This document shows positions 1 through 64,000 of a DNA stretch of 64,000 nucleotides, one piece after another. The notes under the pieces are model-generated. The model was not told the origin of the DNA and did no database searches. It saw only the letters and a program-made list of their open reading frames with translations. The DNA is from Macrocystis pyrifera (lineage: Eukaryota; Sar; Phaeophyceae; Laminariales; Laminariaceae), in contig JASSKH010000009.1 in assembly GCA_031763025.1 (NCBI GenBank), forward strand, positions 1,922,001 through 1,986,000, written 5' to 3'. The stretch's first letter is position 1. Each line of letters begins with the position of its first letter. Made by a program: the position numbers and the translations under genes.

Positions 1-287
1 TATATCCAACGTGTGCAAAGGACGTGCTGCGTACGAGTAGCGAGTACATACCCAGGTGTGAAACCTGTTCGTGCTGGCCATGCTCCTGAGCGTACCCGAC
101 TATCCCCCGAGTACACATCCTGCTAAACACAAACGTGTCGTGCCGGCTTATTAATAACAGCAGATGGCAGGCAGGCATTCAAGAGCCGGTTGATCGTTTT
201 GCCCGATATTTATAAGGCGAGCAAAACAATAAAATAAGAATATATCATGGCACCGTATCAGATGCATGTAGAAACATCGCAGCTCAC

Positions 288-3200
288 CATTGGCGACAAG
301 CTTCGAGAGCTCGGAGGACCAGGTGTTGGTGGCGAGGATCCTCTCCTTGGGCACCCAGTTCGAGTACACGTCAACCTGCGTGCGGGCATCAGAACGATTG
401 AACGTTCACCGACGAACTTTATTTTCTTCTAAAACGGACGGCAACGGTCGCAAAAACCCCTGGTAAACAGTACTGCTGTAACATGAGCTGGTGAACAGTA
501 CAGCAGGACTGATCGCATGGAGAAAATGAAGCGAATACCTCGAGACCAACAAAGACTTCGGAATACCCACAAAAAAGTGATACACAACACGATCTACAAC
601 ATCTGCAAGGATTCCCGAGCCCACTTCCTCCAGAACAAGGGGGGGGCATGCACAAACGAACGCGGTGGCTTAAGAGATATCCCGACGAGATATCTCCATA
701 GAGACGCCCCGCTCGGCGTTTTCACTCTCCCCATTCAAGACCACCCCGGCCTGGGGAATATACTCCAGAAAGTGCGCCCATCTTGCCAGATATACAGTAC
801 ACAGGGCTACAACTATTACGGGGGACCATAGTAAATGGGACCAAATTTTGTTAGTAAAAATAGAAAACACATAGGTTTTTGTGTGTACCGTAGGTGCTAT
901 TTACTATTGGTCCTCCGTAATACTGGTAGTATCATCCACCGAACATCGACCACGAGAGCCACGAAGCGACTATTCGAGCAAAGCCCCCCCCCACTCTCTC
1001 ACCAGCTCCTGGATTGCCGCGAAACCGGCGTCCGTCTGCATGCCGCCAATGAGCACGCGGCTGGGCTCCTGGAGGTCGGGCATTGCCGTGCCCTCCGCCA
1101 AGAACTCGGGGTTCGACAAAACCTACCGGTAGCAAAGATGACAACAGAACGGTCGAAATAGAGCACCATAATCGCATATTATTCGAGATGCCGAGATCTT
1201 ATATCCCACTCCGTGCAGAAATTCAAAAACAGTTTGCATCTTAATATTGAATTCAACACGTCATACTTCGGGCCAGAATGGTACCAGGAACCTGCTACCT
1301 TAGAGCCCATCTTAACGGGGAACAATAAATGTTGTTCAATCAGATATAAATTAAATTAGAAAAAAAAATCAAGTCAAATTGAAAGAACCGAAAGTCCCCG
1401 ATAAGATGGGCCCTTTTGTCGGGTAGGAGTCGAGGTTGGTGACACGACAGACAGAAAATGATGCCACAGCAGCAATCCCAAACACAAAAAAGGTTGACAA
1501 CGCTGGCATACGAGCGACCAGGTATGAAACACGGCATCCAAAAGGGTATGGGCGAGAGTTGCGCTCTCCGGCATCACCATCAACATTTTCACTCAAAAAG
1601 GAATATAATTAATTGTGTCTCGCGTCAGTTCGTCAGAAGTTACGTTTTGCAACCTGAGCTATGCTCTCCATGTCGGTCGCTCCTATGATATAATACATGT
1701 AAACCTGGTATATGAGTATACAGAAATAACCGTCGACGAGAGGAGTATGCCAGGTTTTTCTCGTGGAACCGGCTCGAGCTCGGGCACGGTTGTACGGCAA
1801 CAGGTCCAGACAGCAACACATATGACACAGCATGGTTCGACGGAAGCGAACCGCCTGCTTCGTTCCTCAACTCCCGAATATGAGACCACAAGCCGCAACG
1901 GGCTCACACCACAAATGATTTGCACGATGCCTTTTACTTATATATACCTGGTATCATACATGACGACATGACATTCTGCACCAGGTACGATACCATACTA
2001 TGCCATGCACGCATAGAATACAGACTACGTAATATAATAAGCCAGCAAGAATGCTCGCGATTGACGCACACCTTGGACCCGTTCATAACTCATGCATGCA
2101 GATAGTACTGGCCTGTTGTAACCATAGTTCATCACGCTTCTACACAGTGTCATAGGTCACGGACGGATGCCCCCGTCCATCAACCACCCTCATGACAGGG
2201 GCCGTCAACGGCCAGCGGCCAGCTCGCGCCAGCTGGAGGGGGTGGGATAAGGGTGAGGGTGCCAAGCGTGAGCAACTGTGCAAACATGTATAAATACACA
2301 AATATGTGTGTTGGACAAATGAAACATCCCGAAAAAACAATGTTAGACCTATGATTGGGCATCTCCGAAGAAGTGCTCGTATGTTCTACAGAGCAAAAGC
2401 TGTCGGCTGACGGTCTTTTGACCCGTCAAGACCTCTTACCCTTGATATAATAGATTTGGTGCGGTGAGTTCAGTTCCTCGACGGCTATCCTTGACATCTG
2501 CCCGTCAAGGGACAAACATACCGCCATCCATTGCATCATACTTTGCTGCCGAGCTTTGGGCCAGCTCTCACCTGGAACTTGACCCCTCGGTCGTTGGTCG
2601 CTAGGACTCGGCGAACAGCCTCTGCCGTGCGGACCGGCACGGTAGACTTCTCTACCACCACTTTAGGAGTGTCGGCCACCTCGGCGATCTTGCGGGCGCA
2701 CAGCTCGCAGTTCTTGATGTTGGCAGCCTTGCCGGCGCCGATGCCCGTGGTCTGTCCCGCAGTTCCGTCCGTTCAATCCATCGATTTAATCCATTGGGGG
2801 CCATTCCATGCCACAGGCAGGAGGAATGATAGGGAAGGGAGAAAAGTAGGAAGGTTGGGTTAACGAGGATAATTTCCCACATGTTCGACGTATTTTTTTT
2901 TCTGGCTGGGGCCGACCCTCGACTTTGATCGACGTGGGATGAGGGTGCCAAACGGGAGCAGGATGCAAATTGCAAATTTTACATGGGTGCAATATACACG
3001 TGTTTTCTTTGGCCTGTCGAGCATCTCGGAACATGTACTTGACCAATGAGATGGCATAATCTTCAAAGAAATTGTAAGCTCTACTGGGGCTATAACGGGT
3101 AACCCGTGTCAATGGAATGCTTCTCGAACAAATAATTTTGGGGTATTTGCTATTTTTGGGGCACAACGCAAAACACGTCATGAAAAGATGAGAAGCGAGT

Positions 3201-6200
3201 CGTCGCGACACATACTGCTGTAATACGGAATGCATTGGATACTCTTACACCACGTGTGTTTCGCTGATGGGTACGTACTGGTGTGTATCATTGCTACATA
3301 CCTGGTGCAAAAAACCGTGACATGAACATGCATAGTGTGGGTGGAAGCGTGCTAAATTTCGGTCGAGCATTCGGAGCCAACCATAGATTTTTCAGGTGTA
3401 ACCCTTGCGGCACCGGTTGACAGTAAGAGCAAGAACGGGATCAACGGTTATTCGACACTATGGTTGAAGCACCCTACTGCTGTATATGAGACAACGGGAC
3501 GATTCACAATGCTAACCAATGGTTGAATGGGTCTGATTGGCTCAGGCTCAGGCTTTTGGTTACGGTTATATATTCGCATCGTCCACAGCAGTGACCCTCA
3601 ACCATAGATTCGAACAAAAGGTTAACCCTTTTCGGACTGCATTCCAATTTGGGGGATAAACCACTCAAATAATTAGTTTGTCCCCACAAGGGGACTGCAG
3701 TCCTAAGGCCGAATCTTATGGGAGCCGAAACCGGAAAACAGAACTGGCATGCACTTCCGTTTTTCGTATGGTCCAGATTCGTATATCGAGTTTCGTCTTT
3801 TCCTATCTTATGGTGTTTTGTTTAAGTATGCCGGGGTTTGGTTTGAGTTGCGAGGATGTTGGAGGGAGGAGTTACTGCAATAATATTTGAATTCGGCGGA
3901 CACATAGCAGTACACGGCACCCATGCATCCTGTTTGGTACCCGGCGGGTAACATGGGGCTTGCTTTCGCAGACTCGAGCTTCCTGGACTGGGTTGGTTTC
4001 CTTCGACGAAGGGTCCCTAAGCTTGGCAGTCTGCTGCAGCATCAAGGAGCAGTGCATTGACATTGCTGAAAGCCCAAGAACACAGCAACAACTGCCAAGA
4101 GCATGCGGCGTAGTCGGTTGTTTGCCATCACCGGAGCTTGGAGTCTCTAGCTACGCTATATGCTGGGATAACGTGTCAGAGATACCGAGAGAATACAGCA
4201 GTAGTAGCGATGCTATGTACAAGTAATAGGCCCGCCAAGTTATGCCTGCTCTGGGACCGTATCATACAGAACTGGTGTCTGGTTTCGTCTGGCCAGGACA
4301 TTTCCGACCGAAATACAGAAATATTTTAGAGATTTCTGTTTTTTGGCCATCGATAAGATTCGATAAGTCGGATCTGGCACGAAATTCCTACTGGATCTCT
4401 CTACAAACCCTGTTTTATTTTCCGGTTTCGGCTCCCGTTAAGAGTCAGTGTACCAGTTCTAATCGGGTCAATTCCCCTCTCGGGTGAGGGGTCGTCGTCT
4501 GGTCTTTGAACAGTGTGCACGTCACCAACGGCGGAAGGGTGTAAGGCAGGCAGGCTGCGTTTGTTATCACCTCCAACCGCAAACAGATTTTCACTGCGCT
4601 CGATCGATTCCATGTTATACGTGGAAAAAAAGTAGGTACAGCAAGCAGCAGTGTACACTTTTTATAGCAGCACGAGTGAGATACACATATCTACTGCTGT
4701 AGAACTGTGTATGTATCTGTACTCGTATCTATCTGGACATCTGTGCGCACAACAAAACTTCTGCTCTCTCGGGCTCCTAACACCAGTCCATTTATAAGTT
4801 CACAACCGAAGCGCCGTATCGACAGCAGCCCGTGAACAAGCAAAAATAAATGACTGCTGCACTGCTCTTGTACAGCGTTTACCCCACGCAAGACTCAAAT
4901 CTCCAAAAACAAGCAACAACACAGCCAGCTCGGTTTCGCATATTCTGGACCAACAGAGGACACCGGTAACGCTTAGCCTGGTAGCTGGCACGTCTAGACA
5001 TGCACGTGGGGGTATTTGGTATTGATCATCTCATCATCTGACGACACCTTACAGCACGGCTCTGTTTGATTTCACGCCAATTGCGTATCTCCATAAAATA
5101 CTGCAGAGTAGCCCAGCAGGTGCACACAGCAGTGGTCCCTCTATAGTGCCAGCGGACAGTAGACTAAACCAAGACGAAGGCATCGCCTCAAAAGCAGCAG
5201 CAGCAGCAGCAGCGGCAGCGGCAAGTCATCTCCAGAGAGGCAAGCGAACAACCTTCCAAAAAGTGCACCCCCGCACATCGGCACGGCATTTCCTCGCGAT
5301 AAGATAGACACATCAATATCATGCATCAATACTACATAAATACAACTGAAGAGAAAGTAGCCCACCGCCCCACGTTGGCTACTGCTGGCTGTGAGTTCAT
5401 ATTTTCAAGGATCGCATTATATGGCGACAGCTGTGACAACCTGAACTACTTTCTGCGGTATATAAAAGTAGACTACTAATAACAACGAGACGCTCAACTC
5501 CCAACCCCCCAACGCGAGCGAGGCAAAGCTGAACGCATACCGTACACGTGTGATAAGAAAACCCTGAGAACATGCCGTATTGCACGTGTGATGAACACCC
5601 TCTCCCCCGAAATTCAAAGCCTATTATCTCGACAACGAAGAGAGAGTGCCCCCCTTAAGGCATGTTTTGGACAAACTCGGCTCCGAAATTTACCCCAGGG
5701 GGTTGTTTTCTCTTGTTATAGGGGTGTGTTGTATACCAGGTATACTACAAGGTACTCGTACTCTATATACTCTATATATCGAGTACGTGGTATCGCGGTA
5801 TGGCACGTTCTTCCACTCTAGATTTATTAGAGTCTGTCCTGTGGCAACATACCAGTACGGGGGACCATAGTAAATGGGACCAAATATTGTTCGTAAAAAC
5901 ACGTAAATATATAGGTTTTTGTTTAGATCGTAGGTCCTATTTACTATGGTCCCCCGTAATAATGTACTACTGTATAGACTTTGGCGATGAGTTAAAGTGA
6001 GAACAGCACAAACGACGACAACAAGGTGGCGAGTCTGTCCCGTGCAACACTCGATGGCCGACGCCTATGGATCAAGTACATACCAGGGAGTAACCAGAGC
6101 TATTGGACCCTGCCCTGTTACCGCAGACTAGAGCATGGCGACGCGTTACTCCTGTAACTTGAATTATAAACAATAACACAACGTGGGTGTCGATCCAACA

Positions 6201-8602
6201 CTCCCCGGCTCCCTGCTCGACGCCAAATATGCTATGAACCCTGTTCGGACTCGATTATAGTATAGGGGGGAACATTGGCGATGAAACTTGACCACTACGG
6301 CCGCGGCCACTACAGACAGTACGTGATCGGGGGAAGATGCCGATCAGTGTCCGAGTTACAAGGCAAAACGTCGTACGGTGCGGGTGCATCATAATCCTAC
6401 CCCTACTTGTATATACTGCTGGGCTCTCACGCTGCTTGCTGCTCGTAGGCGGTTGATATCACAACCACCAAATCCTTGCCTTGGTCGCTATCAAAGGGGT
6501 CCGATGGGGGATACGTAACACTGCTGCTTCATTAATATTAGCAGCAGTTTAACTGCGTTCAAGGATAGGAAGGTCTTCGGACAAATGCTGATATGATATG
6601 TAACGACTCGGACGCCAAAACGTGGAGCCGCGAACTTACAGACACGTACCTGGTACGTGACGGAAGGGAAGAGACGTACGGCAGAGTACCCTTCCGAAGG
6701 CGCACATGATACCCACGCGCGTCCACCAGAAATACGCTTCGAGCACTCCTGCTCATACAGGTTTTCCGTTTTACCGTAGCTACTGCTATGCCCTCCCCCG
6801 GCGCTGGTTTTTGTTTTCTCCAAGTTTCTCTTGTGTTGTCCTTGAGGAAATGCAGCCATTTTTGGGGGAAATTTATACTTGCTAATAGTGCGGGACAACT
6901 CTTTTCAGGGTACGAGTTTTATGGGTTAATTGAAACCCCAACGTCGGCGCCAGGAAGACCATTTTCAGCAGCGTGTCGCGATAATTTTGCTTCGTACAGC
7001 AATATTGACAATACAAGTATAAATTCATTACGTGCAGAACAAACCACACTCTCAACCCAGCTCACTCCTCTTTTGGTTGGGCATGTGAGCATCACAATGT
7101 TCGGCCGACGCTCTCACGCTGAGACCATAATTTCATGCCCCAAGCATCTATCTGGAGGGACTGAAAAACACTCCCACTGCTTTGCACTGCTGCTGCTGCT
7201 GCTGCTGCTGCTGCACGAACTAACCACACGCACACACCTTGGTGGGGGTATTGACTGAGATGAAGACCATGTCGGCGCGCTTGATCTCTGCGTCGATGTC
7301 CGTCGAAAAGAACAGATTGCGGCCGCGGCTGGCCTTGACCACTTCCAGCAGGCCGGGTTCGTAGATGGGCAGGTCATCGGTATTCCAAGCGTCGATCTTT
7401 CATACAGCACCACCCGAGATGTATTGACAAGTTAGGACGTTAGGACTTTAGATTTTCAGGCTGAAAGTCTTTTTCAATAAGGAAATTTACAGCTGTGATG
7501 CTCGTATTAATCGTTAATAGCCTGAGTCGTACGCATTTGTGCTTGGCGAGGAATGCCACTCTAAATCCTACCTGGTATATGGTATCAGGTACAGCAGTAC
7601 CTGGTATATAATAGAACTGCTTCGTGACTGAAATATGTAAACACGCAAGAAATACCTGGCACAACTGCTGTAGTACCATACCAGTACATTTTTGCCTATT
7701 TCGAATTATTTGTCCCCGAAATGGGAGTGCGGTTCTGAAAGAGTATCTATGCACAACGTTGACATCACAATAAGCCGCGAGCCTTGAGCCAAAACACAGC
7801 CTTACGTAGGGGCTGTCAAAGGAGGATGTACCTATACTCGTACTGCTGCTGTACTGCTGCTGTTGTATTGCGTCAACAAGAATATCGGGGAGCGGGGGGG
7901 GGGAAGTCGTGACGAATCATTCTGCTGTGTATTATTATACCACACTTCCTGTCACATACTTCGTACAGCCATCGTTTAAAAGCTATATACCGGGGCTCTC
8001 CTGGTAGTGGTCAGTGCGGAGTAGGGACGGCAAGCTCTGACGTGCCACACAGGACAACGCAACATACCAAACCACGCACAGGTTCGTACTCTATTACCGC
8101 AGCACTCAGCAGTTGCGCAGCTACGACAGCGTGCGCTTTACCAGGTATGTATGTGTTCCTGTATACATTTGTTCGTTGCCGAGGCCGTTGACAAATACTG
8201 CCAATCAACATCTTTCTGCAGAGCAACTGCAGAAGCACCCGCAGTAGCGGTCGCTTCACCCGCAGCAGCAGCAGCAGCAACAGCTGCGGTGGCAGCCGCA
8301 GCAGTGCATCAGAAGTGCTCGTGACTACGCACTACGCTGGCGGCTGGTGCCAGACTTCTGACGTTTAGATGTGTTGCACACATACCAGTATACAGGTAGC
8401 TGGTATATGAGAGCGGAAAAACGCGATGTGAACGATGAATGATCTGCTTGTTTTCTCGTCACACCCATACCTGCGTCTGCGAGATGTCCACCACGCACAC
8501 CCTAATGTGCGGGCATCGTTGCGCAATCACGGCCATGGTCGGCCCGCCAACATACCCGGCACCCATGCAGCATATGTAGTACTTAAACTCGTTGGTGGCC
8601 AT
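288..8602 (-). CDS. UDP-glucose 6-dehydrogenase, N-terminal 226 residues in five exons; C-terminus beyond the left edge
   Basis: Oxidises UDP-glucose to UDP-glucuronate with two NAD+, in the cytosol, supplying uronic-acid and other cell-wall polysaccharide synthesis (known family role). Exons: 8602-8471, 7396-7238, 2751-2572, 1122-1003, 375-288. All have GT-AG borders; the first four end in phase 0 and the fifth leaves one base for the next exon. Residues 1-44 hold the Rossmann dinucleotide motif GAGYVGG and the strand CVVDIS. Exon 2 contains LPIYEPGL and ends FISVNTPTK. Exon 3 begins [11 protein letters not shown] and has VVEKSTVPV. Exon 4 has the active-site segment [11 protein letters not shown]. 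Exon 5 has [10 protein letters not shown]. The exon 1 ATG is chosen because [12 protein letters not shown] leads directly into the nucleotide-binding strand. The catalytic Cys and Lys lie further on, outside the window. Intron 2 is about 4.5 kb. It is divergently paired with the NDP kinase gene. Confidence 0.95.
814..922. mobile_element. MITE family TATTACGGGGG, copy 1
   Basis: A near-palindromic element of about 109 bp: left end TATTACGGGGGACCATAGTA, right end GGTCCTCCGTAATA, with an interior ACACATAGGTTTTTGTGTG. The outermost TA may be the target duplication. It lies in intron 4 of UDP-glucose dehydrogenase. Confidence 0.75.
1303..1413. mobile_element. PIF/Harbinger-like MITE, copy a (111 bp)
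   Basis: Has the same termini as the two larger elements (GAGCCCATCTTAACGGGG and CCCCGATAAGATGGGCCC) but almost no interior: an internally deleted derivative. TTA precedes the left end; the right flank is TTT. It lies in intron 3 of the UDP-glucose dehydrogenase gene. Confidence 0.65.
3638..3701. mobile_element. MITE family AGGACTGCAGTCCCG, diverged copy
   Basis: GGGGGATAAACCACTCAAAT, then TTTGTCCCC and GGGGACTGCAGTCCTAAG. Weaker relatives also occur near 7715 and 13935-13990. Confidence 0.5.
3702..7237. other. Interior of UDP-glucose dehydrogenase intron 2
   Basis: Apart from MITE copy 2 (5856-5961), a lone transposon end at 5131 and CAG runs at 5190-5220 and 7190-7214, I see no gene or ordered repeat here. 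Confidence 0.5.
5856..5961. mobile_element. MITE family TATTACGGGGG, copy 2
   Basis: TACGGGGGACCATAGTAAAT at the left and ACTATGGTCCCCCGTAATA at the right, with the same AT-rich middle (ATATATAGGTTTTTG). It lies in intron 2 of UDP-glucose dehydrogenase. Confidence 0.75.
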
Positions 8603-9078
8603 GGTCACAGAGGGGGGTGCTGTTCCTACCGGGAGAACGAGTTGGTGGAAGGTTAGAAGGTCAGACCTAAAAGAGACTCAATCAAAGTATAAACAGACAA
8701 AGGATTCACCGAAAAAGTACAGCTGGAAACGCTGCCCGTTGGAAACGTGGTGCTGTGTCCTTTGCGGGCTTCTTGACGCGCGGGGGGGGAAAGGGGGCCA
8801 GCTGCATGGTGGACGTTTTTCTTGGCCACTCACCGAACGAGCAGGCTCTGTGTGGCAGCTTCGAACGAGTGCAGTTGGGTCACGAATTGGGCTCAGGTAC
8901 GTTTTGCGTGGTGGAACAGTGGACAGCAGAGGAGCGTGTCCTGTTCTGTCTCGGACATATCACCTTCGGAGGCCCTCAAAGTATCGATATTTTACGGGGG
9001 CATACCAAAAACGTCCCCTAGTTCTCTTCTCTCGCGGTTTGATTTTCCAAACAACTATCCTTCCACCTTATCTGGAGC
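8603..9078. promoter_or_regulatory. Divergent intergenic promoter region between UDP-glucose dehydrogenase and NDP kinase
   Basis: The two start codons are back to back with 476 bp between them, so this stretch must hold both 5' untranslated regions and promoters. An A-rich segment with TATAAACAG lies near 8687. I see no repeat element here, in contrast to the introns on either side. A shared bidirectional promoter is inference. Confidence 0.5.
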
Positions 9079-12000
9079 ATGTTCTCTCGCGTAGCAAATG
9101 CCGTAGCTCGTGGGCCGGTGAGGGCTTTCGCCGCTCGCCGCTTGTCGTCGAGCGCTGCTGCCGTTTTGACCTCGCAGGCTTCGTCGTCGGTCTTCCGTTT
9201 CGGAGCCGGCGCCTTGGCCGTGGGTGCCGGCCTCTTGGTCGCCACGAAGAATGAGGAGTCATCTCCCGCCCAGTGCGCCGCTGCCAGCTTCCCGTACACG
9301 GGAGTACCGGGTACCGCCAACGAGCGCTCTTTCATCGTGAGTTCACTGCTGTTCGTTTGAAGGAGCTTTCGTTGGTCTTTTTGGAGATGACGTCGTTCGT
9401 TGACTATATACATGCAGTGCTGTGAAGCGGCGAATCGTGTGTGTACGGTCACGAGCTCGTCGTTCTTGCGGCGCACTCCATTTGTTCCTTTCTTTTGTTC
9501 GGTGCTCGCAACGAAGGTTGTTACTGCTGGGCCACAAGCAGCGCCATGTCATGTTATTATGTCGTCTACCGACGAGAGTCTCGCCTCGAGTCGGCACGTT
9601 GACGCTCACCTTGGGCTTTCGCCTATCATTTGTCGTGCCCGTCGAGCAATCGGGTGCGATGGTCTATCGTTTTACCCGAGGCACCAAATACTGCTGGGTA
9701 GCCTAAATACCGCACATACGTCACGCTCCAACGCGGAACAATCTCGCCTGTGAACCTGTTACGCCACATTCCCATTCTCAATCAGCCAACGCAACGCAGC
9801 AGAACAAGTCAACACCTACCTGGTACACCACACGAACAATAGCTTAGCACTAGCCATACAGCAGAGCGTCGCATAGGATAGTCGCATGGCAGGTTCCAGG
9901 TACAAGGTAGACTTTATGGGTAGCCTACAACTATGTATAGTGTGTCCTTTCTTCGCTGATCGCGAACCGCTCACTATACTCGCGCATCCCCCCCCCCCCC
10001 CGCTGGCAGGCCATCAAACCTGACGGGGTACAGCGACAGCTTGTAGGCGAGGTGATCACCCGCTTCGAGAAGAAGGGCTACAAGCTCGTGGCCATGAAGG
10101 TATGTATGAAGAAGGAAGAACTCAAGGACAGGAGGAAGAACGTGCGTAGTTGCATACATGACCCATAAATCATCCGCCAGGACCGAACACGCACATACCC
10201 ATGCTGCAGACCGGAGAAACGATGACAAGCGCCTTGGCCACACAGCACAACGTCACAGCTCACGCGAAGACGCACATAAAACAAACACGAGGGCGGCGAG
10301 TTTGTACGAGTACTCATACCCGCACATCGTACGAGGTACAGCATATCACGTACCATGTATATGTAGAGAGCGTACGTAAAGCGTACCGGTGCCAGCACCG
10401 ATCAACCTCGCAGGCAGCCATGCTTGCGCGTTTTTTTCTTGTTGTATTTTCGTACTTGCTTGGTGCATGTTCCGCATCGGTTTCGTTTTCTGTTCTCGAA
10501 TCCCGCCCGTTGTTCCTACATTTTTTTTTTTTTTTTTTATCCTCCTTGGAGATGTGGGTAAAAAAAGCTTACGCCCAACACACTTTCTTATTTGTGTACC
10601 GGTTCTTGTCCATCTGTAGAACACAGATTTTAACGTGACACTCCACCAGTGTTCATGTCATGAACTTGCCGGACCTCTTTAGTCGACCCCTTTTAGGTTC
10701 GACCAAGAGGTAGGGATAGCCACCCAGGACTCAACAGCTCATTTTGCTCTGTATTTTACCTGGGTAGTGTTCCTACAGGTTCGTCGTGCAGCGGCAGTAA
10801 AGCACCTTGTACAGCAGAGTACTCGACACATATATACCTGGTATATAAAATGCTGCGGTATACGACCTGTACCGCGCCGACTTAGTCTTAAATCGCGAAC
10901 CTTCTCACCTGGTGCCAAGGGTTCGGGGTGAGAGATCCATTCGTGGTACAGAATCGGCGCGTATACCTCAGTCTACACCTGTATATTATGCTCGACAGCA
11001 GCAGTCGCATGTGTGGTACTCGTTATACTATTAACGAGTACTCGTGTGCTCCTGCGTGTACTCGTGCGTACCCACGAATGTCTGACGAGCGGACAGCCGC
11101 TGGGCACGACCGGCTTCAGGCTGCTAGGCTTCGACTGAACGCGCTCTTCGGCCGCCGTCACCCCTAGCGCTCTATGCGTAAACAATACCATGCATAACGC
11201 AAGAGCGTGCCACTCTTAGGGCCCGTCTTAACGAGATACCTTTTTCATGATAATCGAATAGGAGAAAATGAATGTGATTTTATTTTAATAGAATTTCGTG
11301 AAAAACTATGCCTTTGGGTCCTATGGAGGAATAGCGTATTTGAAAAAAAATCGAATAACGCACAAGGGCCAACGAACACCCGCGAGTAACCAACGAGGCG
11401 AGCGACGGCACGCGTCCTCCCCGGGGCGCCGCGGTCAGCGGCCGATTGTTTCTGCCGGCACCGCCGAAGAGACTATCGCTCTTGGGACGTCTTGGGTGGC
11501 TGGCGCAGTCCCGAAGCCCGACGTAGGCAACAGCGACGGGGATACAGCGATCGAACTTCTGAGCGAAGTGGTGACCTGGTCGGTGCTCGTGTGGTTTGCG
11601 AGGCACAGAGGGCTGAAAGACTGGGTTTGCGACGGCCTTGTAATTTTTTGAGCCTCCGCGGATGGTCTACTCTGTGCTAGGGACCGTCGAACCTCGCGCT
11701 GCGGCTGCTCCGGCCCTGACTCGGGAATGGTGGATCTCACCTGTGAAGCAGTCGATGACACAGCTCAAGTTTGCGTAGCTTGTTTCGATTTCAGGAACAT
11801 GCCACGTCGAGTTGGATAAACTCCCCAAATTGAATAGCACGAAAGAGCAAAAGAAGTCCCAAAAGACACACTTGTCGAATTCGTTTTTTTTTCGTTTGAT
11901 TCGAATCCAACGTCAAAATGCCTGCTTGGTGATTCACTTTTCGACCAATCAGATGCAAATCAAACCAAACGAAAAAAATATTGGCGGAGTATCATTTTGA

Positions 12001-15000
12001 AAGTTTCTCGTTAAGATGGGCCCTTAGGTCGCAAAACATAAGGACCGTTTGTATATTAAAATTAAATGCAAGTGGTCATTATATTTCGGTACATAGTGGT
12101 ATTTTCTATATTTTTTTTTACGGCGTGAAGAGATGATAGCGGCGAACACAGCTCTTCCCTCGAAGCTCTTTGTGCCATCGCCGTCAACCTCAGCCTTTTA
12201 CTGCTATACACTTTGCAGTACAGCAGTAGGGGTCCCCCCTCAAGGTTTAGGAATGCAGCACCGTTTTGGGGACAAACCACTCAAATTTTAAGTAGTTTGT
12301 AACCCAAACGGGACTGCAGTACTTCTATTAATAAAGTAAAAGGGATAAGACGGTCTGAGGAGGGCGGTATCCTGATATAAGGCGGTCAAAATCGCCTGGC
12401 GCGACGGGGGAAGTGCACTCATAACCTGGAATGAATAAGGCGGCTTGCGCCCTGAAGGCGGTAGTAATGCTCTGCCACACCACCGCCTTACTGGTGGACC
12501 CTTACTGCTGTACAATGAATTACTTTTACCGTCTATTAATAGCACTCTGGCCCGGTTTATAAGCTCCGTTTGATGTTCCTGTCAGAGTCCAAACGTGGAT
12601 TATATCGTATTAGTAGGCCATAGTGATGATGTCCGCTTCTAACTTGCTTTTGACCGCTGGTGTCCGTCGCCCTCGCCGCCTCACGTTGTTACGTTGTTAC
12701 GTCTGATTGTCGCCAACTCCGCGACATGTGTGCTGCTTTCTCCCTTGTATGATATGATACCTGATAGATGATCTGGCCCACGAAGGAGATGGCTGCCAAC
12801 CACTATGCCGGTGAGGCTGCGAGAGTATTTGCCAGTATCATAGGCAGTACCAGGGGTAGGCAGTACCAATAGCCGACAAGGGCAGGCATCAGGATTCCTT
12901 GGAAGCACTTGCGTACGTATATAGGTATTTTCTAGCAGTCGCATACCGGGAGGGATCCCGATTTTACGAGAATATCGCCGGTCCTTTTACAGTAGTTTTT
13001 AAATCTCAAGTACCTTGAAATCTATCAATTCAAAAACACCACACAGCCGAAGCAAGACACACACCCCCACGCCCACACAACAATCAAGTCCCACCCCAGC
13101 CACCCGCACCCCACTCTTGACAACTAACCTCAGCCAGAGCACCAACCCTCGAGAGCTTTCGGTATATTTGATGCTTCCTTGCCCTGATTCCCGCGATCGC
13201 AGCTTGGCATGGCGATTTTCATCGTCGAGAGTCGGTGTGTGCCTGGTACTGCTGTATTAACTTCCCAGCCCTGCAGGTACTCGTGCACGGGCTGCAAGGG
13301 TCTTGAGCATAACCTGTGCTTTAAGCAGCATCACAGCAGTCACGTCTTCCATGCTACAGCCGACGGATTCTGCTGCGGTCTAACAGGCTGTAATAGGAAT
13401 ACTGCCGAGGCATTGTTGTCATTGCAGCCCTGTTAGGCCGCAGTAGAATCCGTCGTCTGGAGCATGGAAGACGTGACTGCTGTGATGCTGCAAGCACAGG
13501 TTATGCGCAAGACCTTGCCTGCGGCCCTTCTTCCACGAGTGCTGCCCGCCTGCAAGGGTTTGGAAGTTACACCCACCGTCGACGGTGCAATGCGCCATGC
13601 CAAGCTTCGGTCGCGGGGATCAGGGCGAGGAAGTGTCTAATATACCGACAGATTTCAAGGGCTGGTACTGTGGCTGAGCTAGTTCTTCGAGTGGGGAGTG
13701 GGTGGCTGGGTTGGGAGTTGACTGTTGTGTGGGGGTGAGGCGTTTGTGTCTTAGTTTCGATTCGGTTTGTATTTTTAAATGAACAGGCTATAATGACAAT
13801 TTAAAAACAAGAAAAGGGGTCTCGCCGACCCACACAGGCGACAGACTCGGAACTCGTGCTCGAGGGCTTTAGGACTGCTGTAATCCCGTTTTGAGGAGAT
13901 ATTGCTAGAAAATGGAGTTATGTTCGTTTACAGTGTAGTTCTAAAAGGGCTGAGACCTTAAGGACTACACTCCCGTTTTAGAGACAAGTTACTTAAAGGT
14001 TTATTTAGATACTGGTACGATGTTAATATGTTTCTGGACAGCAGTGCACTAGTAACAGCTTTATTCCCGAGATGTCCATTCCCTGTGTTGCCTCAGTCGT
14101 CGGCTCTATGGCTGACATGTTGCTGCCGTCGTATGTTCATATCACAACTTCGCGTTCCTTCGTGTCTCGGTGGCCGGCTCAGTGATTCATAGTTGACCTT
14201 GCGTGTCCACAGAAGGGTCAAAAGTGAAATTGTATTGCCGCCGTGAAACGTGTACACCCTCCAGACCTGTCGAAGAAGCCTTTCTTCGGCGGCCTCGTGG
14301 ACTACTTCGCCAGTGGCCCCATCGTGGCCATGGTGTGGGAAGGGCCCGAGGTTATCCTAACCGGCCGTAAGATGCTGGGCGCCACCAACCCCAACTCTTC
14401 TGAGCCAGGTTCGATGTTCATGTGTAGCTCCCGGCCGCGGTCAGAGTGCGCTTGTTTGTATACGAGGTATACCTGGTACTTCGTATATATGATAGCTTGG
14501 TTTGTGACATCAGCAGAAGTGGTAAGCTATTCGTTCTGTTTTCCATCCCCAGTCGGTCTGCTCTTGATTTTCGACATGGCCGTTTTTTGTAACATAAGCC
14601 GAGGCGGATACATAGGCTGTTCATTGTTGCGGTAGATAAGCAAGCTTGTGGGGTAGGGGGAGCGGCAATGGGGCGAAAATAGTGCCAGGTATAGCGTATA
14701 CTACGTTTGTGTATCGACGCAAACCGTATACTTCGGTGTTAATTCAGGGTCGAGCGAAGGCCTTGTGTGATGTTCCGATTTTTTGTTGTTTGTTTTGCGT
14801 TTTTCGATGTACATATTTTTTCCCTCTCCGTTTTGTTTCGCTAATACTACAGCTATGTTTAGCTGCTCTATATTTCCCATATGATATGTCTCATTTGCCT
14901 TCTGACAATGTGTAGCGTAAGTGTCAATAACCGCAAACACGATGAAAACACAGAAAGTCCCGACCAGAAAGCGTGAAACAACAAAAAATATGAAAACTAG

Positions 15001-15878
15001 ATGCACCTCCTTGTGCTTGTTCTCCTGGCCCTGCCCCCTCCTCCCGCAGTAACCAAGCCCTCCTCCCCAAACACTTCCGAAGAAGCATCGAATGACAACC
15101 CGCATCACCTTATGTTGTTGTAACTCCGCCTTACCGAAGACCTTTTATTACCGTTTGTTGTAACACCGCCTTACCGAAGACCTGTTGTCATTAGGGATGT
15201 TCATCCAATTTCCTGTTTGTATCAAAACACGTTCCACTAGAATCGCGGCTCTTTGTCGTTTTTCTTCACCCATCTGCACCCGTACATATTCCCCCCCTGC
15301 TTCGTGGAAAATAGTTTTGTAATAACTTATTGCCTGGTTTCACGTGCTGTGCAATCACACGACGATATTTGTCTGGCAGGATCACTCCGTGGGGACTACT
15401 GCATCCGGGTGGGACGCAACCTCATTCATGGATCGGTGAGTCAATTGTACACACAGCGCTTGCCCCTTTTGTGGAATATATCTCCGTGCGGTGCAATGGT
15501 CTTCTGTTGGGCTTGCCGCAGTCTTCGTACACAACGAAACCAGATCGTTTTGATGACGACATTTTATGTCTGTAACCGATCAGGCGAGAAAGCGTTTTGC
15601 ATCTCCTGCCTCGAGGCAGCTGAAACTGCAAGGCTAGGTTGATATTTATAGCCCACAGTAACAATAGTACTGCTGTATTGGTTTTTGAGACTAGGCCGAC
15701 CCAGTTTTTGCTTCTATGCCACATTTACCGCTTTATGATACTGATGCTACCCTTTGACAACGCCGCCGTGTCGAGTCTCACGCGCGTCGTGTCTGTGATG
15801 TGTTTCCTGCACGCTTTGCCCCTTGAACAGGACGGTGGCGAGAGTGCCCAGCACGAAATAGGAATGTGGTTCACCGAG
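9079..15878 (+). CDS. Nucleoside diphosphate kinase with mitochondrial presequence; six exons, last exon not located
   Basis: Transfers the gamma-phosphate of NTPs to NDPs through a phosphohistidine. Exons: 9079-9336, 10010-10099, 12768-12810, 14265-14408, 15380-15435, 15831-15878, together 213 codons with every phase joining. Exon 1 (residues 1-86) is an Arg/Ala/Ser-rich amphipathic leader ([20 protein letters not shown]) followed by a Gly/Ala-rich hydrophobic stretch near residues 40-55, suggesting import into mitochondria and possible membrane anchoring. The kinase core starts at [14 protein letters not shown]. Exon 3 is a 43-nt microexon ([14 protein letters not shown]). Exon 4 has [10 protein letters not shown] and [10 protein letters not shown]. 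Exon 5 has [15 protein letters not shown] with the active-site His. Exon 6 has [11 protein letters not shown]. Family members end roughly 15-20 residues later, so one short 3' exon is missing; I could not find it before about 22 kb. Confidence 0.93.
11219..12023. mobile_element. PIF/Harbinger-like non-autonomous transposon, copy b (805 bp)
   Basis: Terminal inverted repeats GGGCCCGTCTTAACGAG and CTCGTTAAGATGGGCCC are flanked on both sides by TTA (11216-11218 and 12024-12026), the three-base target duplication typical of PIF/Harbinger. Interior landmarks are shared with the element at 54.2-55.1 kb. No transposase is recognised. It lies in intron 2 of the NDP kinase gene. Confidence 0.7.
12252..12320. 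mobile_element. MITE family AGGACTGCAGTCCCG, diverged copy
   Basis: GGGGACAAACCACTCAAATT, then AAGTAGTTTGT, then CGGGACTGCAGT: same organisation as the 18.5 kb copy with a decayed left end. Confidence 0.55.
12995..13790. repeat. Long palindrome of nearly 800 bp in NDP kinase intron 3
   Basis: The arms meet near 13410 around a spacer of about 40 bp. Matching inner blocks are AGCATCACAGCAGTCACGTC with GACGTGACTGCTGTGATGCT, and CATAACCTGTGCTT with AAGCACAGGTTATG. Outer blocks are CATGGCGATT.../...GCGCCATGCCAAGCTTCG and a C/A-rich versus G/T-rich pair (CACACACCCCCACGCC with GGGGGTGAGGCGTTTGTG). The inner part is nearly perfect and the outer part more diverged. Transcribed as intron, it would fold into one long hairpin. 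Confidence 0.8.
14894..14913 (-). mobile_element. Isolated LINE 3' tail fragment
   Basis: The words TTTGCCTTCTGACAATGTG reproduce, in the same orientation, the 3' terminus of LINE copy 1 at about 21955-21975. Only the terminal few tens of bases can be recognised. It is consistent with extreme 5' truncation or with a SINE borrowing the LINE tail. Confidence 0.45.
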
Positions 15879-16735
15879 GTGAGCAGGGAAGAAAAAAAAA
15901 CGCCAGCAAATGTTTTTGGCGTGATCATACAGGGATGCGAGGGTTTTTATGGACAATCGACTACGGCCATGTATAATAATGAGTACACCCCCCACCCCCC
16001 CGCCTCTTTTTCCTTTTTTTCCCCCTCTTTTTCCCCCTTTTTTTTCTCCCCTTGTTTTCTTTTCCCCTTTTTCTTTCATCCCATCCATGAATACCAGTCA
16101 CTCTTTAGTGTGTTTGCCCTTCTTCTCCAACTCTGTCCCTTTCGAAACTGAAATCGGGAGTCCCATCGCGGGCACCCCCCCCCCCCCCGCCCCCTGTCCC
16201 TACCGCCGGTGACGGCGAAAAGCGGCCTGGAAGTTAAAGTAGTACGTGGAACTCCGCGCGTGGGCGTGTCACTGAACGGATGCCCCGAACTTGAATTATC
16301 TCTCGTGAAGAGGGTCGTCCTTAATTCCGCGAATATATCGACAACGTGGCGTGTTGTCTGTTAAATGTTGATCGTTATCGACCGAAAAGCAATTTGGTAC
16401 GATTTCGAGAGTCGATATTATGTATACTACCGAAAGAGTATGCTGATTGGCTGAACCTTCAAAATGCAAGGCACGAACCGTAGTTGGGAGGGAGAAGAGT
16501 GCGGTATGTGTCCCCGGATCTGCATTACGACTATGTGATACTGGTAGGAGGGAGCGAGAAAAGGACGAAGATAATAGATGGTATAAAAAAACATGAACTG
16601 TACACGTAGTAATACTTAGTATCATGTTATGTAGTCTACAGCAGTACGTCAACGTTTTCCGTTCGTCATCAGCGCAAAAAAGAAAGGAATGTCACGGGGT
16701 GAAGGACCCAACGGGTTCGATACGATACATTAAAA
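15879..16735. other. Region after NDP kinase exon 6, presumed intron
   Basis: Begins with the donor GTGAGCAGG. Contains a C/T-rich stretch at 15985-16085 and a C14 run near 16178. No terminal NDP kinase exon was recognised. Confidence 0.4.
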
Positions 16736-17290
16736 GTTGGATGTTTCGACATGACATGGAGGGTAGAAAACGTTCGATGCGATATATGGAAAGTTCGATG
16801 TTTCGATGTGACATGGAGGGCAAAACACGTCCGATACGATATACCTGGCATTGAAGTTCGATGTTTCGCTATGACGTGGAGGGCAAACCACGTTCGATGC
16901 GATATGTCGAAAGTTCGATGTTTCGATATGACATGGAGAGCAAAACACGTTCGATACGATAATATCGATATTTCGATATATCGAAACTTTGGATACGATA
17001 TATCGAAAAATCAATATTGCGATATAAATGAAGGGCAACACATGTTCGATACGATGTATCGAAAAATCTACGTTTCGATATGATATATGGAGGGCGAAAC
17101 GCAATCGATACGACATATCGAAAGTTTGATATTTCGATATATCGGAACTTTCGATGTGATACGATATATCGAAAAATCGATATTTCGATACGATGTGTGT
17201 ATCAAAAGCTCGATATTTCGATATGATATACATGTAGATGCGTTCGGGTAAATGATACATCGAAAGTTCGATGTTATGATGTGGTGTATC
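16736..17290. repeat. Minisatellite of about 57-bp units rich in TCGATATATCGA
   Basis: Four well-formed units (GTTCGATGTTTCGATATGAC, ATGGAGGGCAAAACACGTTC, GATACGATATATCGAAA) are followed by increasingly degenerate ones dominated by TCGATATATCGA palindromes. Open frames across it are by-products of the repeat. Confidence 0.8.
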
Positions 17291-19204
17291 AAGAAAATCG
17301 ACACGATATCCCACACTAAAACCTTGTCCTCCCCGCCGTTTTGTATACCTGGTGTGGTGTTCCGCCACAGGCGGAATGCTCCGCGTGGCCGCGTACGCTC
17401 GATGCCTGGATCGTGGCGGACAACTAGAAAACTAAAGCTTGGCAACAATTTTGTTTTGTTTTGGCCGGGGGAGGGGGAGGGGGGGGGGGGGTGACAGGGC
17501 GGACGCTCTCCGTAGGGCACGCTCCTTGTCTTCCCACTTTGGTTCCCACTTTGGTTCTTCGTCCCGTGTTGGTGGTGGTGGTGGTGCGTGGCAGCCCCAC
17601 AGTTTGCTCGACTCGGAGTTCCATTTTTCGTGCGGCGTTTTTGCGTCGAGTTTGAGCTTGTTGTGTGTAGGCCCCGCGAACATTTAGGCGCGCTCGAGTT
17701 ATTGATGAGGGTAGCTGCAAACGTCTGACAGGTGGTGGCGGGGGAGTGTGGAGTACGTTTTTTTTTTAGATTTTCGTCGCGGGAGTGGAAGATGAAGATT
17801 CTACAGATTGGACAGACGATCATCTACACAGCGGCAGATCATCTAGATCCTGTATTTCGTTGTGAGATGCTCTGGATTGCAAGTCGAGAGCCGTATCTTA
17901 CGGACAGGCCCCACCTGCTAAGCATATGCGCAAGAGCCATGTCATACGAACCTACATATCTCACCCGGCAAACAGCTGATCGTGTCGTGTACTCCAGTGT
18001 TTTGTACCTGGTAGGTATTCAGTACTAAAGGCATGCTATGGGCTACGGTGGGAGTGCGCCTACCTTCAATTTTCTGTGGTATTCCTCACTTGAGAAGCTA
18101 CTAGTACTGCTGTACCTGGTCAAGATCTGGTAGCTCTGTCTCTTCTTCGAAAACTGGCTTTTAAAACCCTTCAGAAGCTTAAAAGATATCTGGAGACAGC
18201 ACTTTCACCCCTTGACAAACAGCAACTTTGCCTTGACATGCCTTGACTGACACCAACACATTAGGTGTTAGTGTGGAACACTCGGCCCTCCACCTATGAC
18301 AGCGCACGATTTGCCTTGCTTGACATGTCACCTGACATGTTTGTTCACAACTGCAATCCCGTTGGGGGACAATTGCGGGGAATTACTTGAAATTGGAGTC
18401 AGATACATGTTTCTGTGCAGTGCATGCAGCACACTATTAATAAAATGAGGGTTAAAGATAGATGTATTCTATTAACAGGACTGCAGTCCCGTTTCGGGGA
18501 CAAACCACTCAAATTCTAAGTACTTTGTTCCCAAAGCGGGACTGCAGTCCTAAGTGGGTTGTTACTGTAAGATCGATCCCAAAATATCTGAACCCGGGTG
18601 ATAACCGACCTTTCGGCCTCATTCAAAGCAGCATGACAGGAAGCCCACTCTGATGAGCCGTATATGCAGAAACACGGGAAATTCATGGTAACCCCGATTC
18701 CATGAGCTACAATATGAGTCGGAGATGCGACTCCTCAAAACCCACTCCCACACCTACCTCTGAACGGCAAGGTTGCGAAGCCTGCAAAGGACGCCTGAAA
18801 GAAATGAAGGTCTAGCAGCAAGGGACAGGAATAAAGCCTAAACGGAAGCCATCGCCATACCCACCCGCAAGGGGGGTACGATAAAGTGCCTACGGTTAGC
18901 ACGAAAAGCGAGGCGGTCATGTTACCCAGTACGCGTGGTCATTTTTTATCCAGATCCCCCCCGCTCCTGAGCGTGGGGGGGATCGGCAAGACGAAGAAGG
19001 AAAATAACACGGAATACGCCATAAACCGCCTAAACCCGGAAAAAAACTCTGGAAACGTGTCCTGGGCCACAAGTGAATGGCCCGATTTTACCCAGACCAG
19101 CCCCGACACTGAGCAGTGGGGTCGGCACGACGAAATACGCAAAAACCACACCCCCAACCCAGCCCAAGAAGAAAAAACCAGGAAGCGCTGAAGCACACCG
19201 AGTA
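17291..19204. other. Unassigned stretch with one MITE
   Basis: Besides the 75-bp MITE at 18477-18551 and a G-rich run at 17465-17490, no supported gene is seen on either strand. Confidence 0.4.
18477..18551. mobile_element. 75-bp palindromic MITE, family AGGACTGCAGTCCCG
   Basis: The left arm AGGACTGCAGTCCCG and right arm CGGGACTGCAGTCCT are perfect inverted repeats. Inner portions (GGGGACAAACCACTCAAATT / AGTACTTTGTTCCC) also pair. Each arm carries its own CTGCAG palindrome. Confidence 0.65.
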
Positions 19205-19359
19205 GAGGAACCCCGCTGGGAAAACCCTTGGTTTTCCATCTATGATACACGCCTCCCAAGTACTACACACACGATCTCGATACCTAAACCCCAGGTAATT
19301 ACCGGCCGCTCGGTCTCATTCAAAGCAGTATTCCATGACGACCCAGGAAGCCATCTTTC

Positions 19360-19590
19360 GGGCCTAGGAGACCGATCCTTTAGGGTACGTCCTACTGCAT
19401 GTATGATGAGTGATCCTACCTCCCAGATGGTAATGGGACCTCTACTGTATGTAGTAGACCGGTCTGTTTGGGCGCGTCCTGCACTTTAAAAATAGACCGG
19501 CCTCTTGGAGCGCGTCCATAGGAGGCCGCCGGTATTTTGGGGCGAGTCCTATTAATACATGTATCAGTAGGAGGCCGATCTTTTGCGGTG
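19360..19590. repeat. Diverged short tandem repeat, GACCGGTCT...GCGTCCT units
   Basis: About five irregular units such as TAGACCGGTCTGTTTGGGCG and TAGACCGGCCTCTTGGAGCG, each followed by a CGTCCT-type word. Confidence 0.5.
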
Positions 19591-19853
19591 TGTCAAAAGG
19601 GCTTGTTTTTTACCTTGTGATAATCACCGTATAGGGGTGGTCAGGAGCGGCGGTCAAGGGGTCAAACCGCGGTCCCCTCGTGCATACATACACATGCTTC
19701 TGCCTCCACATACGTTATTTGTCGGTACGTTCGCGAACAAAGCAAACAATGGTCTGCTACGGGTCAATAACCGCGGTGCTCTCGTCACACATAGTTGCTC
19801 CACATTTATTTACGGGCATGCCATATCCGCGAGTCCTGTCGACGACGCCACTT

Positions 19854-20129
19854 GTTAAGATCAGGGTTGCGGGACACTTTGTATCCCTGGACAGGTCTAC
19901 CTTTTAAGTCGGTAAACGTTGGTACTCACGTGTGTTACTTGCTTAGCTATGGAAGAAGATCAGTTTTATTCCTTTCGTGCACGCGGAGACTGAGAACAAG
20001 CTCGTGCGCCTCTGGAAAACCCCTGGTTTTCCATCTAAGATACGTTTTCCAAGTACTACAAATACGTTCCCAGTGACTGAACCCAGGTAGTTACCGGGCT
20101 TTCAACCTCATACAAAGCAGTATCATACG
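19854..20129 (-). mobile_element. Fossil LTR, family 3, copy 1
   Basis: The 276-bp repeat shares with 36046-36330 the blocks GGGACACTTTGTATCCCTGG, TTCCTTTCGTGCACGCGGAG and GGTTTTCCATCTA. Read on minus it ends GATCTTAACA, and a primer-site-like TGGCGTCGTCGACAGGAC lies immediately beyond (19850-19833), which fixes it as a left LTR on the minus strand. A related but diverged block lies at 19205-19335. Confidence 0.5.
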
Positions 20130-20494
20130 AAACAACAATGAATGGATGCCGACTATCATCATGCAGCGCACAGCGAACAAAAGCGACGGGCAGAAGAAAA
20201 GGGTCGCGAGAAAACAATTTACGAGCTCAAAGTTTGAACTATTAACACAGTACAAGACAGCTTACAGTTCGAGACCATGAAGAATACCAGCATATAGGAG
20301 CGAACGACGCGACATGAATGTGATGTGCTACTCCATCACATGAAGCACACAAGTGATGTGCGGGTGCGGCGTGGTGTGGTTTGTGGTCGGTGCGAGCCCA
20401 CCCGGTGATGATGGATGGATGTGTTACTATTAATAGTGTGATTATGGATGGATGTGTTAACTGCTGCAGTGTTGATCATGTTCTCACATTACAT

Positions 20495-20602
20495 TATTAC
20501 GGGGGTCCATAGTTATTGGGACCAAATTTTGTTAGTAAAGATAGGTAAATATATAGGTTTTTATGTATAACATAGGTCCTATTAACTATGGACCCCCGTA
20601 AT
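20495..20602. mobile_element. MITE family TATTACGGGGG, copy 3
   Basis: TATTACGGGGGTCCATAGTT on the left and ACTATGGACCCCCGTAATA on the right; the ends are almost perfectly complementary. Confidence 0.75.
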
Positions 20603-20824
20603 AGTATTATTATGCTTCCCATCCATTATATCGTATCATAGCTCATTTTTTCTGAAGTCTACAATAATACCCCAATGCCCACAAAGCATGTATACCGCAT
20701 TGATTATTATATTGATGGTTTTATTATGGTTTTATAGTAGCTGTACAGGACACACGGCGGTATAGTAGTATATGCTGGCATATATATATTTTTGTTTGTT
20801 TGTTTATTTTATAATCATCACTTT

Positions 20825-21135
20825 TACATTCCAGCCTAACTCGTCGGAGGTTTTACCCTCAGTGATCTTCTGAACAAGCCGTGGTCACAGGTGTCGTCCC
20901 TTCCCCCCCCCGGTACGTGCCTTTAATTTTTTATCGCGCATAGGGTTCAGCATTCCCACTGCTCGTCGATTTTCATCGAATGTAGCTAACTCGCGCTCTC
21001 GCGCTTTCCGCTATAATCAATTTTATGCAAGAAAAGGTCCCTACGAGCATGCACTCGGTGAGACTCGAACCCACGAAAAAAATGATCTTGATAGGCTCGC
21101 GGACCACGTACCAAGCCACCGGGGACGCCGGCATA
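20825..21135 (-). mobile_element. SINE family A, tRNA-derived, copy 2
   Basis: Reverse-complement match to SINE A copy 1 along the head (B-box-like sequence around 21059-21073, A-box-like around 21100-21120) and the body (GGTTTTACCCTC, CAGCATTCCCACTGCTCGTCG). Copies 1 and 2 form a 4.4-kb inverted pair around LINE copy 1. Confidence 0.7.
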
Positions 21136-21918
21136 ACCTTGTTGTTGTTTTCACATATAAATCGTCCTTTCTACCCAGCTTCATCAGTACACCCTGTGTC
21201 CGTCGTGATTCCTTTTCCTAGAGAGATACTGATTCCGTGGTCACAAGACTGAGACAGAGAAAGTCTAGACCAAAAACAAAAAAAAAAAAAAACGCAAATT
21301 CAAGTGTCAAGCAAGTCAAATGCCAGCGTACCGGGTACGAGAACACAACGACACAAGCAAAAAGACCAAAAAAATACGAACAAAATGACATTAAAACCTA
21401 TAAACAAAAAATTGAAACAGAATACAAACGACGCAAGGACTTCAGAAAGGCTGCCAGACGGAAAGCATACGTAGTCGGGGAGGACAGATATCTGCTGCGC
21501 GGACGAAGGAACACGAAAGAGAGGGAGCTACGTATACAGGCAAAAGTCTATAAGAAGAGCTATATTAATAGTCGAACCGATACCTAGCCACCTGGTGGCT
21601 ACTATCATATTGTGGAGGTTTATAGAAAAGGCTGAAATCTCACCGGAAAGTTCGTTGTCTATGCATTTTCTTCGTTCCTATATACATTGGCGTCGTCGGC
21701 AGGACATTGTGCTCTACAGCAGCATCAGGCAGGTCGCTGGTTCGACCTCCGCCCTCTTTCCAAAGCACAACAAAATAATGAAAATAACTTGCGAATGTCT
21801 TACGTCAAGAACCTGTAAAATCTTCCACAACACAAAAAAATACTTTCTGTTCCTCTGTCTTTTTTTGTCTTTTTTGGAACAACACTACACATGTATTGTC
21901 GGATGGCAAGCATATAAT

Positions 21919-21920
<2 letters not shown>
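21136..21920. other. Unassigned stretch with a primer-site-like word
   Basis: A Lys/Arg-rich frame at 21237-21587 is A-rich sequence without domain features. At about 21687 lies TTGGCGTCGTCGGCAGGACA, the same word that follows LTRs elsewhere in the window, so this is probably LTR-element debris. Confidence 0.4.
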
Positions 21921-21955
<35 letters not shown>

Positions 21956-24745
21956 TTTGCCTTCTGACAATGTGCAGGGCGTTATTCATTCAAGATGAAA
22001 AAACTAACATAATTCGTTGAACACCCTCAATTTTATCCAACCTTTTCTCCTTCCTTGCGTATACTCAATTGACTACGCACTACCTTTTACCGATATATTT
22101 TCACTGACTATGTATCTATACGCCCTGCGTCCTACTCCGTATCTACATTCCATCCCCACGCCATTGGAAGTAGTCCTCCCTCCTCCTCTCTTCTCCCCCT
22201 GGCGGCCTGTCGGTCTCGAAGGGCGAGCTTATATCGGTGCACCCGGCGCGAGATCGCGACCTGGGTGGTCACCGATATGATCTGGAAAAGATGCTCCTTA
22301 CAAACCCCTTTTCTTGCTAGAGATCCCCCGTCCGTTCCTCCGATGATGCTCGTTGCCAGCTGGTCAATGAAATCGCTGCCTTCCTTCCCGAGGCGTCCAA
22401 AGCTTTCCACCGCGAGGGTGACAAGTTTATGGCTGCGCTCGTCGAAGGACACTTGTCCTGCACGAGCGTAGTGGTTGCGCTTTCGCGCCTCGGAAGTGGA
22501 GGCAGCTGATCCGTCTCGATCAGCGCTGCCAGCCCGCATGTGGACTCTCGCTTGGGGGTCTGCGTGCGTGATGTCGAGGAGTATCGCCTTGTTACGGTAC
22601 TCTGACGACGTAGCGTCTCGGAGGCCTCCCCTCTCGATCACTATATCCATGCGGAGGTTTCTGTCGGCGTTGAAGGGCGCTCCGCTTTCCGTTTGATGGC
22701 GGATGGACAACCGCTTGAAGGTGCGGGACAGCGCGTGGACTAGCGGCTGATGCTGGTTTACCTGCGCGCCTGCTCGGTGGCATGTGCGCGCGTGACGCGT
22801 GGTGACATCCGTCGCTTCGCAGCAGGGGCACCTCGTCGCTATGGGCTCCTCCATTCCCAGAAAGCGCCGTCCCATAGACACGAACTCCGAAGCCGGTATG
22901 ATTCGTGCCGTGTCCACAGGCCTTGCTCTCAAACAGGCGACAGCGCCTGGTCCCGATAGGCTCCGTTGCCGAGCCTTGGCAAGATCTCTGGTTTCGATTC
23001 CCCCGAACACGTCGTTCCGACTCGACGGGCCTGCTGCCTCGGGGAGCTGGTCCAGAGACGCAACCTACCGTTGGTACCGTACCCGGTTTACCTGCTGCCC
23101 CAGCTTGTGCTGCGCTTTGTGGGAGCTGATCGTTTGGGCTTCATGTGCCGGCAATGCCTCCATATCAGACTGCTCTGAGACTCCTCCCTCGTTCGCGCGA
23201 AACGCCCTGTTCCGCCAGCTTTCCGGGACCACGTTCGCCATTGCCTCCTCCGATACCCCATGGATGTCACGGAGGTCCCTGACGCTACTCCATAAGCGGC
23301 GAACGAGGTCCGAATTGGGCAACTCCCTTCGGACTTTTCCCCCCAATGGGCCGGAGAGGTCAGCAAGGACCTCTGGCACCGTCGCCACCAAGCTCCCAAT
23401 GGACGCTGACATTCTCCTTGATTCAGCCGATGACAGTCCAAACCCCCCGGCCCCTGTGGAGAGGCTCGCCTGCGCTTTCTGGTGGGGCTGTAGCGTCAAC
23501 CGGTTCGCCGGGCATCCGTCCGCAAAGAACGGCGATTCGTCCGCTATCCCTGGAAGCTCGAGAAGGCGCTCGAGCATCCATATTGCGCTATTGTCTGCCC
23601 GCTGACACGCGGGTAGTGACAGCTCCGGGTCCATTACCCGCTCAATGTAGGAGGTCCGCTTCACCATTGAACTGGTGGCGATGAGGTTCGCCGACTGTTT
23701 GTCCGGCATACGCGGCAGGATGCGCGCGAGTTGCTCTGCTCCCCCATCTCGGACTATCTCGACGGCGCTGTTCACCGCGAACGCATCAGTGCCTATGGGC
23801 ACGCCAACCACCTTTACCCCACCCCCTTCCGCAATGCGGACACCTATGCCCCCCAGAAGTGCTATCTCTTCCGACGTAGGCACATGCCCTTTTGGAGGCA
23901 AAGCAACCGTCTTGCTGGGGTTAATTGCAACGCCTATTTCGCACAGCTCGTGCTGGAGAAAGGGCACTACTCTCACCGTGTCCGGTGTAATCTCTGATAT
24001 ACCGATGCTGATGTCATCAAGGTAGGCAAAGGCTTCAACACCCCGGGGTTCAAACTCCTCACGGACCCGTTTGAGTATTGGCAGCAGTGGCATGCAGAAC
24101 AGCGCCGGGCCCATGGCATCCCCTTGCTGCACTCCACTGGAGCAGTCAATTTTACGCCGCTCCCCCGAGTCCATCTGGAAAAACGTAGGGGCGGGCCTCT
24201 CGCCGTAGCATTTAGCAATGAACGGCGTGAGCGCGGGCACGCAAGTGGCCGCCTCGGCAAGTACTGCCGTCCGCTTTACAGTGTTGAAGGCGTTGGAACA
24301 GTCGGTTAGGATGAGCCAGTTTCTTGCCTCATGGTGCACCCGGGCGCGTAGAGCTACCTGCTCCACCCCCCCTCGAACCCCTACCCCAAACTGTCTTGCC
24401 TCACGATTAATTTCTTCCAGCCGTGGCCGCCACTGCCGCATAGTCCCGGCTGCTAGAAGACGTCTCCATGTCATACCTACACATACGGGGCGACATTTTT
24501 CCCCCAAGGCAGTGAGGTTGGACTGCAAGAAGAGCTGCCAGAATTCCGGCGGGAATGCACCGGGGTCGTCGAAGATCCGCCTCCAAAAGGCCTCGATGCT
24601 AGCTCCAAACTTCTCGCGACCGAAGCCGGTCCTGATGACCGACTGCAGGTGTGAGAAGCGTAGACCGTCACTCCCCGCGCCTGATAACGCATTTCGTGAG
24701 TTGATGACGTCGAGGGCCACCTGCGAATCGAACTCTTGCTCTGGA
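21921..24745 (-). mobile_element. LINE copy 1 (reverse transcriptase + restriction-like endonuclease), 5'-truncated, one in-frame stop
   Basis: Non-LTR retrotransposon. The main reading frame runs 24720 to 22132 on the minus strand. The reverse transcriptase has GSDGLRFSHLQ, the finger/palm segment LTDCSNAFNTVKR, GVQQGDAMGP and the catalytic FAYLDD. The C-terminus has a Cys-Cys-His-Cys knuckle (CPCCEATDVTTRHARTCH) followed by RMDIVI and ILLDITHAD, the PD-(D/E)XK-like endonuclease pattern of R2/NeSL/CRE-type elements. A TAG at 23067-23065, where copy 2 has Tyr, separates the two domains; the frame is the same on both sides. Relative to copy 2 it lacks about 140 N-terminal residues. The 3' end is TTGTCAGAAGGCAA followed by an A tract (T run 21921-21949 on plus). 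It sits between two oppositely oriented SINE A copies. Confidence 0.9.
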
Positions 24746-25582
24746 CGTAATAATACAAAATAATAGTAAAATTCGGTAAAAATGGCATATAGACGAGGCG
24801 TATTACGCAGCTTGCAAAGTTGAGTATCAACTATTAATATTTAATCAGTCGAACTCACAGCTGACGTATTTCAAAATTTATAAAAAAAATAATAAATAAA
24901 CAACGACGCGGCGAGTAATATAGGTCACTCCAATTATACCGAGAAATTCGGCTGGCTGTAAAAAAGAGATAGGGGAATCTCTCAATGTGGGGTTCCTGGC
25001 ATAATCGAAGATATACATATAGAAGTAGTATTGCATACATACCGTACTACGTACCATACGATGTCATTAAGGAATGGTTGCTGAGTATATCCGGCATTTA
25101 TTCCACGTGTTGTGTTCGACAAACGAACGTTTTATCCTGGATTGCCCCTCCTGGGAGATTCGTTACTACTGCTGCTGTGTGTACTGTGCGTAAAACCGCA
25201 CATACATCCGATTTAGGGGAAAATACCTGAAAGTATTTAATAGAGCGTGATCCATTTTGCAGTGAGTGTGTGGTGAGAGATCGCTACACACCCATCTACA
25301 TTGTGAAGGTGTGTATCATATTCCCAAATATCTGCTGTTACCAACCGAGGTATTTGGCTTATTTGCTACTGCCGGGGTATTTCAGTAAACCTTGTACTTT
25401 ACGAGACAACTGGCAGTTGGCAACAGCAGCAGCAGCAGCAGCAAGCAGCAGCAAGCAGCAGCAGTGGCAGTGCTTATGGCAAACCATTGAAAACGCTCCA
25501 TCCAGTTGTTGATCAACAGTTTTTTCAGGCCCACTGGCGTTTATTCTTCAAGAAACAAAAAAACACTATTTATTTACGGGGG

Positions 25583-25935
25583 ACGTCCCCGGTGGCTTGG
25601 TAGGTGGTCCGCGAGCCTATCAAGATCAATTTAGTGAGTTCGAGTCTCACCGAGTGCATGCTCATAGGGACTTTTTCTTGCATAAAATTGATTAGCGGAA
25701 AGCGCGAGAGCGTGAGTTAGCTGTACATTCGATGAAAATCGACGAGCAGTGGGAATGCTGAACCCTATGCGCGATAAAAAATAAAGGCACGTACCGGGGG
25801 GGAGAAGGGACGACACCTGTGACCACGGCTTGTCCAGAAGATCGTCGAGGGTAAAACCTCCTACGAGTGGGCTGGGAAGTAAAAAGTGATGGATAAAAAA
25901 AATAATAAAAAAAAAATACAATGTACGTAGTATTG
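25583..25935 (+). mobile_element. SINE family A, tRNA-derived, copy 1
   Basis: The head contains an RNA polymerase III A-box-like TGGCTTGGTAGGTGG (25593-25607) and a B-box-like GAGTTCGAGTCTC (25636-25648) at tRNA-like spacing. About 280 bp of non-tRNA body and an A-rich tail (AAAAAATAATAAAAAAAAAA) follow. It is the inverted counterpart of copy 2. No complete cloverleaf can be drawn, so this is not a functional tRNA gene. Confidence 0.7.
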
Positions 25936-26039
25936 TTGGTAAAAATATAGGTACACATATAAAAACAACTATAATTACAATTTTTGAGGTCGTTGTCACT
26001 TGCTAGCTCTTGGCAGACAGACCGTCAGCTCTTCGCAAA

Positions 26040-26225
26040 CAGCCCTTCTTTGAAACAGCCGAACAGCCAAAAAACAACACCTTCTTCCTTCTTTGAAACA
26101 GCCGAACAGCCAAACAACCTTTCTTCCTTCTTTGAAACAGCCGAACAGCCAAACAACCTTTCTTCTTTCTTCTTCGCCAAACAGCCAAACAAGCTTTTCT
26201 TCTTTCTTCTTCCCGCAAACTGCCA
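26040..26225. repeat. Minisatellite GAAACAGCCGAACAGCCAAA
   Basis: Three copies of about 47 bp (TTCCTTCTTTGAAACAGCCG then AACAGCCAAACAACC) and degenerate extra units in which the GCCAAACAG word persists. Confidence 0.7.
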
Positions 26226-26289
26226 ACCAATAATAGACAGCTCTTCGCACGGCGCCTAAAAGAGGCGTCTCGCCTTCGACGAACGGCAT

Positions 26290-28790
26290 AGATAGGTGCA
26301 GCTGTCGGCGGCCAAGCTGCTGCTGTCGGTGGCGAACCTGCTGGTGCTGCAACCCCCGCCTCTACCTTCTCCACGCCCCCTAAGCTCACCTCCCCCTCGT
26401 CGAGAAGCGCGTGGTCCTTGCCCTCTGGCAAGAGAGCGGCAACGACAAAGACCGACCTGGTGCCGGCTGTTGTTTGCGACCAGTGCACGGACCAGCACTT
26501 GGTCAAGAACTCAAACGCCTGCTGGCAAAAACGTGGCCTTCGCCACCTGCAAGGATCTCACGTGCGTGGTGGCGGAATCATCCTGACAGGGCAACCAACT
26601 GCGAGTTCTGTGCTCGCCCGATCAAGGAGGGGACTGTCTCGTACTCCCTCGAGACTGCTGACAGTGGGGAGTGTCTTACGTCTATATGTGCATGATGTTT
26701 CCAGTACCTGGTACGTTTTTTTGGGGTTTTCAATTGCCTTTTTGCATGCAATCCTACGTCGAAGCGTTTATATTTAATTTTTACTCATCCATGCTCGTTC
26801 TTTCCCCTTCGTGCGTTGCGTCGCCTCCTCTTACACACAGTGCACGCGAACGCGCACATGCACAACTGTTTGCGGGACGTGCACGAAGGAACGGAGGATT
26901 CAGCTGTCGCCGTCACCGCTGCACGGAACGACGTGAGTGCTGCTGCTACTGTGGTGCATTTTCGGTGCATGCACACGATTTCTGTGTGTACATGTTTTGG
27001 TGACCCCACGTACTCATTTTTCGCTCGTTTTCGGCTGCCGCTGCTGCTGCTGCTGCTGTCAGCGCCACGTCATGAGTGCTGCTGCTGCTGTGCACCTGCT
27101 TCTCCTGTGCACTCGCTGCTGCTGTAGTGCTGCTGCGTTGTTGCCGTGCTGTGCACCTGCTGCTCCTGTGCAATTGCTGCTGCTGTATGTAGTGCTGCTG
27201 CGTTGTTGCCGTGCATCATGCTGGAAGCGTACATATTTTCGGATCGTCAATTCCGTAGGTTTTGCGATGGCGGCATACCAGGGTACATGCTTTTTTTCTT
27301 CCTTATTTTCATATCGTTGCTATGCTGCTGCTGCTGCTGCCAACGCTGCCAACGCTGCCAACGCTGCCAACGCTGCCAACGCTGCGGCGATTCGTTGCAG
27401 CTTCTGCTGCTGCTAATGCTGTGGCTGCTTCTGCTGCTGCTGCTGCTAATGCTGCCGCAATATCCACTGAATGTTCGTATGTACTCGGATTACTGTTTTT
27501 CTTGGTCGTTTTTGTACTCAAATGGTTCCTTTTGATACGTGAAAAAATATTTTTTGTCGTTTTGCTCCTGCATTTTGCGTACGTACTGCAATTTCTCGTT
27601 TTTGGCTTGGTTATTTTCATATATATCGTTGCTATGCTGCTGCTGCGGTGCTGCTGCGTTGTTGCCGTACATCATGCTGCACTTTTGTGTGTACATATTT
27701 CGGTATCGTCAATGAAATTCCGTAGGTTTTGCGATTGCGGCATACCAAGGGTACATACTTTTTTTCTTCCTTATTTTCATATCGTTGCTATGCTGCTGCT
27801 GCCAACGAGGACTATTGTTTTTATTGGCCATTTTTGTACCCAAATGGTTTTTTTTTTATCAAAGTTAAAAAAATATTTTGGTCGTTTTGCTCCTGCATTT
27901 TGCGTACGTACTACTTTTTCTCGTATTTCGTATTGTTGCTATGCCGCTGCTGCGTTGTTGCCGTACAGCATGCGGAGGTGGGTCTATAGTGAGGTACCAA
28001 AAATACTTTTCGGACGGCCTCGGGGTACATACTTTTTTTCTCCCTTCTTTTCATATCGTTGCTATGCTGCTGCTGCCAAGGCTGTGGCGATCCGTTGCTG
28101 CTTCTGCTGCTGCTGCTGCTGCTGCTCTGCTTTAGTGTTGCCGCAATATTCACTGAATGTTTGTATGTACTCGGATAATTGTGTTTCCTGGTCGTTTTGT
28201 GGCGCTGCTGCGTTGTTGCCGTACATCATGCTGGACATGATTTGTGTGTCTATTACACTTAAACTTGTGCGTGTGTATATATTTCTGTATCGTCGATGAT
28301 TTTTTTTGTGGTGCTGCTGCGTTGTTGCCGTATATCATGCTGGACGTGATTTGTGTGTGTACTGTACTACACTTGTGTGTCTACATATTTCTGTATCGTC
28401 AATGAAATTACGTACTTGCTGCTTCTGCTGCTGCTGCTGCTGCCGTCGTATAGCAAGCGATTACGTGCTGCTGTTGTGCCGTTGTAGAGTAGTATAAATA
28501 ATGAACTCTGCCCCCCCCCGTCCCCCGCCATTCCCTGCACGCCACTCCCTCCCCGCGCACCCTATATGTTTGCTTCGACCAGGTCCGTGGCAAGTGCTAC
28601 AACTGCCGCCTGACGGACTCCGCCACCAAAGACGGAGACATCGTCATCAAGCGCAAAAAGACTCCCTTCCATTTCGCCTGCTCCAGGGCTTCGCGGAATT
28701 CCGAAGCAGTACGCCAAGCAGATTGTCGCCATCCAGGACGAACGAAAGGAAACAATTTGTTTCCCACATTTCCCAAAATCACGATTATTT
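26290..28790 (+). pseudogene. Broken or poorly resolved zinc-finger-like gene: Cys-rich segments split by CTG-rich sequence
   Basis: Segments with Cys-x2-Cys pairs lie on the plus strand. One near 26470-26530 reads CDQCTDQHLVKNSNACW. A second near 26580-26670, in another frame, reads NCEFCARPIKEG. A third, after a good acceptor at 28582-28583, reads GKCYNCRLTDSATKDG and then TPFHFAC, a Cys-x2-Cys-x21-His-x2-Cys spacing. Coding character then continues as GIPKQYAKQIVAIQDERKE, but in a shifted frame. The frame changes inside otherwise protein-like text suggest a pseudogene or assembly errors. The metal-site spacing resembles the first half of a LIM or PHD/PARP-type finger, but no family can be fixed. 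The 1.9 kb between the parts is simple sequence and would be an intron. Confidence 0.4.
26940..28480. repeat. CTG-rich simple-sequence region with segmental duplications
   Basis: Many (CTG)4-8 tracts and a CCAACGCTG pentamer array (27339-27385). Longer blocks recur three or four times, such as TTTTTTTCTTCCTTATTTTC, ATATCGTTGCTATGCTGCTG and GCGTTGTTGCCGTACATCATG. The region grew by tandem and segmental duplication. Its Ala/Leu/Cys-rich reading frames are not genes. Confidence 0.7.
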
Positions 28791-29311
28791 CTTCCTACAC
28801 ATATCCAACGGGTTCAACAGCGAACAGATCCACATTCTGGGCCTTCCGCCTCGATACTACAGCGTCCTGGAAGACTATTTACATATATATCATGTCTCGT
28901 CCAAACTCCTATGCTGGCTACATCGAAATCGCGGCCGCCCAGCAACCATACAACATTTCCATAACCGTTGTCGTTGCCGGCACTGCTGCTTCCTCTCCTG
29001 TCCCAAACCTTCCTTTAAACAACAGCCTGTATGTTGTATATCATCCACATGCCAAGCACTACTCCACTCTCTCCCCACACTGATGAAAGATGTTATTCTT
29101 ATTATTAGACGAATGCCATTCTTACTCTTGCGTCACCCGATCTTACGTTTCACATTACATTAATAAATAAACGCGATTATTACATCCTTCACCGTTTCTT
29201 ACACAAATACGTTTAGTTTGGTTGGCTTTGGGCTATGTCGCCAATTAATTGCAGTAACTGTTATATGTACACGAAACGACGGAATACCCACTCCGAAGGA
29301 AAGCCTTGTAT

Positions 29312-29376
29312 ATATATATACATAGGTTTTTGTGTGTCTGCTGTAGGTCCTATTTACTCTATGGTCCCCCGTAATA
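29312..29376. mobile_element. MITE family TATTACGGGGG, copy 4 (right half only)
   Basis: Only the middle and right end survive (CATAGGTTTTTGTGTGTC to GGTCCCCCGTAATA). The left terminal repeat is absent. Confidence 0.6.
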
Positions 29377-29789
29377 ATAGTACGTAGTACGTGTATTTGC
29401 TTTGTGTTGCTTGTGCTGCTTCGTACGTACGAGGCGTTGCGTGCGTGTTCTTCAGAATCTTCTTGTGACCTCAGAGGGTAAAACTGACGGTATATAGTAG
29501 TGACGACTGCTACATACGGCAAAACGGTCACTGCTGCGTTGTTGGGGGATATAAATAATTATTGGTGTGCAAGGAGTCGTACGGCACACGACCGCAAGAT
29601 GATCTGTTATATGATACAGCAGTATCGGGCTATCTAAGTGGTCATTATGATATAGCCCGTAGTATCGAAGCCCTGAATAACCCTAAGAGTATTCCCGCTA
29701 CTACATACAGATATATCAGATTCTGCTTTAATACCACGTACGTACCTGTTATTAATACTACTACTGCTGGGCGCATGTTGTCAAAAGGT

Positions 29790-29895
29790 CTTATACTAAT
29801 AGTCCGTTGGGCTACTGATAAAAGGTTAACCGATCGACTACCCAATCTGAGCCTTATAGCACTCTCCCCCCGTGGAACGGACCGGATGGATATAC
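29790..29895 (-). mobile_element. SINE family B, head fragment
   Basis: AGTCCGTTGGGCTACTG, GGTTAACCGATCGACTACC and the block CTCTCCCCCCGTGGAACGGA match the truncated copy at 41749-41850. The B-box half is missing. Confidence 0.5.
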
Positions 29896-31028
29896 AATAA
29901 TACAACACCAGGCGAGAGGAGCTACAGACGATCTACTACTGTAGCTCTCGTATGCTATGATCCGTAGGGCTGAGGGACTCCACGCATCAAGAACGTCTGT
30001 GGTGAGATAAAATAAGGATACATACGGTTGAATGTGAAGATTGGCCTGGCAGGAGGTGGTGTGATAAACTCGTACGAACGGCCGAGTGAAGCGAATCCGA
30101 GCAAGGGCTGAAAGATACGAGCACTAAGATACATACAATATCAGGTACGACGAGCTCGGGGTCCAATACATACAACTTGAAGCGAAAAAAAAAAAAAAAA
30201 AAAAAAAAAATGGAGGTGGAGGACGAGGAGGAAGGAAAATCTATAGCAGCAGCAGTCGGTAGGTGGTCGGTGGTAAACCAACCTGTGCTGCGGTGAGCCA
30301 ACCCGGTTTGGGCTCCACGAAAAGCTTGTGGACACTGCTGTATTCGGACGTCGTGTACCAAGAAAGTGTTTTTTATTTTTTTTTTTTTTTTTTTTTTCGG
30401 GTTCATGATATTGTCGCCGTCTTGGAGCCTTTTTCTCGGTCTTCCTAAAGAAAACGAACAGGTAAACCAAATACAGCAGCAGTCGATTGGAAGCCGGTGG
30501 CAAACTCATTTGTGATACGGTTCGCCTACCTAAAACCCAGTTCAGTTTGGGACCTACTGTGGAGCAGTCGCGTGGATGTTCGGAAAAAGCGCGACGTGTA
30601 TCGGGTAGTAGGTCGACATACCCCTTTTTCTATTTCTTTTTTTCGGGATATCTTTCCTCTCGCCTTTGTTCTCCTACGGTATCTTTATCCTTCTTCTGTG
30701 AATATCTTCGGACGGCTCTTCTATCTTCCATCGCAACGAGCATTTCGAGAGGGGTTCTAAGTTCGTGTGCAACAAGCTGCGAGTGGGGTGAGGATATTAC
30801 TGGGGAAACATAACAACACGAAAAACGATGCACCGGAAGTCGTCTTGTATCTATTGAGTTACCAAGGCCTATTTTTTGGCTCTCTTTGTTCGGGCTGGAC
30901 GGGCCTTCTTCTTCTTCTTCTTATATATATATATATATATATATTATCTTCCGAAGGTTCCTCTATTAATACGAGTATCGTCCATCATCCATCACGAAGG
31001 TTTTCGCTGGTCGTACACATAGACTGCT

Positions 31029-34000
31029 GTGCTTCGAGTGGGGTCAGGAATTGCAGCGGAGCTTGACGAGAGTGTGGTGGTGGAGGATGGACGAGTGAAG
31101 CGGCGCGAAAGGTTTACGTCTGTCGAACACGGTGATCTCACCCTTTTACTCCCGTGGTTAATGGAGTATACCCGTCGAACATCGAGAAGACAGAGGGGTC
31201 AAGCTCGCGAAGTGACGGACGCTGATCTGTTCAAGAGGGCGTCTTCAGCATGCCGCCATCCAGGGGGGGTGACTGTCGCAGCACGCAGCCTCCTCGCGGA
31301 ACCACGCGCGCCGGGAAACGAAGAAACGTGGGAGCGAGTGAAAGCAAAGTTCCCGGAGGAGGATCAGACCGCCGTCTCCGAAGCAGCAGCGGCAGCGGTG
31401 GCTGCAAGTTCCTCCGACCCGGAGCAAGGGAGTGGGCCCAAGTGGCGCCCGGAGGAAGAATTCGACCCACAGGTGGCCCTCGAGGTCATCAACTCTCGCA
31501 ACGCGCTATCAGGCGCAGGAAGCGATGGCTTGCGCTTTTCGCACCTGCAGTCAATTATCAGGACTGGCATTGGGCGCGAAAAACTCGGGGCTGGCATTGA
31601 AGCCTTCTGGAGGAGAATTATCGACGATCCAAACGCCTTTCCGCCGGAATTCTGGCAGCTTTTCCTGCAATCCAACCTCACTGCCTTGGGTGAAAAATGC
31701 CGCCCCGTCTGCGTAGGGATGACATGGAGACGCCTTCTCACAGCCGGGACCATGCGGCAGTGGCGACCACGACTGGAGGAGACCAACCGCGAGGCGAGAC
31801 AGTTTGGAGTCGGAGTACGAGGGGGGGTGGAGCAGGTAGCGCTACGCGCGCGGGTACACCACGAGGCAAAAAACTGGCTGATTCTCACAGACTGCTCCAA
31901 CGCCTTCAACACGGTAAAACGGACGGCTGTGCTTGCAGAGGTAGCCACCTGCGCGCCTGCGCTTACACCGTTCGTGACAAAGTGTTACGGGGAAAGAACT
32001 GCTCCCGTGTTCTTCCAGATGGAATCGGGAGAAAGGCGCAAGATCGAATGCTCCAGTGGGGTACAGCAAGGGGATGCCATGGGGCCGGCGTTGTTCTGCA
32101 TGCCTCTCTTACCGGTGCTGAAGCGGACCGAGCGGAGTTCGAGCCAAAAGGAGTGGAGGCATTCGCCTACTTAGACGACATGAGCATCGGAATGATGGAA
32201 ATCACACCTGATACTGTGGAAGTTGTGCCTTTCCTACAGCGTGAGCTGTCCAACATTGGCATTGCAATCAGTCCGAGCAAAACGGTTGCCCTGCCCCCGA
32301 AGGGGCACGTACCTACGCCGGTACAAATCGCCCTTCTTGAAGGTATTGGAGTCCGCATCGCGGAACGGGGTGGAGTAAAGGTGGTTGGGGTTCCCGTCGG
32401 CACCGACGAATACGCGATGGAGAGCGCAATGGAGATAGTCCACAACGGGGGAGCGGAACAACTCGCGCGGATGCTACCGCGTATGCCAGACAAGCAAGCA
32501 GCCAACCTGATCGCCACCGGCTCTATGGTGCAACGGACCGCCTATATAGAAAGAGTGATGGACCCGGAAATGTCCCTGCCCGCATGCCTAAAAGCAGACG
32601 GAAACGCGATGTGGATGCTGGAGAAATTGCTTGATCTCCCGGGGACAGCAGAAGAAACGTCGTTCTTCGAGAATGGGTGCCCAACAAATCAGCTGGTCTT
32701 GCAGCCCTACCAACAGGCGCAGGCAAGACGGACCACGAGAGCCGGAGGGTTTGGACTGGCGTCGGCTGAAGCCCGGAGGATGTCAGCGTCCGTCGGAAGC
32801 TTGGTAGCGACGGTGCCGGAGGTGCTTGCTGACCTGTCCGGCGCTATCGGGGACAAAGTCCGGTGGGAGCTCCCCGATTCAGACCTCGTTCGGCGCATCT
32901 GGAACAGCATCAGGGACCTCCGCGATGTACATGGGGTTCCAGAAGAAGCCATGGCGAACATCGTGCCGGAAAGCTGGCGGGATAGAGCATTTCGAGGAGG
33001 AGAACAAGAGGACTCAGGGTTGTCGGTTGCGGAAGTATTGCCGGCACATGATGCCGAATCCATCAGCTCCAGCAAAGCGCAGCATAGACTAGGGAAGCTG
33101 GTAAACCGAGTCCGTTATGAGAGATACGTTGCTTCACTGGACCAGCTCCCCGTCGGCAACCCACGAGAAGAGAAAGAGTCGAGGGGTCTGGCCAAGGCCC
33201 GGCAACGGAGCCAATCGGGACCAGGGGCTACTGCATTCCTAAGGGCGAGACCTGTCGACGCGGCCAGAGTTATCCCACCGTCAGAGTTTGTGGCTGCGGG
33301 AAGGCGGTTTCTGGGGATTGAGGAGTTCCTAGCGGCAAGGTGCCCCTGCTGCGGTGCAGCGGAGGCTAATGCACGACATGCACGATTATGTCATCGATCG
33401 GGCGCGCAAGTAAACCAGCACCAGCCTCTGGTGCACGCGCTCTCCCGCACCTTCAAGAGGATGTCCATCCGCTACCAAATAGAAAGCGGGGGCCCTTTCC
33501 ACGCAAACAGGGATCTCCGCATGGACATCGTCATCGAGGCAGGAGGACTCCGAGATGCTACGGCATCAGAGTATCGCAATAAAGCGATACTCCTCGACGT
33601 CACGTATGCGGATCCACAGGCGGGGATCCACATGCGGGCAGGCAGCGCTGACCGAGACGGATCAGCTGCTTCCACTTCTGAGGCGCGCAAGCGCAATCAC
33701 TACGCTCGTCCGGGACATGTGTCCTTCGACGAGCGCAGCTACAAACTCGCCACCCTCGCGGTGGAAAGCTTTGGACGCCTCGGAAAGGAAGGCAGCCATC
33801 TAATTGATCAGTTGGCGACAAGCATAGTTGGAGGGACGGACGGATCGTCCCGAGCGCGGAAGGGCGTCTGCAAAGAACGCCTCTTCCAGATCATCTCCGT
33901 GACTACACAGGTCGCAATTTCACGTAGAGTACATAGATATAAACTTGCCCTGAGGGACCGCCAGGCCGCTAGGGGAAGGGAGGAAGAAGCCGGAGGAATG

Positions 34001-34204
34001 CGGCAAATACATGGGGATGGAACGTCGATGAGGAATAGAATATATTGTACTGGTAGCTAAAATGAAATGTTGTGGGGAATGGGATTTTGGAAACGACAGG
34101 AAGAGAAGCGTATGAGGGATACTACTGATTTAAGGAAGGATATTTGGTTTATATAGGAACGGCATATACGCTATTTTGTCAGAAGGCAAGAATAATAATA
34201 AATA
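31029..34204 (+). mobile_element. LINE copy 2 (reverse transcriptase + restriction-like endonuclease), one frameshift
   Basis: Same family as copy 1, in the opposite orientation and longer at the 5' end. The first frame (31029-32174) carries an N-terminal region with an Ala/Ser-rich linker, then GSDGLRFSHLQ and GVQQGDAMGP. Near 32130 the coding frame shifts, and the second frame (to 34060) carries FAYLDDMSIGM, the CPCCGAAEANARHARLCH knuckle and RMDIVI / ILLDVTYAD of the restriction-like endonuclease. The 3' untranslated region ends TTTTGTCAGAAGGCAA followed by an AATAATAATAAATA tail. The two copies align along their whole shared length with many scattered substitutions, so they are not a recent duplication of each other. 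The true 5' end is not visible; no poly-zinc-finger N-terminus is seen. Confidence 0.9.
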
Positions 34205-34470
34205 TACGGGTCGACGTGCCACCATCACGCGGTTCCAATGTTTGGGGGTCCAGAAGTATTTTTTCAGATTCTTGACAGACATGAGGAAATTCACCTTTCT
34301 TTACAGAGCGATTTCATGGTAGACGTGAGATTCGAACCCACGACCAACGACCCATATCCTGCCGTCGTCGCCATATATATGTTAAGGTCTTAGTCCGTTG
34401 GGCTACTACTGGTAAAAGGTTAACCGATCGCCTACCCAATCTAAGTCTTATAACAATGCTGATCGCAGAC
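34195..34470 (-). mobile_element. SINE family B, tRNA-derived, copy 1
   Basis: Read on the minus strand it has A-box-like TAGCCCAACGGACTAAG (34405-34389) and B-box-like GTGGGTTCGAATCTCAC (34342-34326), the sequence CGTCTACCA, and a body with GGTTCCAATGTTTGGGGG-type sequence on plus. The acceptor arms do not pair, so it is a tRNA-derived repeat, not a tRNA gene. It directly follows the tail of LINE copy 2. Confidence 0.6.
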
Positions 34471-34911
34471 GATTTTTTAGGACCACACGTTATGTAACCA
34501 TTGTTTAGGTCGCTATATCTGCAATACCAAGCAAACAAAGGAGTTAAACCGTTACTTCTACCCATCGGCACCCAGCGGTACGTACGATTACTGTACTGCT
34601 GTGCGTGTGCATGTAAAGTATATACCTGGTACGTATTAACACCTGGTAGATGGTATATATGTATATATAAAACAGTAATATTTGAAATACGCACCAAAAA
34701 AAATCCCACTCTCTCGTGGCAAGCTACGTGCGACCTCCGAAATGTATTTTTATTATTCCCCAAACATAGACACACCCACTGTGATGATGTCACGTAGCCG
34801 TGAGGGGATGCACTACGTACCACTACGAGAAGATAGGCAAATGCAATACGCGTAGGAGATCACGTGACGTGCTACAAGTAGCAACGGAAACGTCTCAGTA
34901 GATCGTATACC

Positions 34912-35908
34912 TGTGATATGATATGGTGTCGGGCTTCGTATAGAAGTGGTTATGATATACCAGGTACCGGGTAGCCCGCAGTATCAACGCCGTGAATACT
35001 CTCCGAGTATTCCCGGGGCTCTGAAGTTTCCTTTGCAGTACAATGGTTAGGATAGCCGATAGGAGAAGAGTAGACAAGCGCCCGAGGAAGTTCCTCGGAC
35101 AAATGTCTTTACCCATCTAGCGGGTTAATAGCAGGAGAGCAGAGAAGGCTTGATGCCTTGAATCAAGCCCCTATCGAGTCACTCTCTCAACAGCTCCCTT
35201 CTCTCATCATGAGGAATAATACGGCAACACAAGAAGAAGCCTCCTGAACAAGAGAAGCTGCCTTCCTAGCTAGTTCCGATAGTACCTGCATTCCAATTCC
35301 TTACAACGATACTCGGGTTCTACTACACTTGGCGTCGTCGGAAGGACGTGACGCCTAGGCTTCACTACGAGGTGTGGGGAAATCTATAGCCTCATTACGC
35401 TGTTTCGAATAGCCGTATCTTCGACCTCCTTTTCCGGTCTTTCGGATGATTCCGGTATCATTCACTGTCGGTCGTGTGGTCTGCATATACAACTATTCAG
35501 GGTGGGCTAATGCGATATGATATAGTATCCGGCTATCGAAGTGGTTACGATATACCAGGTAGGCCGTAGTATCAACGCCCTGAATACCCTACGAGTATTC
35601 CAGGGACTCTGAAGTTTCCTTTGAAGTACAGTGGTTAGGATAGCCGAAAGGAGAAGAGTAGACAAGCGCCCGAGGAAGTTCCTCGGACAAGTGTCTTTAC
35701 CCATCTAGCGGGTTATTAAAATGGGAGCAGAGAGGGCTTGATGCCATGAATCAAGCCCCTATGGAGTCACTCTCTCAACAGCCCCCTTATCTCATCATGA
35801 GGAATAATACGATAACACAAGAAGACAACACAATAAGTCTCCTGAACAAGAGAAGCTGCCTTCCTAGCTAGTTCCGATGTACCTGCATTCCATTCCCTTA
35901 CCACGATC
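34912..35908 (+). mobile_element. Fossil miniature LTR element (TRIM-like), family 2
   Basis: Two direct repeats, 34912-35327 and 35511-about 35908, flank a 183-bp interior. The interior opens with a primer-binding-site-like TGGCGTCGTCGGAAGGACG and closes with the purine-rich AGGGTGGGCTAA immediately before the second repeat. No coding domain is present. The layout LTR - primer site - short spacer - purine tract - LTR is that of a non-autonomous TRIM. The repeats have drifted apart, so it is old. Confidence 0.65.
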
Positions 35909-36045
35909 CAAAGTCCAGGAAAACGACAAGAAAAACAAATATCGAGTGCAGGCGAGAAGCGAAAGCTAGCTATCCACGGCGGCGCCTCGAGATTCATCTA
36001 CGTTACTCTTGACCCCCCGTGCAATCCTAAACCGAAGACGCCACA

Positions 36046-36330
36046 TGTTAAGATCAAGGTCGGGACACTTTGTATCCCTGGACAGGTTTGCCTATTAAGT
36101 CGGTACTCGTTGGTACTCACGTTTGTTGTTTGCTTAGAGATAGAAGAAGAGCAGCTTCATTCCTTTCGTGCACGCGGAGACTGAGAGCCAAGCTCGTGCA
36201 TCGCTGGGAAAAGCCCTGGTTTTCCATCTACGATACGCCTCCTAAGTACTACAAATACGATCCCAATACTTGAACCCAGGTGATTGCCGGGCTTCCAGTC
36301 TCGTTCAAGGCAGTATCATAAAACTTCGAC
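36046..36330 (-). mobile_element. Fossil LTR, family 3, copy 2
   Basis: Same repeat as at 19854-20129, again with TGGCGTCTTCGG just beyond its minus-strand end. It lies between the family 2 and family 1 fossils. Confidence 0.5.
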
Positions 36331-36713
36331 TACCACGTACCAGGTATCTATGCGTGCAATCACCTGGTTTATCGTGCAGCGTGCATATCTCTATGAAGAT
36401 ACATGGTTCAGGGGACAGTCTGATACTCAACTGTCCCCTCCCGGTCTCACTCTGTTCCTGTACCCTAGTTGAGCTCTCCATGAGATAATCAACAAGAAGA
36501 CCTTACCAAGAAGAAGAATGCCCTGGCCAGCATCGACATCCCTGTGTCCTCCTCTATGAGGCACCATGACATTTGCGTCGTCAGCAGGACCACGTCACCG
36601 CTGAGCCTGGCGCACCTTGTTCCAAGCTATCTTCCTGAAGTATATCTCAAACAGCTCAGCTTGTTGTGAGCTTTTCTTTTTTAGCAGTTCAGACGTCAAT
36701 CTTGTTTTGGTAC

Positions 36714-38733
36714 TGTGATGGAGTAGCACATCCATTGTATAGGAACGCATATACCCGTATGCAGATCCTTGTATGGTTGCACATAGTTCTTTGCAGACAC
36801 CAAACATACCTGTAGACAAATATTATATAGTTGTATGCAGACACGTAGGAATATATCTGCAGGTGAATCTTATATGTTCATACATAGCTCTTCGGGAATA
36901 TTCAGTGGAGCACTTCAGACATCCCCTTAGCCCGCAGAACATTATGTTATAAGTCTGGGAACCTGCTGTATGACAACGTCCCGATAGACTGTATCTGCAT
37001 ACAGGTTGGTTTTGGTCGACGTCTGGGCTGAGTTGTGTTCCTGGCGAAGCCCACCATCGCTCACTCGAGTTCTCTCCCTTTCTCTCAACTCACTTGAGGA
37101 GCATGAATAAGAAGTTCGTGATCTACAAGCAGCGTGCTCTCCCCAGCAACGACATCCCTGTGCCCCTTACCAGCTTATATCTCTGCACCCCACTTCACAT
37201 TTGGTGACGTCAGCAAGACTGGTCACCGTTGAGCTAGACGCACCTGCTTCTCACAGGCTTCCTCTACCCTCCCCGTCGCGCCGCCGCCGCCGTTGGCATT
37301 TCCCGCGCCACCGCCGACTATGGTTTCGGCCGCCGAGCAACGGTGGTCGTACTTCCAAGGTCAGCGCCGACCCGCCCCCGAGCACCCGCGCCCACGGACA
37401 AGGGACCACCGAGTCCTTCCGAACCAACAACCCCCCAGGCCGTGCCGCCCACGCAACCAGCGCAGCCCGCGCTGTGAGCGTCCATGCTCAAGATCGCCTT
37501 CGGCACCGTCTTCTTCCCCACCTAGGCCCCACACCCCCGAGCCAGCCGGGAAGGTCCAGAGAAACCCATGGAGGGTCCAAGGTGGCAAAAGTCGCCGTAG
37601 TCGTCGTCAGTGAAGGGGATTGGTCGGATGACTGGGATGGGAATGGAGGGAGTTGGCACGAGCCCACTCAAGCCGATGCCCAGCATGGAGGGTTCGCAAG
37701 GCGTGAAGCCGCAGGGACGGATGAGGTAGATGCCCACGGTGTCGGGGCTGGCCAGGCGGTTGGATCCCGTGCGGTCGGCGTCGGTGGCTGGCTGGGGAAG
37801 GCGGGAAAGGAAGTCGGCGTTGCCATTGGTCGCACCTTTCCGGTACTCCAGCGTGTATGTGTAGGCGGAGAGGAACTCCAACCAACGCTGGACGCGAACG
37901 TTGTGCTCACCTACTTTGGCGATCTTCTCGATGAACAACGCTGGAACTTGCCGTCCATTGCCGAGTGTCCTTGCGTCTTGTCTGGTTTCTTGCGTTTTAT
38001 TTTTTTCCCCTTCCGGATATTCGGTCATTTCTTGAGTGAGGCGTTGAAGCCTCACTACGAGGTGTGGGGTAGATCTATCACCTCATTTCTGTGTTGAATA
38101 GTCGCATCTTCGATCCCTCTTCCCGTTCTGGGATGATATGGTCATCATCCTTTTATCGCCGTGTGATCTGCATCTACGACTATTCAGGGTGGGCTAATGT
38201 CATGGAGTAGCATATCCATTGTATAGGAACGCATATACCCGTATGCGGATCCTTGTATGGTTGCACATAGCTCTTTGCAGATACCCAACATACCTGTAGA
38301 CAAATATTATATGGTTGTATGTAGACACGTAGGAATATATCTGCAGGCGAATCTTGTATGGTTATACATAGCTCTTCGGGACTATTCAGTGGAGCAGTTC
38401 AGACATCCCCTTAACCTGCAGAACATTATGTTATGAGTCTGAGAACCTTATGTATGGCAACGCCCCGGTAGAGAACATTCTGTTATAGTTGGGAATCTTC
38501 TGTATGACAACGTCCCGATAGACTGTATCTGCATACAGGTTGGTTTTGGTCGACGTCTGGGCTGAGTTGTGTTCGCGTCGAAGCCCACTATCGCTCACTC
38601 GAGTTCTCTCCTTTTTTCTCAACTCACTTGAGAAGCATAAATAAGAAGTCCGTGATCTACAAGCAGCGTGCTCTACCCAGCAACGACATCCCTGTGCCCC
38701 TTACCAGCTTATATCTCTGCACCCCACTTCACA
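36714..38733 (+). mobile_element. Fossil LTR element, family 1, with Ty3-like remnant inside
   Basis: LTRs at 36714-37199 and 38198-38733 both begin TGT.ATGGAGTAGC and end CCCCACTTCACA. The left one is followed by TTGGTGACGTCAGCAAGAC (primer-site-like); the right one is preceded by AGGGTGGGCTAATG (purine tract). The roughly 1-kb interior contains, antisense at about 38055-37607, a fragment resembling the C-terminal RNase H end of a Ty3/gypsy polyprotein (EYRKGATNGNADFLSRLP). The fragment is antisense to the LTR polarity, so it may be a separate insertion. The element is broken and far too short to be autonomous. Confidence 0.6.
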
Positions 38734-38966
38734 GTACCCCACAAGCATTAGACCGGCAATAGCACATCGCTATTTAGTCGTATGACGCGTTTGTCCCACG
38801 CATGAGGCGTCGAGCCTCACTACGAGGTGTGGAGTAAATCATTCACCTCATCAATTCTTTGTTGACAAGCCGCATCTTCGATCTCTATTCCCGATTTTGG
38901 GATGCTACGGTCAATATCCTTCTATCGTCGTGTGGTCTGCATCTACGATTATCCAGGGTGGGCTAA

Positions 38967-39318
38967 TGTGATGGAGTAGCGCATCCATCATATAGGAACG
39001 AATGTACCCGTATGCGAACCTTATCTTATATGGCTACACGTAGCGTTTCGGGAATATACCCGTATGTGGATCATATATGACTACACGTGGCGCTCTGGGA
39101 ACCTTCTCCATGGGAACACTCGTACCTCCATACCAAGTTAGTTTTGGTCAACGTCTGGGCTGAGTTGTGTTCCCGGCGAAGCCCGCCCCGCTCATTCAAG
39201 CTACCTCTCTCAACTTACTTGAGGAGAAATAAGAAGAAGACCGTGATCTGCAAGCAGCGTGCCCCAGCATCAACATCCCCCTGTCTCTTACCAGCTTATA
39301 TTTCTGCACTTCTTCACA
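38967..39318 (+). mobile_element. Third LTR of family 1, forming a miniature element with the preceding LTR
   Basis: Shares the start TGTGATGGAGTAGCGC and the end TTCTTCACA with the two LTRs to its left. Only 233 bp separate it from the LTR ending at 38733, and that spacer again ends in the block CTCACTACGAGGTGTGG... AGGGTGGGCTAATG seen before other LTRs here. It is shorter than its relatives by about 150 bp. Fossil. Confidence 0.55.
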
Positions 39319-41139
39319 CTATCCCCAAAATACCTTTGAAATTGAACGAAATTCCGATATTCTTCGGGAGTTCCTTGAAGTAGCATGTCAGGTACACACG
39401 TGGTACGCATGCTATGGTAGTAATGCTTCGAATGAGGCCGAAATAGGCCTGCGCTTTCAGGCATTCGGAGAGAGGCACGCCGCAGGCGAAAACAAAATGA
39501 GGTAGGCAAAAAGGTGGGCTTATGCCTGACGTGCCTATTAGCCTTAAACGTGCCTATCTATCGGAGGCGTTTGCCATCAAAAAAAGCTTGAGACCTGCCT
39601 GAAACCTGTTCTGCGCCCCAAGACTAACCCCATACTAATTTCAAGTAGTTTTATGTGCATGGGCAAAACGTCTAAAAAAATGCCTGAAACTTGTTCAGCG
39701 CCCCAACGCAAATCCTAGACCAGTTTCAAGTACTTTGGTTTCAAGTGGTAAATTGCCTAAAAAAATGCTTGAAACCTGTTCAGTGCAGCAAGGAAAATTC
39801 ATATACTAAGATCAAGTAGTTTGATTTTAAGAGGTAAAATGCCTGAAATAATGCATGTAAACGTACGTAGCATGTTTGTTTTTTTGTACCGGTACGGAAC
39901 AAGCCATGGTTCATTACAGCACCTTCCGCTGACGTAGAATGGGATAACAGCAGCAGCACCTGGTGTACGTAATACCAGTACTATAATCGTTGCCTCGCCG
40001 TTCAGAGGTGTGGGAGTGGGTTTTGAGGAGCCGCATCTTCGACTCATGTTCTAGTTCGTGAAGTCGGGGCTTCCATGAATTGCCCATAATTCTGCATATA
40101 CGGCTCATCAGAGTGGGCTAGTGCTATGATACTGCCTTGAATGAGAACCCGGTAATTACCTGGGTTCAAGTATTGGGATCGTATTTGTAGTACTTGGGAG
40201 GCGTATCGTAGGTGGACGCGTTTCCAGAGTTGTGGGCTAGGTTTGGGTGGTTCTGCGCGTCTTCCGTGTTAGTTTTCTTCTCGTTTTTGGTATTCATTTT
40301 TCGATTTTCCATGCGACTTCCTCGCCCTCCCCTCGTTGCGGGTAGCATGGCGATGGCTTTCGTTGACGACTTATTCCTCCTCCTTAGGGCTAGGCCTTCG
40401 TTTCTTCCTCTTTTCTTTGATGTACGTCATTAGGACGGATCCAGTGTCCGGGCTGAATACCCATTCATAAAAAACGAAAGACATCATACTATCGTGCGTG
40501 TGCAGCAAACACTCGGCAAAGAGGACAAAACAAACGGCGAGGTTCGATTCGCACCACAATCAACTCAACAAAACCAAACGTGCACATCTTGCATGTGTGC
40601 ATGCAGGGTCGAGAAAAATCCTAAGCCCCAGTGTTTGTTCCGGCCTCAAGTCACACTTCGGCGACATCATCATCAGTCTACTTATCGGACACACAAACTA
40701 CCATGCCTGCACCCCGCACCGTCCAATGCGCTGAATGCTCGCTGCCTACTACTATTATACAATGCGCCTGCAAAGTGGCGCCGCCACAGCAAACTACCAG
40801 GTAGTCAATAATATATATGCAGGACGCGACCACTGAACTTGTTATTTTACATCTCAGTATCCCCGAAATCTTATATGTGGGCTGTGCGCTGTGGCGCTGT
40901 GTGGCTGCGACGGGCTACGGGGACCCTACAAAACATATATCCCCTGTCCCCTGATTTCGGAGTTCCAGACTAACGGCGTTATTTTTTATGCCTTAAATCC
41001 CCGTGAGCGTACCTGACGCGTGCCTGGCAAAATATAGATAGGCACGAAAACAGTAGTTCAGGCACGCCTGTTTCAGAAACAGTACAAGTAGTTCAGGCAT
41101 TTCTTCAAGCATGCCTTAAAGGCTAGGGCTTAGGCGGAA

Positions 41140-41390
41140 ATGCCGGTAATTACCTGGGTTCAGGTATTCGGATCGCGTTTCCTTGAGCGACATATCTTAG
41201 ATGGAAAACCAGGGGTTTTCCCAGCGAGGCACGAGCCTTGCTCTCAGTCTCTCATCGTGCACGAAAGGAATAAAGCTGCTCTTCTTCTATCTCAGAGCAA
41301 ACAACACACGTGAGTCCTAAGGAGTACGTGCTCAAGAGGAGAACCTAGCTAGGGATGCTCTGTGTCCCGACCTTTGAACTTAACACTTAC
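41140..41390 (+). mobile_element. Fossil LTR, family 3, copy 3
   Basis: Opposite orientation to the other two copies: CCGGTAATTACCTGGGTTCA at the start, the GGAAAACCAGGGGTTTTCC block, then CACGAAAGGAATAAAGC. A short piece of the same repeat also lies at 40120-40215. Confidence 0.5.
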
Positions 41391-41744
41391 TGCGTCGGGT
41401 ATATATAAGAAGAAGAAAAGAGAAAAGGAAACGCAGCGAAACGAGGCAGTTTTGAAACTGCACGAAATGAGCATTGACTATGTGGCCATTACTGCTGTCC
41501 GCTACTGCTGGAAGCAAAAACGCAAAGTGGGCAGCAGGACCGTAATACCTGGTAGGCCTCTGGAGGCGAATGAAAAACAAGCACACGTCGTGTCACTTAG
41601 TTAGAGCCTTTGGTCGGCCTCACTACGAGGCGTGGGGAATTCTATAACCTCTCATTTCGTTGTGTCGAATAGCCGCATCTTCGGCCTCTTTTTCCGGTCT
41701 TTTCGGATAACTCCGTTATCATCCATCGAGCGTCGTGTGCTCTT

Positions 41745-42095
41745 GTTAAGGTCTTAGTCCGTTGGGCTTCGTATTGGTGAAAGGTTAACCCATCGCCTAC
41801 CCAATCTAAGCCTTTAAACACTCTCCCCCCCAGGAACGGACCGGATATACGGGTCGACGTGCCACCAACGCGTGGTTCCAATTTTTGGGGTTCTAGAACT
41901 ATTTTCAGATTCTTGACGCGAGGAAACTCACTTTTCTTTAAAAAGCGATTTCATTGGTAGACGTGAGATTCGAACTCACGACCAACGACCTTCGACGTCC
42001 TGCCGATGATGCCGTATGTGGAGGTCTTAGTCCGTTGGGCTCGTACTGGTAAAAGGATGACCGATCGCCTACCCAATCTAAGCTTTATATCACGC
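41745..42095 (-). mobile_element. SINE family B, one full copy plus a truncated head
   Basis: The block around 41855-42095 repeats the copy at 34.2-34.5 kb, including the B-box-like GTGAGTTCGAATCTCAC and A-box-like AGCCCAACGGACTAAGAC. A second head-only copy lies at 41749-41850, so the unit occurs twice in tandem. Confidence 0.6.
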
Positions 42096-42159
42096 TGCAT
42101 TAGAACACTCTGCATATACGACTATCCAGGGTGGGCTAATGTGATAATGGAGTACCTAC

Positions 42160-42935
42160 TCTGTAGCGTTGGACTGTAGAATGGTCATGGGATAGCCGAA
42201 GTATTGAAGCCCTGTAACACCCGAAGAGTATTCAACATGATATTTTCGGACTTCAGGATGAAAGATTACTGCAGGATGAAATGCGAAAAAAATGGAAATT
42301 TCTCAAAAGATACCAAGGAAGCCACCTTTTTTTCGTTTCTGGGGTGGGTAGATATCACCACAAGGCACCACCTCACGGTTTCTTGGGGTCCTAGGACCCA
42401 GCGTCGCCGTTCACTCTCGCATACGGGTTTTCACCTATTTCGGCCGTTCCCGGTGCGGGTAAGAATTCGAGTTTTCGTTTTTGCGGTGGTGAGAGGCGAT
42501 GCGAGATCGTATGTCACCAAAAATTCGCGAGGTGATGCTTTGTGGTGACTTCTACCCACCTTAGAAATAAGAAGAAAAAAAACATGTTTCCTTGGTATCT
42601 TTTCAGCGATTTCTCTATTTTTTTACGTTTCATCCCCAAGTAATCTTTTATCCTCAAGTCCGAAAATATTTCTCGGAGCCCTGAAGTTTCCCTTTTTTTG
42701 CTGTTCAATGGTTAGGATAGCCGATAGGAGAAGAGTAGACAAGCGCCTGAGGAAAGTTCCTCGGACAAGGGTATTTACCCGTCTAGCGGGTTGATAGAAG
42801 GAGAGAACAGTGGGCTTGATGCCTTGACTCCCCCTATCGAATCACTCTCAACCGCTCCCTTCCACCTCTCATCAGGAAGAGGGCTCATAAACGACACAAG
42901 AAGTTTCCTAAACAAGAGAAGCTATTGGTATCTTC
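42160..42935 (+). mobile_element. Fossil family 2 LTR interrupted by an inverted-repeat transposon
   Basis: Starts after a GGGTGGGCTAATGTGATA junction and continues, past an insert at about 42239-42670, with the family 2 blocks TGGTTAGGATAGCCGATAGG and GGTTGATAGAAGGAGAG. The host LTR is colinear with those at 34.9 and 35.5 kb on both sides of the insert. Confidence 0.5.
42239..42670. mobile_element. Inverted-repeat DNA transposon (about 430 bp) nested in an LTR
   Basis: The left arm starts ATATTTTCGGACTTCAGGAT and the right arm, reverse complemented, reads ATATTTTCGGACTTGAGGAT. The arms match for more than 120 bp with scattered differences, including AAAAGATACCAAGGAA and GGTGGGTAGA. No coding region. 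It splits a family 2 LTR, so it is younger than that LTR. Confidence 0.65.
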
Positions 42936-42936
42936 C

Positions 42937-43046
42937 TATTACGGGGGATCATAGTAAATAGGACCAAATCTTGTTAGTAAAAATAGGTAAATATATAGTT
43001 TTTTTTTGTATACCATAGGTCCTATTAACTATGGACCCCCGTAATA
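42937..43046. mobile_element. MITE family TATTACGGGGG, copy 5
   Basis: TATTACGGGGGATCATAGTA on the left and CTATGGACCCCCGTAATA on the right. It sits at the end of the family 2 LTR fossil, interrupting the match to its relatives. Confidence 0.75.
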
Positions 43047-44284
43047 GCCAGTTCAGATAGTTCCTGCATTCCATCCCTTACCACTTTGCTGTAACTGTAG
43101 TATTTATTACGAGTTGACCCAGCTTCGACGAAAAAAAACACCTCATTATACTTTTTTATACCTTCTTCGCGGTCGGAGTCATTTGGAGTGAAGTTAAACT
43201 CAAGCTTAAAGCAGTAGTTGTAGTAGTACGGGCCCGGTCATGAGAAAGTAACTCACAAGAAGTCAGCTTGAAGAGCTAAAACAAAATAGAATGAATGCTC
43301 TCAGCCTACTGCAGTCTGGGCCTTCGCTTCAGCTTTAAGAAAGTTGACCCATTCCTGTGGCCGGCCTGGGCTGTGGGCCCAAGGTATCATTATTTTGTTG
43401 TGCACTACTACTAGGGAAAACGTTTTGTCGAGGATCAACATAATCAGAAACACAACCTAAGAAACTGTGTTTTCGCGCGCGCCCGGAATAAGAAAGTCAG
43501 CCTGAGCTCGATTTCAGGCTTTCTTGTGGGAGGGCCGGTACTGTATACCTCAACCATTTTGTCGAAGCCGGGCCTAGAATTAAACAGCCCTCGAAACTAT
43601 AACTACGTACTCGTAACGCTTTTTTTCGCACCATTTATTTCGCGCCAAAGCAAGGTCGATTTTGTCCCCGAAATAAACCAGCCAATAACGACTGACTGCA
43701 CAACATATCCTACTGCAGCGCTAAATCTAAGTAGTAGTAATAGTAGTTGTAGCAGCAGTAGTAGTAGCAGCTTGTCCCCAAAAGAGTGGTCGGGGTGCAG
43801 TTCTCAAGGGGCAAAGGAAGAGCACACACACATTAGACCGCCGATATAGGGAGAAACCACGAAACAGTTCTTTTTTCTTCCTGGCACGAGGGGGCCCCCC
43901 TCACAAGCCGGTTGTGTGTATGAGGCTTTTGTCAGTGGGTGAGCTCGCGCGAGTCCCACACTACCCGGAGGAACTGACTCTCCCTAGTGGCTGTCTACAC
44001 CGCACCTGCCCCTTTCGGGGGTGAGGTCGGGTCAACATGCCAAAGCGCCAGTGGTAACAGCAGCCTGCTCTAATGTTGCAACGGGAGTTACGGGCTAAAT
44101 TGACACACGATACGTATGGTTAACTCTTATTTTTACCAATCCGCCAGAGGATAAAAAAAAACAAGAGCCCCGCTTCGTCAATGCACTGCCGGAAACCGAT
44201 GTACTGGGTTTTGCTTGCGGCGGCAGCAACTCTTCTATCGCAAGACCAGCATAATACTGACTGCAGAGAAAGGTTGGCAAAAAC

Positions 44285-44400
44285 AGAGTTGCCACGATAT
44301 TATATTGTAGGGCGGGGCAAGGGTTGCCCCGCTGTTCCCTAGGGTTTTACCATAAAAGTAGGGCAGGGCAAGGGTTGCCCTGCTGTTCCCTAGGTGTTAC
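44285..44400. repeat. Two direct copies of a GGGCAAGGGTTGCCC hairpin
   Basis: GCAAGGGTTGCCCCGCTGTTCCCTAGG-like units occur at 44315 and 44365, each self-complementary around GGGCAA.GGTTGCCC. The phrase AACAGAGTTGCCACGATATT also occurs twice (44284, 44455). Confidence 0.55.
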
Positions 44401-45554
44401 CATATAACAAAAAAAGGTTGGACGGAGGTATGAAAATTCTCACCCGACGTCAAAAACAGAGTTGCCACGATATTATACGACAGGTATTCATTAGAACTTT
44501 TATAGCTAACTTGCTCTTCTGAGTGGTAATGGCATCTACATCTGATACGACTCCTCGTGCACCGCCGATTGTGATGGGAGATGACACGAGATGAGATGTA
44601 CCTGGTATTTTTTTTTTCGGGCGAGGCCAACTCACACCTCACAACGAGCCGGAGTGGTTGCGTTTCGCCGATATCCTGCGTAAGGATTTTCGGCCAAAGC
44701 GGTTTTCTCGACCCAAGTGTTTTCGACCAATCAGAAAACTACGTGCCACAAACCTCTTTCTCTCTGGCTGCCGCGGCAGCAGCTATTGTAATATTCTGCA
44801 ACAACACCTTGAAATACCTGGTGTACAAAAATAGATGTATGTGGTGTGACGTGGACGTGTCTTGTCGGGCCTCAAAGAATATGTTTACAACAGGTTTTGA
44901 GCCGTGAACCAGTGTGCTCGCGATGAGGTCCACCTCTCGGTGCGCTGTCTCATACCTGGTACGCGTACATGATGATATAGTAGCATCATCACCGGAATTT
45001 AGTTAAATATCTCTTCCGAGTGTTTTTTTGACATTGAAAAAAGAAAAGAAAAAAAGGACTCCTGTCGTGCACCGGATATTATACGCGATCACTGCGATGA
45101 CTGCAATCAAGCCAGAGATGACGGCACAAGGCTCACGACAGCGATGGGATTCTTAGATTACTCTCACGTCGTGGGGGATACCTGTGCGCTGTTTACTGAA
45201 GAACCAGCCCGCGCCCAGCCACTGACTAACTACAGTAGCGGGCTTGGTTTTTCTCTGTGTAACATAAAAAAATGGGAACCGAGATGAGACCCTCTACAGA
45301 CAGATAGGTTTGTTTTAACCGGTGGTAGACACAACTGTATAGGCTGGCATGAAAGCCGGCAAAGAACCACGGTTACGCTGTCCTGAAACACACAAACTCA
45401 CGTCGTACGACTACTGCATGCCACCCCCTTTTGACAAACCTACCCTAACCTACTGCCGTAGTCAACGGTCGCCAGCGTCCACGAGGTGAACGGCACATGG
45501 CAAAGGACGATACCTGGTGCTGCTTGCACGCCGCTACTACAGCATCACCTGCAG

Positions 45555-45645
45555 CAGCGGCGGCGGCGGCAGCAGCAGCAGCAGCAGCTTTACTACTACT
45601 ACCACCACCGCCGCCACTACTACTGCTACTACTACAACTGCGTGC
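45555..45645. repeat. Compound CAG/GGC/TACTACCAC trinucleotide tract
   Basis: GCAGCAGCGGCGGCGGCGGC passes into CAGCAGCAGCAGCAGC and then TACTACTACTACCACCACCG. All six frames stay open here for compositional reasons only. Confidence 0.75.
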
Positions 45646-46488
45646 TGTTGTGTCACACCTTCCTCGCTACTCCCTTTTGGCGTTTCGAAAAACTGCAGAG
45701 AACGACATTTGACCAATAAAAAAACTGCTGGCACCAAATATCGTGAACACTGCGCACCTTGCTACATGCCTACACCCCAGCTCTTCAACAAGAAAGTTAC
45801 AAGAGTATGGGTAGAGTGGATACAAAGGTATGGCGCCTGACACAATTATCCCGCCTTGTTCAACGACCCTCCGGCCGTATCGTAGATACTTGGTTGATTT
45901 ATTGATAGGATGATTATCTCGCTTACAATTAAGGCTCATAGCGTAACGCCCCAATCTAGGTTCCTGGCGCAAGGAAAAAAAAAAAAAAACGAAGAGGAAA
46001 GAACAAAGAAAAAGAAGAAGGCGGGATAGGAAACAACGAAACACGCAAAGCACCTAATATACCTGGAATTAATTAATATCGAACACCAAGAAAGCTCGGA
46101 AAGGGCGATACGTTCACGCATACCACAGGTGGAGTAGTAGCATATACCTGGTAGGCCGTAAGTACGGCCAGGCAGCACCAAACGATGCGGAGGCTCACAG
46201 CTTGCTTTAGCTTCGTCTACGTAGACAGCAGACATCCTATCCCGCATCCCCTTATCATCACGCATGTTCGAAAAGCGCCCAACTGCTCGGACGTTTAAGA
46301 GGCTAAAGAGGAGAGCAACCAACAGCAATCTAGAGAAAACATCCAACACCGTGTCAAAAACCTAAAAGCGCGCACCGAGGACGACATCGTCGAAACGCAG
46401 CTGCTCGAAAAAGCATTCGCGGTCGGTCGGTCCCCGAGCTCGGCCGAACGTAAATCAAGAAAAACAACTTCAGTGGTGCTCCATAGCG

Positions 46489-46594
<106 letters not shown>

Positions 46595-46989
46595 ACCACG
46601 CCACGCTCCCCTGCAAGGCAGCTAAGCCGTATTCCGAAAGCCACAACAACACTGGAAACCCTCAGACCGCCTTGGAGACCAACCATTGCGACGGCGGTGG
46701 TGAAAGGCGGCCAAAGGCACAACACAAAAATACACCAAAAGAATGAATGAATACATGACACACGCACAAAAAATAAAACAGGCCTCATTTCGGGATCGAC
46801 CAAGTAACCGCTGCTCACCAACGTGTACGTGTACCAACACACACCAACAGGAGGGCCGCCGGCGCTCCCCCTCGACTATCCCCAAAGAGTGTCTTCAACG
46901 CCAGCTAGAGCCAGAAACAAAAGGTAACGGGCAACTGACAAAGTTCAATAAAAAAAGCCGTGACACAACGTGCAATCACCCGATCCATA

Positions 46990-47440
46990 GGCCTTCACTT
47001 TGCTCATCTGCTCCGTTCATCCGCTCCGTCTATTGACTCCGCGCATCCACTCCGTGCATCCGCTCCTGCGCATCCGCTTCGTTCATCATGTGCTTCACTC
47101 ATTTCCCTCCGATCATCCGCTCCACGCACACGTTGCGCTCATCCGCTTCGCGCACCCGCTTCGCGCACTCGCTCCGCGCACTCGCTCCGCTCACTTGCCC
47201 CGCGTATCCGCTCCGCGCATCTGCGCCACGGATCCGCTTCGCCCATGCACTCCGCTCACCCAGCTCGCGCATCCGCTCCGCGCACCCCCGCTCTGCAAAT
47301 CCGCTCCGCTTTGGACAATTGCTCGGCGCATCTGCTCCGCTCCTCTCATCCTCTCCGTGTCACTCGCTCCGCGCAGGCGCTCTGCCACACCCGCTCGGCC
47401 CACCCGCTCCGCTCCCCTCGCGATATCCACACCTCACACC
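46990..47440. repeat. Minisatellite of short CATCCGCTCCGCGC-type units
   Basis: Roughly 12-nt periodicity built of CGCTCCGCGCAT / CACCCGCTTCGCGC. A multiple-of-three unit keeps several frames open (RSAHPLRA-type peptides), which is not evidence of coding. Confidence 0.75.
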
Positions 47441-47875
47441 CTTGTCCTCGTGCGCTCTACCCCTCGACTGCCAGCCCTGAAGCAGTCTACGCAGAAGGAC
47501 GTCCCGTCCATTTTCGACAACACAAAAATTTCTGTTGAGTGCCTCGGCAGAAGACGGACAGCGGTTCAAGTCGAGCAGGGCATCCCGCCGCTTGGCAAGC
47601 CGCAGGGCATCCCGCCGCCCACACATCCGTGTGTGCTGACTCGGTCTCAACATCGTCCCCAGGAAAATCGCGCGAGCGTGGTTTGGTTTCTTGGAGGAGC
47701 ACGGACGCTTCTAAACCCAAATTCAACAAGTAAAAACAGGGGGGGGGGGGATTAAACGAGATACGAGAAGGCAAAAAACATTTTTTTGGGACGCCTTGTG
47801 TACGAGCCTGGAAGAAAAAAAAACTCGAGGACGCGACTGTCTTCACGAAATCCTCCTCGCTCCTTCTCCCCCCCC

Positions 47876-47919
<44 letters not shown>

Positions 47920-48364
47920 TACACCTTGCTGTCGCATTTTGTCACAAAGTACTGGAAAGGCATCGCCCCTACTGCTCCGACACGGATGGCTCCGGTTGAC
48001 ACATCCTCCTCGAAAATACGACTGTATGCGTTTCTTGTGCCCCACGACGCCCCCACAACAGCACAACATCGCCATGAAGGTCAAGATCACAGCAGGCCGG
48101 CCACTCCACGCCACAACGACAATGAGAGCCAGCCCAATGCAGTGGCAGCCGGGAGAGGCGGGGGGGGGGGGGAGGGGAGGGGTTGGGGCAGGGTCCAGTA
48201 GCCCTGGACCAGCAGCCATAGACTAGCAGATGGGTTGGGTCGTCTCCTACTTCCCTTCCGCAGCACCCGCCACATCCCCAGGTGGCCGATGGGGTTAGAC
48301 TGTGTCTCTTATCCCACCCCTGCAAGCACCGCGGTACCACCCGCCCGCCCACCCACCCGCGCGC

Positions 48365-51300
48365 TCATCCCAGATAGTCGCTAATGCTCTTCGCCACCTG
48401 CATTGAATCGGGGTCGTCCGTGACTCTTGTCCACGCCGCGAAATTGGTATCTTTTGCCAGCAAACGCTCCACCTCGTTGCTCTCTAGTCTGATGTCCAGG
48501 GCGACGACAAGAGAGACAGAGACAAGTCACCGACGGAGGCCAAAACGGGGGGGTCAATCGCCAGTGCAGGAAAAGACCTTGGGGGGCATTGTTGTCCTCG
48601 GTTCGGGACGCAAGGAACACAATCGAAGAGGAGAGGGGAAGGGAGCTTGGGGGGGCATTCTCGTCCTCGGTGCAGGGCGCGAGAAGCTCAACGGGAGAGG
48701 GGAGGGGAGGGAAGGGAAGTACGGGGTGTCTAGACCTTGGGCCATCTTGGAAGAAATAGTTGAAATATGACTGACTTGAAACCACTAACCCTAGCCCTCA
48801 ACCCTAACCCTGACCGCCTTTGAAGCTAATCGGAAAGAAGGGTTAACTAGGAGTCAGTGCGGAAAATCAACCATTTTATTCGGAGCTGGGGCAACAAGCC
48901 GTGAACACTACGTACTGGAGGAAAGAGGTGGCGGTACGGGGCGGGGCGGCGCGGGGCGGGAGGGGATGGCAGTGTCGCAGTATCTGCTTTGCCACGGCAA
49001 GAACAAGGCTCTCCCGTCCGCCGCTTCGGATCGACGACTCGTACCGCCTATTAATAGTAGTACCAAAGTCTCTTACACCGTAGACTGACCACACGCCTCG
49101 AAACATAGCGATGCGGCACAAGCTCAATCACGGAAAGCCCCACTGCCATATTAACAAGGGGCAAACACAACGGCAACAAAAAACACCGCGGGACACTAAA
49201 CACACGTACGCACATAGGCCCAAAAACACATTTACAAGCCTTGAGAGCACAAAACACGTCTACATTAGTCCAGACCCAACAAACCACATTTTATGAGCTA
49301 TCAAGTCTAAAAACAAAGCCAACTAGAGCCCCCTCTAAAAAGAAACAACCCTGCAGCGAAAAACGGAACAACGTGAGCGAAACACGATCAAACGCTCCCT
49401 TGCGCCTCGGGCAAGCAAAACGCCCCCTCACATGGTTGGCCGCCTGCTCGGTGCAGGCTCCGTCAGCCACATCAGACTGGACATACGCTCCAAGGCTGGC
49501 CGTGTGAACGTCCCTACAGAGTCCGCCGGCGTGGTAGGTGACGATGTCACAGACGACGTCGGCGGCGACATGGACACCTGCGGGGGCAAACCCTCCACCC
49601 CTAAAAGCTCCGTCTGCAGGCCCCACGAGCTCGCCGTCGTCGTTTCCGCGGGGGTGGCAGCAGCGGCCGGCGCCACCGGCGGCACCACCACGTGAGCCTG
49701 CAGCGAGGCGTTCCAGTGGACGGCGGTGGACGTCGTTGTGGTGGTGCTAGCGGACGTCACGCTCGAGGTGTCGCCGCTATCCCTGCGGCTTGCCCAACTC
49801 CGCGACGGCTCCACCCCACCGCTCATCTCCCAGACATTGCCAACGCCAGCGCCACCGCCAACACCTGCTCCGCTGACTCCCACACCACCACCGCCACCAC
49901 CGTCGCCCACGCCGGCACTACCGCCACCATTTCCAGCAGCAGCAGCAACAACAGTGGCAGCAGCAGCAGTAGCAGCAGCAGTAGCAGCAGCAGTAGCAGC
50001 AGTAGCAGCAGCAGGAGCAGCAGCAGGAGGCCTGGTCGCGGCTGACTTGAAAATACGCGCGGTGGTGCTTTCTCTGGACGTTTCCCGCGAGATCGCGGAA
50101 CTGGGCGGCCCACTAGGCATACCGCCGACAAACGCCTCGCGCTTCACCTCGGGCGCGGACTTCGCCGCCCTCTCCGCCGCGTGTCGCCGCGCCTCTTGCC
50201 CCGGCGCGCGCAGACTCGCCGCTAACGCTGACTCCGAGCTGGGATCAAACGATGGCCGTCCCTGGGGCGGCGGCTGTTTCACCCCTTGCTGTTGCTGCTG
50301 CTGCTGCTGCTGCTGTTGCTCGAGGGGGGAAAGCGAGACGACAGCGGGCTGGACCGACCCTGTGATGGTTATCGAGCTGCCAAGCCCGAGTTCCCTGCTC
50401 GGGTCGAAGGACGGCCACTGCTTCAGGGACGGCCTCGAGTTTATGGTGATGCTGCCGCTGTTACCGTAGCTGCCTAGGCGGAAGTGGTTGCTACTACCGG
50501 TGCGGCTGATGCTGTGTCCGCTTGTGGACCTGGAGTGGGTGAGGGAGTTCTGCTCGGCTTCCGATATGATCGCCTCCGTCGCCCTGCATCGGAAACAAAA
50601 CCAACACGTCCATAAAACATATTTATATGTCATGGTGCGTGTACAAAACGTCCTGGTCCAGCTACTAGTCTAATGCAGGGCAACAAAAACAACAAAAATA
50701 ACTACGGTACGTGGCGTAACAAAGGCAAAACATACAACAATATTGATTGACAGGAAAAAAAGCTAAAAGCCATCCGACCGACCGACAAAACACGCTATGA
50801 CACCCATCTCTCTCACCCGGCCAAGGAGTTCCTCGCGACGAGAGACCCGCGCATAGCACTCTCCCACGAAATGCTCTTCAGCAGCTGTCGCACAAGACAA
50901 TAAAAAAGGCGGTTGCATGCACAGCGGTCACCGGAAGGTAAAACGGGGTTGAGAAAGCAGCCGCGGCTCGGTAATAAACTACGTTTCTATTCCCCTGGTG
51001 ATCCTTGAATAACGAGGAGCTATTATTAATAGTTGTTTTTGCTGTATTCGGTGTCTGGTGGCACTTGTATTCGGGCAAAAAAGGCGGCTGCAAAATAAAA
51101 CTACCAGGTACATCTATATATTAGCATTACCACACGGTACTCGAATACTCTCGGATACTGGTAACTTTACTGCGCTACCGGTAACTTTTAGGCTGAAAAC
51201 TCTTCAACTGGTCGACTTTACATCGGCGGCTGGCTTTTATATATACCTGGTATGCCTGTCTACGGAACGCTTCTCTGCCTCCCAAAAGCGTCCGGATAAG

Positions 51301-54300
51301 ATTGACGTGTGCAACACAAAGACTCTACCGGGTACACGCGGTAGTACGATGTGCCCCGTCCTAAAACTCTTGCCACCGACGGCAACATGCAAGCTCGACC
51401 CAGTGCCATTCTCGAGCTCGCCACGAGCTGACCCCTTGAAGCCTCAGTGCGACGTACGAACATGTCTTTTGCTCTCCGTTTTGTCTTGTTTCACTGCGAC
51501 CTTGAAACAAATAGTTAAAAAAAACTTGGGACAGATCATCATCGATTTCCACTTCATGATCTAACTCTTTCGGGACAGAGATTCCTGATCTGAATGGGCT
51601 AGCTCGTGCTGCCCGATGGAAGCCGTACATAACCCGCATGATCTAGGACATGTGTTCTCAGTTGGATCTGTACTATGCAGATGCAGGGAGGGAGCCGTGC
51701 ATGGCCTGGATGATCTGTAATAGGACAAGTTTCCCGGGTTGGATTTACTGTAGATCTTGTACGGTAGACAGATAGATAAGATAGATCAAACAGATCGTGA
51801 TCTGTCCGGCGTGTGTGAACTATCGTTGTTGTGGACTCACATCAGAAATGCTGGAACGCCTGATAGAGTCCTTCTTGAAGGAGCACGCGCTAAGCTGCGA
51901 CAGGTTGGACTCCTCCGACCCCTCTGTCGAAGAGCGAACCTCCATACACTGACAAATAACGTCCATTACGTCTGCCAGCACAACACGGAAAAAAAGCGAA
52001 AACAAAAACAACAACAGCACATGAGGAGGCGACGCGATAAACAGGGAGGCAGGCGGCAACCAGCGGACGCGAGGCGACTATACGCGTAAGGAGGGCGGCC
52101 ATAAACGCAAGAGGCGACTATACGCGTAAGGAGGGCGGCCATTAACGCAAGGGAGGCGACCACCAAGCTAAAGGGAGGTTTCTTCAAGCGTAGGGGGGGG
52201 CGACTATAAGCGTAAACGAGGCGGCTATTAATAGAAGCCTACCGGGGGCCACCATAAGTGTATGGGAGGCGATTATAAGCATAAGGGAAGATACAACAAG
52301 CGTTAAGGGCGGCGAGTATAAGCGTAAGGGAAGCGACAACAAGCTTAAGCGGGGCGAGTGCAAGCGCAAGGGGTAACTTGAGGTCAAGGGGGGCCACTAT
52401 AAGCTCAAGGGGGGCGACTTCAGCGCAAAAGAGGCGACTATAAGCGCAGGGGGGGGGGGCAGCTATAAGCATAAGGGTGGCCACTACAAGCGTAAGGAGG
52501 GCGGCAATACGCATACGGGAGGCGCGACTAGAAGCGTAAAAGAGGAGGCTATAAGCGTACGAGAGGCCACCATAAGCAAGGGGTGCGACTATAGGCGTAG
52601 GGGGGGCGATGTAACCGCAACGAGAGGCGAGTACAAGCGCAAGAAGGGCGACTATGAGCCTACGGGAGGCGACTATTACGGGGGCCATAGTTAATAGGAC
52701 CTACGGTACACAGAAAAACCTATATATTTCCCTATTTTTACTAACAATATTTGGTCCTATATACTATGGTCCTCCGTAATATGAGCGTCGGCGAACACCA
52801 CGGGCAACAAATAATATGTAAGTGCATATCGTAAACCAGTACACACAGACTGTGCAACTTGCGGAGACCTTTGCTATGCAAAGTAGACCGTTTTCGTTTG
52901 AGCAGACAAGGCCGGAGCAGAAGCAGCAACCGCTGCAAAAGCAAAGCAGATCCGCGAGCGTTCCAATAGACAGCAGCAGCACGGAGTGCGTACCCCCGAC
53001 CGGCTGCTGGGCCATGGGGGAGTGACATTCTCGACCACGAATGAATAGGTGAGAATGACATCACCACTACGAGCACATTTAGACGCCATCCCCAACTTTC
53101 AACTCAATCTAGTCGCGGTTTGAATATCCCCTCGTAACGTCGCGACTATCCTTTTCCGCCATCGTCGGGTGCTCTCGCGCGGACGGGCTCCGCCTCGCGT
53201 TCCGAGAGGGGGCGACGACCTTAGCCAATGTGTTCATCGAGCAACTACGCGATCGGCGACAGCCCGGGGAACCGGGCCGAGCTCACGAACTGGCCACTAA
53301 GGATGAGGTTGGACAGGGTCGTCAACCTGGCCCGGTTCGGCGGGGTGCCAGCGATCGCGTAGTGCTTGATCATGTGCTGGTTGCGGGCCGTGGCCCCCTC
53401 TCCGAGCGCTTCACGGAGAGTGGATATAAGCCATGCAAGACCCTTGCGCAGATGCAATGGCTAGGCGCGAGTATGAGGTCGCGTGAGCAGTGGATGCTGC
53501 AGTCGTACACGTGAAACATACCGGTACAGCAAACAGACAGCGTGTAATTTATAACAGAGCGGGGCAGGAGCACCAGCCACATTTCACGCTGGCCGGGTCG
53601 AACTTCTCCAATTCTCGAAAAGCTCAGGGTGTCATGGTTGTGATCCCCATTCGCAGCGCCATCATCCGATGCCCCCATGGAACACGACCAGGTTAAGGCA
53701 TGCCGAAAAGTTTCACTTCTAGCTTGCACCAACGACTAGGGAAAAAACGGCTGCGCCATAAACCCTCCTGAGACATCAGAGAGGAAAAAAATGAGGGACT
53801 AACAAGGACACTGGCAGAAACGGCCACCGTGGTTGGCGGATGATAGAGACTGGTGTCCGACTCACAGCGTAAGGAGTCGCACGACGCGGCACGGGAGCAA
53901 CACGGCCCTGCCGGTACTGCTGTGCGCTCACGCTGCTCGTAGATGGTTGGTAACACCCAAGAAATCAACCATTGCTTGGACGCTACCTTCAACATCCACA
54001 GGGCATAGTGGGTCGCACCACCATGAATGGGTTATACCGCACGGTGCTGTAGTTGCATGTGCACAGGTGTCGGCTCTCGCTCAACGTAACTTTAGGGCCA
54101 CACTGATTTTTTTTTTTTTACTATCACGGATAATCAAAAAAAGATCAGAAAAAAAACGTCGTCGTACGATACCGGTATACCTAATATGATGAACGCTTGA
54201 ATACACAGCACCTTAGGTCTCACTTCCTTCTTCTAGCCCATCTTAACGGGGAACGCTAAATTTCGTTATTTTGAAATAAAATTTGAATTTCAATGAATTT

Positions 54301-55731
54301 TAATTTGACTTCGAAAAAAAAAAAACGTGTTCGTATCCTATCGGGAAACGGCGCATTCATTGTCAAACAAAAAGGAATTCGAAACAACCTGGAATAACGC
54401 AACGCGTCACACAACGCCCAGCCGACAAACAGCAACGAGCGTAGACGAGAGCGAAGGTTTGCGTTGTCGCGTGCGCGCCGCCGCCAGCATTTTTTTTTTT
54501 TTGGTGGCGCAGAATAGGAAGCTATCACTCTCAGGGTGTCTTGGGTGGGCAGAGGGAGCCCTCAAGCGCCACGTGCGGAACAACAACGGCGATGCAGCTT
54601 TCGAGGTCTCGAGCGTATCCTCTGTTTTTTTGCTCGTTTGCTCGGTTTTCGTGATGGTTGGCCGATCGAGTAGGCCCAAAAATTGGGCTTGCGGCCGCCA
54701 TGATTTCTTCTGAGGCGACACCGCCGACGTGCGATGTGCTATGGTCGGTGGCCGTGGGCGCGGCTATTGCTCCGGTCGCCTGTCGTTGAGGTTCGCGTTT
54801 TATCGCCTCGATCATGGTCACCGAAGCGGCCAAGAATCACCCCAGACTCCACCGCGGGTGTTGACCCACCATGAACATGCTACATCAAGGCTGATCAACT
54901 CCCAAATTCGAAATTCAAATTAAAAAAATCGCACGAAAAAAGTCCCAAAAGACGTTTCACTCAAATTGATTTTTTCTAATTTGCCCCTTCGAATCCTGCC
55001 TGGTCATTCACTCTTCGGCCAATCACACGCAAATAAAACCAGAAAATAAAAATTCAAATCAAATTGAAAGAACCAAAAGTCCTCGATAAGATGGGTCCTT
55101 ACAGTAGTATCAATACAAGATAGAATGCTCTTCAGAATATGAATCGTTCTCGTAGTCGTATGCGGCCTTCAGGCGAAGACGCAAATGAAAACCCACCTCG
55201 CCCCCATGCTCTGTGTCCAATGCGCTGCGAGTACCGTACAACGAGCAAGACATCACCACCATCTCCGACCATGTTTTTTAAGCTGGTTTCTTGGAAACGG
55301 GGCAGCGCTATGAAGGGCCGAGCGAACGCGTCTATGGAAAGATCTCACCGACCTCTTTTCAAAAGACAGCATTTTCGGTGTGGAGGTTGTTTGGGAGAAA
55401 GCCCGCTCGGAACTTTGTGCCAGGGTTTGTGTAACCTTGCGCGCTACCTCGTATACGGTAGGGATTGCTTGGGGAATGGAACATCATCTCCCAACAAAAA
55501 ACACACCAACATGGGGCCTGCGGACACCATCTCCCAACAAAAGCGAACATCGGGCCTGCGAACATCTCGCAACAAAAACAAACACATCATGGGGCCTGCG
55601 ACGAGACGCACAGAATTTCACGTCAGACCTATACCCGGTATAACGTATTCAACCAAAGCGTCCCTTGTCATCCCCGCCACAGGACAAAGCATGACACTAC
55701 GACTGCTACGGTATTCGCTCAACCAAAAGCG

Positions 55732-55783
<52 letters not shown>

Positions 55784-58492
55784 AGTCCACCCACACACGA
55801 TAACCCAACTGCTGTGTCACATCAAATGCAAAAACTGAAGGCGCCCCATGCAAATCCGCCACAAAACACAACACAACACGAAAACAGCAGTTCACGACTA
55901 TATACCACACTACGGCCCGCAAATCTGCTACACAGCGCGACACAACACAAAACAACACAACACAACACAACGCTCCCGTAACCTTTAGCGCTCCAACCAA
56001 AGCGCCCCGTGCATTTCCCCCCCCACCATAACGCAATACATACTGCCGTGTCACGTTGAACGCTAAAAAAAACCTGGGGGAGCTCCCTGTGACCCGCCAC
56101 TTAACACAACACACCCGCTGCTCTGTTCAAAACTTCATGCCCAACCAAAGGCTCCCCGGGCAAACCCACACGCAGCACAGCACGAAACCACCACCTACTA
56201 GGTACCAGCGAACATGCGAGCTAACATTTCAACCGGTGCGAGGGAACATAATCAGAACCAAACACGCGGTAAACATACGGGGGACACGTGGTTTTTAGTG
56301 TCCATAGTCAGGTCTGACTATTTGCTATCATATGCCCCCCCGCCCCGTAATAACCCCCCGCACTATATTATATATATATATATATATTTATATGGGTTGG
56401 GTTGGCGTCGGTTGGCAATGACACTGTAAAACATGCCGCTCACTACGTGAAGTAGACATCCAGGGTACCGTTTTTTTTTTTTTTTTTTTTTGGCGGTCGC
56501 CCACTGCTGGTCGTCGAGTTAGATCATTTGTGCGAGGTAAAGAACCTTTACTCTGCACAAGGGAATATATCGTATCACGTAGTGTTCAAGGTAAGGCACC
56601 CAAGACGCAGTTACATAGTACTCCCGTTGCTGTCTCTGGAAGTGGCTACACCGGAAATTAAACTAACTCATTGAAGCTGTCATCATATGCAAGTCCGCCT
56701 CACAAGCGGTTCTTAGTAGGATGCAGCTCACCCTTCACGCGACTCGTCGGACGCTCACGGCGCTTCGCGCTTGGTGCAAGCAATGTCTGCCTGGTCAGTG
56801 AAAACACGACATGCCCCGTCCTAGCATTGTAGGGATACGAGGGTCTATGGTCATACGACTACGGCCATGCATGAGATCGAGTACATCCCTCCTATCGAGG
56901 ACACCCCCCCCCCCCCCTGATAACATGAAGGACACTCACCGCAAAGGTTGGGGTCCGGCTGCAATATCTCTAGCGTGTCCTTCGCCGGCTGGGTCGAAAA
57001 CACCAGCTGCGACGACATCGTCCTGCTTTTTCGCGGCTTGTGCCAGTACGCCACCGGCGCGCTCGTCGCAGAGAGGCTGCCCCTGCCGCCGCCACCGCCA
57101 CCGCCCCCACCAATGCTCATCCTGCTCCCGCCGCTCCCGCCTTCTCCCGCCGACTCCGACACCGACCTCTTGTCCATGCCGTCTGGCATAGAGTCGGGCG
57201 CTCCACCCCAGGCGGGCGTGAGAGTCAAGGCGTCCATGGACTGCGAGTGTGGAGGCTTCATGTACAGAACCGGAGCAAAGGGCGGGAGAGGGAGGGGGGG
57301 GGGGGGTGCTCCGTGACGTTAGGTACTGGCGTGGTCATCGCAACGTTAGTGAGGCTATATACAAAAGCCGCAGCAATGGACGCGAGGCGGCGGCGGCGGG
57401 GGGGGTGGGAGTGTCCCATCAAATTATGCACTGGCGTAGTCGAAGCAACGTTGGCGCGGCTACAAAGAGCTGCAGCAACGGACGATGGAGTGGGAGGGCT
57501 GTATGTGCTGCATCGCGTTACTGGCGTGCTCTCTTGTAGCAACGTGGGTGGCGCTATACAGCCGCAGCAACGAACAATGGGCGGAGGAGGGGAGCGAGAT
57601 GCTTCATCACGTTTACTGGGGTGGTGGTTAATGACGTGGTCGTAGCAACGACACTGTATCACCGGCCGTGGTGTTGGAACACACACGGACCATGGTTCAG
57701 GGGTAACAAACATGCCATGTCTAGAGGGAAACCCTCATATGTCTTGCCTCGGCGCAATTTTCTACGCCGCGACGCCGTCTCGACAAGAAATACCAGGTGA
57801 ACGATGGGAAAAGCATCCGTCCTTGTTTCGGAACTCGACACTCGACATCAAGTATGCTATACAGGAGACCGTGGTTTGACCCCTTGACTGACTGCCCCCT
57901 ACAGTAAAGCTAGTATATTAAGATCTCCAGGAGACCGCGGTTTGCCTTGATTGACCGCCCCTAGACTAAAAATAGTACATTAAGGACAACAAAGGCTTGA
58001 CGTGTCCCAAGAAGACCGGTCAGACTGCGGTTTGACCCCTTGACCGACCGCCCCCTACACTAAAACCAGTACAATAAGGCCAAAAGAGACCGCCTTGACG
58101 CGCCAAAAAGGACTGGTCTCCTACTATTCTCCTAATATTTGCGCTCTACACCCGCTTGAGTGCAACTACACCTGGCGATGAAAACCACGGGACCCAGCAC
58201 ATCCCACGACAGCCATTGTCGCGGCCGGCCTTCATACCTGTGCCCACCCCGCGGAAGGGGGCATGCCGTCAAGCGACATATTCGACAGCGCCATCGCAGC
58301 CTCCGTGCCGGGCGTGTTGTGTGCGACCGGCATGCCAGCGGCCGCGCGCACCGCCGCCGACTGCAATTCTAGGCCCGTGCCGTGCAGCTCTGGCGTCACC
58401 GGTGCAGACTGGGGGGTTTGGGGGGGGGGTTGGGAATCAGCAGCACGCAACAGCAGCTGAGAATCTCCTAGTTGGTCCAAGGTTCGCGGCAT
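48365..58492 (-). CDS. Uncharacterised 817-residue protein with low-complexity tails, ten exons
   Basis: Function unknown. Exons: 58492-58238, 57255-56940, 55331-55197, 53622-53588, 53460-53287, 52932-52869, 51971-51841, 50884-50817, 50583-49432, 48488-48365. All have GT-AG borders and every phase joins; the total is 2454 nt ending in TGA. Residues 1-190 are Pro/Ser/Gly-rich with a poly-Gly run. Residues about 175-370 look globular and helical (ALPRFQETSLKNM, FRELEKFDPASPLHLRKGLA, MIKHYAIAGTPPNRARLTTL, DVMDVICQCMEVRSS). Residues 370-776 are disordered: Ser-rich, Gln11, Ala/Thr-rich, Gly/Val-rich, with PSFDPS occurring twice. The C-terminus, RLLAKDTNFAAWTRVTDDPD, looks folded again. The KGLAWL/helical core vaguely recalls RUN-type adaptor domains, but I do not claim it. 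The first exon's ATG is the least certain point; a start further upstream is possible. Intron 3 holds an inverted-repeat transposon, and intron 6 ends close to a minisatellite and MITE. Confidence 0.8.
52040..52672. repeat. Minisatellite GGCGACTATAAGCGTAAG
   Basis: About 25 imperfect units of 20-27 bp alternating GGAGGCGACTATAAGCGTAA with variants (GGCGGCCATAAACGCAAG). It occupies intron 6 of the ten-exon gene and abuts a MITE. Confidence 0.8.
52674..52781. mobile_element. MITE family TATTACGGGGG, copy 6
   Basis: TATTACGGGGGCCATAGTTA on the left and ACTATGGTCCTCCGTAATA on the right. Inserted at the edge of the 52.0-52.67 kb minisatellite, in intron 6 of the ten-exon gene. Confidence 0.75.
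54236..55098. mobile_element. PIF/Harbinger-like non-autonomous transposon, copy c (863 bp)
   Basis: Ends GCCCATCTTAACGGGGAAC and CCTCGATAAGATGGGTCC, followed by TTA. The interior shares GTCTTGGGTGG and the block GCCTGGTCATTCACTCTTC... CCAATCACACGCAAAT with copy b. It lies inside intron 3 of the unknown ten-exon gene. Confidence 0.65.
57860..58130. repeat. Three to four copies of an approximately 70-bp repeat, GACCGCGGTTTGACCCCTTG
   Basis: Each unit runs AGACCGCGGTTTGACCCCTT, GACCGACCGCCCCCTACACT and AAAACCAGTACAATAAGG, with variation. A single relative in inverse orientation lies at 19635-19675 (GGGGTCAAACCGCGGTCCCC). It lies in intron 1 of the ten-exon gene. Confidence 0.6.
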
Positions 58493-60033
58493 ATTGTGAT
58501 ATCAGCGTTGACCATAGGACTTTGAAGGATATTATATAGGATTTAGAGTGGCGTTCCTCGCTGAGCACAAACGCCTACGTACTTATTGAAAAAAAAAGCA
58601 GCCTGAAATGATCAATTCCCAAATTAGTAACACATGTCGCGTACTATACCAGTGGGTGTCAGACGAGCCTGCTGCCGCTGCTGCTGCAGCTGCGACATCA
58701 GCGCAAGAAAAACGAGGGTTAACTATGGCTAAGCGCCCACCCGCGCAGTCGGCAGGCTATGAGCATACCCCTCTACTATTAATAGCCAAGTCTAATATTG
58801 CGGGGGAAGGTAGGAGTAGCAATCAGAACCAAGTTGGCGTGTGAACACATGGGGATCTACGTTTTTGGGTCCATCGCGAGTTCTGAACACCTACGGCCGC
58901 CCTTAATATGACAGCCTACGATTACAGTAGTGGTACCATGGTACTCAGCAGTAGACTATCACTCAATCCTCGGACCTGGTAATAATCTTAAGTACGGTAG
59001 ACAAACATTGAATATTCCAGAATCATGCTGTACTTCAGGCAAATAGTATACCAGGTACCTGGAGGTAGAATTCGTCATGCACGCTTGCGAAGCATCAGCA
59101 TTGCATACCATACCATCTACAGGGCGAATCTCCCCGTGACGCGAGGCACGCCGCCTAGAGGGAGCGCACTATTTATACCCTGCGTATGGGCTGTATCTAC
59201 CGTTACTACTGCCTGTGTTTGCGTGCATTAAACTCGACTTTTAGCCTGTCAGGCGAAATGTTTTCCACCTTAAAACTAGAGCGATGAGGCTCCATCACAT
59301 AAAATAACACAGACTCACAGCCTACAGTCTACACGTCCAGACGTCGAGCCCACCCAGCACCCAACACCTATTACCGTATGAGCCTACCCGATACCCCAAC
59401 ACACTCAATACGCAGGCTTTGCAGCAAAGTAGTTACCCCGCCCGGGTCCTGCCTCAGACAAGCCAACCGCCAAGCAGATACCGCTCTCAACGAAAATGCA
59501 AGAACCATGGGTTTCCTAATGAATATTGTGTAAACCTACAGTTAGTACCTGAAACCTTCCGCAACATTCCATATTATATTTTCGTCCAAGAGTATATACT
59601 ATTCATGCTATCGCGCCCCCAACCAAGAGCTGGTGGGTGCTTTAACACAGCTGTATTGATACCTGGTACGAGCTATCATACCAACATCACACCAGCACTC
59701 AAACCACGCGTGGCCCAGTTTCTCACCGGCATCGCGGGATCTCTATTCGTGTTGTCCTTCATGGTACCCGGGGGGTGATGGCGAAAGTGTTGCCCGTGGA
59801 TCTCGTTCACCCCGTGCATGTCGTAGTGGGGAACCTATCAAAATAGTCGCAGGCCGTTCAAATCACACAATTCATCGATGCATCCCGAGCAGCAGCATCA
59901 GCAGTATCGCATTCAGGTCGACAGTTGACAGGTTTTTTCTGCGTCAACTTCCAATGATGCTCAACTTCGGGACTCGGGAGTTTGGGGAGATCGGGTCGTT
60001 GTTGACGTTCTCAAAAGGAATGATACAGCAGTA
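58493..60033. other. Region upstream of the ten-exon gene
   Basis: Expected to hold the promoter and perhaps a further 5' exon of the minus-strand gene. No such exon or core-promoter element is recognised; there are several ACCTGGT words. Confidence 0.35.
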
Positions 60034-60652
60034 GTAGTGGCCCCTCTATAGTGCCTGTGTGTGTTCTTCACATTGTACCGTTCTTTCTACCCGTCGACAT
60101 CTGGCACGACCAGTGCCCCTGCCGATTCTTCAATCCTGGAGAAATATAGTACAAGCCCTGGTCACAAAATTACGACACAGAAATACCAGATCGCCATGCA
60201 GTAAGCAGAGTAGACAAATGCAATGCCATGTCAGGGCGTGTCTTAACTCCCTCCAAAGAGCATGGGGAACGAGCGGAACGGAACGAGGCTGCTCATGGTC
60301 GTTCGCTCCGTGCCTGTGTAAAAAAACGTGTTTGGGTCCATGCAGAATCCTGGGCCTCGCCAGCCGAATCAGTACGAACGGTATCTTTTGAAAACGTGCC
60401 ACGGCAAATTGGTGTCCACATCTATCTTCGGTGGTGTCCATCTACACCAATTAATATGCTATTTGTTCCCGTTCGATCGAGCCGTTCGGTCCTCCCAAAC
60501 AAGAAAAAGGGGCGCAACACTTCTTCGTTCTCTTCTTACTGCAGATGTACTGCTGTTTTTCTCGGGCTGGACTGAATCTATACGTTACCCACAACCAATG
60601 AGCGCCAATTCATGCGGCAAATAATATTCCATTCGGTTCGTTCAAATGCTCT

Positions 60653-60693
<41 letters not shown>

Positions 60694-61031
60694 CAAGACA
60701 CGCCCTCATCGTACTGGACACGACAGACACGACCTACAAGTACGCATTCTAAGAACGAGAGAAAAAACGAAGAACACAAAAAAAAACTTACGAATGAAAA
60801 AAAAAAAAGTATCGTGTCTCCCTGAAGGAGATGTGACAGATGTTATAAAACAAGAGAGACAACCAACACTACCACCTATGAACAGAGCAAGACTAAGAAC
60901 TAAAGGAAAGAACAGGCAAAAACCGAAGCACAAGAAAGGAATTACTTGGCACAGACGGGATTCACCAGCGTGGTATATAGAGCGCCGGTATCGTTGGCTG
61001 GCGCATACCGGCACTATAGAGGGACCACTAC
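60034..61031. mobile_element. About 1-kb DNA transposon with CCCTCTATAGTGCC termini
   Basis: The left end GTAGTGGCCCCTCTATAGTG and right end GGCACTATAGAGGGACCACT are inverted repeats of about 22 bp. The interior has a 39-G run and a Lys-rich 75-codon frame at 60842-61069 that I do not recognise. A lone terminus of the same family sits at 5131-5150. Confidence 0.55.
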
Positions 61032-63560
61032 TGAATACCGCTGTGACACATAAGAAAGGATGTTATTGATAATTACAGCAGTAGTTTAGAGCTGTGACGT
61101 ACCGGTAAGCACCGACTCTACACAGCTGAAAATTATTATGGCTCGCCAGTACCGCTACCAGATACCTGGTACCATGGTATACCGCAAGGCTTGCAAATTC
61201 AGGGGATGCATCATTATCATCCCCGTTCAAGGATAATTGTCGAATCCGTAACGAACACGAAAAGGCATCTGCTGTGTCACCTGTGCGTGCTATTAATATT
61301 AATAGTCTACAGTAGTAGCATAGTATAGAGCTAAAGCCACCAAGTAAAACTAAAAGTCCAGGGGTTTCCAATGTACACGTACGCATTTTTTACCAAGGAA
61401 CATTTATAAAAAACAAACTACCGCAAATAAAAGGCGAAACCTCTTACGGGGTTCATTAACAGCGATCACCTCGTGCCCGTGATTATTAATACCATCCCTA
61501 TATATGTGATGCGCAAAACGTCTTGTTCGATATCGACAAAACGCCTTCGATATTATATTATATTTATACCATACCGACGTACGACAAAAAAAATACTCGA
61601 CACGATTCTGATATATACCAGTACCTGGTATGAAATAACCTGGTACAGTATGAAATAAGGCCGCGCGCTAGGTAAAAATGTAAAAATCGATCTTTATTTC
61701 CACGTCTTCCCTCCCTCTACCCAGTAACTGCAACTTTCCTCGCGGAGAGCTTAAAACTACAAGTATATTGAATCGAGGCTTCAGAGCCCTCTTCAAGAGC
61801 ATGCCGATTTCGTTCAGTTTCAACAAAAATAACACGGGCATGCCAGGGGATGAAGGGGCAAACACAAAACAGAACAAGCTCGACAGGATATATCGAAAGT
61901 TCGACAGTTCGATACTTGAATACATCACTTTTGATACAATATCAGCACTACAGCAGTACATAAAATTGAGAGTGTGTAACGCGCACGTCACTGCTGTTCG
62001 GCCAAAACTGAACTCGCAAATGACGGGCCCGAGCTCACGCTTGTATAAATGTACATATATTCGACAAAAAAAAAACTAAACTAAGAGATAGAAAACTCCT
62101 CCAAAACCATTTTTGCAAGGTTTCGGTGTGTCGACGGGTGTACATAGAAATAACGATTTCATGTAACCAACACACATATATCCGTACCAGGTAGGTACTT
62201 ATGTATATGTAGCTACTAGCGTTGGTGGCTACTAGCGTTGGTGGCTTCGCTTTTCGTTCCCTCCGCACGCGATCACATAGCTCCCCCACACCCCCGCCCG
62301 CCCACCATCACCCCTCACACAACACCACAACCCACTGCGCGGCATGGAATGACACTAGCATGGCATGTACGGTATACAGTTACATACAAACCAAGCCGAA
62401 ACAAAGTCCAAGCGCAGTAAGTCTACCGTGAAACACGTGTCGTGAGGTAACACATGGGTGATAAAATAACACACACGCTGGGCCGAAATTCCGAACAGGT
62501 TCTCTCCGTAACAGGGAAGGCACACGCATCCAGAATGGTAGCTTCGGATTATCTCGTCGAGACTCGTTCGGCGTTCAAATCCTCGCCGTTGTGTCGAGAA
62601 AATCGGTTTCGAAGTTCGTCCGATTATATCACACGTGCGATAGTGTTACACGACTACTACAGTCAGTACGTGTCAACAATGAGAGGAGGGTGTTCTGGAC
62701 GTATTATATGATAGCAGGTCATTATATGATGTGGTCATCACTCTGTCTGGGGATGTATTCGGTGGAGCGTTCTTGCATCGCGCGAAAAAAAAAAATTGTT
62801 TTCGGCTGGTTCCAACTTCAAGGCTATGACAGCAGAACAGAGAGGGTGGATAAAATTGGTAAAACTTGTCATATATATGCAAGCATATCGCCTAAAACAT
62901 CGTCGTACATAACTGCCTGTTGCGCGCGCGAAACTGGTTAGATATTGCTGTGTCCACGAAAATTACGAAGCGCTATGCCGAGCTAAATGCTGTAAAAGGT
63001 GTGTTTGTTTGGCCCACTACTGTGACGTATAACATACATATATACGCGTATTTATGTGTGTATACACATATATACAGTGCATGGTCAAAGCGAACGACGT
63101 GACCAGGCGAAAAGCCTGAAAAAAAATAGTGTAAAAACCTGGTCCTCGAAATTCGAAACCAAACACGACACCACCATATCATATGCTTGTAAAATTGTAA
63201 AACAACAGCTGTGAGGTCGAGGGTTTCGTCGAATTTTATCGTTGCAAGCTGTGAGTGATACTATTAATAGTGATACTTCGATCGCTCCTGCAGTAGTACG
63301 GGCTTTTTATGGCCCTATGCCGCGTAAGCAACGCCGTGTATGAGCAAGACAAAATCTGAAGCTTGCAGAATTCCAAGGAGTGGTTGTGTCTATAAAATGT
63401 ATGTGGGAAATAAATGAAAAGAGAAATATCCGGAGGTTGCGGGTAACATGCTACGAGTGAGAAATTCCCCTCCTCCCCCCCCCTCCCAACACGGTGCTCC
63501 GTCTCGAAAGGGATGCGTGGTCAATTGTCAAATGACTAAGGCAAGCAACAAAAGAGTACG

Positions 63561-63606
<46 letters not shown>

Positions 63607-64000
63607 ATGTACCTGGTACATCGAGTATAATCTAACCTGGTACCTTAGACATACAACAGCAGGCACTGCTGCTGTACGTGGAATATATCACCAAAATGCC
63701 ACCCAGCAGCAGTGACAAAATGATGGCTTGTGATCAACACCCGGGCGGCCCAACTTTCCCCCTGTGCTGCTATTGTATACATGTAAGTACGTCTATGTTG
63801 GCTCACACCTGGTACTGCCAAACACCAGGGACTACTTTGAACGGAAATAGACAGCACGTTTAGGCATAAACATGTAGCCTAAGCGCTCCTCACATTTCGC
63901 TCCAGACTGGTACCTGGCACTTACCACTGTACCAGGTATGTGATGATATGCGGGCACAGAGACTTTCACCTAAGACCACTTGAGCCAACAAACTAAGGAA
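61032..64000. other. Unassigned right end
   Basis: AT-rich non-coding texture with many TACCTGGTA words, one poly-C run (63561-63606) and two CTATTAATAG palindromes. No supported gene. Confidence 0.4.

Follow-up and report, generated by a model that had tools for sequence, protein, structure and literature searches.

A probable minus-strand gene of five to six exons, with a putatively disordered product, in a 64-kb stretch of the Macrocystis pyrifera genome

The minus strand at 58492-48365 raises the question of whether exons that join in frame reveal a gene, and what kind of gene it would be. In the window (the whole 64-kb stretch of giant kelp, Macrocystis pyrifera, DNA analysed here), the ATG at 58492 and the TGA at 48367-48365 can indeed be joined by GT-AG exons in a single open frame, as had been proposed. 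The original prediction counted ten exons, including a 35-nt microexon, and 817 codons, and took the closing of all phases as strong evidence for a real gene. The same start and stop were joined by six exons (676 codons plus stop), also without frame conflict (Table 1); this six-exon model was built by eye from the sequence, aided by a splice-site scan, and tested afterwards. The ten exons had been described without coordinates, and the comparison made here is with their ends and totals, not with the exact exons.

The best explanation, taken as a whole (strand, core exons, ends and disordered product), is probably a minus-strand protein gene of about five or six exons at 58492-48365, encoding a loosely structured product. 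The strand, the core exons and the absence of matches in the libraries searched were supported in the analysis. The presence of a real gene was supported by codon usage, exon chaining and strand contrast, not by the phase closure from which it had been argued.

Table 1. Coordinates of the six-exon model and of the features lying within it. The p values are from the codon-usage test: margin of the claimed frame over the other two frames, and bits per codon.
Feature	Coordinates	Strand	Length (nt)	Frame margin (p)	Bits per codon (p)	Remarks
E1	58238..58492	-	255	0.33	0.093	ATG at 58492; coding codon usage only in the 3' part (58402-58247)
E2	56940..57240	-	301	0.012	0.005	Phase 1 end at a GTGAGT donor; both ends recovered by chaining
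E3	51841..51971	-	131	0.035	0.085	RRSSIS cluster
E4	50817..50884	-	68	0.072	0.045	Both ends recovered by chaining
E5	49432..50583	-	1152	<0.001 (first 100 codons)	<0.001 (first 100 codons)	Poly-Gln, poly-Ala and Gly-rich runs; two PSFDPS motifs
E6	48365..48488	-	124 (including TGA)	0.020	0.108	Possible last exon
Intron 2	51972..56939	-	4968			Most extra exons of a ten-exon reading would fall here
Degenerate 21-bp tandem repeat array	52073..52676	.				Within intron 2
PSFDPS copy 1	50397..50414	-				Residues 309-314 of the six-exon model
PSFDPS copy 2	50238..50255	-				Residues 362-367 of the six-exon model
Apparent mobile-element protein fragment, open	53248..53460	-				Inside intron 2; exon mimic at 53408-53287
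Imperfect foldback	53188..53418	.				Arms 53244-53288/53319-53363 and 53188-53220/53386-53418; spans the mobile-element fragment

Phase closure was assessed with a dynamic program that maximises the stop-free length of chains with exactly ten GT-AG exons, applied to eight other stretch-strands (some of them containing retrotransposon frames) and to six dinucleotide shuffles. With no limit on splice scores, chains of 1,029-1,163 codons were obtained in all 6 shuffles and of 1,099-2,049 codons in all 8 stretch-strands; with mild limits, all 14 controls gave at least 829 codons; and with the strictest limits, 817 codons were reached in 6 of the 8 stretches and 3 of the 6 shuffles. Chains of at least 817 codons were thus obtained in every one of the 14 controls without splice-score limits or with mild ones, and in 9 of the 14 under the strictest limits, and the closing of the phases loses its value as strong evidence. 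The ten-exon model needs about 420 nt (about 140 codons) beyond the six-exon model, mostly in intron 2 on the assumption that it includes the six exons. Four-exon inserts that close the frame in this intron and have one 35-nt member numbered 6,481,608 (420 nt) and 6,365,856 (423 nt), about 12.8 million, when the sites were unscored, and 11,536 and 11,197, respectively, with mild site limits. Because millions of chains close, the in-frame joining of hand-picked GT-AG exons proves little in an intron-rich genome.

For the microexon, 42 possible 35-nt GT-AG segments were present between 58237 and 48489, none of which combined a good acceptor with a good donor (generic weights gave -0.5 and -1.1 bits for the best balanced pair); comparably low scores occur at some of the splice sites chosen for chaperonin exons, so that weak sites speak against the microexon but are not proof of its absence. 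A gene of ten exons and 817 codons with a folded domain of a new family at residues 175-370 is very improbable. It shares with the six-exon model a gene that is probably real, and matched neighbouring exons of chaperonin genes in the kelp are often separated by some 1 kb, so that more than six exons would be possible; the chaining program described below gave 10 exons in 48200-59400 (exon costs 8 and 10) and 13-14 in 46900-59400 (costs 4-8), but with end coordinates other than those of the ten-exon model. Beyond the closure expected by chance and the lack of a 35-nt exon with good sites at both ends, it is opposed by the codon usage of the intron-2 candidates tested, which supported a mobile-element fragment only, and by the absence of any Pfam match in 50600-57300, searched in three frames. 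Both the count of ten exons and the microexon would stem from GT-AG pairs being freely selectable within an intron of 5 kb that contains mobile-element debris. One further exon, 56790-56732, was rejected: both of its splice ends score high, but following E2 its only open phase is the wrong one, and its codon score is -2.7.

A combination of strand contrast with a codon table trained on genes of the same genome discriminates better. The synonymous codon table was made from kelp exons matching PF00118 (chaperonin, TCP1) and PF00069 (kinase), with 30 loci per family and matches with stops removed (50 exons, 3,981 codons); the null consisted of 3,000 stop-free segments of similar length from both strands of window positions 1-48000, minus two retrotransposon stretches. 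Some earlier coding scores had been trained on the six-exon model and were circular; this table and a chaperonin-only table exclude the model. The frame margin reached p<0.05 in 4 of the 6 exons (for E5, only the first 100 codons were scored), as is characteristic of a minus-strand coding gene. Bits per codon alone reached p<0.05 in E2, E4 and the start of E5 only, E1, E3 and E6 failing. GC at third positions was 0.66-0.82 in all six exons, and the top coding segment of the 64-kb window was 50594-50133, the start of which adjoins the E5 acceptor at 50583. The codon score also flagged segments elsewhere in the window resembling two known genes. In E1 as a whole, the claimed frame was beaten by another frame, and its 3' part scored 13.3 bits, lower than the antisense segment 58242-58400 (14.4 bits).

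The absence of a functional gene, with a GC-rich, repeat-rich coding mimic or a decaying gene in its place, would accord with the later part of E5, without frame signal (in codons 101-383, the claimed frame was best in none of three parts and lowest in two, chaperonin-only table), with the antisense frames, which almost mirror the codon score (38.4 vs. 40.5 for E5 and 32.1 vs. 29.6 for E2), and with the lack of a paralogue and of a homologue in the libraries searched. It is nevertheless unlikely, given the frame-specific codon usage over separate exons and the strand contrast. Since codon usage hardly separates these antisense frames from the sense frames, it is the splice chain that decides the strand. 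Exons were chained by a program combining generic splice weights with the same chaperonin/kinase codon table; its splice weights are those of the scan used for picking the exons, and its agreement with the six-exon model is therefore not fully independent. In 46900-59400, where the chain continues beyond the gene, the chain scores at an exon cost of 6 were 214.6 for the minus strand, 92.1 for the plus strand and 96.5 and 79.7 for the reversed controls, and at a cost of 8 they were 188.6 for the minus and 78.7 for the plus strand. Five other, partly overlapping 12.5-kb stretches gave 25.5-82.1 (plus), 41.9-146.1 (minus) and 10.2-108.3 (reversed) at a cost of 6; the maxima of all three classes came from 38501-51000, which includes E4-E6 and where the reversed control reached 108.3. 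The fixed six-exon chain scored 100.8 at a cost of 8, only moderately above the best plus-strand chain.

Eight of the ten internal splice ends of the six-exon model (58238, 57240, 56940, 51841, 50884, 50817, 50583 and 49432) were recovered by chaining at exon costs of 4, 6 and 8, among them the E1 donor. The chains departed from the model in that E5, recovered at both ends, was broken up in its CAG repeats, 3' exons were added, a mobile-element exon was included and the acceptor 51971 was never used; the splitting of E5 and the extra 3' exons are regarded as overfitting. The acceptor of E3 is uncertain, being 51971 by eye and 51923 or 51921 by the chaining program. Both gene ends are tentative, because E1 is supported in its 3' part only and the chain scores with and without E6 are nearly equal: at a cost of 8, the fixed chain scored 100.8 with E6 and 103.7 if ending at the TGA at 49430-49428, into which the frame of E5 runs. 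E6 was never selected by the chaining program, and at an exon cost of 15 E1 was dropped and the chain began at an ATG at 57261. The start and the stop of the six-exon model are thus only candidates. The predicted core of the gene would consist of E2, E4 and E5 (57240-49432), probably together with E3 and an upstream exon with its 3' end at 58238, and the 3' end would be either the last exon at 48488-48365 or the stop at 49430-49428. Its product would have about 640-680 residues, or fewer if the start lies inside E2.

Within intron 2, the most coding-like sequence is 53408-53287, part of a stretch (53460-53248) that looks like what is left of a mobile-element protein. In genome searches with this DNA, 17 other loci matched over at most 87 of the 281 query bases, at 74-78% identity, and a longer segment of it matched its own opposite strand. 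The 71-residue translation matched 146 other places at E values up to 1, many of them in open frames of 400-780 residues; 21 matches had E <0.001, with residue identities of 41-47%. In 11 copies of the element, the longest frame at the corresponding position encoded the same peptide in six, and another frame was longer in five; the one copy searched against Pfam contained a CCCH zinc finger. The intron-2 fragment thus shares its peptide with a repeated kelp mobile element (11 copies, L010-L020), of which the window holds just a short piece, distinct from the host gene. This remnant, rather than a new domain, may lie behind the apparent folded middle of the ten-exon product.

The fragment could also be a real exon of the same gene (53408-53287, between E2 and a shifted E3), although such an exonization appears improbable. 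The chaining program used it, with a gain of about 10 bits (179.1, vs. 169.1 when the stretch was barred; cost 8), and its 71-codon frame is open and strongly biased in codon choice (0.52 bits per codon). This bias is accounted for by an origin in an element protein, as relatives carry the same peptide in long open frames, and the splice sites of the fragment score poorly (-1.3 and -1.1), a level that some genuine kelp sites may share. Use of the exon would make the gene a minor example of exonization in the brown algae, and an element-protein exon in frame inside a disordered host protein might conceivably, with similarly low probability, provide a new folded segment.

For the preferred gene of five or six exons, no Pfam, NCBIfam or PDB entry matched the product. 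Six minus-strand read-through translations of 48300-57300 gave one Pfam match, at an E value of only 0.42, and a hidden domain in the middle of the gene was rejected on this result. A viral relative was likewise rejected, as one stretch fitted a pattern in the search of viral contigs and none was confirmed. In the kelp's own genome (537,376,219 bases, 223 contigs), seven of eight matches were the gene itself and the other had an E value of 0.17, so that no paralogue was found; among the matches listed, the DNA of E5 occurred elsewhere in its triplet-repeat parts only. The flanks (59000-63990 and 43500-48400) gave one Pfam match, far below its cut-off, and no Rfam family or tRNA was detected in the window. 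These searches agree with the earlier view that the protein belongs to no recognisable family, within the libraries covered (Pfam, NCBIfam, PDB, viral contigs and own genome). PMC6374913 describes sets of “orphan” (taxonomically restricted) genes in brown algae, and a gene without known relatives would, in the light of these sets, be of a known kind; the kelp gene resembles them in having no library match and no paralogue but, the comparison being with these libraries, it is only a candidate for this class.

The low complexity attributed to the product was confirmed, with 244 of the 676 residues of the six-exon model in low-entropy 12-mers. The most abundant residues were Ser (14.9%), Ala (13.2%) and Gly (10.4%), and Ser, Pro, Gly, Ala and Thr together made up 54%. 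Such a Ser/Ala/Gly/Pro/Thr-rich protein, with its Gln, Ala and Gly runs, is probably intrinsically disordered. The charge-hydropathy index placed the whole product (+0.127) and 3 of its 5 parts on the folded side. This result, perhaps caused by the Ala runs, is an argument against simple disorder. The folded middle (residues 175-370) was not supported; the intron-2 frames gave no domain match in Pfam. Both copies of the duplicated PSFDPS motif are present as described, but the repeat is marginal: an exact non-simple 6-mer repeat was found in 229 of 5,000 protein shuffles. A significant internal protein repeat was rejected, the best ungapped self match being equalled in 19 of 60 shuffles.

The product contains basic-Ser sites (KKDSIRRSSIS and RRDSGDTS), which are of the kinase-site type, and, as a raw count, 12 R-x-x-S/T sites. 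Disordered Ser-rich scaffold proteins that are kinase substrates exist as a general kind. The kelp product is like them in its richness in Ser, Pro, Gly, Ala and Thr, in its RRSSIS-type sites and in the lack of a domain match; the likeness shown does not extend to the sequence of any named member, and the function is putative. As a tentative guess from these motifs, it might be a flexible regulatory or scaffold protein or an adaptor, switched by basophilic kinases at KKDSIRRSSIS-type sites, with the two PSFDPS motifs as docking points.

Other features were observed in the window. Exon-like segments at 985-7375 (minus strand) have a translation that we take to be UDP-glucose dehydrogenase, and those at 9043-14395 (plus strand) presumably encode a nucleoside diphosphate kinase that carries a leader of mitochondrial type. 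Long frames at 22132-24840 (minus) and 31023-34060 (plus) form two related sets and have the appearance of non-LTR retrotransposon reverse transcriptases; one retrotransposon frame of the window had no match among phage-collection proteins. The frame at 37935-37591 (minus) resembles the terminal RNase H part of a polyprotein of the LTR retrotransposon type. A short run of telomere-like CCCTAA-type units is located at 48788-48815, in intron 5 of the six-exon model, and runs of C or G of up to 106 bases, four of the five pure, occur at 46489-46594, 47868-47919, 55732-55783, 60654-60692 and 63561-63606.
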